From positions 462,666-526,665 of the forward strand of contig NZ_QNRQ01000002.1 of the NCBI RefSeq assembly GCF_003315175.1: a DNA stretch of 64,000 bases, read 5' to 3'. Below are positions 1 to 64,000 of the stretch, in pieces. The position numbers and the translations under genes were made by a program. The stretch comes from Eoetvoesiella caeni. GTDB taxonomy: Bacteria > Pseudomonadota > Gammaproteobacteria > Burkholderiales > Burkholderiaceae_B. Numbering within the stretch: the stretch's first letter is position 1; each line of letters starts with the position of its first letter. The notes beneath the pieces are model-generated. The model was not told the origin of the DNA and made no database searches. It saw nothing but the letters and a program-made list of their open reading frames with translations.

Positions 1-422
1 ATGACGTATTCGGCCTGGCCGCCGATCCAGCCGCCCATATCGACGTAGCCATAGGCGCCGCCCGCGCGCGAGGGGTTGACGGTAAGGCAGACTCCGGTGT
101 CTTGCTCTTTGCAGGTGCGGCAGCGGCCGCAGGCGACGTTGAAAGGCACGGAGACGAGATCGCCTTTTTTCATGTTCTCGACATCGCGGCCGACTTCGAG
201 CACTTCGCCGGTGATTTCATGGCCCAGGATCAGGCCGGTGGGTGCTGTTGTGCGGCCGCGCACCATGTGCTGGTCGGAGCCGCAGATATTGGTGGACAGG
301 ACTTTAAGGATTACGCCGTGGCCGGCGGTCTTGCCGGCGGGAGTGACCAGTTCCGGAAAGGGAATGGACTGGATTTCGACCTTGCCGGGTTCGACGTAGG
401 CTACGCCTCGGTTTGACGCCAT
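1..422 (-). CDS. fdhA: Glutathione-independent formaldehyde dehydrogenase, N-terminal part (runs off window)
   Basis: Only about 140 N-terminal residues are present; the gene continues past base 1. The translation from the ATG at 422 begins MASNRGVAYVEPGKVEIQ and contains NICGSDQHMVRGRT, GLILGHEITGEV and a cluster of cysteines (ACGRCRTC, then VC), the catalytic and structural zinc sites of the zinc-dependent alcohol dehydrogenase family. The sequence closely follows the Pseudomonas FdhA type, which oxidises formaldehyde to formate with NAD in the cytoplasm without added glutathione. It is the last visible gene of the minus-strand aromatic operon, 150 bp after the reductase gene, where it would remove formaldehyde released by O-demethylation. 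Family assignment is firm; substrate is inferred. Confidence 0.88.
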   Translation of the reverse strand, partial: MASNRGVAYVEPGKVEIQSIPFPELVTPAGKTAGHGVILKVLSTNICGSDQHMVRGRTTAPTGLILGHEITGEVLEVGRDVENMKKGDLVSVPFNVACGRCRTCKEQDTGVCLTVNPSRAGGAYGYVDMGGWIGGQAEYV

Positions 423-572
423 TTGCTTGCTCCTTTGGATTGATAATGGGTACTGCGTTACTGCTGTGCTTTGTTTACGTACAGTCCACTGAATGTTACC
501 GGCTGGCTGGGAAAAATCAATAGGAATTACGATTAGCAACGGCGCCCTTGGTGCAAGGGAGCCGGTTCAAGG

Positions 573-1571
573 TTAGAGGACCGTAGTATGCGAAAGGTCG
601 GGGTCGCCGCGCCAGGGAGGCTCGATAGTGATACTAGTGCCTGCCACGCGTGATACGCAAGTGCAGATTCGATTGCCGCCGGCGTGCTCGCGGCTGCTGA
701 AGAATACGTCGCGATGATCGAGGACGCCATCAGTTTCCAGGACGTCGACGGCGCAAAGGCCGCACTCGCCGCGGCGGCAATTGGACACCATGGCGATGCC
801 GGCCTCGGATAAGGCATCCAGCATGGACTGCCCTGCGTCAACCAGAATTTCGCGGCCCAGGCGGGGAACGCGTACGGTGAAGTCCTGGGGAAGGTAGCGG
901 CCGCTGGAGCCGAAGGTTTCATAGCGCAATTGCGCGGCGTGGCGCCCCGCGGCCTGCCAATGCTCGCGCGCCGCATCCAGCAGCTTTATGGGGCCGCACA
1001 GATAAAGCTGGGCCGACTCGGCCAGTGCATTGATTTCGGCGGCGACGTCCAGGCGTTCGTTGCGGTCGGCGGAAAATACACGCAGGCGCTCGCCAAGCAG
1101 GTCTTGCAGATCTGGCAGGTAAGCCTGTTCGTCCTTGCTGCGCACGGCGTAGAGCATTTGTAGGCTGGCACCTTGCGCTACCAGGGCGCGCGCCACGCTT
1201 AGCATGGGGGTTACGCCTATGCCCGCCGCCAGCAGAAGATAATGATGGGGGCCGTATACGGGTTCGAAGTTGGAAACCGGTGCGCTGGCTTTTAGAGTGG
1301 AACCCAGCGTCAACGACGCCATATAGCGCGACCCGCCGCGGCTGCCTTGCACTTGCTTTACCGCAATGACGATCTGCCCGTTGGCATCGGACCGGACGAC
1401 GGAGTACGAGCGCATTGCAGTTTGGCCGTCGATGGCGACCTGCACGTCGATATGTGCGCCCGGCGCAAGCCGCAAGGCCAGCGGGTATTGCAGGCGGAAC
1501 TCTTTTACCGTGGGTGTAAGGTTGCGTATGCCGATGACCGTGGCGTCGAACCAAGTGTCTGGGGTGCTCAT
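573..1571 (-). CDS. PDR/VanB-type oxidoreductase (FMN, NAD, C-terminal [2Fe-2S])
   Basis: The 332-residue protein (MSTPDTWFDATVIG) is an electron-transfer partner for a Rieske oxygenase. It shows an FMN-binding barrel (RSYSVV near residue 65), an NAD-binding domain with AAGIGVTPMLS, and a C-terminal plant-type ferredoxin domain with CRRGECGLC and a later cysteine, the order seen in phthalate dioxygenase reductase and VanB. The ATG overlaps the TGA of the upstream Rieske oxygenase gene by 4 bp, so the two are translationally coupled and very likely form one two-component oxygenase. Longer in-frame extension upstream lies inside the oxygenase gene and is not credible. Confidence 0.9.
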   Translation of the reverse strand: MSTPDTWFDATVIGIRNLTPTVKEFRLQYPLALRLAPGAHIDVQVAIDGQTAMRSYSVVRSDANGQIVIAVKQVQGSRGGSRYMASLTLGSTLKASAPVSNFEPVYGPHHYLLLAAGIGVTPMLSVARALVAQGASLQMLYAVRSKDEQAYLPDLQDLLGERLRVFSADRNERLDVAAEINALAESAQLYLCGPIKLLDAAREHWQAAGRHAAQLRYETFGSSGRYLPQDFTVRVPRLGREILVDAGQSMLDALSEAGIAMVSNCRRGECGLCAVDVLETDGVLDHRDVFFSSREHAGGNRICTCVSRVAGTSITIEPPWRGDPDLSHTTVL

Positions 1572-2656
1572 GCGCGTAGGGCCTTTGCTGCGGGAATAAT
1601 GGGGATGCTGTGCACAGCGGGCTTTTCGGCCAACTCCTTGTCTATCAATTCGTCGATAAGGCGTCGGGCCCATAGCGAACCGGCATCGATGTTCAGGTTG
1701 TAGAAGTCGCGCCCCGGATTGCGGTCCATGGCGCGCTGCTGCGCCTCGATTATGGTTTCGTCTTCGAGAAGAATGCCGCGTGCCGCTTGCAGGACTTCGC
1801 GCGTAAGGCGTTGTTCGCGCACGCGATAGTTGCGCAGGTGGCACCAGAAGTAATAACAGGTCTTGTCGGTCGCCGGCGTGGGTATGTGGATGACCCACAT
1901 GCTGATGCCCTGGCTGCGATCGCCTTGGGGGGCGCCGCTGCCGGCGGGGGCTACGCCCACGTCCAGCAAAATGGTGGCGGGCGCCTTGAAGTGAATGATT
2001 TGCCAGCGATCGACCGGGCCGGGCTTGCCAAGCTGGGCGCCCCAGAACGCAGGCGCCTCTTCGTTCAGGACCCAGCGGCGCACGCTGGCGGTGGTTTCGC
2101 CATGCATGGCTTCGAATGGCGCTTCGGCCAGGGCTTCGTTGCCTATGCTGGAGCTGTGCACAAAGGTTTCGTGCGTGAGGTCCATAAGGTTGTCCAGCAC
2201 CAGGCGGTAGTCGGCCTTGACTTCGACCATGCTGCCGTCGCCCGCCCAGTCGGCGTCGTCCATCCAGTGCAGGTCGGGTACCGTGGCAGGGTCCGCCAGC
2301 GCGGGATCGCCGGGCCATACCCACACGAAGCGGTGGCGCTCCACCACAGGAAACGACTTTACGCAGGCGGAGGGATTGATGGTTTCCTGGCTGGGCATAT
2401 GCGTGCAGCGACCGTCGGCATTGAAGCGCATGCCGTGATAGCCGCAACGCACGTCATCGCCGACCAGGGTGCCCAAAGACAAAGGGACCAGCCGGTGCCA
2501 GCAGGCATCGGCCAGAGCGACGGCGCGGCCGTCCTGCTTGCGGTAAAGCACCATTTGTTCGTTGCAGATGCTGCGTGAAAGCAGACTGCGGCCGACTTCG
2601 GCATCCCACGCGGCAACATACCAGGCGTTCAGGGGAAAGGTTGGGCGCGGCGTCAT
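1568..2656 (-). CDS. Rieske non-heme iron oxygenase, vanillate O-demethylase (VanA) type
   Basis: The 362-residue protein has the Rieske cluster ligands Cys52-x-His54 and Cys71-x2-His74 and the mononuclear iron motif Asn156-x2-Asp159-x2-His162-x4-His167 (NLMDLTHETFVH). The single-subunit size and RNCWYVA-like opening (NAWYVAAW) fit VanA/phthalate-type oxygenases, which hydroxylate or O-demethylate ring-carboxylated aromatics. It is coupled to the following reductase (4-bp overlap) and lies 60 bp after the LigA gene. Its location beside extradiol dioxygenase subunits and a formaldehyde dehydrogenase supports demethylation of a methoxybenzoate, but the substrate cannot be read from sequence. 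Confidence 0.88.
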   Translation of the reverse strand: MTPRPTFPLNAWYVAAWDAEVGRSLLSRSICNEQMVLYRKQDGRAVALADACWHRLVPLSLGTLVGDDVRCGYHGMRFNADGRCTHMPSQETINPSACVKSFPVVERHRFVWVWPGDPALADPATVPDLHWMDDADWAGDGSMVEVKADYRLVLDNLMDLTHETFVHSSSIGNEALAEAPFEAMHGETTASVRRWVLNEEAPAFWGAQLGKPGPVDRWQIIHFKAPATILLDVGVAPAGSGAPQGDRSQGISMWVIHIPTPATDKTCYYFWCHLRNYRVREQRLTREVLQAARGILLEDETIIEAQQRAMDRNPGRDFYNLNIDAGSLWARRLIDELIDKELAEKPAVHSIPIIPAAKALRA

Positions 2657-2716
2657 GTGTGTCTCCGGCTGGGGTCTTTTATTCAGGGCAACCGGGCGCC
2701 GCCCGGCCGCCGCGGT

Positions 2717-3076
2717 TTAGCGCGATTCGGGAACGCGGCGGGTTTGCATGAATTCTTCGAAGCTTTCGCCGCGCATGATGGCGTAGACCTCGAGGTTGGT
2801 CTTGCGCGCCACGCGCGCGAACTTTTCCAGCACGAAAAAGTTGGCGCCGTATTGCACCAGGCCCAGCCAGTCCTGCTTGCGCAGCAGGTCTTTTTCGGTG
2901 TCGTTCAGTTCGGCTTCCTGCATGATCGCTTCAGGGTCGGCCAGATAGCGTTCGCGCCATTCCTTGCCTATCATTTTCCAGAGAAAGCGGTTGAGCTTGA
3001 GCGTGCGATTGCTGGTGCGGATGTCGAAGGCGTAGGTGCCGCCCAGCTCTTCCATACCTTTTAGTTGCGGGTTCAT
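2717..3076 (-). CDS. ligA: Protocatechuate 4,5-dioxygenase alpha subunit (LigA-like)
   Basis: The 119-residue helical protein contains YAFDIRTSNRTLKLNRF and the LigA-type region around LTDxEKDLL (here LNDTEKDLLRKQDW), followed by GANFFVLEKFARV. LigA is the small subunit that caps the active site of the class III extradiol dioxygenase LigAB, which cleaves protocatechuate between C4 and C5. The gene starts 10 bp after the LigB gene ends, in the order beta then alpha. Size matches the family. A gallate or other trihydroxybenzoate substrate is an alternative, because fused LigAB enzymes act on those. Confidence 0.85.
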   Translation of the reverse strand: MNPQLKGMEELGGTYAFDIRTSNRTLKLNRFLWKMIGKEWRERYLADPEAIMQEAELNDTEKDLLRKQDWLGLVQYGANFFVLEKFARVARKTNLEVYAIMRGESFEEFMQTRRVPESR

Positions 3077-3086
3077 GAGCGTTTCC

Positions 3087-3974
3087 TTATGCCGGGGCGT
3101 GGGCCGCTTGTTGGCTGGCGGCCGCTTGCGGCGTTTCTTCGCCTTCTTCGTACAGGGCGACAGTCATGGCGGTGGTGGTGGCCAGGTAATAGTTTTGATG
3201 CAGCTTGCGGATTTTTTCCGGCATGGCGCCGCGCATGGCCAGCCACATGATTTGCTCAACGCTTTCGGCGCCGCCCAGCCGGACGAAGTCGGCGTGGGTC
3301 AATTTAGTGAGCTTTTCGGGTTCGAACTGCAATTGGCGCAAGAATTCCAGGTCCCATTCTTCGTTGTTGAACCCGGTGCGTTCGCCGTGGATCTGGTGCG
3401 ACAGGCCGCCGGTGCCAACGATGACGACCTTGAGATCTTCGGGGTAGGACTCGACTGCGCGGCGCACGGCCTGGCCCAGCTTGTAGCAGCGCAATGCGGT
3501 GGGCAGCGGGTACTGCAGCACATTGATGGCAATGGGCACGATGGCGCCGGGCCAATCCGGCTCGTGCGGCCACAACAGCGGCAGGGGCGAGGCGCAGCCG
3601 TGGTCGATGGGCTTTTCCTGGAAGATGGCCAGGTCGAACTCGTCGTTGACCAGCGATTCGGCAATATGGCATTGCAGGTCGACATTGCCCTTGATGGCCG
3701 GAAGATTGCGCAGCCCCGCGCCTTCGTCGGCCACAGGGAAGCGTTCGCCCACGCCCAGCGCGAAGGTTGGGTACATGTCGAAAAAGAAGGTGGTGGCGTG
3801 GTCGTTATAGAAAAAGATGAGGGCGTCCGGCTTTTTCTCGGCCAGCCATTCGGCCACCGGCTTGTAGCCCTCGAAAAGAGGAGCCCAGGCGGGGTCGTTC
3901 TGGCGGCCTTTATCGTAAGCGACGCCAATGGTCGGGACATGCGAGGTTCCGATGCAGCCGATGATTTTTGCCAT
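3087..3974 (-). CDS. ligB: Protocatechuate 4,5-dioxygenase beta subunit (LigB-like, class III extradiol)
   Basis: The 295-residue catalytic subunit has the expected iron ligands His12 (GTSHVP), His59 (YNDHA) and a glutamate near residue 240 (ESVEQIMW), and the second-sphere base His193 in GTGGLSHQ. These positions parallel His12, His61, His195 and Glu242 of Sphingobium LigB. The enzyme would open protocatechuate or a close analogue to 4-carboxy-2-hydroxymuconate semialdehyde. It sits in a tight minus-strand operon with LigA downstream and a VanA-type oxygenase 26 bp upstream. The next pathway enzymes (LigC, LigI, LigJ, LigK) are not in this window. Confidence 0.88.
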   Translation of the reverse strand: MAKIIGCIGTSHVPTIGVAYDKGRQNDPAWAPLFEGYKPVAEWLAEKKPDALIFFYNDHATTFFFDMYPTFALGVGERFPVADEGAGLRNLPAIKGNVDLQCHIAESLVNDEFDLAIFQEKPIDHGCASPLPLLWPHEPDWPGAIVPIAINVLQYPLPTALRCYKLGQAVRRAVESYPEDLKVVIVGTGGLSHQIHGERTGFNNEEWDLEFLRQLQFEPEKLTKLTHADFVRLGGAESVEQIMWLAMRGAMPEKIRKLHQNYYLATTTAMTVALYEEGEETPQAAASQQAAHAPA

Positions 3975-4000
3975 GATATATCCAGTAAATAAAGTTGCCG

Positions 4001-5086
4001 TCAGGCAAATTGGTAGCCGGCCTCCGCGGCGGCGCGCTGATGCAGTACCTTGCGCATCATCAGGCCGGGCTTGTCGGGGGCGAAGTTAAGGTCGAACTGG
4101 GGTTCGACGTCGGTCTGGACCGCGTTGAGTATGGCCTCGAGCGCGTCGACATCTTCAAGATAAGCCTTGGTGGAGGCTTCGTAAAGGAAGTCGTCGGTTT
4201 TGCTGTTGTCCAGGTCGAAATTGCGGGTGTTGAACCACCAGTAATGTATGCGCCCGTTGGACTCGGGGGTGACAAGGTGGGTGATATTGAAACGATAGAC
4301 CGACGGCCTGCCTTCGGCAGGTTCGTGGTCGATGATCTGGGCAAACGCAACGTGCATGGCCGGCGACGCAAAGCGGGCTTCGGAAAGGCGGTCGACGTTC
4401 TTGTGCATGAGGTTGGTGGGAATGCCGTAGATGCCCGGGGGCGGCGAGTTCTTGAGCGAGCGGTCGATGATGACGGTTTCGCCTTCCTGGCGTACTTTAA
4501 GCTTGGAGCGGGCGTATTCCAGCGTGCCCACGGTGCCCGGATGCAGGAAAGGGAAATGGGTTTGATCCAGCAGGTTTTCGTGCATGGAAACGTAGTCGGA
4601 ATTCAACGGGAAGGTGCCGCGCACGCTTTTCCAGGCCGGATCGGCCAGCCATTCGGTATTCGGGATGAGGCTCTCGTCGGCCAGGTCCGGGTTGCCCATC
4701 CAGATCCAGACGATCGGGCCGCGTTCGGCAACGGGAAAGGTGCGCACGTTGGCGTTGGCCGGCACGATGGGCATGGACGGCATGTTGACGCAGCGCCCCG
4801 AAGGGTCGAACTGCATGCCGTGGTAGCCGCAAACCAGCACGTCGCCGTCAAGGCGGCCCTTGGCCAAGGGAAACGAGCGGTGGGGGCAGCGGTTGCGCAC
4901 GGCAACGGGCTCGCCCGCCAGGGTCCGGTACAGCGCTACGTCAACGCCCAGAAAGCGGCGGCTGATGATGTCGCGCGAAATTTCAGAAGCAAAGCCGGCT
5001 ACGTACCAGCAGTTGCGGATGAGCGGTGTGGCATTGTCTGCGTAGCCGCCGGGTTCGAATGTGAATTCAACTTCGGTATAGCTCAT
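4001..5086 (-). CDS. Rieske non-heme iron oxygenase, VanA/phthalate type
   Basis: The 361-residue protein shows Cys67-x-His69 and Cys86-x2-His89 for the Rieske cluster and Asn171-x2-Asp174-x2-His177-x4-His182 (ENLLDQTHFPFLH) for the catalytic iron. The RNCWYVAGF opening is typical of vanillate or dicamba demethylase-like enzymes. It is preceded 21 bp upstream by a PDR-type reductase gene and followed by ligB, suggesting it produces the catechol-type substrate for LigAB. It is clearly diverged from the other oxygenase of the same operon, so the two probably act on different substrates or positions. Confidence 0.88.
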   Translation of the reverse strand: MSYTEVEFTFEPGGYADNATPLIRNCWYVAGFASEISRDIISRRFLGVDVALYRTLAGEPVAVRNRCPHRSFPLAKGRLDGDVLVCGYHGMQFDPSGRCVNMPSMPIVPANANVRTFPVAERGPIVWIWMGNPDLADESLIPNTEWLADPAWKSVRGTFPLNSDYVSMHENLLDQTHFPFLHPGTVGTLEYARSKLKVRQEGETVIIDRSLKNSPPPGIYGIPTNLMHKNVDRLSEARFASPAMHVAFAQIIDHEPAEGRPSVYRFNITHLVTPESNGRIHYWWFNTRNFDLDNSKTDDFLYEASTKAYLEDVDALEAILNAVQTDVEPQFDLNFAPDKPGLMMRKVLHQRAAAEAGYQFA

Positions 5087-5107
5087 GTGTGTCTCCTGGT
5101 ATGTGTG

Positions 5108-6091
5108 TCAGGCGTCCAGAACCAGCCGCGACCCGGTGGTTCGTGAAACGCAGATGCAAAGCGTCTGGCCGGATGCGCGTTCTTCTTCGTCCAGATAGCG
5201 GTCGCGGTGGACAAGCTGGCCGTCGTTGTCCAGGACGTCGAGAGGGCAAAGGCCGCATTCGCCGCGCCGGCAGTCCGACAGCACGTGCACGCCGGCCGCG
5301 GTAAGCGCGTCCAGTATGCTGGTGTCGCGGCCGACATGAACCAGGCGCCCCGACGACTTGAGTTCGACATCGAAGGCGACATCGTCGGCGCCCGGCCCGG
5401 ATGAAAACAGTTCGTTGCGTATGCGGGATGGGTCCCAGCCCAGCTCGTGCGCGGCCTGTTCGACGGCCTTGATCATGGGCGCCGGGCCGCAGGCGTAAAC
5501 GTTGGTGCCGCCAGGCTGTCCGGCCAGCAGGCCGCGCAAGTCCAGCAGGTTGTTGCTGTCGGCGCCGCTTACATGAATGCGCGCCTTGCCGGCGCCAAGG
5601 CGCAGGACGTCGTGGCGGTAGGCCATGTCGTCGGCGGCGCGGCCCGAATAGACCATTTCGAAATTGCGTCCGCGCCGCACCAGGCTGCGCAGCATGGAAA
5701 GAATGGGGGTAATGCCGATGCCGCCGGCGATGAGCAGGCTTTTTGCGTCGCGGCGGTCCAGCGGGAAATGGTTCTTGGGATGGGAAACCTGCAACGCCGT
5801 GCCAATGGCAAAGGTATCGTGGATATGTGCCGAACCGCGCTGGCGGTCTTCGCGCTGGACGGCAATGCGATAGATGTCGGGGGTGTCGTCCCAATTGCCG
5901 GCGCCGCCGATCAACGAGTAATGGCGAACGATAGGGCCGCTGGCGGGCGACTGGGTGTGCAATTCGACGTGGGCGCCGGGCTCGAAAGGCGGCAGGGCAT
6001 TGCCGTCTTCAGAGCGCAGCAGGTATTCGCGGATTCGAGGGGTAAGTTGCCGGATGCCGGCGACCACGACGCGCAGATTGTTCTTGGCCAA
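5108..6091 (-). CDS. PDR/VanB-type oxidoreductase, first gene of the minus-strand operon
   Basis: The 327-residue protein carries RHYSLIGG for FMN, AGGIGITPILSMLRS for NAD binding and a C-terminal CRRGECGLCPLDVLD ferredoxin motif with a final cysteine in LCICVSR. It would pass electrons from NAD(P)H to the adjacent Rieske oxygenase. No ATG is available at the natural N-terminus: the best start is a TTG at 6091 (MAKNNLRVVVAG), with a GGAG about 7 bases before it. It opens the operon running 6091 to the left edge and is divergent from the gntR gene. Confidence 0.86.
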   Translation of the reverse strand: MAKNNLRVVVAGIRQLTPRIREYLLRSEDGNALPPFEPGAHVELHTQSPASGPIVRHYSLIGGAGNWDDTPDIYRIAVQREDRQRGSAHIHDTFAIGTALQVSHPKNHFPLDRRDAKSLLIAGGIGITPILSMLRSLVRRGRNFEMVYSGRAADDMAYRHDVLRLGAGKARIHVSGADSNNLLDLRGLLAGQPGGTNVYACGPAPMIKAVEQAAHELGWDPSRIRNELFSSGPGADDVAFDVELKSSGRLVHVGRDTSILDALTAAGVHVLSDCRRGECGLCPLDVLDNDGQLVHRDRYLDEEERASGQTLCICVSRTTGSRLVLDA

Positions 6092-6429
6092 GATAAGAGC
6101 TCCGGTAATGCGGGGTGGGCCGTTGTTCAGTTCTTTTTAGTTTAACCTGAATTTCAGTTTTGGGATCCCAAATTAGGGTATTTTCTGAATTATTAGGCAG
6201 AATATACAATATTCGGATCCATTTTGGGATTCTTTTTTTGTTATGATGGCGAAATGCAAGCGCCGTACGGCGGCGTGGCGCCAAGCAGGAATAGCTGCCG
6301 ATTTCGCGCCGGCGGCTTCGATAATGGCGCAGAACTTCGGCCTACGGGCGGCGGCCCTGCCGCTCAGAAAGGGCGGCCAAGGTGGCCGGGATTTTCGGCG
6401 GCAGCACTGAAGTCTTTTTGGATATTTTT
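6092..6429. promoter_or_regulatory. Divergent promoter region with two palindromes (6159-6172 and 6200-6214)
   Basis: The 338-bp AT-rich gap separates the minus-strand demethylase/LigAB operon from the divergent GntR gene. It contains the perfect 14-bp palindrome TTTGGGATCCCAAA at 6159-6172, a related half-site ATTTTGGGATTC near 6221-6232, and the inverted repeat GAATAT-ACA-ATATTC at 6200-6214. Regulators of the GntR FadR/FCD group commonly bind short inverted repeats in their own divergent promoters, so these are candidate operators. Binding is inferred. Confidence 0.5.
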
Positions 6430-7134
6430 ATGACACAGCCTTCATCCGTCATTGTTCGTCTTCGCGAAATGATTTTGCGGGGCGAACTCGTGCCCGGCGA
6501 ACGCATGCCCGAGGCCGAGCTGGCAACGCGGCTTGGAGTGTCGCGCACGCCGGTGCGCCAGGCTTTGCCGGCCCTGGCGCAAGAAGGCTTGCTGGTGCCG
6601 GCTGGCAAGCGCGGTTATTCGGTGCGGGCTTTTACCGCCCAGCACAGCCTGGATGCTTTGCGCATTCGCTCCGTGCTGGAAGGGTTTGCAGCGCGCATCG
6701 TGGCCGAACGCGGCGCTTCGGCCGCGCTGCTGGCGGCCTTGAAAGCCTGCCTGTATGAAGGCGACGCCATATTCGCCAATCGCGTGTTGGCGGACGACGA
6801 CGAACTGCGCTATGCCGAAATGAACGCGCGCTTTCATCAGCTTATTATGGAAGCTTCGCAAGTACCCCTGCTGGAAAGCCTGACCGAGCGCTGTAATCTT
6901 GTGCCCTTTACGGCGCCTAAAAGCATCGCTTTTTCCAGTTCCAGCAAAGAAAAAATGTTCGATTTTCTGTTTTATGCCCACGGCCAGCATCACAATATTG
7001 TCGAGGCCATCGAAGCGGGGCAGGGCGACCGGGCCGAGTTCCTGTTTCGAGAGCATGCGTACACCCAGGAAAAAAGCCAAACCCTGGACCCGGCCATGGG
7101 GCCTTTAATGGCACTGAGGGCGGACGCGGCGTAG
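6430..7134 (+). CDS. GntR family regulator, FadR/FCD subgroup
   Basis: The 234-residue protein (ATG at 6430, MTQPSSVIVRLREMIL) has an N-terminal winged helix with GELVPGERMPEAELATRLGVSRTPVRQAL, the GntR signature, and an all-helical C-terminal FCD domain with the metal-binding type pattern RYAEMNARFHQ and later histidines (HGQHHNIV). Such regulators usually repress and are released by a carboxylate. It is divergent from the LigAB/demethylase operon and upstream of another Rieske oxygenase, so it probably senses an aromatic acid and controls one or both. An upstream in-frame extension has no ribosome site. Confidence 0.87.
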   Translation: MTQPSSVIVRLREMILRGELVPGERMPEAELATRLGVSRTPVRQALPALAQEGLLVPAGKRGYSVRAFTAQHSLDALRIRSVLEGFAARIVAERGASAALLAALKACLYEGDAIFANRVLADDDELRYAEMNARFHQLIMEASQVPLLESLTERCNLVPFTAPKSIAFSSSSKEKMFDFLFYAHGQHHNIVEAIEAGQGDRAEFLFREHAYTQEKSQTLDPAMGPLMALRADAA

Positions 7135-7585
7135 CAGATGGCCCTTGCAGGCAGAATGCTGGCAAGGTTTTTGATGCGAAAGCATACGGCTGCATGCAGC
7201 AGGCCCGCCGCGGCTTTTAAATTTGTTGTCCGGGGCGGAACAAAAGCTTGACCGCCAGTGCTCGAATTGGCAACCGATCAATCCAGACAAGCTTGATTTA
7301 AAATATAAAATAAAATCGCAAGCCATTGAAATATAAATAAATTATAAAAATTCTTGCTGGTTTCCGGGCCCGTTTTTTGTGGGGGAAAACCCACTTTCCA
7401 ACCGCAGCGAGCCCCATCGGGATTGCGTTTTTTGCGTCCTTTCAATCCTATACTTAATCCATATTCAGGTAGCCCTGGCGCAGCCGCGCCCGCGCTCCAA
7501 TGAGCAATCGGAATCGATCCCGGGATTCCAGGCGGCAGCGGTATTGCACTGGGCCGGGGACGATTTTCTTACAGGAGATGGAGAC
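7135..7585 (+). promoter_or_regulatory. Intergenic region, AT-rich promoter of the plus-strand Rieske operon
   Basis: There is no credible gene in this 451-bp gap. Bases 7290-7360 are strikingly AT-rich for this genome (runs such as AAAATATAAAATAAAATC and AAATATAAATAAATTATAAAAA), suggesting a promoter or upstream activation element for the oxygenase starting at 7586. A ribosome site AGGAGATGGAG lies at about 7573-7583. In-frame codons reach back to 7379 but encode nothing recognisable and precede the ribosome site. Confidence 0.4.
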
Positions 7586-8674
7586 ATGTTTTTAAAGAAC
7601 TGCTGGTATATGGCGGGGTGGGATTACGAGCTTATCGACAGCAAGATGCTGGCACGCAAGCTGTTGAACGAGCCGGTCTTGTTTTATCGCGGCGAAAGCG
7701 GCAAAGTTGTTGCTCTGGCGGACCGCTGCTGTCATCGCGGTGCGGCGCTGTCCATGGGGCGCCGCGAGGGCGACGACGTGCGCTGCATGTATCACGGGCT
7801 GAAGTTCAATGCCGCCGGCAAATGCATTGAAATCCCCGGCCAGGAAATGATTCCGCCCAAGCTGGGCGTTCACAGCTACCCCGTCGTCGAGCGCGACCAC
7901 CTGATCTGGATCTGGATGGGCGATCCGGCCCTGGCCGACGAGTCGCAAATTATCGACTTCCCGTATTTAAGCGATCCCGCCTGGCGCGGCATGCCGGACT
8001 ATATTCATTACGAATCCAACTACCTGCTTATCGTCGACAACCTAAGCGACTTTGCCCATCTGGCATGGGTGCATACCCATACGCTGGGCGGCTCGGAAGA
8101 GTATGCCTACAAGACCAAGCCCGCTTCGGTCGAGCGCCTGGAACGCGGTTTTCGCGTAACGCGCTGGCACATGAACAGCGCGCCGCCTCCGTTCCATCGC
8201 AAGGTTATCGACAATAACAACAATGTCGACCGCTGGAACGTGGGCCATATGCAAGTGCCGGGAATCTTCTTCCTGGAAAGCGGGTTTGCTCCGGCGGGCG
8301 CGGGCGCTGAGAAAGGCAACAAAGAAGGGGCAAAGGAATATCGCAATTGCCAGTTCATTACGCCCGAGACCGAAAGCACGACGCACTTTTTCTTCAGCTA
8401 TCTGCATAACTTCGAGGTCGACAATTACAACGTGACCTTGTCCCTGCACGACAGCCTGATAGAAGGCTTCATGGAGGACAAGCACATCATCGAGCGCCAG
8501 CAGCGCATTCTGGACGAAGACCCTGACTTCAAGTTGCTGGCCATTGCCGCCGACGGGCCGCTATCCCATTTCCGGTGGACCATGGACAAGTTGATAGCCG
8601 CAGAACGCCAGCAGCAGGCGGTTCCGCAAGCCCAAGAGGTTCAGCGCAATAAATCCCCGGCCGTGGCGGCGTAA
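7586..8674 (+). CDS. Rieske non-heme iron oxygenase, VanA type (MFLKNCWYMAGW group)
   Basis: The 362-residue protein has Cys48-x-His50 and Cys67-x2-His70 for the Rieske centre and Asn152-x2-Asp155-x2-His158-x4-His163 for catalytic iron. The start at 7586 is set by an AGGAG site and by the canonical MFLKNCWY opening. A reductase gene follows after 78 bp, making a two-component oxygenase. It is much closer to the oxygenase at 61157-62257 (same cluster spacing, RCCHRGA, CMYHG, DNLxDFxHL, VHxxTLGGSEEYA) than to the two in the leftward operon, so it belongs to a separate substrate class. Substrate unknown. Confidence 0.88.
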   Translation: MFLKNCWYMAGWDYELIDSKMLARKLLNEPVLFYRGESGKVVALADRCCHRGAALSMGRREGDDVRCMYHGLKFNAAGKCIEIPGQEMIPPKLGVHSYPVVERDHLIWIWMGDPALADESQIIDFPYLSDPAWRGMPDYIHYESNYLLIVDNLSDFAHLAWVHTHTLGGSEEYAYKTKPASVERLERGFRVTRWHMNSAPPPFHRKVIDNNNNVDRWNVGHMQVPGIFFLESGFAPAGAGAEKGNKEGAKEYRNCQFITPETESTTHFFFSYLHNFEVDNYNVTLSLHDSLIEGFMEDKHIIERQQRILDEDPDFKLLAIAADGPLSHFRWTMDKLIAAERQQQAVPQAQEVQRNKSPAVAA

Positions 8675-8752
8675 GAATGAACCGCGTCATGCATGGGTAG
8701 TGCTTGCGTTAATACGGGAGCGGAATTGCATGGCGTTGCCTGGAGAGGATTT

Positions 8753-9763
8753 ATGAACATGGCAGCAGCAGAGAAGCCGGCGATGGCGATGGCCGGCGAC
8801 AGGGCGCAAGCCCAAAAACTGGAAGTAATCATCGCCCGCTATATGGCGGAAGCCAAGGACGTCATGTTGCTGGAGCTGCGGGATGCGCGGGGCCGCGCAT
8901 TGCCTGCGTTCGAGCCCGGTGCCCACGTGGAAGTGAGTCTTCCCAATGGTTTGACGCGCCAATATTCCTTGCTGAACGACTGCAGGGAAACCGACCGTTA
9001 TGTGCTGGCCGTGGGCAAGGCGGCCGACAGCCGGGGCGGATCGGCCTGTGTGCACGAAAGCCTGACGCAAGGCGCGCCGTTGCAAATCAGCGCGCCGCGC
9101 AATAATTTTCCGCTTGATGCCGCCGCGCAGTCGTATCTGTTCATTGCCGGCGGCATAGGCATTACCCCAATTATGTCGATGATCCGGTGGTGCGCGGCCA
9201 ACCAGCGTCCATGGCGCCTGGTCTATGCCGCCCGCAACCGGCAGCGGGCCGCGCTTTACGAAGAAATCCAATCGCTGGGCGGCGAGCGCGTACAGTGGCA
9301 TTTCGACGACGAGCAAGGTGGTTATTTGCAGGTGGCCGATCTTGTGCAAAACTTGGCTGAAGGAGAGCAAATTTACTGTTGCGGACCCCAGGCCTTGATG
9401 GAGGCAGTGCAGGACGCCGCCGCCACCCATCCGCCCGGAGTGGCGCATTTCGAATGGTTTTCGGCGCCCAAGACTGACGCTCCGCCAGCCGCCGCCGGAA
9501 CCTTCGAGATCCGCCTGGAGCGCAGTGGGTTGTCGTTTTCGGTGCCGCCCGACAAAAGTATTCTGGAAGTACTGGAAGAAAATGGTTTCAGCCTGCCGTT
9601 TTCTTGCCGTGAGGGTACATGCCGTACCTGCGAAACAGGAGTCTGCGCGGGCAGCCCCGAACATTTCGACTACGTGCTGTCCTCGGAGGAGAGGGCGGCC
9701 GGCAAGTCGATGATGATTTGTGTGTCCCGGTCCGTCGATCCAGTTTTGTGCCTGGACTTGTAA
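8753..9763 (+). CDS. PDR/VanB-type oxidoreductase partner of the preceding Rieske oxygenase
   Basis: The 336-residue protein contains TRQYSLLND (FMN), AGGIGITPIMSMI (NAD) and the C-terminal ferredoxin motif CREGTCRTCETG, with a final cysteine in MMICVSR. The chosen ATG at 8753 has a GAGAGGA site just upstream; an earlier in-frame ATG at 8693 lacks one. It follows the oxygenase in the same direction and would supply its electrons from NAD(P)H. The N-terminal 25 residues are Ala/Met rich and poorly conserved. Confidence 0.87.
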   Translation: MNMAAAEKPAMAMAGDRAQAQKLEVIIARYMAEAKDVMLLELRDARGRALPAFEPGAHVEVSLPNGLTRQYSLLNDCRETDRYVLAVGKAADSRGGSACVHESLTQGAPLQISAPRNNFPLDAAAQSYLFIAGGIGITPIMSMIRWCAANQRPWRLVYAARNRQRAALYEEIQSLGGERVQWHFDDEQGGYLQVADLVQNLAEGEQIYCCGPQALMEAVQDAAATHPPGVAHFEWFSAPKTDAPPAAAGTFEIRLERSGLSFSVPPDKSILEVLEENGFSLPFSCREGTCRTCETGVCAGSPEHFDYVLSSEERAAGKSMMICVSRSVDPVLCLDL

Positions 9764-9814
9764 TGCCGTATCAACGTTGTAGTAAAGATATTTTTATAAA
9801 TCAAGGAGACTGCT

Positions 9815-10969
9815 TTGCGTAATTTCATAAAGGTAGGCGCTGTCTGTGCCGGGTTGTTCATGTCGACGGCGCTGTATGCGCAGGTCAAGATAGGCTTGAC
9901 GTTGTCCACGACCGGGCCGGCGGCGTCGCTGGGTATTCCGGAACAGAACACTGCAGCCTTGCTGCCCAAGGAGATCGGCGGCCAGAAGGTGCAATACATA
10001 ATCCTGAACGACGCTTCCGACACCAGCGTGGCCGTAAAGAATACGCACAAGCTGATCAGCGAAGACAACGTCGACGCGATCATCGGATCGACCATCACCA
10101 CCAATTCGCTGGCTATGGTCAATATTGTCGGCCAGGCCGGCACGCCCATGATCAGCGTGGCGGCGTCCAAGCACATTGTTTCGCCCATGGATGCCAACCG
10201 CCATTGGGTCTATAAGACGGTTCAGAACGACTCATTGCTGACTTCGACGGCCTTGAAGCACATGGCCGACAATGGCGTGAAAACGGTCGGCTATATCGGC
10301 TTTGCCGACGGCTATGGCGACAGCTGGTTGGAGGAATTGAACAAAAACGCGCCGACCTACGGGATCAAGATCGTGGCCAACGAACGCTATGGCCGCAACG
10401 ATTCGTCGGTTACCGGCAACGTACTCAAGGCCATGACGGCCAAGCCGGACGCCATTTTCATCGGTGCATCGGGGACGCCGGCGGCTTTACCGCAAAAGAC
10501 CCTGATCGAACGCGGCTACAAGGGTAAGATCTATCAAACCCAGGGCGCAGCCAATCAGGACTTCCTGCGGGTTTGCGGCAAGGATTGCGAAGGCACGTTT
10601 ATTGCAGTGGGTCCGGTGCTCGTGGCCAGCCAGTTGCCTGACACCCATCCAGCCAAGAAGGTTGCCCTGGACTACATCAAGCACTACGAAGACAAGTACG
10701 GCAAGGGCAGCGTTTCGCCATTCGGCGCCCATGTCTGGGACGCCGGCCGCTTGCTGGAACGGGCCATTCCCATTGCGGTGAAAAAGGCCAAGCCGGGCAC
10801 GAAAGAGTTTCGCGCAGCCCTGCGCGATGCGCTTGAAAGCACGAAAGACCTGGACGTGGCCAATGGCGTGATGAACATGACGCCTGAAGATCATGCCGGC
10901 TTCGATGCCCGGGCCGTGGCCATGATTCGTATCGAGAACGGCAAGTGGATACTTGCCGCAACAAAATAA
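9815..10969 (+). CDS. LivK-like periplasmic substrate-binding protein (ABC, type 1 fold)
   Basis: The 384-residue protein has a signal peptide (MRNFIKVGAVCAGLFMSTALYAQ) and a mature start VKIGLTLSTTGPAASLGIPEQNT typical of branched-chain amino-acid type ligand-binding proteins; later GGARTxxx-like regions and the HVWDAGRLLERAIP segment also fit. The start is a TTG at 9815, placed 6 bases after AAGGAG. No permease or ATPase gene is nearby, so it either shares a transporter encoded elsewhere or feeds a sensor. Its genomic link to the Rieske pair suggests an aromatic ligand. It is paralogous to the protein at 57973-59130. Confidence 0.85.
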   Translation: MRNFIKVGAVCAGLFMSTALYAQVKIGLTLSTTGPAASLGIPEQNTAALLPKEIGGQKVQYIILNDASDTSVAVKNTHKLISEDNVDAIIGSTITTNSLAMVNIVGQAGTPMISVAASKHIVSPMDANRHWVYKTVQNDSLLTSTALKHMADNGVKTVGYIGFADGYGDSWLEELNKNAPTYGIKIVANERYGRNDSSVTGNVLKAMTAKPDAIFIGASGTPAALPQKTLIERGYKGKIYQTQGAANQDFLRVCGKDCEGTFIAVGPVLVASQLPDTHPAKKVALDYIKHYEDKYGKGSVSPFGAHVWDAGRLLERAIPIAVKKAKPGTKEFRAALRDALESTKDLDVANGVMNMTPEDHAGFDARAVAMIRIENGKWILAATK

Positions 10970-10998
10970 GGCCAGTTGGAAGTTCATAGTGTAAAAGT

Positions 10999-11048
10999 GG
11001 CGGTTGTGTCCTGTCTTTGCCATCGGGGCCAGACAGGACACGACCGCC
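10999..11048 (+). terminator. Strong stem-loop after the binding-protein gene
   Basis: An 18-bp arm at 10999-11016 (GGCGGTTGTGTCCTGTCT) pairs with 11031-11048 (AGACAGGACACGACCGCC) with a single mismatch and a 14-base loop. There is no T-run after it, so it may be a weak terminator, a transcript-stabilising 3' structure, or a short dispersed repeat. It begins 30 bp after the stop of the LivK-like gene. Confidence 0.5.
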
Positions 11049-11189
11049 GCCTGCCGATTACCCCAGTTTCATGCATAGCCCATCCGTGGTATACCTGAAC
11101 CAAGGAAGCTGAAGCGTCTTTGCCGGCTTCCCACCAGGTTTGCCCGCTGTCGCCGCACTGGCGGCAGCGAGGCTTTGCACGGGGACGAA

Positions 11190-12143
11190 ATGTCATCGCT
11201 TTACTCCACTGCGCGCGTGCGTAACAAAGACCTGTCTTCCTATTGGCAAGACACGATCTCGCGCACCTTTGTGCCCTGCGTCACGACTTTGCCGCGGGAT
11301 TTTCGCGGCGCCGTTTCTGTCAGCGAAATCGGCTCTATTTCCTGCCATCGGGTCCAGGCAACCAAGCACCATGCCTGCCGCTCGGCCGCCGATATTTCAA
11401 CCCATCATAAAGACGTTGTTTTACTTAACCTGATCACATCGGGCATGGCGCGGGTGGTGCAGGACGGCCGCGAGGCGGTACTGCGCAAGGGCGACTTTGC
11501 CATCCATGACGCTACCCGCCCTTATTCATTGTTTTTCGATACGGCTTTTTCGCAGCTTATATGCCAGATTCCGCGCAGCCTGCTCAAGCAGCGCCTGGGC
11601 TCGTTCGAGCGCTATACGGCCGTCAGGCTTTCTTCCGACGAACAAGTGGGGCACCTGACATCCAATTTTTTGCTGAATCTTTCGCGTTTCGACAACAGTG
11701 TGGATCCCATCATGGGCGAGCGCTTTACCGCGCAAACGGCCGATCTGGTCGCCATGACACTGGGCACCCAGCTGGGGTCGGCCAATGTCAGCCGCTCGAC
11801 CCATCGTTCGGCGCTGCTTTACCGGGCCAAGTCTTTTATTGAAACCCGCCTGCGGGCGGTTACCACCGCCGAAGTCGCCGAGGCGCTGGGCTGTTCAACA
11901 CGCTATGTGAACGATTTGTTCGCCGATGAAGGAACGTCGGTAGGCAATTATGTGCTGTCCCGCAGGCTGGAGCGCTGCCGCGAAGACTTGATCGACCCCA
12001 TAAATTTGCGGCGGGTCAGCGAAGTAGCCTATGCCTGGGGCTTTAACAGCATTGCCCACTTCAGCCGCGTCTTTCGGGCGCGCTACGGCATGAGCCCGAC
12101 CGACTATCGCGAGCTGCATGCCGCAAACGGCGGCGCTTCTTAG
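11190..12143 (+). CDS. AraC family transcriptional activator
   Basis: The roughly 317-residue protein has an N-terminal AraC-binding-like sensor region ([16 protein letters not shown] through [13 protein letters not shown]) and a C-terminal double helix-turn-helix at about residues 215-315, including [20 protein letters not shown] and [33 protein letters not shown], the family signature. The ATG at 11190 was preferred over a TTG 15 bp earlier. It follows the Rieske/reductase/binding-protein genes in the same direction and is a likely activator of them. Its stop codon overlaps tail to tail with that of the next, minus-strand gene (12140-12143). Confidence 0.87.
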
Positions 12144-12712
12144 TGCAAAACCCCCGACGCCTTGGCAACGTGGGTGGCAATGGCGTCCATCAAGGCCGGC
12201 GAAAGGCAGTCGTAGGGTTCCAGGTTTTTGGCCTTAAGGGCTTGCCGGATTGAGTCCATGCTGGCTGGATCGGTGCCGGTTTCGATAATGGAAGAGACAA
12301 AAGCCGCGAACTGAGGGGCGGCCCAGCCTGTTTGAGGCGAGAGTTCGGTATGGACGAAGTCCAGGCCGTAGAACGGGTGGTTTTCGTTGTCGATGCGGCC
12401 GTACATGTGCACGCCGCAATCTTTGCACGCAAAGCGCTTGATGACCGCGGTGGGATCGACCGCGGCGAGTTTTTCGGCGTTGGCCGTTACCTTGACGTGT
12501 TCGCGCCCCACCACCGCCACTTGCGAAAACAATGCCCCTTCGGGCTTCCAGCACTTCGAGCAGCCGCACAAATGATTGTGCGCGGTTTGCGATGAGATTT
12601 CGACGGTTACCGGATTGCTGCTGCATTTACATTGAAGCGTGCCGCCGGCGAACGAGGCGCTGGCTGGCTGGATGCCGTTATCGACGGCGGGGTGCAAAGA
12701 GGGTTGGCTCAT
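12140..12712 (-). CDS. gfa: Glutathione-dependent formaldehyde-activating enzyme (Gfa, CENP-V/GFA family)
   Basis: The 190-residue protein contains the zinc-binding cysteines CKC near residue 28, [17 protein letters not shown] and [13 protein letters not shown], and the C-terminal [24 protein letters not shown] region specific to Gfa (S-(hydroxymethyl)glutathione synthase). Gfa was described as speeding the condensation of formaldehyde with glutathione, feeding the glutathione-dependent oxidation route. Its position one gene away from an O-demethylase-type cluster, with FdhA at the other end of the block, suggests two formaldehyde sinks. The ATG at 12712 starts [10 protein letters not shown]; eight codons further upstream lack support. 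Confidence 0.88.
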
Positions 12713-12884
12713 TTGACTGCTCCTGGGTTTTGGCAAGGCATGGGGAATGATCTGAGCATCGAAAGCGTCGAGCGGCCAAGCGCCGCCGCCGGGTTTCTAT
12801 AGTATGTGCGAAGAAGAGGGTTTCGCAAGAGGAGTTTTGCGTAGCCGAGAAAATTTTTGAGCGGGCCGCATCGGGTCTCATTGT

Positions 12885-12904
12885 TGTTATGTTATAACAT
12901 AACA
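12885..12904. promoter_or_regulatory. Zur box upstream of the zinc receptor gene
   Basis: TGTTATGTTATAACATAACA is a perfect 20-bp palindrome lying 31 bp before the znuD start. It matches the GTTATGTTATAAC-type Zur operators known upstream of zinc-uptake genes in proteobacteria including Neisseria and Bordetella. Zur with zinc would repress the receptor; zinc shortage would derepress it. Confidence 0.85.
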
Positions 12905-12935
12905 TTTTTGAGAATAAGAACTGAAAGGAGTTCCG

Positions 12936-14993
12936 ATGTTGTTGAGATCGCGCATGCCCGCAATATGGCTGGCCTTGATTTATAGCGCTGCCGCGCCCGC
13001 GCAAACGCCTGGGGCATCCGGCGCGCGGCAGCCGGCACAAGAATTGGAAAGCATCACTATTTCGGCCAGCCCGCTGGGCTTGGATAAAGACGCCATGGCG
13101 GCGCCGGCCGATGTACTGGATGGGTCGGCCCTGGTGTTGGGGCGTGAGGGGACATTGGGCAGTACCTTGAGCGCTTTGCCGGGGGTGAATGCGGACACGT
13201 TCGGCGCCGGTGCGAGCCGGCCGGTGATTCGGGGGCAGGCTGCGCCGCGCGTGCAGGTCCTTTCAGATGGGTCTTCCCTGATGGACGCCTCGGGGGTATC
13301 GCCGGACCACGCGATCACAAGCGAACCCATGCTGGCCGAGCGCATTGAAGTTCTGCGCGGCCCGGCCACTTTGCTTTACGGCGGCGGGGCCATAGGCGGC
13401 GTCGTCAATGTGCTTGACAACAAAATCCCCACCGCGGTGCCAAAGCACGGCCCGGAAGGTTTTGCCGAAGTAAAGGGGACGACCGGTTCGAGCGAGCGCG
13501 CGGCGGCGTTTGGCTTGACGGCGGGCAGCGGCAATATCGCCGTGCACGTGGAAGGCTTGAAGCGCCGCTCCGACGAGTACCGCGTGCCGAACTGGTCCAG
13601 CAGCACACTCAAGGGATCGCAGTCGGAAAGCGCCACGGGTAGCGTAGGCATTTCATGGATAGGCGACCGCGGCTATATTGGCGTGGCCTACACCGGGACG
13701 CAAAGCGAATACGGCCTGGTCGGCCATAATCACGAATATGAAAGCTGCCATCCCCATGGCAGCCGTCTGCATTGCGGCGGCCATGGCGAAGACGAAGAGC
13801 ACGGCCACGATCACGAAGAGCATGGCGCCGATGAAGCGGCGCCCTATGTCAAGCTGAAGAACAAGCGCGTGGATCTGCGTGGCGAATACCGGCAGCCGTT
13901 TGCGGGCATTAAAAAGATAAGCATGCGCGCCGGCCTGACGGATTACCGGCACGAAGAGATAGAGCAAGGCGTTGTCGCGACTACGTTCAAGAACCGCGGC
14001 TACGATGCCCGGCTGGAAGCCGAACACGAACCGATAGCCGGCTGGCGCGGCGTTCTTGGCGTTCAGACGGCGCGCAGCAATTTCAGCGCCCTGGGCGAAG
14101 AAAGCTTCATGCCGGAAACCGTGACACAAAGCGAGGGCGTGTTCCTGTTGGAGGAATACAAGCTTGACGATTGGCGGTTCGAGCTGGGTGCGCGCCAGGA
14201 CTGGCAGTCGATACGGCCCGACAACGCCCAGCCGCGCTTCAGCATGAGCGCAACGTCGGTGTCGGGAGCCGCCGTCTGGGACTTTACGCCAGGCTACGCG
14301 CTGGCCTTGTCGTTGGCGCGTTCGCAGCGCTTGCCCAACGCCCAGGAGCTCTACGCTGACGGCATTCATCTGGCCACCAATACCTACGAGCAAGGCAGTG
14401 TGGATCTGGGCAAGGAGACTTCGCGCAATATAGATCTAAGCTTGCGCAAAACCGCGGGCGATGCGCGCTTCAGCCTGAGCGTCTTCCACAACCGGGTCAA
14501 GGACTACATTTATGCCCAGACCTTGGACCAGTTCGAGGACTTTCGCCTTATCCGCTATGCACAGCACGATGCCGAGTTTACCGGCGGCGAGGCGCAGGCC
14601 AGCTATCGTTTGAACCGCCACTTTACCGTGGGCGTGTTTGGCGACCTGGTGTATGGCCGGCTTACCGGCGGCCAGGGCGACTTGCCGCGTATTCCCGCCG
14701 CGCGCGCCGGTGTGCGCGGCAAATGGCTATGGCAGAACTGGGCGGCGGACGTCGAAGTCTACCGCGCCTTCCGCCAGAGCCAGATCGCCGACTACGAGAC
14801 GTCTACGCCGGGCTACAACATGGTCAATGCCGGAATTTCCTACGACGGCCGCTGGGGGGCGTCCAACTACACGGTATATGCGCGCGTCAGCAACCTGTTC
14901 GATCAACTGGCGCTCAATCATGCTTCATTTGTGGCCAACGCCGCGCCATTGCCCGGGCGGCGCGTGACCGTGGGCGTGCGCATGGAATACTGA
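12936..14993 (+). CDS. znuD: TonB-dependent zinc receptor (ZnuD)
   Basis: The 685-residue outer-membrane protein has a signal peptide, a plug domain (ALPGVNADTFGAGASRPVIRGQ to RIEVLRGPATLLYGGGAIGGVVNV) and a beta-barrel ending in a C-terminal aromatic residue (RVTVGVRMEY). Residues about 265-305 form a His/Asp/Glu-rich extracellular loop (HNHEYESCHPHG, HCGGHGEDEEHGHDHEEH), the hallmark of ZnuD, which captures zinc and passes it to the periplasm using TonB energy. An AAGGAG site precedes the ATG, and a Zur palindrome lies in its promoter. It stands alone, between Gfa (divergent) and dinB. Confidence 0.92.
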   Translation: MLLRSRMPAIWLALIYSAAAPAQTPGASGARQPAQELESITISASPLGLDKDAMAAPADVLDGSALVLGREGTLGSTLSALPGVNADTFGAGASRPVIRGQAAPRVQVLSDGSSLMDASGVSPDHAITSEPMLAERIEVLRGPATLLYGGGAIGGVVNVLDNKIPTAVPKHGPEGFAEVKGTTGSSERAAAFGLTAGSGNIAVHVEGLKRRSDEYRVPNWSSSTLKGSQSESATGSVGISWIGDRGYIGVAYTGTQSEYGLVGHNHEYESCHPHGSRLHCGGHGEDEEHGHDHEEHGADEAAPYVKLKNKRVDLRGEYRQPFAGIKKISMRAGLTDYRHEEIEQGVVATTFKNRGYDARLEAEHEPIAGWRGVLGVQTARSNFSALGEESFMPETVTQSEGVFLLEEYKLDDWRFELGARQDWQSIRPDNAQPRFSMSATSVSGAAVWDFTPGYALALSLARSQRLPNAQELYADGIHLATNTYEQGSVDLGKETSRNIDLSLRKTAGDARFSLSVFHNRVKDYIYAQTLDQFEDFRLIRYAQHDAEFTGGEAQASYRLNRHFTVGVFGDLVYGRLTGGQGDLPRIPAARAGVRGKWLWQNWAADVEVYRAFRQSQIADYETSTPGYNMVNAGISYDGRWGASNYTVYARVSNLFDQLALNHASFVANAAPLPGRRVTVGVRMEY

Positions 14994-15072
14994 GCAGGCA
15001 TACAGTAAATGCCGCGGCCTTCCTTTATACTAATGGCTGTAAGCGTTGTTAGGCGCCCTTTATTGTCAGGCC

Positions 15073-16242
15073 ATGGCTTTATCCGATACTCCCTCAGCAC
15101 CGCGGCGGATCGCGCACCTGGACATGGATGCTTTCTTTGCATCCGTCGAGCTGCTGCGCTACCCCGACTTGCGCGGCCGCCCCGTTGTTGTGGGCGGTCG
15201 TGCCGTGTCCCAGCCGGCAACAGACAAGAACGGCAACCGCAACTATGCCCGCCTGCGCGACTACGTAGGACGGGGCGTAATAACCACCTCCACCTACGAA
15301 GCGCGCGCTCTGGGCGTGTTTTCCGCCATGGGCATGATGAAGGCGGCGCAACTGGCGCCCGATGCCATTCTGTTGCCCGCCGATTTTGCCGCTTACCGGC
15401 GCTATTCCAACTTGTTCAAAGCGGCGGTGGCGCAGGTCGCGCCCAGCATCGAAGACCGCGGCATCGACGAGATCTATATCGACCTGACCGAGCATGCCGA
15501 ACCCAGCCTCGAGATCGCGCAACGCATCAAAGCGGCCGTAAAAGACGCGACCGGCCTGGTGTGTTCCATTGCGATATCGCCGAACAAGCTGCTTTCAAAA
15601 ATCGGCTCCGACCTGGACAAGCCGGACGGCCTTACCCTGCTTAGCATGGACGACTTGCCCACGCGCATCTGGCCGCTGCCGGTGCGCAAGATCAATGGCA
15701 TAGGCCCCAAGGCCGGCGTCAAGCTTGAGGGCTTGGGCATATCCACCATTGCCCAGTTGGCCCAGGCCCGGCCCGACCTTCTGCAAGAGCACTTCGGCCT
15801 GACCTATGCGCGCTGGCTGCTGCGAGTGGCCCACGGACTGGACGAACGTCCGGTGGTATTGCATTCAACGCCCAAGTCCATAAGCCGCGAGACCACTTTC
15901 GAGCGCGACCTGCATGTGCTGCACGATAAGGCGGCTTTGTCCGAAGCCTTTTTGCGCTTGTGCACGCAAGTGGCCGGCGACCTCGAACGCAAGGGCTATG
16001 TGGGACGAACCATAGGCATCAAGCTGCGCTTCGATGACTTTCGCACCGTGACGCGCGACTTTACCTTGCCGGTGGAAACCGCCGACGCCCACACTATTCA
16101 TCGCGCCGCCGGGCAGTGTTTGAAGCGTATTGTTATGGATCATAAAATTCGCCTGCTGGGCGTGCGGATAGGGGCGCTGTCCCAGCCCGGCGCGCAACCC
16201 GGGGGCGGGCAAACAACGCAGGGTGAATTGTTCTCGGACTAA
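15073..16242 (+). CDS. dinB: DNA polymerase IV (Y-family)
   Basis: The 389-residue enzyme shows the Y-family catalytic segments IAHLDMDAFFASVELLRYP near the N-terminus and SIEDRGIDEIYIDLTE at about residues 132-147, followed by the thumb helix-hairpin-helix region (INGIGPKAGVKLEGLGISTIAQLA) and a little-finger domain. It performs error-prone translesion synthesis. The start at 15073 places the first catalytic aspartate about 18 residues in, as usual. It is a stand-alone gene between the zinc receptor and the pic regulator; no LexA box was noticed. Confidence 0.92.
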   Translation: MALSDTPSAPRRIAHLDMDAFFASVELLRYPDLRGRPVVVGGRAVSQPATDKNGNRNYARLRDYVGRGVITTSTYEARALGVFSAMGMMKAAQLAPDAILLPADFAAYRRYSNLFKAAVAQVAPSIEDRGIDEIYIDLTEHAEPSLEIAQRIKAAVKDATGLVCSIAISPNKLLSKIGSDLDKPDGLTLLSMDDLPTRIWPLPVRKINGIGPKAGVKLEGLGISTIAQLAQARPDLLQEHFGLTYARWLLRVAHGLDERPVVLHSTPKSISRETTFERDLHVLHDKAALSEAFLRLCTQVAGDLERKGYVGRTIGIKLRFDDFRTVTRDFTLPVETADAHTIHRAAGQCLKRIVMDHKIRLLGVRIGALSQPGAQPGGGQTTQGELFSD

Positions 16243-16307
16243 GGTATTATCATGAAGAGGCTTTTTATGATCTAGCTCAACACATCTATATTAAATAAGA
16301 ATAAAAT

Positions 16308-16323
16308 GCTCTGTATACTGAGC
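16308..16323. promoter_or_regulatory. PicR-like operator in the picR promoter
   Basis: GCTCTGTATACTGAGC is an imperfect palindrome centred on TATA and, read on the minus strand, contains TCAGTATACAGA, one base from the TCAG-N4-CT pattern found at the other pic promoters. It lies 37 bp before the picR ATG, a position suited to autorepression. Confidence 0.55.
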
Positions 16324-16359
16324 ATTCGAGACATTCGTTACGACAAGGTTCGCGGCAAA

Positions 16360-16923
16360 ATGACAAAGGTACACAAGCAGTCGATGCAAGAAGCACAAGC
16401 TGACGATCATGCCTTCAGCCCTCTTGAAGAGCACGGCCTGTTTGATAACGATACGGTGGCCGAGCCGTTCAGCCAAGGCTTGTGGTCGCGCCCTGGTTTC
16501 CTGGTGCGCCGTCTGAACCAGATTCACTACGCCATGTTCTTTGAAGAATGCAAAGAAGAAAATGTAACCCCGGTTCAGTATGGAATTTTGACTGTTTTGG
16601 CGGCCAATCCCTGGCTGGATCAGACGGCCATAGGCTACGAGGTGGGGCTGGACCGTACGACTTCGGCCGACGTCATCAAGCGCCTTGAAGAAAAAGGCTT
16701 GCTAGAGCGCCGGATCAATCCCATGGACCGCCGTTCGCGCCAGGCCGCCGTTACTCCCGAAGGCTTGCGAGTCATGGCCTTGCTGAAGCAGGGCATGGCC
16801 CGGGCACAGCAGCGCCTGCTCGATCCTTTATCGCTGCGCGACCGCAAAATCTTCATGTCGCTGCTGGTCGAACTGGTCGACGCCAACAACCAATACGGCA
16901 GGGCCGTCCTCAAGTCGGTTTAG
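16360..16923 (+). CDS. picR: MarR family repressor of the picolinate/hydroxypyridine pathway (PicR/NicR)
   Basis: The 187-residue protein has a MarR winged helix: NQIHYAMFFEECKEENVTPVQYGILTVLAANPWLDQTAIGYEVGLDRTT through VIKRLEEKGLLERRINPMDRRSRQAAVTPEG. It closely resembles NicR of Pseudomonas putida, which controls the nic genes, and by gene order corresponds to PicR of Alcaligenes faecalis. The ATG at 16360 was preferred over the ATG at 16306, because the latter overlaps a candidate operator. It is expected to bind TCAG-N4-CT sites at picC, picB and picA promoters and to be released by a pathway pyridine such as 6-hydroxypicolinate. Confidence 0.85.
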   Translation: MTKVHKQSMQEAQADDHAFSPLEEHGLFDNDTVAEPFSQGLWSRPGFLVRRLNQIHYAMFFEECKEENVTPVQYGILTVLAANPWLDQTAIGYEVGLDRTTSADVIKRLEEKGLLERRINPMDRRSRQAAVTPEGLRVMALLKQGMARAQQRLLDPLSLRDRKIFMSLLVELVDANNQYGRAVLKSV

Positions 16924-16964
16924 GGTTTGCCCCAGTGGGCCAACCCATAGAAATTCTTATAAAT

Positions 16965-16980
16965 AGTCAGTATACTGACT
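16965..16980. promoter_or_regulatory. PicR operator in the picC promoter (perfect 16-bp palindrome)
   Basis: AGTCAGTATACTGACT is a perfect palindrome containing TCAG-TATA-CTGA. It lies between picR and picC, about 200 bp before the picC start. It is the best match of the set and fits the TCAG-N4-CT motif reported, as I recall, for PicR. Confidence 0.75.
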
Positions 16981-17186
16981 TAATCGGCTTCCATAACGGT
17001 GGATGGCGCGGGTCAGGCCGCCCCGATACAAAAGGCCTGCCCCATGCGCATCGCGACGGGCTGGGCGCCGCTTTCTTCCCGCGCAATATTGGACGACAGC
17101 GGCACTCATCCTCAGCACACTGATAAAAATCGCCATGCCGCTGAACCGGGCGGGGGCACGGCCATCTGTCAAACGAGGAGAGTTGA

Positions 17187-18149
17187 GTGAGTCGGATACG
17201 CAAGATTGCTTTTGAAGAACATTTTTCGGCGGTGGGCTTCGGCGATTATTCCCAAGCCTTTGTCAGTCAGATAGCGCCGCAGGTGGCCGCCGAGCTGAAT
17301 GCGCGTTTAAGCGACTTCGGCGCCATGCGCCTGCAGGAAATGGACAAGGCCGGCATCGATTACGTCATCCTGTCGCAGACGGGCCCCGGGGTGCAAGTAG
17401 AACTGGACACGGCGGTCGCCATCGCCCGTGCGCGGGAAAACAATGATTTTCTGGCGGCCCAGGTGGCACGCAACCCCGAGCGTTTCGGCGGTTTTGCCAC
17501 GCTGCCCATGCAGGATCCGCAGGCCGCCGCCGACGAGCTCGAGCGCGCCGTCAAGGTACTGGGCTTCAAGGGGGCGCTGGTAAACGGCCATACCAATGGG
17601 GTGTACTACGACGGCCCCGCGTACGATATATTTTGGGAACGCATGCAGGCGCTGGATGTGCCTTTGTATTTGCATCCGTTCGACGCTTACGGCCCAACCC
17701 ATTCTTATAACGGCCATCCCGAAATAGCGGGTGCCACCTGGGGCTGGGGAGTGGAAACGGCCACCCATGCGCTGCGGCTGCTGTTCGGCGGCGTGTTCGA
17801 CCGTTTTCCAGGGCTGAAGGTAATCCTGGGACATATGGGCGAAGGCCTGCCGTTCCAGCGCTGGCGTTTCGACAGCCGCTTTGCCGTTTATCCCTGCGGA
17901 GTAAAGCTCAAGCGCCAGCCATCGCAATATATTGGTACTAATATTGTCATTACCACGTCGGGCGTATGCTCTGCGGGCGCCTTGATGGGCGCGATCGCCG
18001 AGATGGGGCCCCAGGCCGTCATGTTCTCGGTGGACTACCCATACGAGTCCAGTTCCATCGCCGCCGACTTCATCGAGCAAGCCCCGATGGACGATGCAAC
18101 GCGGGCCCTGGTATACTACGGCAACGCAGAGCGGCTGTTCAAGCTATAA
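17187..18149 (+). CDS. picC: 3,6-dihydroxypicolinate decarboxylase (amidohydrolase/ACMSD family)
   Basis: The 320-residue protein is a metal-dependent decarboxylase of the gamma-resorcylate decarboxylase/ACMSD type: E-x-H-like EEHF at residues 10-13, His163 in LYLHPFD, ILGHMGEGLPFQRWR and Asp283 in SVDYPYES supply metal and catalytic residues. In the picolinate route PicC turns 3,6-dihydroxypicolinate into 2,5-dihydroxypyridine, the substrate of picD two genes downstream, which makes this assignment strong from context. Translation starts at a GTG (17187), with GAGGAG 7 bases upstream. First gene of picCEDF. Confidence 0.87.
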   Translation: MSRIRKIAFEEHFSAVGFGDYSQAFVSQIAPQVAAELNARLSDFGAMRLQEMDKAGIDYVILSQTGPGVQVELDTAVAIARARENNDFLAAQVARNPERFGGFATLPMQDPQAAADELERAVKVLGFKGALVNGHTNGVYYDGPAYDIFWERMQALDVPLYLHPFDAYGPTHSYNGHPEIAGATWGWGVETATHALRLLFGGVFDRFPGLKVILGHMGEGLPFQRWRFDSRFAVYPCGVKLKRQPSQYIGTNIVITTSGVCSAGALMGAIAEMGPQAVMFSVDYPYESSSIAADFIEQAPMDDATRALVYYGNAERLFKL

Positions 18150-18163
18150 CGAAAGGGAGACCC

Positions 18164-18985
18164 ATGAGCACTTATCTTTATGGCGCCAATGTCCACGCCA
18201 ACGGCATCCGCCAGCACTATCTGCGCTATGGCGGAACAGACGGCGCCCGCGCCGGGCGCGACGCGGTGGTTCTGGTGCCGGGCATAACCAGCCCCGCCAT
18301 TACCTGGGGTTTTGTGGGCGAGCGTCTGGGCAGCCAATTCGATACCTATGTTCTTGATGTGCGGGGGCGCGGCCTGTCCGAGGCGTCGGATACGCTGGAC
18401 TACAGCCTGGATGCGCAAGCGACGGACGTGATCGAGTTTGCCAAGGCCCTGGGACTGAATAAATACAGCATAGTGGGGCATTCCATGGGCGCGCGCATTG
18501 CCATTCGTGCGGCTCGTTCGAACCCCGCGGGGCTGACCCGGCTGGTTCTGGTGGATCCGCCGGTATCGGGTCCTGGGCGCCGGGCTTATCCGTCCAAGCT
18601 GCCTTGGTATGTCGACTCCATGGCGCTGGCGCGCAAGGGCTGCAGCGCCGAAGACATGCGCAGCTTCTGCCCGACATGGACGGACGAACAATTGAAGCTG
18701 CGGGCCGAGTGGCTGCATACCTGCGACGAGCGCGCCATTCTGGCCAGCTTCGACGGATTTCACGATGACGACATCCATGCCGACCTGCCTCATATCAAGG
18801 TGCCGGCCTTGTTGATGGCGGCCGAGCGCGGCGACGTAATCCTGGAAGAAGACGTGGCCGAGATCCGCGGCTTGCTGCCCGGGGTCGAAACCACGCGGGT
18901 GCCCGGCGCCGGCCATATGATTCCCTGGGACAACGAAGAGGGCTTCTATCGTGCCTTCGGCGGCTTTCTGGGCGCCGAGCTTTGA
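18164..18985 (+). CDS. picE: N-formylmaleamate deformylase (alpha/beta hydrolase, NicD-like)
   Basis: The 273-residue hydrolase contains the nucleophile elbow GHSMGAR (Ser107), an oxyanion/lid region LVDPPVSGPGRRAYPSKLPWYVDS that is nearly diagnostic of NicD, and the catalytic His251 in GAGHMIPWD. It hydrolyses N-formylmaleamate, the product of 2,5-dihydroxypyridine cleavage, to maleamate and formate. The ATG at 18164 lies 14 bp after picC behind AAAGGGAG. The order picC-E-D-F matches the published Alcaligenes cluster. Confidence 0.9.
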   Translation: MSTYLYGANVHANGIRQHYLRYGGTDGARAGRDAVVLVPGITSPAITWGFVGERLGSQFDTYVLDVRGRGLSEASDTLDYSLDAQATDVIEFAKALGLNKYSIVGHSMGARIAIRAARSNPAGLTRLVLVDPPVSGPGRRAYPSKLPWYVDSMALARKGCSAEDMRSFCPTWTDEQLKLRAEWLHTCDERAILASFDGFHDDDIHADLPHIKVPALLMAAERGDVILEEDVAEIRGLLPGVETTRVPGAGHMIPWDNEEGFYRAFGGFLGAEL

Positions 18986-19026
18986 TACCAAAGGCTTGAA
19001 CCAATCCGTTCAATTAGGAGAACACC

Positions 19027-20070
19027 ATGCCTGTCAGCGACTATCAACTTATCGAGGCCTGGAAGCAGGTCTTGACGCTCTCGAACCTGGAGCGCGGCCA
19101 AAGCGTTACCATCTTGACCAGTTCCGCCACGCATCCGCAAACCTTGGCGGCTGCGACGATAGCAACCCAAGCCATGGGAGCGGTCGTCAACCGCCTTGAT
19201 CTGCCGCCCGTCAATGCCGAAAAGGCGCTAAGCCGCGACCCGCTGGCCTACTTGGGTACGACCCCGCTTACTGGCAATCGTCCCGCCATCGCCGCCTTGA
19301 AAGAAAGCGACCTCGTGCTGGACCTGATGACGTTATTGTTTTCACCCGAACAGCACGAAATTCTTGCGTCCGGCACCAAGATCCTGCTGGCGGTCGAGCC
19401 GCCCGAAATCCTGGTGCGCACGGTGCCGACCGAGGGCGACCGGGCGCGGGTGAAGGCGGCTTCGGCGCGCATCGCCAAAGCCAAGGAGATGACGGTCGTT
19501 TCTGCGGCGGGAACCGATCTGCGTTGCCCGCTGGGACAGTTCCCGGTAATCAGCGAGTATGGCTTTGTCGACCAGCCGGGGCGGTGGGACCACTGGCCCA
19601 GCGGCTTTGCGCTGACCTTTCCCGACGAGGGCGGGGCCAACGGACGCATTGTCATCGACGTGGGCGACATCCTGCTGCCGCAAAAATCCTATACCACCAG
19701 CCGCATCGAGCTGACCGTTGAAAACGGCTACGCCACCAAGATCGAAGGCGGTATCGACGCTGAATTGCTGCGCGACTATATGGCCTCGTTCAACGACCCC
19801 GAAGGCTATGCGATTTCGCATATAGGCTGGGGCCTGCAGCCGCGTTGCCACTGGTCCACGCTTTCGCTGTACGACAAGGAACAGACCATAGGCATGGACG
19901 CGCGCGCCTTTGAAGGCAATTTCCTGTTTTCCCTGGGGCCCAACAACGAAGCCGGCGGCAGCCGGACCACGGCCTGCCATATCGATATCCCGCTGCGCCA
20001 TTGCACGGTGCGGCTTGATGGCGAAGACATGGTCCGCGACGGCAAGGTGCTGGACGGGGGCGTGAAATGA
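19027..20070 (+). CDS. picD: 2,5-dihydroxypyridine 5,6-dioxygenase (NicX-like)
   Basis: The 347-residue protein matches the M29-aminopeptidase-like fold of NicX. The iron ligands of Pseudomonas NicX are conserved at the same numbers: His265 (ISHIGWGLQPR), His318 and Asp320 (CHIDIPLRHC). It also has LAVEPPE and EYGFVDQPGRWDHWPSGF. The enzyme opens the ring of 2,5-dihydroxypyridine with oxygen to N-formylmaleamate. It could be misannotated as an aminopeptidase by family alone; context and ligands make NicX the better call. picF overlaps its stop by 4 bp. Confidence 0.92.
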   Translation: MPVSDYQLIEAWKQVLTLSNLERGQSVTILTSSATHPQTLAAATIATQAMGAVVNRLDLPPVNAEKALSRDPLAYLGTTPLTGNRPAIAALKESDLVLDLMTLLFSPEQHEILASGTKILLAVEPPEILVRTVPTEGDRARVKAASARIAKAKEMTVVSAAGTDLRCPLGQFPVISEYGFVDQPGRWDHWPSGFALTFPDEGGANGRIVIDVGDILLPQKSYTTSRIELTVENGYATKIEGGIDAELLRDYMASFNDPEGYAISHIGWGLQPRCHWSTLSLYDKEQTIGMDARAFEGNFLFSLGPNNEAGGSRTTACHIDIPLRHCTVRLDGEDMVRDGKVLDGGVK

Positions 20071-20696
20071 GCCAGGGCAACGACGTGCAAACTTATGCGC
20101 GCCAGGGATTTGGCGCACGGCTTGAACTGAAAAAGCCGGTGGGCCTGTTGATCATCGACTTCGTCAATGGCTTTGCCGATCCGAAGGTGTTTGGCGGCGG
20201 CAATATTGCGCAGGCCATTGCCAATACGGTGCCGCTGCTGGCGCATGCGCGCGAGTGCGGCTGGGCGGTGGCGCATAGCCGTATTGTCTTTGCCGACGAC
20301 GCCGCGGACAACAATATTTTCAGCTTGAAAGTGCCCGGCATGCTTACGCTTAAAGAACACGAGCACAATAGCGCCATCGTGCCGGAACTGACGCCGGCCC
20401 AGGGCGAGCTGGTGGTGCGCAAGACCGTACCGTCGGCCTTCTTTGGCACGACGCTGGCGGCATGGCTGGCTCAGCGCGGCGTGCAGACTTTGGTAGTGGC
20501 GGGTGCGGTTACCAGCGGCTGCGTGCGCGCCAGCGTGGTCGATGCCATGCAGTATGGTTTTCGGCCGTTGGTGCTGGCCGACTGCGTGGGCGACCGCGCC
20601 CTGGATCCGCACGATGCCAATTTGTTCGATATGGAGCAAAAATACGCCACGGTGCTGAACCGCGATGAAGCGCTGAAGGCGCTGGCTGCTATCTAA
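20067..20696 (+). CDS. picF: Maleamate amidohydrolase (isochorismatase family, NicF-like)
   Basis: The 209-residue protein has the cysteine-hydrolase triad Asp31 (LLIIDFVNGF), Lys119 (VVRKTVPSAFFGT) and Cys152 (AVTSGCVRAS), spaced as in the NicF maleamate amidase of Bordetella. It releases ammonia from maleamate, giving maleate. Its ATG overlaps the picD TGA (ATGA). It is the last gene of picCEDF and is followed by a strong terminator. A maleate isomerase gene, needed to reach fumarate, is not adjacent. Confidence 0.9.
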   Translation: MSQGNDVQTYARQGFGARLELKKPVGLLIIDFVNGFADPKVFGGGNIAQAIANTVPLLAHARECGWAVAHSRIVFADDAADNNIFSLKVPGMLTLKEHEHNSAIVPELTPAQGELVVRKTVPSAFFGTTLAAWLAQRGVQTLVVAGAVTSGCVRASVVDAMQYGFRPLVLADCVGDRALDPHDANLFDMEQKYATVLNRDEALKALAAI

Positions 20697-20717
20697 GCAA
20701 GCCTTTGCTCAAGCAAG

Positions 20718-20753
20718 AATCCCCCAAGAGCTTCGTTCCTGGGGGATTTTTTT
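20718..20753 (+). terminator. Rho-independent terminator after picF
   Basis: AATCCCCCA at 20718-20726 pairs with TGGGGGATT at 20740-20748, with a 13-base loop and a run of seven T. It lies between the convergent picF and picB genes, where it would end the picCEDF transcript. Confidence 0.88.
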
Positions 20754-20835
20754 GGACTGGACCCAAGCGCTGCCTTTGTGGCGGGGCGGCTGTGCAGGCC
20801 GGCCGCGCCAAGGCGCAGCAGCCCAATGCGCAAGC

Positions 20836-21369
20836 TTAAACGGGATAGACCAGGTCGTTGGCCAGGATGGCCGTGTCATAGATTACCTGGCGCTCCTTGA
20901 GCAGGAGTTTGTCGCCGCCGGCCTGGACAAAGCGGTCGTAGTAACGGCCGGCCAAGTGGACGGTGGAAGGGCCTTCGACCAGGGTTTGAATCAGCAGGAA
21001 GTTGGCTTCGGCCTCGACCTCGCCATCGGCGGTTTCGTCGATGATGCGAATATTGGTCACCAGGTGCAGGTTATGGCGCGGCGCAAACATCTGCGTGCGG
21101 CCGATCGCCACGGCGCGGTCATGCATCATGTCGCGCCCTTCGGCATATACCAGCCCGACAGGCAGCTTCAGGTCGGCGTTCTGGCGCGAGGTAATGCGGT
21201 ACAGCGCGTCTTCGGTAAAGAACTCGGGCCATAGCTCAACGTCGCCGGTGTCCAGCACGGCACAATATTCTGCATGAAAGTCGTTGATCTGCGCCCGCAG
21301 CAGTCGCGACCGCGCCGGATCGATGCGCGCAGGCGTATAGGTGTAGTCCATTTTCATAGTGTTGAGCAT
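20836..21369 (-). CDS. picB4: 6-hydroxypicolinate monooxygenase, small (beta) oxygenase subunit
   Basis: The 177-residue protein is a ring-hydroxylating dioxygenase beta subunit (SnoaL-like cone): NDFHAEYCAVLDTGDVELWPEFFTEDALYRI and GLVYAEGRDMMHDRAVAIG, with the C-terminal AGRYYDRFVQ strand region. It begins one base after the alpha-subunit stop and is the last gene of the minus-strand picB operon. In the published cluster (picRCEDFB4B3B2B1A1A2A3, from memory) this position is picB4; the number is assigned by position. Confidence 0.82.
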   Translation of the reverse strand: MLNTMKMDYTYTPARIDPARSRLLRAQINDFHAEYCAVLDTGDVELWPEFFTEDALYRITSRQNADLKLPVGLVYAEGRDMMHDRAVAIGRTQMFAPRHNLHLVTNIRIIDETADGEVEAEANFLLIQTLVEGPSTVHLAGRYYDRFVQAGGDKLLLKERQVIYDTAILANDLVYPV

Positions 21370-21370
21370 G

Positions 21371-22660
21371 TCAGAAATCCATTACGCCGCGGTAGTATTG
21401 ATACATGGCCCGGATGGCCGCTTCCGAGATCAGCGATTCGGACGTGCCGATCTTGCCGGAGTCCAGCTTGATGACATTGACGTTGCTGCTGGAGCGGCGC
21501 ACGCCTTCCTGCACGAACTTCATGGCTTCGTTGTCTTCCAGGCCGAGAAAGCCCGAGGGGCCCATCAGGTTGCCCTGGCGCAGGCGGTGGCGCGTCATTT
21601 CCTCGGTGTCGTCGGCATAGCCGAACATGGTCCATTCCATGATCATACTGTTGGGGCCGTTGGGAATGATCTGGCGCACGCCCATGGTGTTCATTTCGCG
21701 CTGTACGACGAGATTGGGCCAGACGGTTTGCATGGTGACCGACCAGGGCGAGTCGAATTCCTTGATGAATTCCAGGAAGCGTTCATCGCGCAAGCGCATG
21801 CCGTCGTTGAACGAGCGCATTTCTTTCTTGGTTTCTTCGCTGACGGCGGCGTAGAGATCGTCGGTTTTGGCGGAGCCCATGATGCCGTGGCGGCCGTGCT
21901 TGGAGTCGGCCAGCATCATGGATTTGTTGCCGGCCACCAGCAGGCCGAAGACGACCAGGAAGGAGTGCAGCAGGGTGGCGTGGTAGGGATCCTTCAGGTT
22001 CTCGTGGTACATCTTCCAGTTGCATGGCACTTCGTTGCGGTAGTAGCCCAGTATCTTCAGGGGCTTGCCGGGGAAGGCCACATTGAAGTCTTCCAGGATC
22101 TCCGGGGTCAGGTATTGCTCGATGGGTTCGACCTTGTCGGAGTACGAGGCGAACACCACGCCGTGGTGGGTGGTGACGTTCAGCTTGCGCAGGCCATGGT
22201 CTTCGTTGCGAAAATCGCGCGGCATGCCGCCCGCCTTGTTGACGCCGCGCTTGAATGGCACGCCCTGCAGATTGCCTTTCAGGTCGTACGACCACTGGTG
22301 ATAAGGGCAAACGAACTCGTTGGCGTTGCCGTGGCTGTGGCGGCAGAACTCGGCGCCGCGATGGGCGCAGCGGTTTTCAAAAACATGCAAAGAACCGTCT
22401 TGCGCGCGCGAGACGACAACCGGTGTGGCGCCCACGAACGAGCGCTTGTAGTCGCCCGGATTGGGGATTTCGGTCTCCAGGGCCACGTAGTTCCAGGTGT
22501 CGCCGTGGAAAATGCGTTCCATTTCGCGGTCGTAGACTTCCTGGCTGGTGTAGACCCAGTCGGGAATGGCGTCCAGGCCTTCGGCGGGCCAGGCGCAATC
22601 GGCCAGCGCTGCATCTTTGGAGCCGACAGTTTGTCCGATGACGGATTGTGATTGATACAT
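21371..22660 (-). CDS. picB3: 6-hydroxypicolinate monooxygenase, Rieske large (alpha) subunit
   Basis: The 429-residue protein has the Rieske motif CAHRGAEFC followed by CPYHQWSYDLKG and the mononuclear iron site in ENLKDPYHATLLHSF, the D-x2-H-x4-H arrangement of multi-component ring-hydroxylating oxygenases. With the beta subunit, a Rieske ferredoxin and an FAD reductase in the same operon, it forms a four-component system that in Alcaligenes hydroxylates 6-hydroxypicolinate at C3. It is of the anthranilate/salicylate-hydroxylase-like alpha type, unlike the single-subunit VanA-type enzymes elsewhere in the window. Confidence 0.85.
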   Translation of the reverse strand: MYQSQSVIGQTVGSKDAALADCAWPAEGLDAIPDWVYTSQEVYDREMERIFHGDTWNYVALETEIPNPGDYKRSFVGATPVVVSRAQDGSLHVFENRCAHRGAEFCRHSHGNANEFVCPYHQWSYDLKGNLQGVPFKRGVNKAGGMPRDFRNEDHGLRKLNVTTHHGVVFASYSDKVEPIEQYLTPEILEDFNVAFPGKPLKILGYYRNEVPCNWKMYHENLKDPYHATLLHSFLVVFGLLVAGNKSMMLADSKHGRHGIMGSAKTDDLYAAVSEETKKEMRSFNDGMRLRDERFLEFIKEFDSPWSVTMQTVWPNLVVQREMNTMGVRQIIPNGPNSMIMEWTMFGYADDTEEMTRHRLRQGNLMGPSGFLGLEDNEAMKFVQEGVRRSSSNVNVIKLDSGKIGTSESLISEAAIRAMYQYYRGVMDF

Positions 22661-22693
22661 GGAAGGTCTCCTGAGGTATTCGGTAAGTGCCGG

Positions 22694-23980
22694 TCAGCCG
22701 GGCGTTGCCGCCAGGGCCTGGGCCGCTTTGGCAAACGCCCGTACGGTCATGCTTTCGTCGCAGAACTGTGCGGCTTCGACAGGCAAGGCGCGCTCGAGCA
22801 GGGGGCGCAGCGCGCGCAGGTCGCCGCCGGCATTGACCGCCAGGGCCTGATAAGGCTTGCCGCCGTGCAATCCCAGCATGATGAAGCGTGGCGAGTCGGA
22901 CGCGGAATCCAGGCTGCCCCGCACGATGTAGTCCAGGTCGGGGCGGGGCAGGCCCAGCATCTGGATATTGCAGTCGAACTGGTCGGTCCAGAACCATGGG
23001 TACGCGGCGGGCTCGGCGTCTTGCCCAAGCATGGAGCAGGCGGCGATTCGGGCCTGTTCATTGGCGTTTTGCCAGGACTCCAGGCGCAACGGCAAGGCGG
23101 TGTCGGCGCGGGTCTGGCTGGTGCAGTCGCCCGCCGCATATATGTAAGGGTCGCTGCTGCGGCAGTGCGCGTCGACTGCGATGCCGCCGTTGGACATATC
23201 GACCCGCAAGCCGGCGCTGCCGGCCAGTAGGGTGCTGGGCGCCAGGCCGATGGCGACGGCGACTGCGGCGGCCTGGATGCGGGTACCGTCGGCAAGGCCC
23301 AGAATGGCCGGCTGGCCGGCGTCGTCGGGCAATTGAACGTCGGCGATGGCTTGGCCGGTATAGAGTTTGGCGCCGTATTGCGCAATGCGTTCCTGCATCC
23401 AGGCAGAAAAAATCGGCGGGACGACGCGCGCAAGAACGCGCGGCGCGGTTTCGACGATGGATACGTCAACGCCCAGGCCAAGTGCCGTCGAGGCGATTTC
23501 CAGCCCCAGGAACCCGCCGCCGACCACGGCAATATGCTGGCCTGGGCGCAATCGTGCGCGCAGCGCGCGTGCGTCGTCCAGCGTGCGCAGGTAATGCACC
23601 GCCGGCGATGACGCCGGGAAAGCGGGCAGGGTGCGGGCCGTGCCGCCGGTGGCCAGCAGGCAGCGGTCGTAGCCTAGACGGGTGCCGTCGGACAGCACGG
23701 CCTGGCGGGCGCTGGGGTCCAGAGCGCAGACTTCGACGCCCAGGCGCAAGTCGACCTGCTGGCTGTGGAAGAAGTCGGGCGCCTTGACGGCGATGGCCGG
23801 TTCGGGGGTGTCGACGGCGGCCAGGACCGACTTGGACAGCGGCGGCCTTTCGTATGGAGCATGGGCTTCATTGCCGACCACCGTAATGCGGCCGGAGTAG
23901 CCATGGTCGCGCAGGGCGGAGGCGGCAACCGCCGCCGCCTGGCCCGCGCCGACTATAAGAATGGAAGAGATGGACGTCAT
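22694..23980 (-). CDS. picB2: FAD-dependent ferredoxin reductase of the 6-hydroxypicolinate monooxygenase
   Basis: The 428-residue flavoprotein shows an N-terminal FAD Rossmann motif (ILIVGAGQAAAVAASAL), YERPPLSKS, an NAD motif (IAVVGGGFLGLEIASTALGLG) and the second FAD site (IYAAGDC), the layout of BphA4/AhpF-like ferredoxin reductases. It transfers electrons from NADH to the Rieske ferredoxin encoded next upstream. It lies 33 bp upstream of the alpha subunit in the minus-strand operon. Confidence 0.87.
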   Translation of the reverse strand: MTSISSILIVGAGQAAAVAASALRDHGYSGRITVVGNEAHAPYERPPLSKSVLAAVDTPEPAIAVKAPDFFHSQQVDLRLGVEVCALDPSARQAVLSDGTRLGYDRCLLATGGTARTLPAFPASSPAVHYLRTLDDARALRARLRPGQHIAVVGGGFLGLEIASTALGLGVDVSIVETAPRVLARVVPPIFSAWMQERIAQYGAKLYTGQAIADVQLPDDAGQPAILGLADGTRIQAAAVAVAIGLAPSTLLAGSAGLRVDMSNGGIAVDAHCRSSDPYIYAAGDCTSQTRADTALPLRLESWQNANEQARIAACSMLGQDAEPAAYPWFWTDQFDCNIQMLGLPRPDLDYIVRGSLDSASDSPRFIMLGLHGGKPYQALAVNAGGDLRALRPLLERALPVEAAQFCDESMTVRAFAKAAQALAATPG

Positions 23981-24004
23981 GCTGGTTCTCGATGCGCCGG
24001 TCGG

Positions 24005-24310
24005 CTATAAGGCGACGAAGATATCCTGGCCTTCGGTTTTGACGGGATAGGTCTGGACGCCGACTGTGGCCGGCGCGCACATGGCCTGGCCGGTGCGCAG
24101 GTCGAACTTGGCCTGATGCAGCGGGCATTCGATGCAGCCATCTTCAAGGAATCCGTCGGACAGCAACGCATATTGATGGGTACAGACGTTGTCGGTAATG
24201 AACAGTTCGTCGTCGCATTGATGTAGCGCCAATTGTTTGCCCTGGACTTCGATTGCCAACGACTCGTCGGCTGCTATTTGGTCCACGCTTGCGATTTTTA
24301 TCCAGTTCAT
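24005..24310 (-). CDS. picB1: Rieske-type ferredoxin of the 6-hydroxypicolinate monooxygenase
   Basis: The 101-residue protein contains the Rieske ligands in CTHQYALLSDG and CPLHQAKFDLRTG, as in BphF/NdoA-type ferredoxins, and no other domain. It shuttles electrons between the FAD reductase and the oxygenase. It is the first gene of the minus-strand picB operon; a PicR-like box lies 37 bp upstream of its start. Confidence 0.87.
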   Translation of the reverse strand: MNWIKIASVDQIAADESLAIEVQGKQLALHQCDDELFITDNVCTHQYALLSDGFLEDGCIECPLHQAKFDLRTGQAMCAPATVGVQTYPVKTEGQDIFVAL

Positions 24311-24758
24311 AAAGCCATGTATCTTTGAGTTTTACGATTAATATAGTCAGTATGCTGTATATCTATTGGTCCAAATATTGGGGTTTCCACTAGTTTTTGG
24401 CCGCATCAGGGCGGCATCCCGCCGGTTTTGCGGCGGCGCTCGCCCGGACTTGAGAAAAGCGGCGGCCATACAGGAGAATTGCGGCGTTGGCCGAGGTATT
24501 TCAATTGCCTCATTTCGAAGGGCCTATGCATTAAATCTCCGTATTTACCCTCGTTGACACTGAATTTATTGATCAGCATACTAACAAATCACTCAGCGTG
24601 CTGACGGATTTTTTGCCGGATGCTCCGTGCAAACTTTCTGCAACGGCGCTGGGCGCTAAGGAGACAAGCTGGCGGCCATGGTCAATAAACATGCTCCCGC
24701 TATGCAATTGCCGCATCGACAAGCCAAACCAATATCCAATTCATAAAAGGAGCTGTAC
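24311..24758. promoter_or_regulatory. Divergent pic control region with three PicR-like boxes (24347, 24573, 24593)
   Basis: This 448-bp gap lies between picB (minus) and the TRAP/picA genes (plus). It holds TCAGTATGCTGT at 24347-24358 near the picB start, and TCAGCATACTAA at 24573-24584 with TCAGCGTGCTGA at 24593-24604 on the side of the TRAP/picA genes. The latter two start exactly 20 bp apart, about two helical turns, which would put bound dimers on one face. All fit TCAG-N4-CT. No gene was seen here. Confidence 0.65.
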
Positions 24759-25853
24759 ATGCAACGACGCCGCTTTCTTACACAGGTCGCCGCCGCTACC
24801 GGGGCAGGACTGGCAACCGTGGGCTTGCCCGCCATTGCCGCACAAACGCCTACCGTGCGCTGGCGCATGTCCACAGGCTGGCCTAAAAGCCTGGACGCCA
24901 TTTACGGCTCCGCCGCCGAACTCTGCAAACGCGTTGGCGAGCTTACCGAAGGCAAGTTCGAAATACGCGCCTTCCCGGGCGGCGAAATCGTGCCTTATGC
25001 CCAAAACATGGAAGCCGTCGGCAATGGCACGGTTGAATGCAACCATGTGCTGGCAACCGCCCACATCGGCACCAATACGGCGGTGGCATTCGACACCGGC
25101 CTGTCGTTCGGCATGAATGCGCGCCAGCACAACTCCTGGATCCAATATGGCGGCGGCATGGAAATGCTGCGCGCCATGTACAAGCAGTACAACATCGTCA
25201 ACTTCGTGTCGGGCAACGTGGGCGTGCAAATGGGCGGCTGGTTCCGCAAGGAAATCAAATCGCTGGCCGACCTGAAGGGCCTGAAAATGCGCATCGGCGG
25301 CATTGGCGGCATGGTGCTGTCCAAGCTGGGCGCGATACCGCAGCAGATTCCTCCCGGCGACATCTATCCGTCGCTGGAAAAAGGCACGATCGACGCGGCC
25401 GAATGGATAGGACCTTACGATGACGAAAAACTCGGCCTGAACAAGGTTGCGCCCTACTACTATTCGCCGGGCTGGTTCGAAGGCAGTGCCTCGATCACCA
25501 CCATGGTCAACGAGAAAGCATGGAATGCCTTGCCTCCCGTTTTCAAGGCGGCATTCGAGTGCGCTTGTAATGAACAGGCGCTGCGCATGCTGGCCAACTA
25601 CGACGCGCATAATCCCGCGGCACTGCGCAAGCTGGTTGCCGGCGGCGCCAAGCTGGGCTACTTTCCCAAGGACGTCATGCAGGCCGCATACAAGGGCTCG
25701 CAAGAATTGTGGACCGAGCTTTCGGCCAAGAATCCCGACTTTGCAAAAATCTATCCCAGCTGGAAAAAATACCAGGAAGACGAGGCAAGCTGGTTCCGTG
25801 TAGCGGAAAACGCACTCGATAACTTTACCTTCAACGCTTTGGCGCAGCGCTAG
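24759..25853 (+). CDS. TRAP transporter solute-binding protein (DctP family) with Tat-type signal
   Basis: The 364-residue protein opens with MQRRRFLTQVAAATGAGLATVGLPAIAA, a twin-arginine signal, and continues as a DctP/TAXI-like binding protein of the mannonate/keto-acid type (WRMSTGWPKSLDAIYGSA, FEIRAFPGGEIVPYAQNMEAV, MRIGGIGGMVLSKLGAIPQQIPPGDIYPSLEKGTIDAAEWIGPYDDEKLG). It would bind a carboxylate in the periplasm. It is the first gene after the PicR-like boxes, 46 bp before picA; matching permeases (DctQM) occur only about 7 kb downstream. Picolinate or 6-hydroxypicolinate is a plausible ligand by context only. Confidence 0.86.
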   Translation: MQRRRFLTQVAAATGAGLATVGLPAIAAQTPTVRWRMSTGWPKSLDAIYGSAAELCKRVGELTEGKFEIRAFPGGEIVPYAQNMEAVGNGTVECNHVLATAHIGTNTAVAFDTGLSFGMNARQHNSWIQYGGGMEMLRAMYKQYNIVNFVSGNVGVQMGGWFRKEIKSLADLKGLKMRIGGIGGMVLSKLGAIPQQIPPGDIYPSLEKGTIDAAEWIGPYDDEKLGLNKVAPYYYSPGWFEGSASITTMVNEKAWNALPPVFKAAFECACNEQALRMLANYDAHNPAALRKLVAGGAKLGYFPKDVMQAAYKGSQELWTELSAKNPDFAKIYPSWKKYQEDEASWFRVAENALDNFTFNALAQR

Positions 25854-25899
25854 TTGTAAAAGCGCGGGCATTGTAGGTCATTAACAGGCAGGTCAAGTA

Positions 25900-28299
25900 A
25901 TGAAACTCTCCGATCACCCCACGAAGGCGGCCAAGGAACAGGGCGTGGGGGCACGTCTGCTGCGCAAGGAGGACGCCCGGCATCTGCAAGGCAAGGGCAA
26001 CTTCATCGGCAACATGAGCATGCCCAATATAAGCGAGGTCGCGTTCTTGCGCAGCCCGCTAGCCCATGCCCGGATTGCCGCCACGCGCGTTGCCCAAGAA
26101 GCGGAAAACGTATTCCTGCGCGATTCGCTGACTGGGGTGCTGGACATCGTGGCGGATTCCACCTTGCCTTCGTACCAGGTGTCGGCCATGCCGCCCCTGG
26201 CGCATGGCAAGGTGCGCTACGTCGGAGAACCGGTGGCCATGGCTTTTGCGCCCACGCGCGCACAGGCCGAAGACCTGACCGAGCTGATCGAGGTCGATTA
26301 CGACGACCTGCCTGTTTATGTGGATGTGGCAAGCGCCGCGGCGGCCACGTCCGACCTGATCCACGACGAGTGGAAAGACAACGTTTTCGTCAGCCTCAGC
26401 GCCGACAAGGACTTCGACAAGCTTGCGGCCCAGGCCGACGTGGTCGTTACCCGCAAAATGAATTTGTCGCGCCAGTGCATGCTGCCTATGGAAGGCATGG
26501 CCGTGCTGGCGTACTGGGACCACCAGGCCGACCAGCTGGTGGTGTATGCCTCGACCCAGGTTCCACATTTAATCCGCACCGGCATCGCTCAGTTCCTGCA
26601 AATGGACCAGGAGCAGGTGCGGGTCATTTCGCCCGATGTCGGCGGGGGCTTCGGCTATAAGTGCGTATTGCAGCGCGAAGAGCTTTGCGTTGCCTGGCTG
26701 GCCAAGACGTACAAACGGCCCTTCCGTTACCTGGAGGACCGGCGCGAGCACTTGATTGCCGGCGCAAATACCCGCGAACACCATTATGAAATGACGGCCT
26801 ACGCCGATCGCAAGGGCCGCTTGCTGGCGCTGGACGCCAAAATAACCATCAACGGCGGCGCGTATTCTGTATGGCCGTTTACCACCGGGCTGGAAACAGG
26901 ACAGGCATTGGGCAACCTGCCCGGGCCGTATGCATTCCAGGGCTATCGCTGCACCACGCGCTGCGTCGCCACCAACAAGCCGGCATTCCTGCCGTATCGC
27001 GGCGTGGCCCGCACGGGCGTTTGCTTTGCCATGGAACTGACCATGGACGCGCTGGCCCGCGAAGTGGGCCGCGAACCCTGGGAAGTGCGCCTGGAAAATC
27101 TGGTCCAGCCCGAGCAAATGCCGTATGTCAACGTCACCAACAAGCACTTCGACAGCGGCGACTATCCCGCCAGCCTGCGCCGCGCCCTTGAAATGATCGA
27201 TGCGCAAGGCGTGCGCGAACGCCAGCAGCACGCAGAACCCGACGGCCGCCTTATCGGCCTGGGCGTGGCTACTTATACCGAGCAGTCGGCGCATGGCACA
27301 TCGGTATTCGCCGCCTGGGGCACGCCCGTCATCCCGGGCTTCGACCAGGCCGCGGTGCGCATGACGCCCGACGGCGGCCTTGAAATCAAAGTGGGCGTGC
27401 ATTCGCACGGGCAGGGCATGGAGACCACGTTCGCCCAGATCGCCAACGAAATACTCGGCGTCGATGTGGCGCGCATACGCCTGGTGCACGGCGACACCGG
27501 GCGCACACCGTATTCCACGGGCACCTACGCATCGCGCTCGCTGGTCATGTCGGGCGGCGCAGTGTCCCGTGCATGCAAGCAGCTTTTGCCGAACCTGCAA
27601 AAAATAGCCGGCCATTTGATGGGTGCCGATTCCTGGCTGGTTCAGTTCGAGAACGGCATGGCGATAGCCGGCGATAAAAGCATCCCTTTGGCGCAGGTCG
27701 CCAATGCCTGGTATTTGAATCCGCAGTTGCTGCCCGCGGACGTCGACCCTGCGGGCCTGGAGGTCAGCGTGGGCTACAAGCCCAAGGTGGACACCGGCAG
27801 TTTTTCATACTGCAGCCAGGCGGCCATCGTGGCCGTGGACCCCGGCACGGGATCGGTCGAAATCCTGGACTACGTGGTGGTGGAAGATTGCGGCACCATG
27901 ATCAACCCCATGGTGGTCGAAGGCCAGGCCATAGGCGGAATTGCGCAGGGCATAGGCACGGCGCTGTATGAAGAAACGCCTTACGACGAGTACGGCCAAC
28001 CGCTGGCATCGACGCTGGCCGACTACGTAATGCCCGGGGCGACGGAAGTGCCCAATATCCGCTTCGACCATTTTGAAACGCCTTCGCCTCATACCGAATT
28101 CGGCGCCAAGGGCGTCGGCGAGGGCGGTGCAATCGCGCCGCCGGCCGTTATCTTCGGCGCGGTCAACGACGCCTTGCGCGGACTGGGCGTTGAAGTATCG
28201 CAAACACCCCTGACGCCGCATCGTCTTCTGGAGGCGCTGGCGCAGGGACGCGAGGCGGGCCTTGCGGCCGCCAGCGGCAAGCAGGGAGCAGGACAATGA
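25900..28299 (+). CDS. picA: Picolinate dehydrogenase, molybdopterin-binding large subunit
   Basis: The 799-residue protein is a xanthine dehydrogenase-family large subunit: GVGARLLRKEDARHLQGKGNF at the N-terminus, GGGFGYK, EYRGVARTG-type region (PYRGVARTGVCFAMEL), SHGQGMETTFAQIANEILGV and the terminal FGAKGVGEGGAIAPPAVI with the catalytic glutamate. It holds the molybdenum cofactor that hydroxylates picolinate at C6. The FAD subunit gene overlaps its stop by 4 bp. By role it belongs to PicA; I do not assign the subunit number. Confidence 0.87.
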   Translation: MKLSDHPTKAAKEQGVGARLLRKEDARHLQGKGNFIGNMSMPNISEVAFLRSPLAHARIAATRVAQEAENVFLRDSLTGVLDIVADSTLPSYQVSAMPPLAHGKVRYVGEPVAMAFAPTRAQAEDLTELIEVDYDDLPVYVDVASAAAATSDLIHDEWKDNVFVSLSADKDFDKLAAQADVVVTRKMNLSRQCMLPMEGMAVLAYWDHQADQLVVYASTQVPHLIRTGIAQFLQMDQEQVRVISPDVGGGFGYKCVLQREELCVAWLAKTYKRPFRYLEDRREHLIAGANTREHHYEMTAYADRKGRLLALDAKITINGGAYSVWPFTTGLETGQALGNLPGPYAFQGYRCTTRCVATNKPAFLPYRGVARTGVCFAMELTMDALAREVGREPWEVRLENLVQPEQMPYVNVTNKHFDSGDYPASLRRALEMIDAQGVRERQQHAEPDGRLIGLGVATYTEQSAHGTSVFAAWGTPVIPGFDQAAVRMTPDGGLEIKVGVHSHGQGMETTFAQIANEILGVDVARIRLVHGDTGRTPYSTGTYASRSLVMSGGAVSRACKQLLPNLQKIAGHLMGADSWLVQFENGMAIAGDKSIPLAQVANAWYLNPQLLPADVDPAGLEVSVGYKPKVDTGSFSYCSQAAIVAVDPGTGSVEILDYVVVEDCGTMINPMVVEGQAIGGIAQGIGTALYEETPYDEYGQPLASTLADYVMPGATEVPNIRFDHFETPSPHTEFGAKGVGEGGAIAPPAVIFGAVNDALRGLGVEVSQTPLTPHRLLEALAQGREAGLAAASGKQGAGQ

Positions 28300-29126
28300 A
28301 GGCGGCAAAATTCGAACACACACATGCAAGCACCGTCGCCGACGCGTTAAGCGCGCTGGCGGGCCTTGACGGCGCCTGCAAGGTCATGGCGGGCAGCCAG
28401 TCGCTGGGACCCATGTTGAACCTGCGCCTCGCGCGTCCGGCCGCCGTGGTGGATATTTCGAGCGTGCAAGAGTTGCGCACCGTTACCGAAGTCGGCGATA
28501 CCGTGCGCGTCGGTGCGGCCGTTACCCATGCACAAATCGAAGACGGCGTGTTCGAGCCATTGCGCGGGCATATGCTGCAAGAAGTGGCAGGGCGCATTGC
28601 ATACCGTGCTGTGCGCAACCGCGGCACCCTGGGCGGAAGCCTGGCGCACGCCGACCCCGCGGCCGACTGGGTATTGGCGGCCACGGCGCTGGCGGCCGAA
28701 ATTGAAATCGTTTCAGCGAAAGGTACGCGGCGTGTCGCCATGCCGGCGTTCATGCATGGCGCATACACGACCGAGGTCGGCCCCGATGAAATGATTGCCG
28801 CGATCTACATACCCAAGAAAAACGCCGGCGCGCGGTGGGGCTATTACAAGTTTTGCCGCAAGACCGGCGAATTCGCCGAAGCCAGTTGCTCGGCTTATTT
28901 CGACCCGGCCGCAAAAGTGGCGCGTATTGCCGTGGGTGCGCTGGACGGCGCCCCGCGCTACCTGAACGAGCTGGCGGGCCGTGTCGCGCAAGAAGGATTG
29001 AAGGCCGCGGATGCGGATTCGATCGCCGCGGCGATCGAGACCATTACGCCGGACAAGAGTGCGGTCGACCGACGTTTGTATGCCACGGTGGTTGAACGTT
29101 GTTTGCGCCAGGCGCTGGGCCAGTAG
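28296..29126 (+). CDS. picA: Picolinate dehydrogenase, FAD-binding medium subunit
   Basis: The 276-residue protein matches the CoxM/CutM FAD domain: AGSQSLGPMLNLRLARPAAVVDIS is the first FAD loop, and RNRGTLGGSLAHADPAADW is the second (the TxGGxxAxADPAxE-like motif). It relays electrons from the molybdenum site through FAD to the acceptor. The start ATG overlaps the large-subunit TGA and the gene is followed 10 bp later by the iron-sulfur subunit. Length agrees with the family (about 280 residues). Confidence 0.87.
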   Translation: MKAAKFEHTHASTVADALSALAGLDGACKVMAGSQSLGPMLNLRLARPAAVVDISSVQELRTVTEVGDTVRVGAAVTHAQIEDGVFEPLRGHMLQEVAGRIAYRAVRNRGTLGGSLAHADPAADWVLAATALAAEIEIVSAKGTRRVAMPAFMHGAYTTEVGPDEMIAAIYIPKKNAGARWGYYKFCRKTGEFAEASCSAYFDPAAKVARIAVGALDGAPRYLNELAGRVAQEGLKAADADSIAAAIETITPDKSAVDRRLYATVVERCLRQALGQ

Positions 29127-29136
29127 AGGAATGCAA

Positions 29137-30333
29137 ATGTCTGAAGTATCAATGGAAATCAATGGCCGCATGGTGGCCCGCGACGTCGCACCGCGTACCC
29201 ATCTGGGCGACTTCCTGCGCGAAGAAGTGCGCCTGACCGGCACCAACCTAAGTTGTGAACACGGCGTTTGCGGGGCATGCACGGTGCTGCTCGACGGCCA
29301 ACCGGTGCGCTCCTGCATTACGTTTGCCGTTGCTTGCGACGGCCGCCAGGTCACGACCATCGAGGGCTACGACGACGACCCCATCATGAGCCGTGTGCGT
29401 GCCGCATTTCATCAACACCACGCTTTGCAGTGCGGCTTTTGCACGCCAGGCATGGTGGCCACGGCGCGCGATATTGTGTTGCGGCTGCCCGAGGCCGACG
29501 AGGCCCGGGTGCGCATCGAATTGTCCGGAAACATTTGCCGTTGCACGGGATATCAGGGGATTACGGCTGCGGTCATGTCGGTGCTTTCAGACCTGCGCGC
29601 GCAGCCCGATGCCCAGGTTGACGCTTTGCGCAGCTTGATGGCGGAAGGCAAAACGGCCTTGCTGCCGGCGGCGCAAGCAAGCGCTGCGGCGTTTACCGGC
29701 TTCAAGGCCGAGCAGCCCGCGGCGGCGCCAGTCCAGCCGCAGCCGGCGGCTACGGCAGCTGCGCCAGCGGGCGCGGCGGGCAAGGGCTCCAGCATCCAGG
29801 GCGGCTTCGACGTGCCTTTCCCCGCAGCGCAGGTATGGGCCTTCATGGCCGACCTGCCGGCGGTCGCCAGTTGCCTGCCGGGCGCGGTGATCGAAGAGCA
29901 GGACGGCGACAGCGTCAAGGGCAAGATTGCCATCAAGTTCGGCCCGATGGCGGCGGCTTTCAACGGCACGGCGCAACTGGAACGCAACGAGCAGCAAATG
30001 TCGGCGATGTTGCGCGGCTCGGGCCAGGACTCGCTAAGCCAGTCGCGAGCCAAGGGCGATATCGGCTACCGGGTGCTGGCGGTTTCCGAGCAGGCAAGCC
30101 GGGTCGAAGTCGACCTGCTGTACGCCTTGCAAGGCCCGCTGGCGCAATTTTCGCGGTCGGGGCTGGTGCAGGACTTCGTGCGCCGCATGATTGCCGATTT
30201 CGGGCGCAACGTGACCTTGCGCCTGCAGAACCCGGCGGGGGCAGGCCAAGCCTTGCCGCAGGCCGAACTGAAGCCATTCAGGATGTTCATGGGTGTGCTG
30301 TGGGAAAGAATCAAGCGTCTTTTCGGCGCATAG
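29137..30333 (+). CDS. picA: Picolinate dehydrogenase [2Fe-2S] subunit fused to a CoxG-like SRPBCC domain
   Basis: Residues 1-160 are a CoxS-type subunit: CEHGVCGACTVLLDGQPVRSC for the plant-type cluster and CGFCTPGM...CRCTGYQ for the second cluster. An Ala/Pro/Gln-rich linker (about 175-205) leads to a C-terminal SRPBCC domain (GGFDVPFPAAQVWAFMADLPAVASCLPGA, then KFGPMAAAFNGTA) typical of CoxG, which in carbon-monoxide dehydrogenase clusters is a separate membrane-anchoring protein. Total is 398 residues, about twice a normal small subunit. The ATG at 29137 has AGAGGA at the right distance; an ATG six bases earlier is too close to it. Confidence 0.85.
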   Translation: MSEVSMEINGRMVARDVAPRTHLGDFLREEVRLTGTNLSCEHGVCGACTVLLDGQPVRSCITFAVACDGRQVTTIEGYDDDPIMSRVRAAFHQHHALQCGFCTPGMVATARDIVLRLPEADEARVRIELSGNICRCTGYQGITAAVMSVLSDLRAQPDAQVDALRSLMAEGKTALLPAAQASAAAFTGFKAEQPAAAPVQPQPAATAAAPAGAAGKGSSIQGGFDVPFPAAQVWAFMADLPAVASCLPGAVIEEQDGDSVKGKIAIKFGPMAAAFNGTAQLERNEQQMSAMLRGSGQDSLSQSRAKGDIGYRVLAVSEQASRVEVDLLYALQGPLAQFSRSGLVQDFVRRMIADFGRNVTLRLQNPAGAGQALPQAELKPFRMFMGVLWERIKRLFGA

Positions 30334-30394
30334 CGCTCGAGCCAGGTGCCGATACAGAGTAGGAAATCCACTTTTTTCATATTAGGCGAGGTTG

Positions 30395-31429
30395 ATGATG
30401 AAAAAGATAATGTCTGCTGCGTGGCTGCGTATTGCGATGAGCGCGACGGGGTGTCTGATGGCTGCTGCGGCGGCGACCGCCCAAAGCCTTGAGCCCCTGG
30501 CTGTGCGCCTGGACTGGACGCCCTGGGGCGTTCATGCTGCCTTTCATCTGGCGCAGCAAAATGGCTGGTATAAGCAGGCCGGCCTGGATGTGCGTTTCGA
30601 GGACGGCAATGGTTCTGTGACGACGGTGCAGATCGTGGGCTCGGGCGACAGCTTCGACGTGGGCCACGCGGCCCTGGCGTCGATGATGATTGCGCGCGAC
30701 AAAGGCTTGCCGGTCAAGGCTGTGGCGGTTTTTGCACGGCGCAGCGACATAGGCCTGCTGGTACCGGACGATTCGAATATCAAGGGGCCGGCCGACCTGA
30801 AAGGCAAGAAAGTGGTCTACACCGCGGGTTCCCTGGAAGCGCCTTTCATCGATTCCTTCCTGGCGGCCGGCGGCATCAAGCGCAGCGATGTCGAGCTGCT
30901 TAATGTGGATGCCGCCAGCAAGGCAACTACCTATGCGGTAGGCCGTGCGGATGCGGGCGTTTCGACGATTCCCTTCTTTTTGCCTGTGGTTTCGCAGTCG
31001 CGTCCTTCGCATGCCATCAGCTTTGCCGACTACGGCCTGAACATGCCCAGCTTCGGCATTTTCGCCAATGAAGACAAGCTGAAGACGCGCGGTGAAGCCA
31101 TTTCCAAGTTTGCCAGCGTAACCGCCCGCGCCTGGCAGTACATATACGACGGCCATCAGGACGAGGCCGTCAATGCCATCATCGCGCAGCGTCCGCAGGC
31201 GCGCCTGGATCGCAAGGTGTTGCGCGGCCAGATCGATGCGCTGAAGCCTTTCTTCGGTACGCCGCCGGCTGGCACGCCGATGGGCGCACCCGTGCCGGCC
31301 AATTGGGAACAGGCCGTCAAGACCTTGTCCTCCGTGGGCCTGATCGGCACCAAGGCTCCGGCAACCGATTACTACGTCAGCGGCCTGGTTCATCCCGAAA
31401 AATACGACGCGATGGTGTCCAAGAAATGA
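30395..31429 (+). CDS. NitT/TauT-type (NMT1/SsuA-like) ABC substrate-binding protein
   Basis: The 344-residue protein has a signal peptide and the NMT1-like start PLAVRLDWTPWGVHAAFHLAQQNGWYKQAGLDVRFEDGNGS, then GHAALASMMIARDKGLPVKAVAVFARRSDIGLLV. Relatives bind thiamine precursors, sulfonates or aromatic carboxylates. The start is one of two adjacent ATGs (30395/30398) behind AGGCGAG; a TTG lies just before. The ATPase gene overlaps its stop by 4 bp. It follows picA by 61 bp in the same direction, so import of a pyridine carboxylate is likely. Confidence 0.87.
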   Translation: MMKKIMSAAWLRIAMSATGCLMAAAAATAQSLEPLAVRLDWTPWGVHAAFHLAQQNGWYKQAGLDVRFEDGNGSVTTVQIVGSGDSFDVGHAALASMMIARDKGLPVKAVAVFARRSDIGLLVPDDSNIKGPADLKGKKVVYTAGSLEAPFIDSFLAAGGIKRSDVELLNVDAASKATTYAVGRADAGVSTIPFFLPVVSQSRPSHAISFADYGLNMPSFGIFANEDKLKTRGEAISKFASVTARAWQYIYDGHQDEAVNAIIAQRPQARLDRKVLRGQIDALKPFFGTPPAGTPMGAPVPANWEQAVKTLSSVGLIGTKAPATDYYVSGLVHPEKYDAMVSKK

Positions 31430-32214
31430 GCGTATCGGCCGTACATGCCCATAATTTGTCCAAGCAGTATCCGGGCTCTCGCGGCGTTCAGGCGCTGGCG
31501 GGCGTCAGCGCCGATATCGGGCTGGAGCGTTTCGTCAGCATCCTTGGGCCCAGCGGCTGCGGCAAGAGTACGTTCTTGCGGTGCGTGGCCGGGCTCGAGG
31601 ACGTAACCGGGGGCGAGCTAAGCGTCAATGGCAAGCCGGTGCAGGGGCCGCCCGACGATATCGGCATGGTGTTTCAGCGCGATGCCCTGCTTGAATGGCG
31701 CAGCATCCGCAAGAACATTCTGCTGCCTGTCGAGTTCGCCAAGAAGCAATCGTCGGCATATCAGGAAAAAGTGGACTATCTGCTTAACCTGACGGGCCTG
31801 AGCGATTTCGGCTCGAGCTACCCGCGCGAATTGTCGGGCGGGATGCGGCAGCGCGCGGCAATCTGCCGGGCGCTGGTCGACGATCCGAAACTGTTGCTGA
31901 TGGACGAGCCTTTCGGTGCGCTGGATGCGTTTACGCGCGACCAGATGAATGTCGAACTGCAGCGCATCTGGATGCAGACGCGCAACACCGTGCTGTTCGT
32001 GACCCACGGTATTTCCGAAGCTGTTTTCCTGGGCGATGTCGTCATGGTGTTTTCGCCCAGGCCGGGGCGCCTGGTGGAAACCATCGAGATCGACTTGCCT
32101 CGCCCACGCCATTTGTCGGTGCGCGAAACGCCCGAATTCGGCCGCTATGTTGCTCATATCCGCGGCATCTTCGAGGAAATGGGGCTGATCAACGAAAAAG
32201 GGGCTGCCGTATGA
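31426..32214 (+). CDS. NitT/TauT-type ABC transporter ATPase
   Basis: The 262-residue ATPase has a Walker A (LGPSGCGKST), a Q-loop region (MVFQRDALLEWRSIRKNI), the signature LSGGMRQRAAICRAL and Walker B (LLLMDEPFGALDAFTR). The DALLEW segment is typical of SsuB/TauB/NrtD-like proteins. The ATG sits within ATGA at the end of the binding-protein gene, and the permease gene overlaps its own stop in the same way, giving translational coupling across the three genes. Confidence 0.9.
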   Translation: MSVSAVHAHNLSKQYPGSRGVQALAGVSADIGLERFVSILGPSGCGKSTFLRCVAGLEDVTGGELSVNGKPVQGPPDDIGMVFQRDALLEWRSIRKNILLPVEFAKKQSSAYQEKVDYLLNLTGLSDFGSSYPRELSGGMRQRAAICRALVDDPKLLLMDEPFGALDAFTRDQMNVELQRIWMQTRNTVLFVTHGISEAVFLGDVVMVFSPRPGRLVETIEIDLPRPRHLSVRETPEFGRYVAHIRGIFEEMGLINEKGAAV

Positions 32215-32981
32215 AGGCTCATCTTAACCAGCTGGGCACGGGCGCCGCCGGGCTGTTTTCGCTGATAGTCGTGTTCGTCATCTGGGAAATCGCGTGCCGG
32301 GTGCTGCATGTGCGCGCCATTATGCTGCCGCTGCCTTCGCAGATTCTTGCCGAACTGGCCGCCGAGTTTCCCTGGTACATGCAGCACAGCCTGTACACCT
32401 TGATGACGACGCTTGGCGGATTTGCCTTGTCGGTCGTTGGCGGCGTGCTGATTGCTGTTGCGCTGGTCGGGTCGCGCATGTTCGAGCGCTTTCTGTATCC
32501 CTTGATCATCGGTTTCAACAGCGTGCCCAAAGTAGCGCTGGCCCCTTTGTTCGTGGTGTGGCTGGGTACAGGCGCTGAGCCCAAGATCGCCATCGCCTTC
32601 TTGATTGCCGTGTTCGCGATCATCGTGGATACAGTGCATGGCTTGCGCTCGGTGCCCCAGGATGTGACCGATCTGGGCAAGGTCCTGAAGGGCTCGGCCT
32701 GGGATTTCTTTTTCAAGGTAAAGCTGCCCTGCGCACTGCCTTCTATTGTTGCCGGCATGAAGGTCGCCATGTCGCTGGCCCTGGTCGGCGCGATTGTGGG
32801 CGAGTTCGTTTCGTCGCAGCGTGGCCTGGGCTATGTGATCATGAGCGCGCAAGGAACCTTCGATACGGTGCGTGTATTTGCCGCGCTGTTCTTGCTTGCC
32901 GTGATGGGGCTGGTGTTGTATGGGGCGCTGGCCTGGATAGAGCGTCGCGCTACGCCGTGGCGGCAAATACATAACGAATAG
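32211..32981 (+). CDS. NitT/TauT-type ABC transporter permease
   Basis: The 256-residue integral membrane protein has about six hydrophobic segments and the EAA-like loop (VPQDVTDLGKVLKGSAWDFFFKVKLPCALPSIVAGMKVAMSLALVGAIVGEF) of SsuC/TauC permeases. It completes a binding protein, ATPase and permease set. The ATG at 32211 overlaps the ATPase stop. An 85-bp gap follows before the TRAP permease genes, continuing the co-directional run that starts at 24759. Confidence 0.9.
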   Translation: MKAHLNQLGTGAAGLFSLIVVFVIWEIACRVLHVRAIMLPLPSQILAELAAEFPWYMQHSLYTLMTTLGGFALSVVGGVLIAVALVGSRMFERFLYPLIIGFNSVPKVALAPLFVVWLGTGAEPKIAIAFLIAVFAIIVDTVHGLRSVPQDVTDLGKVLKGSAWDFFFKVKLPCALPSIVAGMKVAMSLALVGAIVGEFVSSQRGLGYVIMSAQGTFDTVRVFAALFLLAVMGLVLYGALAWIERRATPWRQIHNE

Positions 32982-33066
32982 AAGATCGTTTTAATTTCGA
33001 TTGCCGTAGATGCATGGCTGCCGGAATCGGCTGCCGTAGGATTAGTGCGCTATTAAAGGGGAACCC

Positions 33067-33684
33067 ATGCGCGGCTTGCTTGTTTTATCTCGCTTCATCG
33101 ACAGTATCAATAACTGGGTCGGCCGCGCCGTGGCCTGGGTCATATTGATCGTCGTGATCGTCAGCTCCACGAACGCGGTCTTTCGCAAGGCGTTCGATCT
33201 TAGCTCGAACGCGTGGCTGGAGTTGCAGTGGTACCTGTTCGGCGCCATTTTCTTGCTGGCCGCCGGTTTTACCCTGCTCAACAACGAACATGTGCGAGTC
33301 GACATCCTGTCGTCGCGACTGCCCGAAAAAGGCCAGGTTGCCGTGGAAATCTTCGGCGTGCTGGTGTTGATGCTGCCGGTGTGCATGCTGGTGCTGTGGT
33401 TGTCTTTTCCCATGCTGATGGACTCTTATACGACCCACGAAATGTCGTCCAACGCCGGCGGGCTGGTGCGCTGGCCGGTCAAGCTGCTTATTCCCGTCGG
33501 CTTCATCCTTCTGGTTTTGGCGGGCATCTCTCATTTGATCAAGTGCATAGGCTTTCTTGCCGGCGCCTGCCCCAATCCGACGCGCCGCAATGAGGCCAAG
33601 TCGGCCGAGGAACTGCTGGCCGAAGACATCCTTGGCGTGGCCGACGCCGAATACCCACAACAAGAACAAGAGAAGGGACGTTGA
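33067..33684 (+). CDS. TRAP transporter small permease (DctQ)
   Basis: The 205-residue protein has four membrane segments and the DctQ pattern FDLSSNAWLELQWYLFGAIFLLAAGFTLLNNEHVRVDILSSRLPEKGQ. A hydrophilic C-terminal tail of about 40 residues is longer than usual. It pairs with DctM directly downstream (start 2 bp after its stop). No binding-protein gene is adjacent; the DctP-like gene at 24759 is the nearest candidate partner. Confidence 0.89.
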   Translation: MRGLLVLSRFIDSINNWVGRAVAWVILIVVIVSSTNAVFRKAFDLSSNAWLELQWYLFGAIFLLAAGFTLLNNEHVRVDILSSRLPEKGQVAVEIFGVLVLMLPVCMLVLWLSFPMLMDSYTTHEMSSNAGGLVRWPVKLLIPVGFILLVLAGISHLIKCIGFLAGACPNPTRRNEAKSAEELLAEDILGVADAEYPQQEQEKGR

Positions 33685-33686
33685 TC

Positions 33687-35351
33687 ATGGATTTTCTTAT
33701 GTTGAATATGGCGCCGGTGATGTTCGCCACGCTGGTTTTGTTCTTGTTGCTGGGCTTTCCGGTGGCGTTTACGCTGGCGGCGCACGGTTTGTTGTTCGGC
33801 CTGCTGGGAATAGAGCTGGGGTTTTTCACGCCGGTGCTGTTCCAGGCCCTGCCGCAGCGTATTTTCGGCATCATCGCCAACGACACCCTGCTGGCGATAC
33901 CGTTCTTTACTTTCATGGGGCTGATACTTGAACGCTCGGGCATGGCCGAAGACCTGCTGGAAACCATCGGGCAGTTGTTCGGCCCGCTGCGCGGCGGCCT
34001 GGCCATTGCGGTGGTCGTGGTTGGTGCCATGCTGGGCGCGACGACCGGCGTGGTGTCTGCGTCGGTGATCTCCATGGGGCTGATCTCGCTACCCATTATG
34101 TTGCGCTATGGCTATGACCGGCGCCTGGCAAGCGGGGTGATTGCGGCTTCGGGAACGCTGTCGCAGATTATTCCGCCTTCGCTGGTGCTGATCGTGCTGG
34201 CCGACCAACTGGGCAGGTCGATTGGCGATATGTACCGCGGCGCCATCATTCCGGGCGGAATCATGGTCGGGATGTACATTCTGTATGTGCTGGTCGTGTC
34301 GCTGTTGCGCCCCAATGCGGCGCCGGCCATTCCTGAAAGCGCGCGCACCTTCATCGAACCCAGTGGCAGCCATGGCGTCAAGTCGCTGCTGGTGCTGATG
34401 GCCATAGCCATTGCCGTGGCGGTAGGCGTGGGCGATGTGCTGCTTGTCGACGGCTCGCCCGTCGACGAGCTGATTGTGATCAGTGTCTTGATCTGGGGGT
34501 TGACGGCATTCGTCCTGGCGGTGCTGAACAAGGTGTTGCGCCTGAAGCTGCTGTCGCGGATCGCCGAGCGCGTAACTTTCGTGATGATTCCGCCTTTGTT
34601 CCTGATCTTCCTGGTGCTGGGAACCATCTTCCTGGGAATCGCCACGCCGACCGAAGGCGGGGCCATGGGCGCCGTGGGCGCCATCATCATGGCCGTACTG
34701 CGGGGGCGCCTGCCCATGGCGCTGCTGCGCCAGGCCATGATCACGACCACCAAACTTACGTCCTTCGTGGTCTTTATTCTGGTGGGCTCGACGATATTCA
34801 CGCTGACCTTCCGCGGTGTAAACGGCGACTTGTGGGTGGAGCACCTGCTGATTGGCCTGCCGGGCGGGCAGATAGGCTTTTTGCTGATCGTCAGCCTGTT
34901 TACCTTCGTCCTGGCCTTCTTCCTGGACTTCTTCGAACTGGCCTTCATTATCGTGCCCCTGCTGGGGCCGGTGGCAGACAAGATGGGCATCGACCTGATC
35001 TGGTTCGGGGTGCTGCTGGCGGTGAACATGCAAACCTCGTTCATGCATCCGCCCTTTGGCTTTGCGCTGTTCTACTTGCGTTCTGTTGCGCCCAAGGAAG
35101 ACTATAAAGACAAGGTAACCGGCCAGCTCATCAAAAAGGTCACGACCGGGCAAATCTACTGGGGTTCGGTGCCTTTCATCTGCATCCAGTTGCTGGTGGT
35201 GCTGATTGTGCTGATGTTTCCCACTACGGTCACGCATTACAAAAGCGGGGCTTCCACGGTGGACCCCAGTACCGTGAAGATAGACATGCACAGCGATTAC
35301 GGTACCGGCGGCATGTACGGCGGCGGGGGCGGTGCGCCTGTGTTCAAGTAG
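33687..35351 (+). CDS. TRAP transporter large permease (DctM)
   Basis: The 554-residue protein (ATG at 33687 behind AGAAGGGA; a TTG six bases earlier is less likely) has a dozen or more membrane segments and DctM signatures such as GVVSASVISMGLISLPIMLRYGYDRRLASGVIAASGTLSQIIPPSLVLIVLADQ and PTEGGAMGAVGAI, plus LDFFELAFIIVPLL. It is longer than the usual 430 residues because of a central insert around 205-285 and a Gly-rich C-terminal tail, a form seen in the larger mannonate/keto-acid-type subfamily. It drives sodium- or proton-coupled carboxylate uptake. Confidence 0.9.
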   Translation: MDFLMLNMAPVMFATLVLFLLLGFPVAFTLAAHGLLFGLLGIELGFFTPVLFQALPQRIFGIIANDTLLAIPFFTFMGLILERSGMAEDLLETIGQLFGPLRGGLAIAVVVVGAMLGATTGVVSASVISMGLISLPIMLRYGYDRRLASGVIAASGTLSQIIPPSLVLIVLADQLGRSIGDMYRGAIIPGGIMVGMYILYVLVVSLLRPNAAPAIPESARTFIEPSGSHGVKSLLVLMAIAIAVAVGVGDVLLVDGSPVDELIVISVLIWGLTAFVLAVLNKVLRLKLLSRIAERVTFVMIPPLFLIFLVLGTIFLGIATPTEGGAMGAVGAIIMAVLRGRLPMALLRQAMITTTKLTSFVVFILVGSTIFTLTFRGVNGDLWVEHLLIGLPGGQIGFLLIVSLFTFVLAFFLDFFELAFIIVPLLGPVADKMGIDLIWFGVLLAVNMQTSFMHPPFGFALFYLRSVAPKEDYKDKVTGQLIKKVTTGQIYWGSVPFICIQLLVVLIVLMFPTTVTHYKSGASTVDPSTVKIDMHSDYGTGGMYGGGGGAPVFK

Positions 35352-35401
35352 CCGGTTGGCGAATAGGGGGGCATTGCCGGATAATCGATACCTTGTTGTA
35401 C

Positions 35402-35431
35402 ATTCGCATGCACGTTGTTGTGCAGGCGAAT
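35402..35431 (+). promoter_or_regulatory. Stem-loop in the leader of the EamA transporter gene
   Basis: ATTCGCATGCAC at 35402-35413 pairs with GTGCAGGCGAAT at 35420-35431 with one mismatch and a six-base loop. It lies 17 bp before the start codon region, so it could affect ribosome access, or be an operator or the terminator of the TRAP operon; there is no clean T-run. Confidence 0.4.
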
Positions 35432-35448
35432 AGTTTGAAAGGATCGCA

Positions 35449-36330
35449 ATGCCCTTGAAGGATTGTCTTGCCGCACTGATAGTTATCGTGGCCTGGGGCG
35501 TCAATTTTGTCGTCATCAAGGTCGGCCTGCAAGAAATACCGCCTTTTTTATTGGGTTGCCTGCGTTTTGCGCTGGTGGCCCTGGCGGCGTTTTTCGTGCC
35601 GCGCCCGGCGGTATCCTGGCGGCTGCTTATTCTGTTCGGGATGACGCTAAGCGTCGGGCAGTTCGCTTTCCTGTTCACGGCCATGACGGTGGGCATGTCG
35701 GCCGGGCTGGCTTCGCTGGTGCTGCAGTCGCAGGCGTTTTTCACGGTGCTGATAGCCGCGCTGCTGCTGGGCGAGCGGATGCGGCCCCATCATATTGCGG
35801 GCATGGTTGTCGCGGCAGCCGGCCTGGGGTTGATTCAGTATGGCGCCCATGCGGGCAACGTTACGGCGCTGGGCTTTGTGTTGACTTTGGCCGCGGCCTT
35901 TTGCTGGGCCTGCGGCAATATTGTGGTCAAGTACACGCACAAGGTCGATGTGCTTGGCCTGGTGGTCTGGGGCGCCGTGGTGCCGCCCATTCCTTTTCTG
36001 CTGCTGTCCTGGGCGTTTGAAGGCAAAGCCGCCATCTATAACAGCCTTGCCAATCTAAGCCCGGTCGGATTCGGCGCGCTGATTTATCTGGCGCTTATTG
36101 CAACCACACTGGGTTATGTGCTGTGGGCCAAGCTGCTGACCCGCCATCCGGTCGGCAAGATAGCGCCGCTGAGCTTGCTGGTACCCATCGTGGGGCTGAT
36201 TTCCGCCATGCTGCTGCTGGGCGAAAGCCTTAGCCCGGCGCAGTGGCTGGGCGGGGCGATTGCCGTATTGGGGCTGGCCATCAATGTGTTCGGCTCGCGG
36301 TTTGCGCGCCGGCGTGCCGCGTTGCGTTAA
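35449..36330 (+). CDS. EamA/DMT family transporter
   Basis: The 293-residue protein has ten predicted membrane segments in two EamA repeats: an N-terminal [27 protein letters not shown] and a second repeat ending [37 protein letters not shown], both family signatures. Members export amino acids or metabolites (YdeD/RhtA type). A hairpin lies in its leader. It is followed 55 bp later by the aminotransferase gene; a shared role in amino-acid metabolism is possible but not shown. Confidence 0.88.
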
Positions 36331-36385
36331 AATCCCGCAATGGCCCGATGGGCGGCCGCTCTTTCTTTTATTACAGGAAGCGAAA

Positions 36386-37576
36386 ATGGAATTTGATCAG
36401 TCGGGCGTCAATGCATTAATGGAAATCACCACACGTCCGAAACTGGTGTTTGTGCGCGGCCAGGGTTCCTGGCTGGAAGACCACAATGGCAAGCGCTACC
36501 TGGACTTCATACAGGGCTGGGCGGTCAATAGCCTGGGCCATTGCCCGCCCGAACTTGTCGGTGCCATGGGCAAGCAGGCTGCGCAACTGATCAATCCTTC
36601 CCCGGCGTTCTACAACCAGCCGTCCATGGACCTGGCCAAGCGGCTTACCGGCGCATCGTGCTTCGACCGGGTATTTTTTGCCAACAGCGGCGCCGAGGCC
36701 AATGAAGGCGCGATCAAGCTGGCGCGCAAATGGGGCCGGCTGAACCGCAACGGCGCCTACAAGATCATTACGTTCGATCATAGTTTCCATGGGCGTACTT
36801 TGGCCACCATGTCGGCTTCGGGCAAGCCGGGCTGGGACACTATCTACGCGCCGCAAGTCGACGGCTTTCCAAAAGCCAACCTGAACGACCTGGATTCCGT
36901 CCGCGCGCTGATCGACGACAAAACCGTGGCCGTCATGCTCGAGCCCGTGCAGGGCGAAGCCGGCGTCATTCCGGCCAGCCCAGAGTTCATGCAGGCCTTG
37001 CGCAAGCTGACCAACGAGCTTGGCCTTTTGTTGATCCTGGACGAGGTGCAGACAGGGATGGGCCGCACGGGCAAGCTGTTTGCCTACGAGCATTCCGACA
37101 TCGTGCCCGACATCATGACGCTGGCCAAAGGCATAGGCGGCGGGGTGCCGTTGGCCGCCTTGTGCGCGCGCGAAGAAATCACCTGCTTCGAGCCCGGCGA
37201 CCAGGGCGGTACGTATAACGGCAACCCGTTGATGACGGCAGCCGGCATTGCCGTGTTCGACGCGATTACAGGCCGCGGCTTCCTGGACGCCGTGAATGCC
37301 CGCGCGGCGCAGTTGTCGGCCGGTTTGCTGGCGTTGTCGGCAAAATGGGGCATGAAGGGCGAACGCGGCGTCGGTTTGCTGCGCGCCCTTAAGCTGGACC
37401 GCGCCGATGGAACGCAAATCGTCGATACGGCGCGCGACTGGAGTCCCGAGGGCATGTTGTTGAATTCGCCGCGTCCGGACCTGCTGCGCTTCATGCCGGC
37501 GCTTAACGTCACCGAAGAAGAAATCGACTTGATGCTGGCGCGCCTGGATGAAGTGATTACCAAAGTGCGGGGCTGA
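36386..37576 (+). CDS. Class III aminotransferase, acetylornithine aminotransferase (ArgD) type
   Basis: The 396-residue PLP enzyme has [37 protein letters not shown], the PLP aspartate/glutamine motif [14 protein letters not shown] and the Schiff-base lysine in [14 protein letters not shown]. Size and motifs fit ArgD, which makes N-acetylornithine in arginine synthesis; a catabolic omega-aminotransferase is the alternative, since ArgD and succinylornithine enzymes are hard to separate. The ATG at 36386 follows ACAGGAAG. A strong terminator ends the gene. Confidence 0.85.
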
Positions 37577-37607
37577 TGCATCGGCGCCTGTGGACTAGTT
37601 CCTGAAC

Positions 37608-37633
37608 AATGCGGCCCGCGGGCCGCATTTTTA
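37608..37633 (+). terminator. Rho-independent terminator after the aminotransferase gene
   Basis: A perfect 22-bp GC-rich palindrome at 37608-37629 (arm AATGCGGCCCG) is followed by further T residues to 37632. It lies 32 bp after the stop codon. Confidence 0.85.
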
Positions 37634-37800
37634 CTTGCAATGCTTTTGTTTGCCCAGATGGCGGAGCCGTTGCCGCGAGGGGCTTTCCATGGCGCGGGCT
37701 TTGTGCGCGTATCGATGATAAACTCGGGCGGTCCTGTATGGACGACTTTCCAGGCGCCGTTCGCGGCGCCAACGACTCCAATGAATAAAAGGGGGCATCC

Positions 37801-38022
37801 ATGCACTATATCTATCAGCTTCTCGCCGTGATACTTATCGGCACCGCAATCGGCGCAGCATTTAGCGGGCGCAACAATGTTCTTCTCTTTGGTTCTCTGG
37901 CGGCAATAGCGCTGGGGATAGTTACGGTCGCGGTTCCTTCGTGGATGCCTTTGGCTGTCGGCACCGTGATCTTTCTTGTGGTGCAGTTGATGCAGCGCGA
38001 CCCGGTTTCTTCGCGGGGCTGA
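37801..38022 (+). CDS. Small hydrophobic membrane protein, unknown function
   Basis: The 73-residue protein is mostly hydrophobic, with two or three short membrane segments (YQLLAVILIGTAIGAAF, NNVLLFGSLAAIALGIVTVAV, LAVGTVIFLVVQLM). AAAAGGGGG precedes the ATG and a terminator follows, so it is probably a genuine monocistronic gene. I do not recognise the family. Confidence 0.6.
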   Translation: MHYIYQLLAVILIGTAIGAAFSGRNNVLLFGSLAAIALGIVTVAVPSWMPLAVGTVIFLVVQLMQRDPVSSRG

Positions 38023-38077
38023 TCGTGCGTAGGCCTTAGCGGCCAGGTCGTTATGGCTTAACGCTGGTATGGAAAAG

Positions 38078-38104
38078 GCAGTCTCTCTTTTGAGGCTGCT
38101 TTTT
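38078..38104 (+). terminator. Terminator after the small membrane-protein gene
   Basis: GCAGTCTC at 38078-38085 pairs with GAGGCTGC at 38092-38099 (one G-T pair) with a six-base loop, followed by TTTTTCTT. It is 55 bp after the stop codon. Confidence 0.75.
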
Positions 38105-38130
38105 CTTGGTTGTGTTTTGGGTTCTTGAGC

Positions 38131-38350
38131 GGCCGGTCCGTTCCGCTGATTTTGCTCAGGTCGCTGCGGCCCCGGCGTTGCCGGGGCTACCCATTTCGAC
38201 GCTTGTTTTCAGGCGCTCGCGAACTCACGCGAACGGACGGCCACTGGCCGTCCGTAAACGCTGCGCTCGAACACGCGCTCGCTTGCCTCCTGAAAACAAG
38301 CGTCGAAATGGCTTGCTCCAACTTCGCAAAATCAGCGGAACGGACCGGCC
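38131..38350. repeat. 220-bp nested inverted repeat
   Basis: Three nested pairs share one centre. The outer arms 38131-38155 and 38326-38350 are identical over 25 bp; the middle arms 38191-38213 and 38289-38311 over 23 bp; the core 38233-38255 is an 11-1-11 palindrome (ACGGACGGCCA, C, TGGCCGTCCGT). The intervening segments do not pair as well. The element has no gene; short open frames inside it follow the repeat. It marks the edge between the core region and the accessory island. Confidence 0.85.
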
Positions 38351-38420
38351 TGGCGGTCTGGAGTTTTCCGCCATTTATGACCATTTGCAGGGCGATGACT
38401 GTTTGAAGTTAATAGCGTAG

Positions 38421-38732
38421 ACGCTAGACAAGACAGCGACTCGGGGGCGGGATTTCGTGGCGCGTTTCGGCGGCGAGGAGTTCATACTGGTGCTGCCGGA
38501 AGCGGATGCAAAGGGCGCGGCGCTGGTGGCCGAACGCTGCCGCAAGGCCATCAAACAGCTCGCAATCCCGCATTTTCATTCGTCGATCAGCGACCGGCTG
38601 ACCGTTAGCCTGGGTGTATGCACGTTGGTGCCGACCGCTGGCGACGGTATCCAGCGCTTCATCAATCGGGAGGAGGGGCTGCTCTACATCGCCAAGAAAA
38701 CCGGCCGCAACCCTTCTGCTTTTGAGAAATGA
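38421..38732 (+). pseudogene. Truncated GGDEF (diguanylate cyclase) domain remnant
   Basis: The frame encodes DFVARFGGEEFILVLPEADAKGAALVAERCRKAIKQL and SLGVCTLVP, then INREEGLLYIAKKTGRNPS, which is the active-site half (RFGGEEF) and C-terminal half of a GGDEF domain. The N-terminal half, including the first substrate-binding helix, is missing: an in-frame stop at 38418-38420 precedes it and the inverted repeat lies directly upstream. The last canonical repeat YxAKxxGRN is slightly altered (IAKKTGRN). It cannot fold as a full cyclase. Confidence 0.8.
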
Positions 38733-38897
38733 GGTAGGCCTGGTCTGGCTGACGTTGCCTGGCCTGTTAGGCAGAAGTCGACCCGGAGCGGTCTTAGGAG
38801 TCGCGAGAATCAGCGCCTGGTAGCAGTCGTTCAACGTTGAAATTAAACGGCGGACGGAGGCTTACCGAGGGTTATCCGCTCAAACGAGCACTTAGAT

Positions 38898-39473
38898 TCA
38901 CTGCGACAACCGAGCCGCCGCATCTTGATACTTTTTCCAGGAAACACCGGTAGCCTTGCCAACTAACATCGCATAAGCCTGCCCTGCTGGTGCACCTGAG
39001 AGCAATTCAGGTAGCGTATCCGCATCTACTTCTAAGGTTCGATTTGCCCACGCTGTCATTGCCTCAGGATACCTCGTTCCATACATAGCGCTTTCGTGGA
39101 GTACTTCCCGGGCGACACGCTGCAACTCGGCGAATGCCCGCCTTGCGCCAACAAGACTCTCCTTCTGCTTCGGCTGTATGACACGCTCCCAATCGAATCG
39201 CTCAGCAACTTCCGGCGGCATTTTTTGGACGGCCTGTTGATAGCCTTTTTGATTCTTCAGTACCGTCGCGTAAGGCAGCAATTCAAGTACGTACTTCTCG
39301 AGGATTGCCGTGGAATGACCTGCAGCTGCAGCCGCTGCTTCAGCATCGAGCCGAGCTATCTGGGCCTTTTTGGAAGAACTTGTCGAATCCATTGCAGCCC
39401 AGAACGCAAGAACTACAAGTACCGCCTGACCGACAATGATGCAGGCGAATTGCATGAATGGAGGATGAGTCAT
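38898..39473 (-). CDS. Unknown protein with one N-terminal membrane segment
   Basis: The 191-residue protein (ATG at 39473, MTHPPFMQF) has one hydrophobic segment (ACIIVGQAVLVVLAFWAAM) followed by a helical, Ala-rich cytoplasmic or periplasmic part (ARLDAEAAAAAAGHSTAILEKYVLELLPYATVLKNQ) and the tail PAGQAYAMLVGKATGVSWKKYQDAAARL. I do not recognise the family. Another frame starting at 39552 also begins with a membrane segment (MLPYIVAAASILVVVLSLY) and overlaps its 5' end, so an upstream partner or frameshift is possible. Confidence 0.5.
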   Translation of the reverse strand: MTHPPFMQFACIIVGQAVLVVLAFWAAMDSTSSSKKAQIARLDAEAAAAAAGHSTAILEKYVLELLPYATVLKNQKGYQQAVQKMPPEVAERFDWERVIQPKQKESLVGARRAFAELQRVAREVLHESAMYGTRYPEAMTAWANRTLEVDADTLPELLSGAPAGQAYAMLVGKATGVSWKKYQDAAARLSQ

Positions 39474-39753
39474 CCGGCGAAGTTTTCCGTTCTTTGTACA
39501 GTGAGAGCACAACTACGAGAATTGAAGCAGCAGCGACGATGTATGGAAGCATTCGATGAAATTTGACGTGTTATAAGGAGACACCCATGTGCTCAAGGAG
39601 GGTGATGGGGGCGTGCGTAGTCCTATGGATTCGCTGGCTGCGCGATCAATCATTTGACCAGACTGACATGCCGCAAAGCAGTCAATCGTTTACGACCGCC
39701 GATGGCCGGACAGAAACCAAGCGAATGGCGTCCTATTTAATTGTAAGTAAACA

Positions 39754-39958
39754 TCATGCTTTTGTCTGTTCTGCTATTTCCAGCGCATGATTGACCTTAA
39801 TACCAAGATATCGCACTGTGCTTTCGAGCTTGGGGCGACCAAGTAGTAATTGACCTGCTCTTACGTTTTTCGTACGCCGGTAAATTAATGAGGCTTTTGT
39901 TCTTCGCATGGTGTGCGTTTCGTATGGGGTGGGGTCTAGACCCCTTGCGGCTGGTCAG
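39754..39958 (-). pseudogene. Tyrosine recombinase (integrase) C-terminal remnant
   Basis: The minus strand encodes RGLDPTPYETHTMRRTKASLIYRRTKN, then RAGQLLLGRPKLESTVRYLGI and NHALEIAEQTKA with a stop at 39754-39756. This is the C-terminal end of a phage-type integrase, with the HxxR box (HTMR) and the catalytic Tyr in VRYLGI. The usual LLGH is LLGR here, so a conserved histidine is lost, and everything upstream is missing. It is too short for the usual gene finders and signals past integration of a mobile island. Confidence 0.8.
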
Positions 39959-39986
39959 GCGGCAGCGACGCGGATATGGTGGTGGT

Positions 39987-40337
39987 TCAAATGTGTTGAA
40001 GAATATTCACGAGGGCACCCGTGGGATCCTGAACATAGAAGCGACGTACTCCCCACGGCTCGTCAACAGGGCCGTAGACAATAGGGATGTTTCTGCCCTT
40101 CAAGCGCTTGAGAACTTCTTCAAGATTATCGACCTCAATGGATAGAGCGGGCACGTCAGTTCCTGAGCCGCCTTCGCTTGCAACGCTGACCTGAACCTCC
40201 ATGCTGGCGTCTGAGCCATACGTATGAATCCATCCGTGATCCATAAGCAAGTCAAGGCCAAGAATATCTTGATAAAAAGATCGAGCAAGAGCTGCATCAT
40301 TTGACTTCAGATTTGCAACGATTCGGTTTACTTTCAA
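39987..40337 (-). CDS. VOC (glyoxalase/bleomycin-resistance) superfamily protein
   Basis: The 116-residue protein has one pair of beta-alpha-beta-beta-beta repeats: MKVNRIVANLKSNDAALARSFYQDILGLDLLMDHGWIHTYG and PALSIEVDNLEEVLKRLKGRNIPIVYGPVDEPWGVRRFYVQDPTGALVNILQH. The final D-P-x-G-x-L-V-N region is typical. Members bind metals or antibiotics or isomerise substrates; nothing local fixes a function. It lies just behind the integrase remnant in the island. Confidence 0.82.
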   Translation of the reverse strand: MKVNRIVANLKSNDAALARSFYQDILGLDLLMDHGWIHTYGSDASMEVQVSVASEGGSGTDVPALSIEVDNLEEVLKRLKGRNIPIVYGPVDEPWGVRRFYVQDPTGALVNILQHI

Positions 40338-40680
40338 AGCATACTCCTATCAAAGCATCGGTCAATTGTTCCTCTGTTGTGCAGACACTATCGTGACAAA
40401 GTGCGCCAGAACACGGTGGATCAGACTGATAAATTGGTCGTCGCCCGTTTCGGGTCGATTGACATTCTACGCTGCGGCCGAATGCGACCCATTGCAGTCT
40501 TTCTAAGAAGCCTTGCCGAGGACCGCTCAGCAGCGGTAGCGGTCGGGCCCGTTGGTTGTGGATACTGGCATCGAAGGGCGTGAGAAGCTGACGGAGGCCT
40601 CGTATTGGGAGTAAGGTACGGAGTAGAGGCCTTGATTGCGCGGCACTTCGGCCTGTGCCGCCAGCAGAAACCAGAACCTT

Positions 40681-40932
40681 ATGAAGACCCTACACTTAGC
40701 ACTACGGCCAGTCCTTGCCGCGGTCGCATGCGCGTCGATTACCGCCTGCGCGGACAATCCGCCCCCGCAAACCGGCCTGGACTATCGCAGCCACCCATCT
40801 TCCACGACACAAGGCGCGAACAGCACCTCCGGTTCTTCGGGTCAGCTTTTGACCATACAGTCCGGCGAGGGGGAAAGGTTGAATCTTCCCTGGTTCATCC
40901 GGGATACACAAGATTGGATCAACAGCAGCTGA
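40681..40932 (+). CDS. Putative small lipoprotein
   Basis: The 83-residue product begins MKTLHLALRPVLAAVACASITAC, a signal peptide with a lipobox-like SITAC, so it could be a lipoprotein anchored at Cys23. The rest (Ser/Thr/Gly rich, then RLNLPWFIRDTQDWINSS) matches no family known to me. No clear ribosome site precedes the ATG, so the call is tentative. Confidence 0.45.
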   Translation: MKTLHLALRPVLAAVACASITACADNPPPQTGLDYRSHPSSTTQGANSTSGSSGQLLTIQSGEGERLNLPWFIRDTQDWINSS

Positions 40933-40993
40933 TCCCGACAGGATTCACTAGCCGTAAGCGACCGCACCTGGCCGCCTCCCGACACGCGAGGAT

Positions 40994-41293
40994 TCAACCA
41001 TGCGTGCTCAGAGGCTCTACCGTTAGCTTAAAGCCCATGGCATGGATCACTTTGAACAGCGTATCGGAGCTAGGCGCACGCTCTCCCGAAAGACTCTTGT
41101 AAAGGCTTTCCCGAGAAAGTCCGGTGTCGCGAGCCAATTGAGTCATGCCTCGGGCTCTGGCGATGTCGCCCAACGCTGCCGCCAATAGTGCTGGATCGCC
41201 ATCTTCCATTGCAACCTGGAGGTAGGCAGCGATATCTGCCTCATCGTTGAGATAGTTCGATGCATCAAACGGACGGGTCTTGATCTTGCTCAT
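40994..41293 (-). CDS. HigA-like antitoxin (helix-turn-helix, addiction module)
   Basis: The 99-residue protein (ATG at 41293, MSKIKTRPFDASNYL) contains a helix-turn-helix, IARARGMTQLARDTGLSRESLYKSLSGERAPSSDTLFKVIHAMGFKLTVEPL, the layout of the COG3636 addiction-module antidote group. It binds and neutralises the preceding toxin and represses the pair's promoter. It overlaps the end of the toxin gene by 29 bp; toxin comes first, as in higBA. Confidence 0.88.
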   Translation of the reverse strand: MSKIKTRPFDASNYLNDEADIAAYLQVAMEDGDPALLAAALGDIARARGMTQLARDTGLSRESLYKSLSGERAPSSDTLFKVIHAMGFKLTVEPLSTHG

Positions 41294-41585
41294 TTCGTAA
41301 CTCCTGAGCCAAAGCCTTGGCTCGTTCAATATCTTTCCTTTGGCTGGACTTATGGCCTCCGCCAAGCATCATGATGACTGTTCTTCCGTGCAAAATGTAA
41401 TACAGTCGCCAGCCTGGACCGAAGGCCTCACGCATTTCCCACACGTTGTCACCGATAGGTTTGTGGTCTCCAAGATTGCCAAGCGACGCCTTTCTTAGAC
41501 GAAGCTGTAGCCGCGCACGAGTCGTACGATCTTTTAGGCCGTCGAGCCACTGTACAAATTGCTCAGTTTCAAGGATGCTGTACAT
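41265..41585 (-). CDS. HigB/RelE-ParE superfamily toxin
   Basis: The 106-residue protein has the RelE/ParE-type core FVQWLDGLKDRTTRARLQLRLRKASLGNLGDHKPIGDNVWEMREAFGPGWRLYYILHGRTVIMMLGGGHKSSQRKDIERAKAL, matching the phage-derived Gp49-like group often paired with HigA. Such toxins usually cleave mRNA on the ribosome. It is the first gene of the pair and shares its last 29 bp with the antitoxin start. Confidence 0.88.
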   Translation of the reverse strand: MYSILETEQFVQWLDGLKDRTTRARLQLRLRKASLGNLGDHKPIGDNVWEMREAFGPGWRLYYILHGRTVIMMLGGGHKSSQRKDIERAKALAQELRNEQDQDPSV

Positions 41586-41891
41586 ACGCCTATTGTAGCC
41601 TTGCGGCTACGATTCGCAAGCCTTAATCTTGCATGTTGCAGGGTTATGGGTAATGAGGTGAACTGACGCAGTGATTAAGCAGTAATTGAATTGCTCTTCA
41701 AATACTTGGTGCGTTGATAAATAAGCGATGTTCTTGGTGCTTTTTAGCCCACGAGAGCTTCGGGGCGGATGATAAGTTTCGTCATGTAGGTCAGTATAGA
41801 TGGCAGCGAGCGCTTTTGGCCGACGAAGCGGACTGTTCGGGCCATAATAAGACTTTCAAGCGCTACTAAGTTTACCTTCTGAGCCTAAAAT

Positions 41892-42545
41892 ATGACGCAT
41901 ATATCGCTGATCGGAACTGTCCACGCTGAAAGTGGATGCGCCAACTTGGCTGAATTGCAGACGATCCTTGAACGCCTTCAACCTGACGTCATTTTTGCTG
42001 AAATTCCCACTGCCAATCTTACTGACTATCTCGGCGGCTCTCACGGCAATCTCGAGCCTGCTGCCGTTGCGCTCTATCGCAAGCGCCGTCCAGTCGACGT
42101 CGTGCCCGTGGACTTGAACCAACCAAGCGACGAGTTCTTCAGAAAATCGAAGGAGATGTTCAAAATGGTCGAAAGGACGAGCCCTAAATATCGCCGCCTG
42201 ATGGACCAGAATAGCCTCGACACGCATGATCACGGCTTTCCATACCTTAACAGCGATCGCTGCGCCCAAGCATGGGTGGCCATCTACGACGAGGTTCGTG
42301 CAACCGTCGAGTGGATCGGCGACGACAGATTGCGACAGATCTACGCTCTATGGAGCGAGATAAATGATCGTCGCGAGACGGGAATGCTAGAGAACATCAA
42401 TGGCTATTGCATCCGCTGCGCACTCTCTCATGGAGTGTTCCTCATCGGCGCTGGACACAGGAAGGCCATGGTGGAGAAGGTGCAAGAGCAACGAGGCGCC
42501 GGTACACCAGGAGTCTCATGGAACCTTGAACGTTCTCTGTATTAG
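41892..42545 (+). CDS. TraB/PrgY/TIKI-like putative hydrolase
   Basis: The 217-residue protein starts ISLIGTVHAESG and continues LQTILERLQPDVIFAEIPTANL, resembling the GTxH...E signature of the TraB/GumN/TIKI clan, some of which are metal-dependent peptidases or pheromone-shutdown factors. The C-terminal CALSHGVFLIGAGHRKAMVEKVQ fits the clan's second GxxH motif. The overall length is short and no membrane segment is seen, so a cytosolic hydrolase is likely. It stands alone in the island with about 300 bp of non-coding DNA on its left. Confidence 0.55.
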   Translation: MTHISLIGTVHAESGCANLAELQTILERLQPDVIFAEIPTANLTDYLGGSHGNLEPAAVALYRKRRPVDVVPVDLNQPSDEFFRKSKEMFKMVERTSPKYRRLMDQNSLDTHDHGFPYLNSDRCAQAWVAIYDEVRATVEWIGDDRLRQIYALWSEINDRRETGMLENINGYCIRCALSHGVFLIGAGHRKAMVEKVQEQRGAGTPGVSWNLERSLY

Positions 42546-42684
42546 GCAGTGTGAGGAAATGTCGGCCTCTGGCCGATTGTAGCCAAAGCCTAATGGTTGA
42601 ATCCGCAGCCCAAAGCGGTCGTTCCGGATATTCAGGCAAGAGACGCCGAGATTCCAGATCGTCCAGGATGGAGAGCGGAGCGGA

Positions 42685-43806
42685 TCAGATGATGTGAACT
42701 TCATCAACGACGGGCAGCCAAGCTTTGAACTCGGCCCCGGTGGAAACCTTTCTAAATCCAAGGGGGGTGACCATAAGCAGTGTGTGGTTGGCGCTTTCTG
42801 CGATGGGTGCAGCGTCCCACAGCCCGTGTTCTGTCACCTCGGCAATAAGGGCGGCAAACTCCGTTTCATTTTCGAAGCCGATTATCAAAACTTCAAAGCC
42901 CATCGTGGAAATTTCTGGCAAGAGAGCAGGTGGAAGATCTATTCCGGGGCTGATATAAGCGGCCACCATCTGTCCACCCAGACGGTCATTAATCCGTCTC
43001 TGCCGCTCGTAGGCGGCATCGACTTGTAGGCCGGGCGCGTCGGTTGAAAGAGAGAGACTCCCATCGTCTTTCAGTTCCAGTTTGTAAGGCATAGGTGGGT
43101 TCGCGCTGAATCGGCCTACGATAATCCGGGCAGGGCGGAAGGACTCTGCGGTTGCCTGGCGAAAAGCATGGAGGAGTTCGAAGAAGAATAGTGAAACTTG
43201 TACAGCATTCACCATTTCGGCGTTAGACACGAGCGTCGATTGACCGCCGTTTCTTCGCCGCAACCGCAGTCCTTCGGGGACTAGTATGTAGTCGGCATGT
43301 GCTATGGCGTTTCGGATGTCATCCCGGAAAGCGATCTCCAGCAGTCTTGCTAGGCCGGTCATTCCGATTGCGAACGCGACTTCCGCTAGGCGCCGGAACA
43401 TCGCGTTGGCATTAGGACCAACTACGGCTCGGGGGCTTTGGCGAACTCGGACGAGATCTTGAAATGGCCATAGGTTGTAGGGTTTCAATTGGGCAACCTG
43501 CATGGTATTTAACAGCCCTTCGTAGACGCCACCGGCTTCTGCGAGCTGAGCGTAAAGGCAGAGCATCTGACGAACTTCGGTCCGGGTCAGTGGTGAGCTC
43601 TTTGATCCTAGCGCCTTCAGTTCGCTGAAAACCTCAGACGCTGTGGCGACAGTGTTCCAACCGGCATCTTGCGCACCACGGGACTCAAGAAATAATGCTG
43701 CGAACGTGTCGACTTCATTGATCTTGCACGCAAAGGCGAACAAGTAGGTGAGATGGGTATTTAGCGCGCGAATGTAGGTTTCAGGTTCCATTCTCCTAGT
43801 GTCCAT
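42685..43806 (-). CDS. Unknown protein with a HEPN-like RNAIAH motif
   Basis: The 373-residue protein is helical in its first 220 residues and contains RDDIRNAIAHADYIL, where Arg165 and His170 form the R-x4-H pattern of HEPN domains, common in RNases of toxin-antitoxin and phage-defence systems. The C-terminal part (SLSTDAPGLQVDAAYERQRRIND, LLPEISTMGFEVLIIGFENETEFAALIAEV) is not recognised. It is flanked by other island genes including a GNAT-PIN protein. A HEPN assignment from one motif is tentative. Confidence 0.5.
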   Translation of the reverse strand: MDTRRMEPETYIRALNTHLTYLFAFACKINEVDTFAALFLESRGAQDAGWNTVATASEVFSELKALGSKSSPLTRTEVRQMLCLYAQLAEAGGVYEGLLNTMQVAQLKPYNLWPFQDLVRVRQSPRAVVGPNANAMFRRLAEVAFAIGMTGLARLLEIAFRDDIRNAIAHADYILVPEGLRLRRRNGGQSTLVSNAEMVNAVQVSLFFFELLHAFRQATAESFRPARIIVGRFSANPPMPYKLELKDDGSLSLSTDAPGLQVDAAYERQRRINDRLGGQMVAAYISPGIDLPPALLPEISTMGFEVLIIGFENETEFAALIAEVTEHGLWDAAPIAESANHTLLMVTPLGFRKVSTGAEFKAWLPVVDEVHII

Positions 43807-44135
43807 TAACTGATTTTCGGAAAAGTAGATAAGTTAAGCGTTGTATCGGAGTGATTGCACGCAACCCTTTTAGATGGAGCCTCGACGACTGCCTGCGCGA
43901 AAATCGACGCTGACATCGCCAAATAGCTGCTTCTCTTCACTGCATTTTCTGCAACATTATTCATGTGCCTATCCCTGTGGTTGAGAAAGCATCTAACTTG
44001 TTAGTAGATGGACCCGCAGATCCGTCTACGCTTAATCGTGCGGATACGGCAGGTCGGCCGGAACTCCTGTGGCAGGAACGGGTCGTATCGCGGCATTCTA
44101 ATCATTTAAGATCTTTGATCGAATGCCTCCGCATG
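43807..44135. other. Non-coding gap, nothing recognised
   Basis: This 329-bp stretch between two minus-strand island genes has no credible gene, repeat or terminator that I can support. Short frames within it lack any start context. Confidence 0.4.
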
Positions 44136-44570
44136 TTATTGCTCCATTGAAAGATGCAGCTTGATAAATAAGTCCGTTTTAAGTCGACAATAAAACTGCG
44201 GTGGATGGAAACCAGGCATTGCCGCCCGGAGGGCATCAAGCGTGACGGGTTTCTTCAATTTCTTTGGGCAAGATAGAGCCATAGCCGACGCTACACCTGC
44301 CCCGTCAAAGTAGCTCATGAAGTCGGACTTACTGAGGCCTGAGACAGACCCGTACTTTCGCCACATGGTACTCGGCGCGCCCGAGTATGTCGTCCCCACT
44401 GTCGCAAAGCCAATCACTGCTCCAATAGGTTTTTTTACATAGAACCAAATGATAGACCCAGGCTCAACATGCATGGTTCTGCGTCTGAGCTCTACTAGCT
44501 TAGTACCTGCGAGGATATTGGCTGCATGGCGCTCGTCAAGTGAAATGAGCACATGCTGAGTTAGTTGCAT
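44136..44570 (-). CDS. ASCH/PUA-like domain protein
   Basis: The 144-residue protein starts MQLTQHVLISLDERHAANILAGTKLVELRRR and contains GSIIWFYVKKPIGAVIGFATVG, the beta-barrel core of ASCH (PUA-like) RNA-binding domains, which occur in ribonucleases and RNA modifiers such as YqfB-type amidohydrolases. The ATG shares one base with the TGA of the upstream GNAT-PIN gene, so the two are translationally coupled. It may be a partner of that protein in an RNA-targeting module. Confidence 0.65.
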   Translation of the reverse strand: MQLTQHVLISLDERHAANILAGTKLVELRRRTMHVEPGSIIWFYVKKPIGAVIGFATVGTTYSGAPSTMWRKYGSVSGLSKSDFMSYFDGAGVASAMALSCPKKLKKPVTLDALRAAMPGFHPPQFYCRLKTDLFIKLHLSMEQ

Positions 44571-46729
44571 CAAAGACCTTTGTCTAAAATTGCCTGAACC
44601 TGCTCGGAAGACAGTCGTTGGCTGGTAATAAGTTGATGAGCTTCGCCGCATCCTATGCTTCTAAGTTCATGAAGCGGAACAGGTCTTGGCAAGCGCAGTA
44701 TATTGTCAAAAACAGTGATGGTCTTTGTTTTCGAAACCCCAATGCTTGAAAGTTGGCTGCGGTCCAGCACTGAAGGAGCTAAGTCGCCAGCCTGCATGGC
44801 AGACTCATCACGAAGGTAGGCTCGCAGTACGCGCCCAACCGCAATAACAGCACCTGCACCTTTGTTCTTCCCTGACTCATAGAAGAACAACAGATCACCC
44901 CGAGCGAAGTTCTTCATTGTTTTCTTGTCACTTAAGTAATGGCGTAAAGGAGCTAGTTGGGCCTTTCCCCGAGGGAGAAAGGTGTCTTGAGGTGAGTCCG
45001 CCAAGAGGTGCTCTTCAAAGTGCTTGCGAATTGGAACCATGACGCCCTCTCTCCCTGGCAGACATAAGAGCATTGGGGCCAGCAGGGACTCCAACTTGAA
45101 AATGGAGACTAAGACCTTTTGGCTATCCGGTCGGATAACTGAAACTTGCTGATCGATATGTCGGAACGCGGGAGGGGTGTCGGGTAAGCCGAGTTTACCG
45201 ACAGCCGCCAGTGAGTCGCGGGTAGCCGCCCAATTTCGTTCAGTAAAACGACCCTTGGCGACGATCTTCTGTAGGTCGTTTGACATTGATGTCGATGCCA
45301 CATAGCCAAACGTGGCAGCGACTTCCCGGAGAGATGCTTGGCGCGGTGGGCAACTCAATCGGATACGGCCGACCTCGCCGGGCCCTACGACGCTCAGGAC
45401 GTGCAGAAGCAAGGACTGCGCGATTTCATGAACACTTTCCTGCAGCTCGTCGACGGCCACATGGGCGCGAATTTCGTTGCCTCGGATTTTTGCAGGCAAT
45501 ACAATATAGCCAGCAACCACGCCGTTAAGGAGCGCCACATGCCGCACGCAAGCCGAGCTACCTGAATCAGTTGCAGCCCACTGATGGACTTGGGTTGCGT
45601 TGTCGATGCATAGGGTGGTTAGCAACCTCCGAATTTCTGCAGTATGAGTACTTGATGCTACTTGTACTTCAATGATATCGGTACTATGCATTTCGTGAAC
45701 TACTGGGTCCACTGTGTGAGCTGGCTCTGCTTGAAATAACTCTGGCGATATGGCGTCCACACTAAATTGCTGTCTGAGCTCAGGTGCACGATCCAGAATT
45801 CGTATGTCGCTGGTGATCAGACCTGAAAGACCGTGATAAATTGCGGTTGCAAGATGCATCAGATCAGACCTGTCGTTATCTGATAGTGAACCCGAAGCGT
45901 AGCGCTCGGAGAACACTAATGTGGCAAGCATTGGCATTAGTCGCGCCCACTCTTCTGCTGGCGGCCGAGAAAATTTTGCAAGAGTTCCCACGAAAGAGAG
46001 CATTGGGTCAGTCTTACCGTCATGGGCTGTGCGGTTCAGCTCCGTCTCTATCTCGCTGCTGACGGCCAATGAGCAGGCCTGCATTCTCTCAGCTCTAAAG
46101 ACGCTCATGGCCAGTTCGTGTCGGGGTCGACGAGGCCCCAGGTCAAAGAACACGTTCAAATCCAACAGGTAGAGTGGTTTACCCCCTCCCTCCACGGCAT
46201 CCAATCCGAGTGGATCAGCGGCGCTGATCCCGCTGGAAGCAAAGAGCTGGGGAGTGTCAAGTTCATGAGCACGAACAACGATTATACGATTGCGACTGCC
46301 CCCTCCAACTTCGACCCGCTGGGCATAAAACCCCTGTGCCTCCCAGAACTTGTTGGCATCTCTCAGGTCTTCAGCGACACGTGCATGAATTGAAATAAAC
46401 TGACCATCAGTCAGCATGCTCTTTAGTGCGGTCAGCAGCTTCTGTCCAATTTTTCGCCCTCGATGCGTCTTGGGCACATAAATTTGTCGCACATGCGCCT
46501 TGGGAAACCGAAGGTCGAACAACAAGTGACCTGCATAGACCCCGCCATCGCTGCCTGATTCCCGTGCTACAAACAATTGCCCCTTGCGGCAGAAGTCTCC
46601 ATAAACGCTGCGAGGAAAGAAACCAAGGGCATCTCGGTCGCTGTCTGCAGCCTGCGCCACCGCGCCTAAGAATTCCGAGACGGTACTTGGCTCTGTGAGT
46701 GCCTTAATCATGCCCGCGTTTATTGCCAT
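44570..46729 (-). CDS. Multidomain GNAT-PIN-GNAT-PUA-like protein
   Basis: The 719-residue protein appears to have four parts. Residues 1-150 are a GNAT fold (HVRQIYVPKTHRGRKIGQKLLTALKSML, then NKFWEAQGFYAQRVEV). About 185-325 is a PIN-like nuclease: the first Asp in LYLLDLNVFFDL, Glu in SSEIETELN, Asp in DLMHLATAIYHG and Asp in LITSDIRIL. About 345-490 is a second, degenerate GNAT-like unit (VALLNGVVAGYIVLPA, LREVAATFGYV). The C-terminus (FARGDLLFFYESGKNKGAGAVIAVGRVLRAY) resembles PUA/EVE barrels. It is coupled to the ASCH gene. Acetyltransferase plus RNase suggests a toxin-antitoxin or defence role; function is inferred. Confidence 0.65.
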   Translation of the reverse strand: MAINAGMIKALTEPSTVSEFLGAVAQAADSDRDALGFFPRSVYGDFCRKGQLFVARESGSDGGVYAGHLLFDLRFPKAHVRQIYVPKTHRGRKIGQKLLTALKSMLTDGQFISIHARVAEDLRDANKFWEAQGFYAQRVEVGGGSRNRIIVVRAHELDTPQLFASSGISAADPLGLDAVEGGGKPLYLLDLNVFFDLGPRRPRHELAMSVFRAERMQACSLAVSSEIETELNRTAHDGKTDPMLSFVGTLAKFSRPPAEEWARLMPMLATLVFSERYASGSLSDNDRSDLMHLATAIYHGLSGLITSDIRILDRAPELRQQFSVDAISPELFQAEPAHTVDPVVHEMHSTDIIEVQVASSTHTAEIRRLLTTLCIDNATQVHQWAATDSGSSACVRHVALLNGVVAGYIVLPAKIRGNEIRAHVAVDELQESVHEIAQSLLLHVLSVVGPGEVGRIRLSCPPRQASLREVAATFGYVASTSMSNDLQKIVAKGRFTERNWAATRDSLAAVGKLGLPDTPPAFRHIDQQVSVIRPDSQKVLVSIFKLESLLAPMLLCLPGREGVMVPIRKHFEEHLLADSPQDTFLPRGKAQLAPLRHYLSDKKTMKNFARGDLLFFYESGKNKGAGAVIAVGRVLRAYLRDESAMQAGDLAPSVLDRSQLSSIGVSKTKTITVFDNILRLPRPVPLHELRSIGCGEAHQLITSQRLSSEQVQAILDKGL

Positions 46730-46888
46730 GACTCTGCCTGGTAGTTTTTCATAAATGTTACACCAGCAGGGTCAAAGTTACTGCTAGGTCACGACTCGTG
46801 ACAGTAATCGATAACTGCTTTGGTACATTCGTTGGTAGTGACCAGCCTAAAGCCGTCAGCCATACCGCTGCTTTGAAAGTCTGCTCTT

Positions 46889-47035
46889 GGCCGAGGCTGT
46901 GTGAAAACGCGGCTATACCTTATTTCCAAGGGTGCTCTGACCATTCCTGAGAGCGAGAAAACTCAATGCCGAGTGTTCTGGTGCGTCAATTTTTACAAGC
47001 ACGATTTATTTCTGCGTTTTCACACAGGCTCGGCC
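46889..47035. repeat. MITE-like element with 22-bp terminal inverted repeats
   Basis: Arms 46889-46910 and 47014-47035 are inverted copies with one mismatch (core GGCTGTGTGAAAACGC, a type of end seen on transposase-bearing elements). The element is 147 bp long, non-coding, and lies downstream of the large unknown gene. It may be a non-autonomous insertion mobilised by a transposase elsewhere. Confidence 0.65.
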
Positions 47036-47158
47036 GGATACTGTCATAGATAACGAGCAGCTTACGAGCACGCCCGTTGCCAAGAAAAGCCTCATCCCAG
47101 TCCAGACATGCGAAGTTGGTGAACCCAAGTCTATTTTTCTGGAGCGACTTACGACTTA

Positions 47159-49114
47159 CTAGTTTGTACCAAAGCACTGTTCAATCTGCTGGTTGAGATC
47201 AACGTCATCAACACTAGCCTTGTTGCGCCAACTGTCTATGTAATCAGGAATCGACTTGGGCAGTGGGATTCTCTCGTGAGGGAGCCGATCAATGGCCGCT
47301 TGGCAAGCATTGCTTAATTGCCCGTAGCCAACTGTGTCGGCAAAGTGCTTGACGCTATTGAGCATCGCTTCGTGCTTAATTCTGACAAGGTAATGCTTGT
47401 GCTTCTGTCGCATGAGCTCGAAGTGCGCCCGCGTCCCAGCCTGTGAGAAGTCCGGCTCTGTGGCATACGCAGCCGGATCCTCAAGCACGATCCGCTGTCT
47501 CAACATAATCATCATTCGCCCGTGATCGCGGGTGATCGTGAGCAAGTCGTCTTCGTTTGGTAGTGTTCGCATTGTCAGTTGCGACAAATTCAGCTTATCT
47601 GGCATGAAGAAGTCGAAGTCACTGCCAGCAAACTGCGACATCACGTCCTCAGCCAACCTATGCAGATTTGGTGCATTGATGATCCCCCGCGCCATAGCAA
47701 GTCGCTGTGCCTTGCTAAAGTAAGTTAAGTAGTTCTCGCCAAAATTGAAGGCAATGAATTCCAATAGGTGTTCTGTCGTCAGGTCTATCTCGATAGCCGG
47801 GCGGCCGATGATCATCAACCCTTCCGTATCGTTCGTCTTCACGAAGGGATTGAGATCAAACTCCGTGTACAGTGCGGCGCGGGACGGAGATGTAGCAAGG
47901 GCCGCGAGAACATCCTTCAACGCTGAGGCGTCATGATGAGATAGAGCTATGGAAACCATCTTGCCTAGCAAGCGTTTGAACATGAGGGTGTTAAGGCCGC
48001 CGGCATGCACGATTGCCATCCTTAAAAAGCGCACTATGGCGACAACAGCTCTCCTTGTCTTGAACCTGTTGTCGCAGAAAGCAAGCACCCATAGACACTC
48101 CGCAACGTTTTCCATGACCTGTGCGGAATTGAAAGCGGCTAAAGATTTGTCGATAAATGCTAGGTAGTGCTCGTAGATGCCTCGCTGGACACCAAACGGA
48201 TCCTTCGCGCACGTATAGTTAGCAAGATACACATCAATCTTGTCCAAATCTAAGGGGGACGCCTTCCCTGCATACTTGCGAAGAACTTTCAGTCGAGCGG
48301 CCCGGGCGGAGCTTCCGCGCTGACCCCGGCTCTTGAGCTGGCGACTCTTGATGAACTCGGGAGTCTGTTCTAAGAGCACAGGAAATTTGAAAGAATTATT
48401 CGGAAATACAGGTCCATAGGCCGAAAAAAACTTGTCGTAGTCAAGCGTTGACTCGGCCATTTGAAACCCTATTGATTGCGCGTGTGAATACGGCTTACCG
48501 TTGTTGCCGGAGGACGGCTGCTCCCAAGCAGGAAAGGCGGACAGTATCTGGTTGCCGCGGACCTGGATGCGAATTTTGATTGCGGTTATGGGGTCATCAA
48601 CTGCTGCGTAGCCGTAAAAGACACCGGCCGGCTGTTCATCCGTCGGAGGACGTGAGTCTTCCCGATCAATGTTCGACAGGGCCTCTTGGATGATCCTGAG
48701 AATTTCAGTTTCCTTGTAGATCGTCGGGAAAAGTGTTTTCCAGAGATAACCAGACTTGTAGTAGTTGTCGGGCTGCCGTGTGATGCTCGCAGCATTCCCA
48801 GTGAAGAGTCGTCTCGGGATCTTTAGCGTTATGACCCCATTCTGCAATTCCCGAGCGAAGTACCAAGCGTCGTGAACGCCGGCCTGGAACTGCAACAGGT
48901 GTACGACATTATGATGAAGAGCTACAAATTTTTTCCAACCTTCATAAGTGTGCAATCCACCAGAAAGGACGGTCTCTTGGATACGTCCTCCTAGTGTACT
49001 GACCGGGCGGATTACTGTATCACCCCACAGAATATGTTGGAAGGCTGCTTCGCTTAGCTCATACTGCTCTGTATCACCAAACTTTAAAGGGAAATTGTTA
49101 TCCATCGTTGTCAT
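47159..49114 (-). CDS. Large unrecognised protein, promoter side cut by an IS element
   Basis: From the ATG at 49114 the product is 651 residues (MTTMDNNFPLKFGDTEQYELSEAAFQHILWG). It has a polar N-terminal domain (GGRIQETVLSGGLHTYEGWKKFVALHHNVVHLLQF) and a long helical C-terminal part. I recognise no family. The start codon lies six bases from the terminal repeat of the IS3 element, so the native promoter, and possibly N-terminal codons, have been replaced by IS DNA. Reading further upstream only follows the IS antisense strand. Expression, if any, would need a promoter in the IS end. Confidence 0.55.
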   Translation of the reverse strand: MTTMDNNFPLKFGDTEQYELSEAAFQHILWGDTVIRPVSTLGGRIQETVLSGGLHTYEGWKKFVALHHNVVHLLQFQAGVHDAWYFARELQNGVITLKIPRRLFTGNAASITRQPDNYYKSGYLWKTLFPTIYKETEILRIIQEALSNIDREDSRPPTDEQPAGVFYGYAAVDDPITAIKIRIQVRGNQILSAFPAWEQPSSGNNGKPYSHAQSIGFQMAESTLDYDKFFSAYGPVFPNNSFKFPVLLEQTPEFIKSRQLKSRGQRGSSARAARLKVLRKYAGKASPLDLDKIDVYLANYTCAKDPFGVQRGIYEHYLAFIDKSLAAFNSAQVMENVAECLWVLAFCDNRFKTRRAVVAIVRFLRMAIVHAGGLNTLMFKRLLGKMVSIALSHHDASALKDVLAALATSPSRAALYTEFDLNPFVKTNDTEGLMIIGRPAIEIDLTTEHLLEFIAFNFGENYLTYFSKAQRLAMARGIINAPNLHRLAEDVMSQFAGSDFDFFMPDKLNLSQLTMRTLPNEDDLLTITRDHGRMMIMLRQRIVLEDPAAYATEPDFSQAGTRAHFELMRQKHKHYLVRIKHEAMLNSVKHFADTVGYGQLSNACQAAIDRLPHERIPLPKSIPDYIDSWRNKASVDDVDLNQQIEQCFGTN

Positions 49115-49181
49115 CACTGGGTAATCCCCCCTCAAATCCGCGGTGATCGAAGGTAGAATTTCCATAACAAGGAAATTCGCA

Positions 49182-49316
49182 ATGAAGCAATCCCGATTCA
49201 CCGACAGCCAGATCATGGCCATTCTCAAGCAAGCTGAAGCCGGCACGCCGGTGCCGGAGCTATGCCGCGAACACGGCATGAGCAGCGCCTCGTTCTACAA
49301 GTGGCGCGCCAAGTAC
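49182..49316 (+). pseudogene. IS3 OrfA, 5' fragment
   Basis: The 45 codons from the ATG at 49182 encode MKQSRFTDSQIMAILKQAEA and LCREHGMSSASFYKWRAKY, the helix-turn-helix half of an IS3-family OrfA. The reading frame is broken by the IS66 element at 49317. The remaining codons resume in frame at 51885 once IS66 and one copy of its duplication are removed. Confidence 0.88.
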
Positions 49317-49392
49317 GTAAGCGTCCGGCCAACACATCTTGAGCCCGAGTCTTGTTCGTAAGAGCATACGTGTCCATTAACGAGGTGGACAC

Positions 49393-49794
49393 ATGTACGC
49401 TATGAAGCAGATCGAACACGCTGGGCGCCGACGTCGGCGCATGCACAGCCCCGAATTTAAAGCCGAATTAGTTCTAAGTTGCCAGCAGACGGGTGTGTCG
49501 GTGGCGGCGATTGCCATGGAACATGGCATCAATCCGAATTTGCTACGCCGCTGGATCACCGAGCATGAACGGCTCGGGCATCATGAGACAGCGATCGGCC
49601 ATGCGCCGCGACGGGATGTGGCGGCACAGTTCATACCGCTGCAGCTCGCACGATCTGAAGCGGCACAGATCAAGCCCATACCCCGTGAAGACATCGCGAT
49701 TGAGTTCGAGCACAACGGCTTGAAGGCCACAGTACACTGGCCCATGGCACAATCCGAACAGTGTGCAACGTGGCTACGCGCCGTGATGCGATGA
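49393..49794 (+). CDS. tnpA: IS66 accessory protein TnpA
   Basis: The 133-residue protein has an IS3-OrfA-like helix-turn-helix (FKAELVLSCQQTGVSVAAIAMEHGINPNLLRRWI) and the C-terminal IEFEHNGLKATVHWP typical of IS66 Orf1. Its stop overlaps the tnpB ATG (ATGA). It is required with TnpB and TnpC for transposition in this family. Confidence 0.9.
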   Translation: MYAMKQIEHAGRRRRRMHSPEFKAELVLSCQQTGVSVAAIAMEHGINPNLLRRWITEHERLGHHETAIGHAPRRDVAAQFIPLQLARSEAAQIKPIPREDIAIEFEHNGLKATVHWPMAQSEQCATWLRAVMR

Positions 49795-50123
49795 TTCGCA
49801 TCGATCAAATATGGCTAGCGGTTGAACCGATGGACATGCGCGCCGGCACCGAGACGGCCCTGGCGCGAGTGGTCAAGGGCTTCGGTGCGGCGCAGCCGCA
49901 CCATGCTTATCTCTTCGCGAACCGTCGGACCAACCGCATAAAGGTGCTGGTGCACGACGGCATCGGTATATGGCTGGCGGCCCGGCGGCTTAACAAGGGC
50001 GGCTTTACCTGGCCACGGCTCGGTACGCCTGACGTCCCACTGACCGATGAACAACTGCAGGCGCTGGTCATTGGCCTGCCATGGCAGCGCATCGGCCCGG
50101 GCGGGATCATCGACGTCTTGTAA
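49791..50123 (+). CDS. tnpB: IS66 accessory protein TnpB
   Basis: The 110-residue protein starts MIRIDQIWLAVEPMDMRAGTETAL and contains HAYLFANRRTNRIKVLVHDGIGIWLAARRLNKGGF, the highly conserved IS66 Orf2 signature. Start at 49791 within ATGA. Function in transposition is accessory and poorly understood. Confidence 0.93.
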   Translation: MIRIDQIWLAVEPMDMRAGTETALARVVKGFGAAQPHHAYLFANRRTNRIKVLVHDGIGIWLAARRLNKGGFTWPRLGTPDVPLTDEQLQALVIGLPWQRIGPGGIIDVL

Positions 50124-50181
50124 TGCAATCGGGGCATCCGCCAATAGCGTACGCCTGGCAGGTCATGGCACACTGGTGGCT

Positions 50182-51822
50182 ATGATTGCTTCTGCCCAAA
50201 ACCTCGACGATCTGGACGCGCACGCCTTGCGCGAGAAGGTCCGTGGCCTGATGGCTGAGCTGGGCGAGAAGGAGCAGACGCTGGCTAAAACGGCAGAGCA
50301 GTTGTTGCACCACGAACAGGAGTTGGAACAAACACGCCAGATCCTGGTGCGCCGGGAACAGATGCTCGCTACCCACCGCGACGACATCCGCTTCAAAGAC
50401 GCCAAGATCGCGCAGCTTACTCACGAGATTGCCAATCTGCGCCGCTACCAGTTCGGTAAAAAGGGTGAGCAGCTCTCGGGTGTTCAAGGCAGCCTGTTGG
50501 AGGACACGGTCTGCGCAGATATCGCAGCCATTGAAGCCGAACTTGATCTTCTACGCGGCAAACCGGCCGCCCGACCAGTGCAGCAGCCCAAGCGCGCCGC
50601 ACTGCCCGAGCACCTGCCGCGTGTTGAACATCGTCACGAACCCGACAGTACAACGTGCCAATGTGGTTGTCAGCTGCAGCGCATCGGCGAAGACGTCTCT
50701 GAAAAGCTCGACTACTCGCCGGGCTTGTTCACGGTGGAGCGCCATATCCGTGGCAAATGGGCCTGCAAGAAGTGTCAGACGCTGATCCAGGCGCCGGTCC
50801 CCGCCCACGTCATTGATAAGGGCATGGCTTCAACCGGTCTGCTCGCGCAAGTGCTGGTGGCCAAATACGCGGATCATCTGCCGCTCTACCGTCAGGAGAA
50901 AATCTTCGAGCGCGCCGGCATGAAGCTTGCGCGCTCCACGATGGCCGAATGGGTGGGCGTGTGCGGCGTGCAGTTGCAGCCGCTGGCCGATGCGCTTCGC
51001 CAAGCGATCCTCGCGCACCGCGTCGTGCATGCCGATGAAACGCCCGTGCAGATGCTCAAGCCCGGAACGAAGAAAACTCATCGGGCGTACCTGTGGGCCT
51101 ATGCGCCAGGGGCCTTCGAAGACCTGCGCGCAGTGGTCTACGACTTTACCGAAGGCCGGGCGGGTGAACATGCCCGCAACTTCCTGGGCGATTGGCAAGG
51201 CAGTCTGCTGTGCGATGACTACGTGGGCTACAAAGCGTGCTTTACGCAAGGCATTACTGAGATTGGTTGCATGGCGCACGCCCGGCGCAAGTTCTTCGAC
51301 TTGCACGTAGCGGCCAAGAGCCAGCTTGCTGAACAAGCCCTCCAATATATCGGCCAGCTCTATGAAATCGAACGTCAGCTGAAAGACCTGACCACCGAAG
51401 AGCGAAAGCGAAGACGACGCGAGCAGGCCAAGCCTGTGGCCGATGCCTTACATGCCTGGATGCTGGCTCAGCGAGAACGCGTGCCGGATGGTTCGGCGAC
51501 GGCCAAAGCCTTGGACTACAGCCTGAAACGCTGGGTGGCGCTAACACGTTACCTGGATGATGGGCAGTTGCCGATCGACAATAACTGGATCGAGAACCAG
51601 ATCCGGCCCATTGCCATTGGTCGAAATAATTGGTTGTTCGCCGGTTCGCTGCGCGCTGGAAAGCGGGCCGCCGCCGTCATGACCTTGATCCAGTCGGCCA
51701 AGCTTAACGGCCATGATCCGTACCTCTACTTTAAAGACGTACTTACGCGACTGCCCACGCAGCCGGCTAGCCATATCGACGAACTCCTGCCGCATAAATG
51801 GCAGCCGACGACTGCACACTAA
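50182..51822 (+). CDS. tnpC: IS66 transposase TnpC
   Basis: The 546-residue transposase has an N-terminal coiled coil and leucine-rich region (residues about 15-100), a zinc-finger-like segment ([18 protein letters not shown]) and a DDE catalytic domain with [23 protein letters not shown] and [24 protein letters not shown]. It is full length, consistent with an active element. Confidence 0.94.
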
Positions 51823-51884
51823 ACAACAACGCCCGCTTTATGCGGGCGTGTCAATATGGGATGGCCGGACGCTTACCCAAGTAC

Positions 51885-52016
51885 GGCGGCATGGACACCT
51901 CAATGATGGCACGCCTGAAGGAGCTGGAAGCGGAGAATACCCGCTTGAAGAAGATGTACGCCGAAGAGCGCCTGAAGGCGGAAATGGTGCAAGAAGCGCT
52001 ACGAAAAAAGTGGTAG
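51885..52016 (+). pseudogene. IS3 OrfA, 3' fragment
   Basis: The frame resumes [43 protein letters not shown], the leucine-zipper half of OrfA, ending at the TAG 52014-52016. The heptad-like region mediates dimerisation. The run CGAAAAAAG at 52002-52010 is a likely -1 slippage site for making the OrfAB transposase. Confidence 0.88.
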
Positions 52017-52864
52017 CGCCATCTCGACGCAAAGAGATGGCGCGGTGTGCCATTGAGCACTTTAAGTCCAGCATCCGCCTGGCTTGCCAAGCGTTTGGTA
52101 TCAGTCAAAGCGCTTACCATTATCAGGCGAAACACGCCAAGGAAGATGACGTGATTGCTGACTGGTTAATCCGCTTAACTGCGGCCCAACGCAACTGGGG
52201 ATTTGGCTTATGCTTCCTGTATTTGCGCAACATCAAGGGCTTTACGTGGAACCATAAAAAAGTATATCGGATCTATCGCGAACTGGAGCTGAACCTGCGT
52301 ATCAAGCCCAAGAAACGTCTTGTGCGCGAGCGGCCAGACCCGTTGGGCACCGCCACCGATATCAATCAAATCTGGTCCATGGACTTTATGCATGATCAGT
52401 TGGCTGATGGCCGCAGCATTCGGTTATTCAATGTCGTTGATGATTTTAACCGCGAGGGGTTAGGGATCGAGGTGGACTTCTCGCTGCCGGCGGAACGCGT
52501 GACGCGGGCCTTAGACCAGATCATTGAGTGGCGTGGTAAGCCCCACTGCCTACGCTGCGACAATGGCCCCGAATACATCGGCAAAACGATGCTCGAATGG
52601 GCCGCCAAGCGACGCATTACGCTTATACATACCCAGCCCGGCAATCCGCAGCAAAACGCCTACGTCGAACGCTATAACCGCACCGTGCGTTATGATTGGC
52701 TCGCCCAAAACCTGTTCGCCAGTCTAGACGAAGTTCAGCGCGGCGCCACCGCCTGGCTCTGGACCTACAACAACGAGCGGCCGAACATGGCTCTGGGCGG
52801 CATCACCCCGAAACAAAAACTAGCCAGTAAATATTTAACCGATTCTACCGCCGCTTACTGCTAA
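52010..52864 (+). CDS. IS3 family transposase OrfB (DDE)
   Basis: The frame encodes [37 protein letters not shown] and a DDE domain ([71 protein letters not shown]). It lies in the -1 frame relative to OrfA, as in IS3 elements, and is probably made by frameshifting; the GTG at 52010 is used as its formal start. OrfA is now split, so the fusion transposase cannot be made. Confidence 0.9.
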
Positions 52865-52875
52865 AAAAGGGGGGA

Positions 52876-53172
52876 TTACCGTACATAACCTAGTTCGAAA
52901 TGGCTTTTCAACCGATTTCCAAGATTTTCCGTATACCAGCGATGTGCTTTGGCCATCAAGATATCGCCTTGGTAACCTGATAGATCCGCCAATTCGTCAG
53001 GTGGGGTCATGCGGCCTTCCCAGCCAAAAGCTTCCCAAAATAGTCGTCCGGTGTGAAGAGGCCTTTGAAAAGGCTTTAGGCCTTCTGCTGCTAACGCTTT
53101 GTCAGCAGCAGCCATTAGCTGCTCGAAGTCGGTCTCTGAAGACGGATATGCTGGCCATGAAAAATTTTTCAT
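52876..53172 (-). pseudogene. Unknown gene truncated by the IS3 element
   Basis: From the ATG at 53172 the product begins MKNFSWPAYPSSETDFEQLMAAADKALAAEGLKPFQRPLHTGRLFWEAFGWEG and ends HFELGYV before reading two codons of IS sequence to a stop at 52876. The native 3' end is therefore lost. I do not recognise the family. It may have been the gene upstream of the 651-residue protein on the other side of the IS. Confidence 0.55.
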
Positions 53173-53217
53173 TGAGCGATTTTTTTGTGGAAGAGTAGTG
53201 TGCAAGGAGCATAGCAT

Positions 53218-53500
53218 CTGCTATCCGTCCGCAATATTTATTCAACATTGAAAAATGTTTACTCTGACGCAGATGTGGGCACTAACGCTCGGGATCACTT
53301 CTCATGCAGCACCGGTTGGTCATTGGTTTATGTCCGCTCCTGGCCGAAAGCGGCGATCACAAGCTGCACTCTAACGCATCCAGCAACACATGTCGTGATC
53401 CGCTCCGTTTATCGAGCGCAAGCAAAAGAGCAGCCTTTGCAGGGATGCTCTTTTACATCGCTTGTTCCGGCTTGGAACTATTTTGCTATCAACGCGCAGC
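53218..53500. other. Non-coding gap, nothing recognised
   Basis: This 283-bp stretch separates the truncated gene from malate synthase G. Short plus-strand frames have no ribosome site or familiar sequence. It probably contains the right edge of the accessory island. Confidence 0.35.
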
Positions 53501-55663
53501 CTAGCCCCGAGCCTTAGCCACCTGACGCCAGTGATGCAGTAGCGGCTCCGTGTAGCCATTGGGCTGTTCCAGGCCCTTGAAAACCAGGTCGCAGGCAGCT
53601 TTGAAGGCTACGGAATCGTCGAAGTTGGGGGCCATGGGGCGGTAGAGGGGGTCGCCCTTGTTTTGGCCGTCGACGACGGCGGCCATGCGCTTCATGGTTT
53701 CAAGGATTTGTTCCTTGGTGGTGATGCCGTGGTGCAGCCAGTTGGCCATGTGCTGGCTGGAGATGCGCAGGGTGGCGCGGTCTTCCATTAGGCCGACGTC
53801 GTGGATGTCGGGGACTTTGGAGCAGCCTATGCCTTGGTCGATCCAGCGTACGACGTAGCCCAGGATGCCTTGGGAGTTGTTGTCGAGTTCTTGCTGGATT
53901 TCTTCGGCCGACCAGTCGGTGGTGGGCGAGACGGGGATGGTGAGGATTTTTTCGAGCAGGGGCTCGGATTTGCCTTCCATGCCGTGCTGGATTTCCTGGA
54001 CGTCGACCTGGTGGTAATGCAGGGCGTGCAGGGTGGCGGCTGTGGGGGACGGCACCCAGGCGGTGTTGCCGCCGGCCTTGAGGTGGCCGATTTTTTGGAC
54101 GAGCATGTCGGCCATGAGGTCGGGCATGGCCCACATGCCTTTGCCGATCTGGGCGCGCCCGCGCAGGCCGCATTCGAGGCCGACTTGGACGTTGTTGCGT
54201 TCGTAGGCGTCGATCCAGACGCTGCGCTTCATATCGCCTTTGCGCACCATGGGGCCCGCTTCCATGGAAGTGTGCATTTCGTCGCCGGTGCGGTCCAGGA
54301 AGCCGGTGTTGATGAAGGCGACGCGAGCGGTGGCTTGGGCGATGCAGGCCTTGAGGTTGACGCTGGTGCGGCGCTCTTCGTCCATGATGCCCATTTTGAT
54401 GGTGTTGGGCTCTATGCCCAGCAGGTTTTCGACGCGGCCGAAGAGTTCGCCGGCGAAGGCGACTTCGGCGGGGCCGTGCATTTTGGGTTTGACGATGTAG
54501 ATGGAGCCGGCGCGCGAGTTGCCGCGCAGTTTAAGGTCGTTCATGGCGATCAGCGAGGTGACGACGGCGTCCATGATGCCTTCGGGCACTTCGTTGCCGT
54601 CCTGGTCCAGGATGGCCGGGTTGGTCATGAGGTGGCCGACGTTGCGGATCAGCATGAGCGAGCGCGCGGCCAGGGTTTGGGTTTTGCCTTGCAGGTCGGT
54701 GTAGCTGCGGTCGGGGTTGAGCTTGCGCGTAAAGGTCTTGCCGCCCTTGGACATTTCTTCGGTGAGGGTGCCGTTCATCAAGCCCAGCCAGTTGCGGTAG
54801 GCCAGCACTTTGTCTTCGGCGTCGACGGCGGCAATGGAGTCTTCGCAGTCCATGATGGTGGTCAGGGCTGCTTCCATGAGGACGTCTTTGATGCCGGCGC
54901 CGTCTTGCTGGCCGATAGGGCTGTTTTTGTCGATCTGGACTTCGAAGTGCAGGCCGTTATGCTTGAACACCAGGGCTTCAGGTGCCGAGGCGTCGCCGCG
55001 GTAGCCCAGGAAAAGGGCGGGTTGCGCCAGGGCGGCATGCGAGCCGTCTTGCATTTCGACATTGAGCTTGCCGTCGGCGACGGTGTAGCGTGCTGCGTGG
55101 GCATGCGAACCGTTGGACAGGGGGGCGCTTTGGTCGAGGAAGCGGCGGGCGAATTCGATGACTTTGCCGCCGCGCACGGGGTTGTAGCCGCCGGCGCGGG
55201 TGGCGCCGCCTTCTTCGGAGATGGCATCGGTGCCGTACAGGGCGTCGTACAGGCTGCCCCAGCGCGCATTGGCGGCGTTCAGGGCATAGCGTGCGTTGGT
55301 AATGGGCACAACCAGCTGCGGGCCGGCCTGGCTGGTGAATTCTTCGTCGATATTTTGTGTATTGATGGTGGCGCTGGCGGGGGCTTCTTGCAGATAGCCG
55401 ATTTTTTTCAGGAATTCCTGATAGGCCGGCAGATCTTTGAACTTGCCTGGATTCTGTTTGTGCCAGGCGTCGATTTCAGCCTGCAGACGGTCGCGCTCGG
55501 CCAGCAAGGCGCGGTTTTTTGGAGCAAGGTCATGGATGATTTTGGCAAAACCAGCCCAGAATTTATCGGCGGCGACCCCGGTATCGGGCAAGGCTTCGTT
55601 CTGGATGAAGTCGTGCAGGACGGTGGCGATTTGCAGCCCATGTTGCTGGGTTCGTTGTGACAT
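53501..55663 (-). CDS. glcB: Malate synthase G
   Basis: The 720-residue protein matches Glc[27 protein letters not shown] at the N-terminus, [31 protein letters not shown] with catalytic acidic residues, [38 protein letters not shown] and [26 protein letters not shown]. It condenses glyoxylate with acetyl-CoA to malate in the glyoxylate shunt. The ATG at 55663 gives the family's normal length; 56 upstream in-frame codons are not conserved. It is divergent from the carbinolamine dehydratase gene. Confidence 0.95.
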
Positions 55664-55947
55664 AGTGGATCCTTGCGTAAAAATAACTGAATCTGCGCCG
55701 ACAGGTACCGGCGAAACAAGTAAAAGAGGGTAAGCGAGCTGAACGGCGAATGGGTAATAATATGGCAATAGTCGCCATTTACTATTAGTATGGACTGTAG
55801 CGCCGAAGTACTCAATGTCTTCAAAGTTCAAGGACTTGCTACTAAAAGTTCATTATCTGCGGTATGCCAACATCTGGTGCGACCAGGTATTCGCCACCGG
55901 CTGCACTGTGTTTCCATCGTTCACGTTGCAACAAAGGAGCAGGCATC

Positions 55948-56235
55948 ATGAAAGCTCAGCTTAAACTTATTGGTGCGCCATCGGCGCTGCTGCTTCTGGA
56001 GGGCTGGTCGGCGGTAGAGTCCCGCGACGCCATCCACAAGACCTATATTTTCAAGAATTTCAGCGAGGCGTTCGGTTTCATGATGCGCGTGGCCATGCAG
56101 GCCGAAAAGCTGGACCATCACCCGGAATGGACCAATGTGTATAACCGCGTAAGCGTTACGCTGACCACCCACGATGCCAAAGGCGTGACCGAGCGCGACA
56201 TTGCCCTGGCGTCCTTCATGGACCTGCTGGCCTAG
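55948..56235 (+). CDS. 4a-hydroxytetrahydrobiopterin (pterin carbinolamine) dehydratase
   Basis: The 95-residue protein has the family core [70 protein letters not shown]; the HHPEW and T-T-H-D-x-x-G-V-T motifs carry the active-site histidines. It recycles the oxidised pterin of phenylalanine hydroxylase, or acts in pterin metabolism generally. ATG at 55948 follows AAAGGAG. No phenylalanine hydroxylase gene lies nearby. Confidence 0.92.
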
Positions 56236-56339
56236 CGGCGCAACGCGCAAAGCCCGCCGCCTCGCTGCCGCTCCGCGTCGTTCCGCGGTCACACTGGGTC
56301 TATATACTATGGGTATCTTGTTATGCAGCGGAGTTTTTC

Positions 56340-57839
56340 ATGCATGAATCCTCGGGTTATGCCGGCCCAACGGACCTGCCCCAATTCATACCCTTTACGG
56401 GGTATCGCGATGCCCAGGCGGCCGTTGACCGCCTGATAGAGATCTATGCACGCAACACAGCGTTCATTCGCGCCGCGTTCGCCGAGTACGCCGCGGGCAG
56501 GTTCTTGCCTGGCCAGCGGGCGCGCGCCTACTATCCGGCAATACGCATCAAGGTAAACACCTACCAGGAAGTGGACAGCCGCCTGTCGTACGGCCATGTG
56601 GTCGAACCGGGCACGTACATGACGACCGTGACGCAGCCTACGCTGTATTCCGATTACCTGCGCGAACAGATCAGCCTGCTGATCAAGAACCACGGCGTGG
56701 CGGTGGAGATCGGCGAATCGGACCTGCCCATTCCTTTGCACTTTTCGTTCACCGAAGGCGAATATGTTGAAGGACAGTATTCCGACGCGCTGGGCGATGC
56801 GCTGCGCGATCATTTCGACGTGCCCGATCTGGCGGTCACCGACGATGCCATTGTGAATGGCACCTGGCGCGGACGCTCGGGCGAACCGCAGCCGCTGGCG
56901 CCTTTTACCGCGCCCCGGGTCGACTATTCGCTGCATCGCCTGCAACATTACACGGCTACCGCGCCCCGGCATTTCCAGAACTTCGTGCTGTTCACCAACT
57001 ACCAGTTCTATATCGACGAGTTCTGCCAATGGGCGCGCGATACGCTGGCCAAGGGCGAAGGCGGCTATACCGCTCTGATCGAGCCGGGCAATATCGTGAC
57101 CGAGCGCGGCGCGGTAAGCCAGCCCAGCGCGCCGGCGCCGACCCGCCAGCCGCAGATGCCGTCCTATCACCTGGTGCGCGAGAATCATAGCGGCATTACC
57201 CTGATCAATATCGGCATTGGGCCTTCCAACGCCAAGACCATTACGGACCATGTGGCCGTGCTGCGCCCGAATGCATGGCTGATGCTGGGCCATTGCGCAG
57301 GGTTGCGCACCACCCAGCGCCTGGGCGACTACGTCCTGGCGCATGGCTATGTGCGCCAGGACCATGTGCTGGACGATGACCTGCCCCTGTGGGTGCCGGT
57401 GCCGCCGCTGGCGGAAATCCAGGTGGCGTTGGAAGAGGCCGTGGCCGAGGTCGCCGGCCTTTCAGGCTGGGAACTCAAGCGCATTATGCGTACCGGTACG
57501 GTGGCAACCATCGACAACCGCAACTGGGAACTGCGCGATCATCACGAGCCGGTGCAGCGCTTGTCGCAGTCGCGCGCCATTGCCCTGGATATGGAATCCG
57601 CCACCATCGCCGCCAACGGTTTCCGCTTTCGCGTCCCCTACGGTACTTTGCTGTGCGTGTCCGACAAGCCCCTGCATGGCGAACTGAAGCTGCCCGGCAT
57701 GGCCAGCGACTTCTATCGCAAGCAAGTTGGCCAGCACCTGCATATCGGCATCAGGGCGCTGGAGCGCCTGCGCGACATGCCGCCCGAACGCCTGCATTCG
57801 CGTAAATTGCGCAGCTTCATCGAGACGGCGTTTCAGTGA
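56340..57839 (+). CDS. amn: AMP nucleosidase
   Basis: The 499-residue protein has an N-terminal AMP-nucleosidase-specific domain (RARAYYPAIRIKVNTYQEVDSRLSYGHVVEPGTYMTTVTQP) and a C-terminal purine-nucleoside-phosphorylase fold with GIGPSNAKTITDHVAVLRPNAWLMLGHCAGLR and the catalytic-type AIALDMESATIAANGFRFRVPYGTLLCVSDKPLHGE. It splits AMP to adenine and ribose 5-phosphate. Length and motifs match Escherichia Amn. It stands alone after the dehydratase gene. Confidence 0.94.
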   Translation: MHESSGYAGPTDLPQFIPFTGYRDAQAAVDRLIEIYARNTAFIRAAFAEYAAGRFLPGQRARAYYPAIRIKVNTYQEVDSRLSYGHVVEPGTYMTTVTQPTLYSDYLREQISLLIKNHGVAVEIGESDLPIPLHFSFTEGEYVEGQYSDALGDALRDHFDVPDLAVTDDAIVNGTWRGRSGEPQPLAPFTAPRVDYSLHRLQHYTATAPRHFQNFVLFTNYQFYIDEFCQWARDTLAKGEGGYTALIEPGNIVTERGAVSQPSAPAPTRQPQMPSYHLVRENHSGITLINIGIGPSNAKTITDHVAVLRPNAWLMLGHCAGLRTTQRLGDYVLAHGYVRQDHVLDDDLPLWVPVPPLAEIQVALEEAVAEVAGLSGWELKRIMRTGTVATIDNRNWELRDHHEPVQRLSQSRAIALDMESATIAANGFRFRVPYGTLLCVSDKPLHGELKLPGMASDFYRKQVGQHLHIGIRALERLRDMPPERLHSRKLRSFIETAFQ

Positions 57840-57972
57840 TTCAGCACCGCGCCTGACGCCGAAGCCCTTAAAAATAAATGCATTGACAGGCTCATCCGCG
57901 AAAACTAGACTTTTCGAGACCAATTGTTAAAACTTCAACAAGTTGGCTTTTAATAAAACAAGGAGACAGTCG

Positions 57973-59130
57973 ATGCGGAATCTTAAGAAGCTGGTCGTAG
58001 GCTTTGCCGTGTGCGCGGCATTCGGGGCGGGGTCGGCACAGGCCGACATCAAGGTAGGCGTGATTGTCTCTTTGACGGGGCAGGCTGCATCGCTGGGTAT
58101 TCCCGCCAACCAGACCATAGCGCTATGGCCCAAGGAAATCGCCGGGCAAAAGCTGGAGCTCACCACCCTGGACGACGCTTCGGACCCCACGAAGGCCACA
58201 TTGGCGGCACGCAAGCTTACCAGCGAACACAACGTGGATATCCTGGTTGGCCCATCGGTAACGCCTACCGCGCTGGCGGCCATGCAGGTGGCGGGCGAAA
58301 CCAAGACGCCCATGATCTCCATGTCGGGCGGCGGCGCCATCGTGCTGCCGCAGGAAGGCGTGCGTACCTGGGTGTTCAAAATGCCGCCCTCGGAAGAAAT
58401 TCAGTTGAATCAAATCTTCAACAGCATGAAGAAAAAGGGCGAGAAAACGCTGTCTATCGTTGGTATGAACAATGCATACGGCCAAGTGTTTATCGATGAG
58501 GCCGCGAAATATGCGCCGAAGGCCGGCATAAAGATCGTCAGCGTCGAACGTTTTGGAGGCACCGATACGTCGTTTGTGTCTCAGGCCTTGAAGATTATTG
58601 CCGCCAAGCCCGACGCGGTTTTCATTGCCGCCGCCGGTACGCCTGCGGCCATGCCTCAGATCGAACTTAGCAGCCGTGGTTACAAAGGCACTCAGTATCA
58701 GACCCAGGCGGTCGCGAACAACGACTATCTGCGTATAGGCGGCAAGGCCATCGAAGGCACGCTGATGACGGTATCGCCTTTGCTGGTGGCCGAACAACTG
58801 CCCGACAGCAATATCATCAAGCCGGTCGCGATGAAGTATGTCAAGGCTGTCGAAGCCAAGTATGGCCCTGGCTCGCGCACTTTGTTCGGCGGCCAGGCAT
58901 GGGATGTAAGCCTGATGCTTGAAAAGGCCATACCTGTCGCCTTGAAGAAAGCCAAGCCGGGTACCGCCGAATTCCGGGTGGCCTTGCGCGATGCGCTTGA
59001 AAACATCAAGGACCTGGTGTTGACGGAAGGGGTGTACAGCATGTCCGTCAAGGACCACAACGGCGCGGACGCCCGCAGCCAAGTGTTGGTCGAAGTGAAA
59101 GACGGCAAGTGGAAATACATTCCTAATTGA
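57973..59130 (+). CDS. LivK-like periplasmic substrate-binding protein (second copy)
   Basis: The 385-residue protein has a signal peptide (MRNLKKLVVGFAVCAAFGAGSAQA) and mature start DIKVGVIVSLTGQAASLGIPANQTIALWPKEIAGQKLE. It resembles the protein at 9815-10969 throughout, for example GAAGTPAAMPQIE, GGQAWDVSLMLEKAIPVALKKAKPGTAEFRVALRDALE. AAGGAG precedes the ATG. It is the first gene of a plus-strand aromatic set (FAD monooxygenase, Rieske oxygenase, FMN reductase) and again has no permease nearby. Confidence 0.87.
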   Translation: MRNLKKLVVGFAVCAAFGAGSAQADIKVGVIVSLTGQAASLGIPANQTIALWPKEIAGQKLELTTLDDASDPTKATLAARKLTSEHNVDILVGPSVTPTALAAMQVAGETKTPMISMSGGGAIVLPQEGVRTWVFKMPPSEEIQLNQIFNSMKKKGEKTLSIVGMNNAYGQVFIDEAAKYAPKAGIKIVSVERFGGTDTSFVSQALKIIAAKPDAVFIAAAGTPAAMPQIELSSRGYKGTQYQTQAVANNDYLRIGGKAIEGTLMTVSPLLVAEQLPDSNIIKPVAMKYVKAVEAKYGPGSRTLFGGQAWDVSLMLEKAIPVALKKAKPGTAEFRVALRDALENIKDLVLTEGVYSMSVKDHNGADARSQVLVEVKDGKWKYIPN

Positions 59131-59156
59131 TATTTAGTTTGTAGAGGCAGGGCATT

Positions 59157-60872
59157 ATGTCGGCAGACCTCAAGCCGTATCCGTTCGACTTCGTCAAGCG
59201 GCAAAACAGGCCGCGAGGCGATGCGGATTCCGGCCACCATCCCGTCGTGATCATCGGCGGCGGGGTGGCGGGTCTTACGGCAGCCCTGGCCCTGGCTGTT
59301 CAGGGTATACGTTCGGTTGTGCTTGAAGCCGACGAAACAGTCTGCTTCGGCAGCCGCGCCATTTGTATTTCACGGCGCAGCCTTGAAATTTTCGAACGCC
59401 TGGGTGTGGTCGGCGACATCCTGGAAAAGGGCCTGCCCTGGACGGGCGGGCGATCTTATTTTCGCAATCAAGAAGTGCTGCGGTTTTCCATGCCGCACGA
59501 TGCCAACCAGCATCTGCCGCCCATGGTCAATATCCAGCAGTACTACGTCGAAGAATATCTGGTGCGGGCTCTTGAACTGCGCCCGGAAATGGTCGAAATA
59601 CGCTGGGCCAGCCGTGTGAATAAAATCTCGGCCGGCGAGGATTCGGTATTGCTTGACGTCGAACATGGCAAAGAGCGTTACCAGTTGCGGGCCGACTGGC
59701 TTGTTGCCTGCGACGGCGGCCGCAGCACGGTGCGCGAGGCGCTGGGCTTGCATCTTCAAGGAACGGCCTACGAAGGCGTTTATATCATTGCCGACATCGA
59801 ACTGGAATCCAGCCTGCCTACCGAGAGGCTGGCCTGGTTCGACCCGCCTTCGAACCCCGGCTCTACCTTGCTGATGCACAAGCAGCCGGACAACATCTGG
59901 CGCATCGACTACCAGATCCGCGACGACGAGGTTCCATCCGAGGCCGTCAAGCCGGAAAACGTATTGCCGCGCGTGCAGGCCCATCTGGAAATGATAGGCC
60001 AGACGGGTGCGTGGACGCCGCTGTGGATTACGCTATACAAGGCCAACGCCCTGACGCTGGAAAGCTATCGCCACGGCCGAATTTTCTTTGCCGGCGATGC
60101 TGCGCACCTGGTGCCCATCTTCGGCGTGCGGGGGGCCAATTCGGCTATCGACGATGTGGACAACTTGGCCTGGAAATTGGCCGCTGTCATCAAGGGCGGG
60201 GCGCGGCAGCCGCTGCTTGATTCGTATTCCGACGAGCGCGTGTTCGCCGCTCATGAGAACCTGCAAAAGGGTATGAAAAGTACTGAATTCATGGCGCCGC
60301 CCACCTTCGCGTTCCAGATGATGCGCGAGGCGGTCCTAAGCCTGGCGGACGATACACCGGGGGTTCGGTCCTTGATCAATCCGCGCCAGACCAGCGCCAT
60401 TGCATATACGGATTCGCGGGCGGTGGCCATGCGGGACGACGACCGGTCGTTTACCAGCGGGCCCCGGCGCGGTTCGGTGCTGCAAAGCGCCGCGCTGCGC
60501 CGTATCGACGCGCAAGGCCGCCAGTCTTGCGTGCATATTACGCAATTGGTGCTGGCCGGCCAGTATCTGTTGCTGCAGTTTGGCGCAAAGGCGGCCATTG
60601 GCGCCGACCTTGCGCAGGCTCTTGCGAACCTGCGCAATGAAGGCATTGAAATTCGCGCGCTGGCGGTATGCCCCGGAATCGATCCCGAGGCGGGCGGAGA
60701 GTATCTGATTGATGCCGACGGCGCGGCGGCGGCCTTGTACGGCGCGCAGGATGGGGGCGTGTATGTAGCGCGGCCCGACGGCCATGTGCTGGGACGCTGG
60801 CGCTCGCTTTCGGGGCCGGCGCTTGTGCAGGCCATGCACGAGGTATCGGGCATGACGGGAGAGCAGGCATGA
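59157..60872 (+). CDS. FAD-dependent aromatic monooxygenase (phenol hydroxylase/MhpA type)
   Basis: The 571-residue flavoprotein shows the FAD motif VVIIGGGVAGLTAALALAVQGIRSVVLE at about residue 29, the DG motif LVACDGGRSTVREALGL and the GD motif GRIFFAGDAAHLVPIFGVRGANSAIDDVDNLAWKL, plus a C-terminal thioredoxin-like domain ending with LYGAQDGGVYVARPDGHVLGRW. Such enzymes hydroxylate phenolic rings using NAD(P)H and oxygen. A very short gene overlaps its stop by 4 bp. Substrate not determinable. Confidence 0.88.
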   Translation: MSADLKPYPFDFVKRQNRPRGDADSGHHPVVIIGGGVAGLTAALALAVQGIRSVVLEADETVCFGSRAICISRRSLEIFERLGVVGDILEKGLPWTGGRSYFRNQEVLRFSMPHDANQHLPPMVNIQQYYVEEYLVRALELRPEMVEIRWASRVNKISAGEDSVLLDVEHGKERYQLRADWLVACDGGRSTVREALGLHLQGTAYEGVYIIADIELESSLPTERLAWFDPPSNPGSTLLMHKQPDNIWRIDYQIRDDEVPSEAVKPENVLPRVQAHLEMIGQTGAWTPLWITLYKANALTLESYRHGRIFFAGDAAHLVPIFGVRGANSAIDDVDNLAWKLAAVIKGGARQPLLDSYSDERVFAAHENLQKGMKSTEFMAPPTFAFQMMREAVLSLADDTPGVRSLINPRQTSAIAYTDSRAVAMRDDDRSFTSGPRRGSVLQSAALRRIDAQGRQSCVHITQLVLAGQYLLLQFGAKAAIGADLAQALANLRNEGIEIRALAVCPGIDPEAGGEYLIDADGAAAALYGAQDGGVYVARPDGHVLGRWRSLSGPALVQAMHEVSGMTGEQA

Positions 60873-61042
60873 ACGAGCAGGAACTGGACGCGGTATATAC
60901 CGAGCTATGCCATGCGCTGGGCGCGGCCGGGGAAGAGGGCGCGACAAAGCTGCTTAGCCGCTTTGCCTTGTTGGCCATGCTTGAAATAGACGATGCGGAA
61001 CGGCTCAAGGCAATGGTGAAGCGGGCCGCGCAAGAAGCCTGA
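60869..61042 (+). CDS. DUF2783-like small protein coupled to the FAD monooxygenase
   Basis: The 57-residue product (MNEQELDAVYTELCHALGAAG, then TKLLSRFALLAMLEIDDAERLKAMV) is a short helical protein resembling the DUF2783 family, which often follows FAD-monooxygenase genes. Its ATG lies in ATGA at the end of the monooxygenase gene, so the two are coupled. Too short for many gene finders. Role unknown; a subunit or stability factor is one possibility. Confidence 0.7.
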   Translation: MNEQELDAVYTELCHALGAAGEEGATKLLSRFALLAMLEIDDAERLKAMVKRAAQEA

Positions 61043-61156
61043 TTCGCTTTCCCCCGTCGAACGTCTATTTCGTCGGCGTAGCTGTCGCACGTTGCGCTAT
61101 GCGCGCATATTTCTGCGGATGACTTGAAAACGGACTGTGGGCTGCAGGGGAAAATT

Positions 61157-62257
61157 ATGTTCATGAAGAATTGCTGGTACGTTGCGGGATGGTCGCACGA
61201 GGTCGAGGCCGATGCACTGTTTGCCAGGACTATTTGCAACAAGCGCATTGTGTTCTGGCGGGACGAGGCCGGCAGGCTGCACGCGCTGGATGACCGCTGC
61301 TGCCATCGGGGCGCGCCCTTGTCGATCGGGCGCAAAGAAGGCAACGCCGTGCGCTGCATGTATCACGGGTTTTTATTCGATACCTCGGGCACCTGCATTG
61401 AAATTCCCGGCTATGCCCAGATTCCGCCCAAGGCCCGGGTGCGCAGCTATGCGGTGGTCGAGCGCTCGCGCTGGATCTGGCTATGGATGGGCGACCCGGC
61501 CCAGGCCGATGAATCGCTGATCCCGGATACGCATTGGCTGGACGATCCGGATTGGGCCTGCACCCAGCCCGGCCGCCTGCACTACGATGTCAATTATCAA
61601 TTAGTCAACGACAATCTGTTGGATTTTTCGCACTTGTCTTATGTGCATCCCAAGACGCTGGGGGGCTCTGAAGAGTACGCGCAATTGCGCTCGAAAATAG
61701 AACGCCTGCCGCGCGGGCTGCGCATCACGCGCTGGTTCCTGGACAAACCCCCGGCGCCTTTTGTGGCGAAGCTGCTGCAGGCCAAGGGCATGACGGGCAA
61801 TGTCGACCGCTGGAACAATTACGATTTCCTGCTGCCCGGTGTGCTTATCATGGACTCTGGCTTTGCGCCGGCAGGCAGCGGCGCACAGGAAGGCAACCGC
61901 AAGGACGGCATCGAGTTTCGCCACTGCCAGGTGGTGACGCCTGAAACAGAAAACACCTGCCACTATTTCTTTGCCCAACCGCGCAACTTCGACAAGGACA
62001 GCCTGGATGTCAGTCAGGCCTTGTATACCAGCATACTTGCCGCTTTCGAAGAAGACCGGGGCATTATCACGGCCCAGGCCGAAAACATTGCCGCCGAGCC
62101 CTCGTTCGAGCCAGTTGCTTGCGGCCTGGATGCCGCCCTGGGCCAGTTTAGGGCGATGATTGCGCGTCAGATCGCATTGGAAAGCGAGGAAGAGGCTGCT
62201 GGCGCGATGGACGGGTCTGGCAATGTGGGCCGACGCAATGAGGCCCAGACAGCCTGA
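61157..62257 (+). CDS. Rieske non-heme iron oxygenase, VanA type (second of the MFxKNCWY group)
   Basis: The 366-residue protein has Cys48-x-His50 and Cys67-x2-His70 for the Rieske centre and Asn153-x2-Asp156-x2-His159-x4-His164 for catalytic iron, the same numbers within one residue as the oxygenase at 7586. The ATG at 61157 is followed by the canonical FMKNCWYVAGW; an earlier TTG is unlikely. No PDR-type reductase is adjacent, so it may use one encoded at 8753 or elsewhere. Linked to the FAD monooxygenase and an FMN reductase. Confidence 0.87.
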   Translation: MFMKNCWYVAGWSHEVEADALFARTICNKRIVFWRDEAGRLHALDDRCCHRGAPLSIGRKEGNAVRCMYHGFLFDTSGTCIEIPGYAQIPPKARVRSYAVVERSRWIWLWMGDPAQADESLIPDTHWLDDPDWACTQPGRLHYDVNYQLVNDNLLDFSHLSYVHPKTLGGSEEYAQLRSKIERLPRGLRITRWFLDKPPAPFVAKLLQAKGMTGNVDRWNNYDFLLPGVLIMDSGFAPAGSGAQEGNRKDGIEFRHCQVVTPETENTCHYFFAQPRNFDKDSLDVSQALYTSILAAFEEDRGIITAQAENIAAEPSFEPVACGLDAALGQFRAMIARQIALESEEEAAGAMDGSGNVGRRNEAQTA

Positions 62258-62342
62258 ACTGAACTAGCTGCGGCTTGCGGCGATTGCCGCTACAGGCACG
62301 GGACTTGCGGGCCGCTTCTGTCTTACTTGCCGGGAGACTTGT

Positions 62343-63425
62343 ATGACCGAACCCAAGCTTGAAGTCCGTACCGGACAATATACCGGGACGCTTACGCGCG
62401 ATGCGTTCCGCAAGCGTTTCATGCACCGCTTCTACGACCCTGCTTTTCGGGGCGAGCAGGAAGCGCTGGAGCGGCTTGAAGCCATCGCGTGGGATGCGTA
62501 TCAAAGCGGCCGCAAGTCGCCCGTCACGGTGAAGGCGGGCCCGGGCTATGCCGATCCTGATTACGATATGTCGGTGGAATGGAAAGAGACGCACGACCGT
62601 CTGGCGCGCGCCGCCGAGATTCAGCGCGATCCGCACACACGCCTGCGCGTACTGGTGATTATCGGCGCCTCGCGCAACGATGGCACCTGTCCGGGCGAAG
62701 TCTCCAAAAGCTGGCGGCTTGCGCAGATAGTCCGCCATGAGGTGGAAGCCGGCGGCCTGCAGGCCGACATGCTGGACTTGAGCCGGCTGGTGTCGGAATA
62801 CCAGTATCAGATCCACCCTTGCAAAGGCTGCGTGTCCACGGCGATGCCGCTGTGCCACTGGCCATGCAGCTGCTATCCCAATCACTCGCTGGGCCAGCAC
62901 AACGACGCGATGAACGAAATATATGAACAGTGGGTGGCGGCGCACGGCGTGATACTGGTCGCTCCGACCTACTGGTATCAGTCGCCCAGTCCCCTGAAGC
63001 TGATGATCGACCGGATGGTATGCGCCGATGGCGGCAACCCCGACCCGACGTCGACTGCCGGCAAGAACGTTATGAAAGCCAAGAAAATCGAAATGGACGG
63101 TTGGCCCTATCCTAAACACCTGGCGGGCCGGACCTACGGGTTGGCAGTGCACGGCGACGTGGCCGGCATTGAGGGCCAGCGGCGCGCCTTGAGCGATTGG
63201 CTTGACTGGATGGGGCTGGTCGACGCGGGTTCGTGGTCGGTGCTGGATCGCTATATCGGCTACTACAAGCCTTATGCCACCAGCCATTCAGAACTGGACG
63301 CAGATCAGGCGGTGCAGGAAGAGGTACGCAATGTTGCGCGGGCGGTGATCCGCTCTTTGCGGCTGCGCAGGGCGGGAGAGCTGCCGCAGCCCGACGATGG
63401 CCTGCATGATCCCCGGCCCAAGTAA
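62343..63425 (+). CDS. NADPH-dependent FMN reductase/flavodoxin-fold protein with N-terminal extension
   Basis: The 360-residue protein has an N-terminal region of about 95 residues (MTEPKLEVRTGQYTGTLTRDAFRKRF) and then a flavodoxin-like FMN reductase domain: RVLVIIGASRNDGTCPGEVSKSWRLAQIV for phosphate binding and ILVAPTYWYQSPSPLKLMIDRMVCADGG. A cysteine-rich segment (HPCKGCVSTAMPLCHWPCSCYP) is unusual and could bind a metal or cluster. It may reduce a quinone or nitro group or feed electrons to the neighbouring oxygenase. Function uncertain. Confidence 0.75.
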   Translation: MTEPKLEVRTGQYTGTLTRDAFRKRFMHRFYDPAFRGEQEALERLEAIAWDAYQSGRKSPVTVKAGPGYADPDYDMSVEWKETHDRLARAAEIQRDPHTRLRVLVIIGASRNDGTCPGEVSKSWRLAQIVRHEVEAGGLQADMLDLSRLVSEYQYQIHPCKGCVSTAMPLCHWPCSCYPNHSLGQHNDAMNEIYEQWVAAHGVILVAPTYWYQSPSPLKLMIDRMVCADGGNPDPTSTAGKNVMKAKKIEMDGWPYPKHLAGRTYGLAVHGDVAGIEGQRRALSDWLDWMGLVDAGSWSVLDRYIGYYKPYATSHSELDADQAVQEEVRNVARAVIRSLRLRRAGELPQPDDGLHDPRPK

Positions 63426-63429
63426 TTGT

Positions 63430-63461
63430 GTGGCTGCAACGGCATGCCGTTGCGCAGCCAG
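63430..63461. other. Stem-loop between convergent genes
   Basis: GGCTGCAACGGCA around 63431-63443 pairs with TGCCGTTGCGCAGCC after it, with a small bulge. There is no T-run. It sits between the convergent FMN-reductase and SET-domain genes and may act as a weak bidirectional terminator. Confidence 0.45.
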
Positions 63462-63492
63462 CAAGATTTGAACCGGTGCCGGTCCCTGTCCT

Positions 63493-64000
63493 TTAAGGCT
63501 GGGCCTTGGCCTTGTTTTCTGCCTTGACCTTGTCCTTGGCTTTCTCTTTGGCCTTGGTTTTGGCTTTAACCTTGGCTTTAACCTTGGCCTTGTCCTTGTC
63601 CTGTTTCTTAGGCTTCTTGCTGCTTGAGGCCTTGTCCGATTTTTCGTTTTCAGCTTTGTTGTTCGTGCCTTTGGTTTTCTTCTTGGGCAACGCAAGCATG
63701 GTGCCGCGGCATTCGGCGTTGCCGCAAAGGCATTGATACTGCTTTTGCAGCTTTTTGGTGATCTTGCCGTCCATGATCAGGCTGTAATCGTAGAACAGTT
63801 CCTCACCGGCCTTGATATCGCGCAGCGCCATAATGTGCACCCTGGTGCCGGCGGTGTTTTCCTGTGTTTCGCAATTGGGCGCGCACGAGTGATTGATCCA
63901 GCGCGCATCCGTACCGCGGTTGCCGCCGTCGATGATCTTGCCGCTGCTGAGCGAAAAGAAAAACGTATGGAAGGGATCGTCCGGGTTTACCGGATGCATG
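63493..64000 (-). CDS. SET-domain lysine methyltransferase with histone H1-like tail (N-terminus beyond window)
   Basis: The visible 169 residues begin inside the SET domain (DPFHTFFFSLSSGKIIDGG) and include the SAM/catalytic segment RWINHSCAPNCETQ and GEELFYDYSLI, then a post-SET cysteine cluster (CLCGNAECRG). The last 65 residues are Lys/Ala repeats (KAKVKAKVKAKTKAKEKAKDKVKAE) like bacterial H1-like proteins. The first part of the SET domain (with GxG) must lie right of the window, so the methionine at 63999 is internal. It would methylate lysines; the tail suggests DNA or self-modification. Confidence 0.85.
   Translation of the reverse strand, partial: MHPVNPDDPFHTFFFSLSSGKIIDGGNRGTDARWINHSCAPNCETQENTAGTRVHIMALRDIKAGEELFYDYSLIMDGKITKKLQKQYQCLCGNAECRGTMLALPKKKTKGTNNKAENEKSDKASSSKKPKKQDKDKAKVKAKVKAKTKAKEKAKDKVKAENKAKAQP

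Follow-up and report, generated by a model that had tools for sequence, protein, structure and literature searches.

The window, i.e. the whole stretch of 64,000 nucleotides of Eoetvoesiella caeni DNA analysed here, harbors a picolinate (pic) gene cluster composed of the following genes.

16360–16923, plus strand: picR, a MarR-family regulator of 187 amino acids counted from its ATG; Pfam MarR/MarR_2 above cut-off; orthologues of 58–79% identity in pic-gene loci
17187–18149, plus strand: picC-like amidohydrolase; Pfam Amidohydro_2; long matches in relatives, 65–85% identical
20836–24310, minus strand: picB-type Rieske oxygenase genes (beta subunit, alpha subunit, reductase, ferredoxin); Pfam Rieske, Ring_hydroxyl_A/B, Pyr_redox_2 and Reductase_C
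24759–25853, plus strand: TRAP transporter solute-binding protein, picT1-like; Pfam DctP (PF03480); NCBIfam TRAP_S1 above its cut-off
25900–30333: picA-like molybdenum hydroxylase genes, after the TRAP gene; subunit models give strong matches, yet below their own cut-offs

PicR carries the winged-helix MarR domain, with both PF01047 and PF12802 above their cut-offs. It is orthologous to the PicR of Alcaligenes-type pic clusters: in 9 of 9 such genomes the protein linked to picC is 66–69% identical to it over the matched part. Here picR and picC stand in tandem, the picC-like gene being the first of a picCDEF-like unit that ends at 20696, and its product is by similarity a probable 3,6-dihydroxypicolinate decarboxylase. 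The DctP gene at 24759 heads the molybdenum hydroxylase genes in a putative operon, with an operator-promoter composite (24554–24604) upstream of it. The promoter regions of the cluster present six palindromic boxes, none assigned to a strand, and one predicted promoter.

16310–16321: picR box TCTGTATACTGA, core 7/8, 50 bp before the ATG at 16360, matrix rank 5
16967–16978: picC distal box TCAGTATACTGA, core 8/8, matrix rank 1
17112–17123: picC proximal box TCAGCACACTGA, core 8/8, beginning 75 bp before the picC start, matrix rank 6
24347–24358: picB box TCAGTATGCTGT, core 7/8, 37–48 bp before the ferredoxin start, matrix rank 2
24554–24582, plus strand: TRAP/picA promoter (TTGACA at 24554–24559, 17 bp, CATACT at 24577–24582), the best promoter-like match of the scan, 10/12
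24573–24584: TRAP/picA box 1 TCAGCATACTAA, core 7/8, covering the -10 element, matrix rank 3
24593–24604: TRAP/picA box 2 TCAGCGTGCTGA, core 8/8, covering the inferred transcription start, matrix rank 4

The original prediction had listed five boxes, at picR, picC, picB and two at TRAP, and each of them is found in its place; a sixth, at 17112–17123 upstream of picC, had been overlooked. As it had also described, the picR box (16308–16323 in the 16-bp frame) is one base off the palindrome, while the picC distal box is enclosed by a perfect 16-bp palindrome, AGTCAGTATACTGACT, at 16965–16980. A second in-frame ATG lies upstream of picR at 16306, and a start there would bring the picR box within the reading frame.

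The operator can be described as TCAG-YRYR-CTGA, a 12-bp palindrome with A/T-rich flanks, since in the intergenic regions of 40 relatives the spacer is pyrimidine-purine-pyrimidine-purine in 109 of 111 strong matches. The unique regions among these hold 109 boxes, compared with a mean of 0.27 and a maximum of 3 in 200 shuffles. A weight matrix, in which the palindromic A/T-rich flanks extend past the 12 bp, was trained on the picB–picT intergenic regions of the 40 relatives only; applied to the 64-kb window, it places the six boxes at ranks 1–6, with scores from 32.9 to 18.2, the next match scoring 11.8. Requiring at least 7/8 of the core and a YRYR spacer yields 8 matches in the 64 kb, 6 of them in pic upstream DNA, which totals 828 bp.

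One core is indeed common to all pic boxes, as had been proposed, but the pattern given for it, TCAG-N4-CT, is too loose. It yields 36 match rows in the window, whereas shuffled sequence would be expected to give 20.1 (36 was reached in 1 of 100 shuffles), and only 8 of these rows, corresponding to 5 sites, fall in pic upstream regions, so it was rejected as a predictor. In the whole-genome motif scan that had been suggested, short forms are frequent away from pic: TCAGYRYRCT has 147 match rows, with 8 at pic among the matches listed; adding a T at -3 leaves 44 rows, 5 of them at pic; and TCAGNNNNCTGA occurs at no fewer than 73 sites, whereas its reversed control has 32. The exact TTGACA-box composite, on the other hand, matches solely at pic, once in the 4.75-Mb genome, with 0 matches for its reversed control. 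Nine sites with A/T-containing spacers, picked by eye among the matches listed, were examined in 2.4-kb stretches of the same genome as possible extra regulon members; all nine stand as lone boxes, about five of them within likely genes, and none was accepted.

Concerning the TRAP promoter, the operator overlaps the -10 element, the CATACT hexamer falling within the box at 24573–24584. This arrangement was examined in 41 unique intergenic regions, defined by a picT that is at least 70% identical and has a ferredoxin of 50% identity or more no further than 1 kb away (outside this set are L040, L062, L089, which does have a box, and exact duplicates). In the TRAP direction a -35 element matching at least 5/6 lies 16–18 bp before the box -10 in 37 of the 41, against 2 of 41 in the opposite direction, the background in picB–picT regions being approximately 1.6% of positions at 5/6 and 11.9% at 4/6; the composite is absent from the other 4 regions. 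The relatives do not count as independent cases, since many intergenic regions of the Achromobacter-like kind are near copies. Of 268 family genomes searched, 48 contain the exact composite, in 30 of them beside pic genes by coordinate comparison, with genome G198 assigned by a separate look at its locus. Among the 18 genomes where it stands away from pic, six of genus g31 share a similar sequence, which in the two examined precedes an amidohydrolase-like gene, and two of g27 have it before an HPP-like membrane protein gene, these genes being named from a look at the sequence; the remaining ten, with G176 examined among them, are treated as chance. None of the 10 Alcaligenes-type (g4) genomes has the exact TTGACA form, and TTGACC takes its place in 8 of the 9 seen.

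The other promoters show different arrangements. No good -35 is found 16–18 bp from the picB box, the match reaching 1/6 in the window and at least 5/6 in 2 of the 41 regions. Of the 38 unique rows, window counted, 36 have a box in the picB half of the intergenic region, the exceptions being L082 and L087; this count comes from a separate box assignment from those on the 41 regions. The picC distal box contains the -10-like TATACT, with a -35-like TAGAAA (4/6) at 17 bp; 4/6 is the best -35 for both picC boxes of the window, and no picC upstream among 29 (30 rows minus 1 duplicate) exceeds it. A box of the proximal type is present 64–73 bp before picC in 14 of the 28 other unique upstreams, a perfect box stands 76 bp before picC in 9 of 9 Alcaligenes-type genomes, and 7 of the 29 upstreams have no box at threshold. 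For picR, the 48 rows minus 4 with less than 200 bp of upstream DNA and 1 duplicate leave 43 unique upstreams, of which 33 present a 7/8 box, window counted, and 10 no box at threshold; the 33 include the window and L135, where the box is inside the longer picR reading frame. None of the 33 picR boxes is perfect, which suggests that self-repression may be weaker. This suggestion is limited by the nine picC-linked Alcaligenes-type picR loci, outside the 43, where picR shares its upstream region with a perfect box on the picC side in 9 of 9 and an imperfect box is found nearer picR in 5 of 9.

Taken together, the boxes, their conservation and the overlap of box and -10 at TRAP are observed directly, and a single operator type serving the picR, picC, picB and TRAP/picA promoters across genera is strongly supported by the sequence comparisons. 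The same holds for the predicted inclusion of the TRAP gene in the pic regulon, strongly supported through the operator at TRAP/picA, conserved across genera. We consider it very probable that the six boxes are PicR operators and that repression works by PicR covering the -10 element, at the TRAP/picA operon too; PicR binding, occlusion and induction are all inferred. In the proposed mechanism the cluster's own MarR-type repressor, PicR, would sit on the six operators; at TRAP/picA, and possibly at picC, where the operator centre doubles as the -10, bound PicR would exclude RNA polymerase, and the boxes further downstream, the second at TRAP and the proximal one at picC, probably reinforce the block. 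An intermediate produced by the first enzyme of the pathway itself would then release PicR; in Alcaligenes faecalis JQ135 this intermediate is reportedly 6-hydroxypicolinate.

That the TATACT and CATACT cores could be mere -10 elements within an incidental palindrome is suggested by the fact that spacer plus CT produces these hexamers in several boxes, the TRAP one at 17 bp from TTGACA. We regard this as highly improbable, since TCAG and CTGA are conserved though they lie outside the -10, the GC-containing spacers at 24593 and 17112 (CGTG and CACA) make poor -10 elements and recur in relatives, and the palindromic A/T-rich flanks reach past 12 bp in the matrix. The boxes might also be operators of another regulator, such as a MarR paralogue, given that three paralogues of 36–40% identity exist and that TCAGTACTCTGA lies just upstream of one of them, C3. 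This too is very unlikely: the C3 site has a different spacer, YRYY, and the recognition-helix residues differ in all three paralogues, the PicR motif LDRTxxADVxKRL being present in all 48 orthologue sequences (41 unique) and in 0 of the 3 nearest paralogues. Moreover, picR accompanies the pic genes in many loci of relatives, and PicR is published as the pic repressor.

With PicR as the regulator, the function of the TRAP doublet, whose boxes start exactly 20 bp apart, is less clear-cut, and the cooperative binding on one DNA face that had been proposed for it is a conjecture. Two independent PicR dimers without cooperativity, the 20-bp repeat reflecting promoter geometry, is a reading to which we give somewhat less than an even chance. 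It is consistent with the lack of the second box in 9 of 9 Alcaligenes-type regions and several others, with a distance of about 1.9 turns, which misses two full turns by about 34 degrees, and with spacings of 21–22 bp in picB-side doublets. Against it, 19 of the 41 unique intergenic regions have the exact 20-bp doublet at picT, and 10 of the 29 unique picC upstreams have it as well, which suggests a spacing under selection at two different promoters, though the genomes are related. Many relatives show a single box at the TRAP side, and the 20-bp TRAP doublet is absent from the Alcaligenes-type genomes examined. Since the TRAP/picA operon would import the substrate and make the inducer, and its boxes lie on the -10 and the transcription start, the doubled operator combined with a weaker picR self-operator could form a switch with cooperative positive feedback, induced in an all-or-none and hysteretic way; we hold this as a speculative and rather unlikely proposal. 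If it were true, single-box lineages, e.g. Alcaligenes, would respond gradedly.

Part of this picture has precedents. In JQ135, whose pic cluster reportedly has the same gene groups as the window, Xu and coworkers reportedly described TCAG-N4-CT-type palindromes, one site in the picR–picC region and two in picB–picT1, which PicR is said to bind until released by 6-hydroxypicolinate. The window has palindromes of this type in both regions too, in a layout that differs from the one reported: one box belongs to picR, two to picC, and TRAP has the 20-bp doublet. Its picR and picC are in tandem, whereas they are divergent in the nine Alcaligenes-type genomes examined. While the predicted regulon is upheld in its shared operator, TRAP included, it is not new: PicR control of pic is published for JQ135, reportedly with the transporter operon included, and the addition made here is the doubled TRAP/picA operator. 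The JQ135 regulator is named as a MarR-family repressor of pic in the title of Xu et al. 2022 (Appl Environ Microbiol, doi 10.1128/aem.00172-22), cited among the references of PMC10142695, which compares pic gene order between Bordetella bronchiseptica and JQ135. A literature search, whose reach did not extend to the primary PicR description, turned up no account of doubled PicR sites or of their overlap with a -10, so that absence is unproven.

Among other MarR-family repressors, PcaV is said to control an aromatic-acid pathway in Streptomyces with protocatechuate as its ligand. It is the closest solved structure to PicR by sequence (PDB 4fht, 4g9y; E=1.7e-25), a likeness drawn from the protein sequence. 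BpsR of Bordetella (PDB 6PCP, 6PCO), matched by window PicR at E=5e-8, likewise represses a pyridine-carboxylate pathway, that of nicotinate, and is released by a hydroxylated intermediate, 6-hydroxynicotinate (PMC6837509); it differs in substrate and genes and is distant in sequence.

A published regulator of a single strain is thus extended to a precise operator model for a bacterial family, refined by the YRYR spacer, the A/T flanks and an operator fused with the -10 element at the promoter for uptake and the first step. The doublet, in turn, divides lineages and provides testable predictions on switch behaviour in pyridine degradation.

The window carries a picolinate-degradation (pic) cluster, whose genes were named by similarity and are laid out as follows:

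16360-16923, picR, encoding a MarR protein
17187-20696, picCDEF-like unit
20836-24310, minus strand, picB-type Rieske oxygenase set
from 24759, TRAP solute-binding protein gene (picT), with molybdenum-hydroxylase genes next

To judge by appearance, genes for an ABC-type uptake system (a binding protein, an ATPase and a permease; 30392-32981) lie 3' of the picA-like genes, followed by TRAP small and large permease-like genes (33067-35351), so that the TRAP/picA operon may carry two transport systems, ABC-type and TRAP. Downstream of the cluster, genes resembling insertion-sequence transposases occupy 49183-49980.

The five TCAG-N4-CT-like boxes of the original prediction, proposed as PicR operators, are all present, at 16310-16321 (picR), 16967-16978 (picC), 24347-24358 (picB), and 24573-24584 and 24593-24604 (TRAP/picA), and a sixth that it overlooked, TCAGCACACTGA at 17112-17123, starts 75 bp 5' of picC. 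As a lone predictor the TCAG-N4-CT core is poor, with 36 matches in the window against 20.1 expected (1 of 100 shuffles got to 36) and only 8 of the 36 at pic; it is the stricter form, with at least 7 of the TCAG/CTGA bases and a YRYR spacer, that clusters there, with 6 of its 8 matches in 64 kb lying within 828 bp of pic upstream DNA. A weight matrix derived from relatives only (57 unique sites, 40 unique picB-picT intergenic regions) places the six boxes on top in the window, with scores of 32.9, 26.4, 24.9, 21.2, 18.5 and 18.2, the next match scoring 11.8. Those 40 regions contain 109 boxes against a shuffle mean of 0.27, at least one in 40/40 and at least two in 36/40; since the relatives are not independent, these counts and the matrix figures should be read as descriptive, not as probabilities.

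The spacer is YRYR in 109 of 111 strong matches in the relatives' picB-picT intergenic regions, and therefore the PicR site as reportedly published, with four free bases, is too loose. Across the whole loci L054-L133, many of the same sites included, it is YRYR in 162 of 698 matches. The consensus reads T-N2-TCAG-YRYR-CTGA-N2-A, flanked by A/T. Because YRYR sites served as the training set for the matrix, which was also symmetrised, its spacer preference is in part built in; the 109/111 count is not affected by this.

The top promoter-like match of the scanned region lies at the TRAP gene, where TTGACA (24554) is separated by 17 bp from CATACT (24577-24582), a -10 element that is part of box 24573-24584; the second box, 24593-24604, would cover the transcription start. 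Towards the TRAP gene, 37 of 41 unique intergenic regions (that of the window among them) have a -35 matching at least 5/6 at 16-18 bp 5' of a box's -10 (6/6 in 27), the exceptions being L034, L082, L083 and L087; towards picB the same arrangement occurs in 2 of 41, the background rate of a 5/6 match at any position being about 1.6%. At the picB box of the window the -35 matches 1 of 6 and the -10 overlap fails, and at picC, where overlap is possible, the -35 of either box matches just 4 of 6.

The composite in its exact form, TTGACA-N12-14-TCAGYRYRCT, has a single match in the 4.75-Mb genome, that at the TRAP promoter; 48 of 268 family genomes also carry it, 30 of them next to pic genes by coordinate comparison. 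In genome G198 a picC-like gene adjoins picT, yet the composite still precedes picT. It is found in none of ten genomes of genus g4, with TTGACC replacing TTGACA in 8 of the 9 seen; g4 is labelled Alcaligenes-type since two records named as Alcaligenes have intergenic regions identical to those of L037 and L051. Six g31 genomes share a similar composite, and in the two loci read (L203 1544-1555, L204 1500-1511) the box TCAGCATGCTGA, outside the pic cluster, lies 5' of an amidohydrolase-like gene, which may be a further target of PicR in genus g31. Two g27 genomes (L205 1543-1570, L206 1552-1579) have a composite between genes that look TetR-like and HPP-like (membrane protein).

Exact 20-bp doublets are present in 19/41 intergenic regions and 10/29 unique picC upstreams, and picB-side doublets in Achromobacter-like genomes measure 21-22 bp. 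Alcaligenes-type genomes lack the second picT box (L059 and L060 were examined further); their picC upstreams hold one strong box in 9/9 and an additional weaker one in 5/9. A picR box is present in 33 of 43 unique upstreams and matches 7 of 8 in all 33, while 22 of 29 picC upstreams have a box, a perfect one in 20 of them; this would fit weaker PicR self-repression, although nine picC-linked Alcaligenes-type picR loci have a perfect box on the picC side of the shared region.

All 48 PicR orthologue sequences at 55% identity or more (41 unique) carry the helix motif LDRTxxADVxKRL, which the three nearest paralogues in the own genome all lack. Just upstream of one MarR paralogue, which shares about 40% identity with PicR and is divergent from an apparent MFS-type transporter gene, lies TCAGTACTCTGA (L002 2025-2036; G000:C3:103930); its spacer differs, and it may be a sister operator. 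A lone TCAGTATACTAT (L194 1201-1212; G000:C2:581510) lies about 100 bp 5' of a gene resembling ferredoxin/thioredoxin-reductase-type flavoproteins, a possible extra PicR target. The nearest solved relative is PcaV (E=1.7e-25); the more distant BpsR is a useful functional analogue, as 6-hydroxynicotinate alters its shape, with loss of affinity for nic promoters (PMC6837509). PicR itself is named as the repressor with multiple control of pic in A. faecalis JQ135 (Xu et al. 2022).

The operator observation is real, well supported and mostly known. The JQ135 abstract reportedly gives four operons, including picT1A1A2A3T2T3MN, with one PicR site in picR-picC, two in picB-picT1 and the motif TCAG-N4-CT; if this is right, the transporter was already known as a regulon member, and the window differs from JQ135 in its extra operators. 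The analysis shows the sites, conservation and geometry of the boxes; in the inferred mechanism PicR dimers would occupy them when substrate is missing, masking the -10 element at TRAP/picA and possibly also at picC, and a pathway intermediate would free them, in JQ135 reportedly the PicA product 6-hydroxypicolinate. Because the uptake genes and those of the first enzyme seem to belong to a single operon, induction would feed itself.
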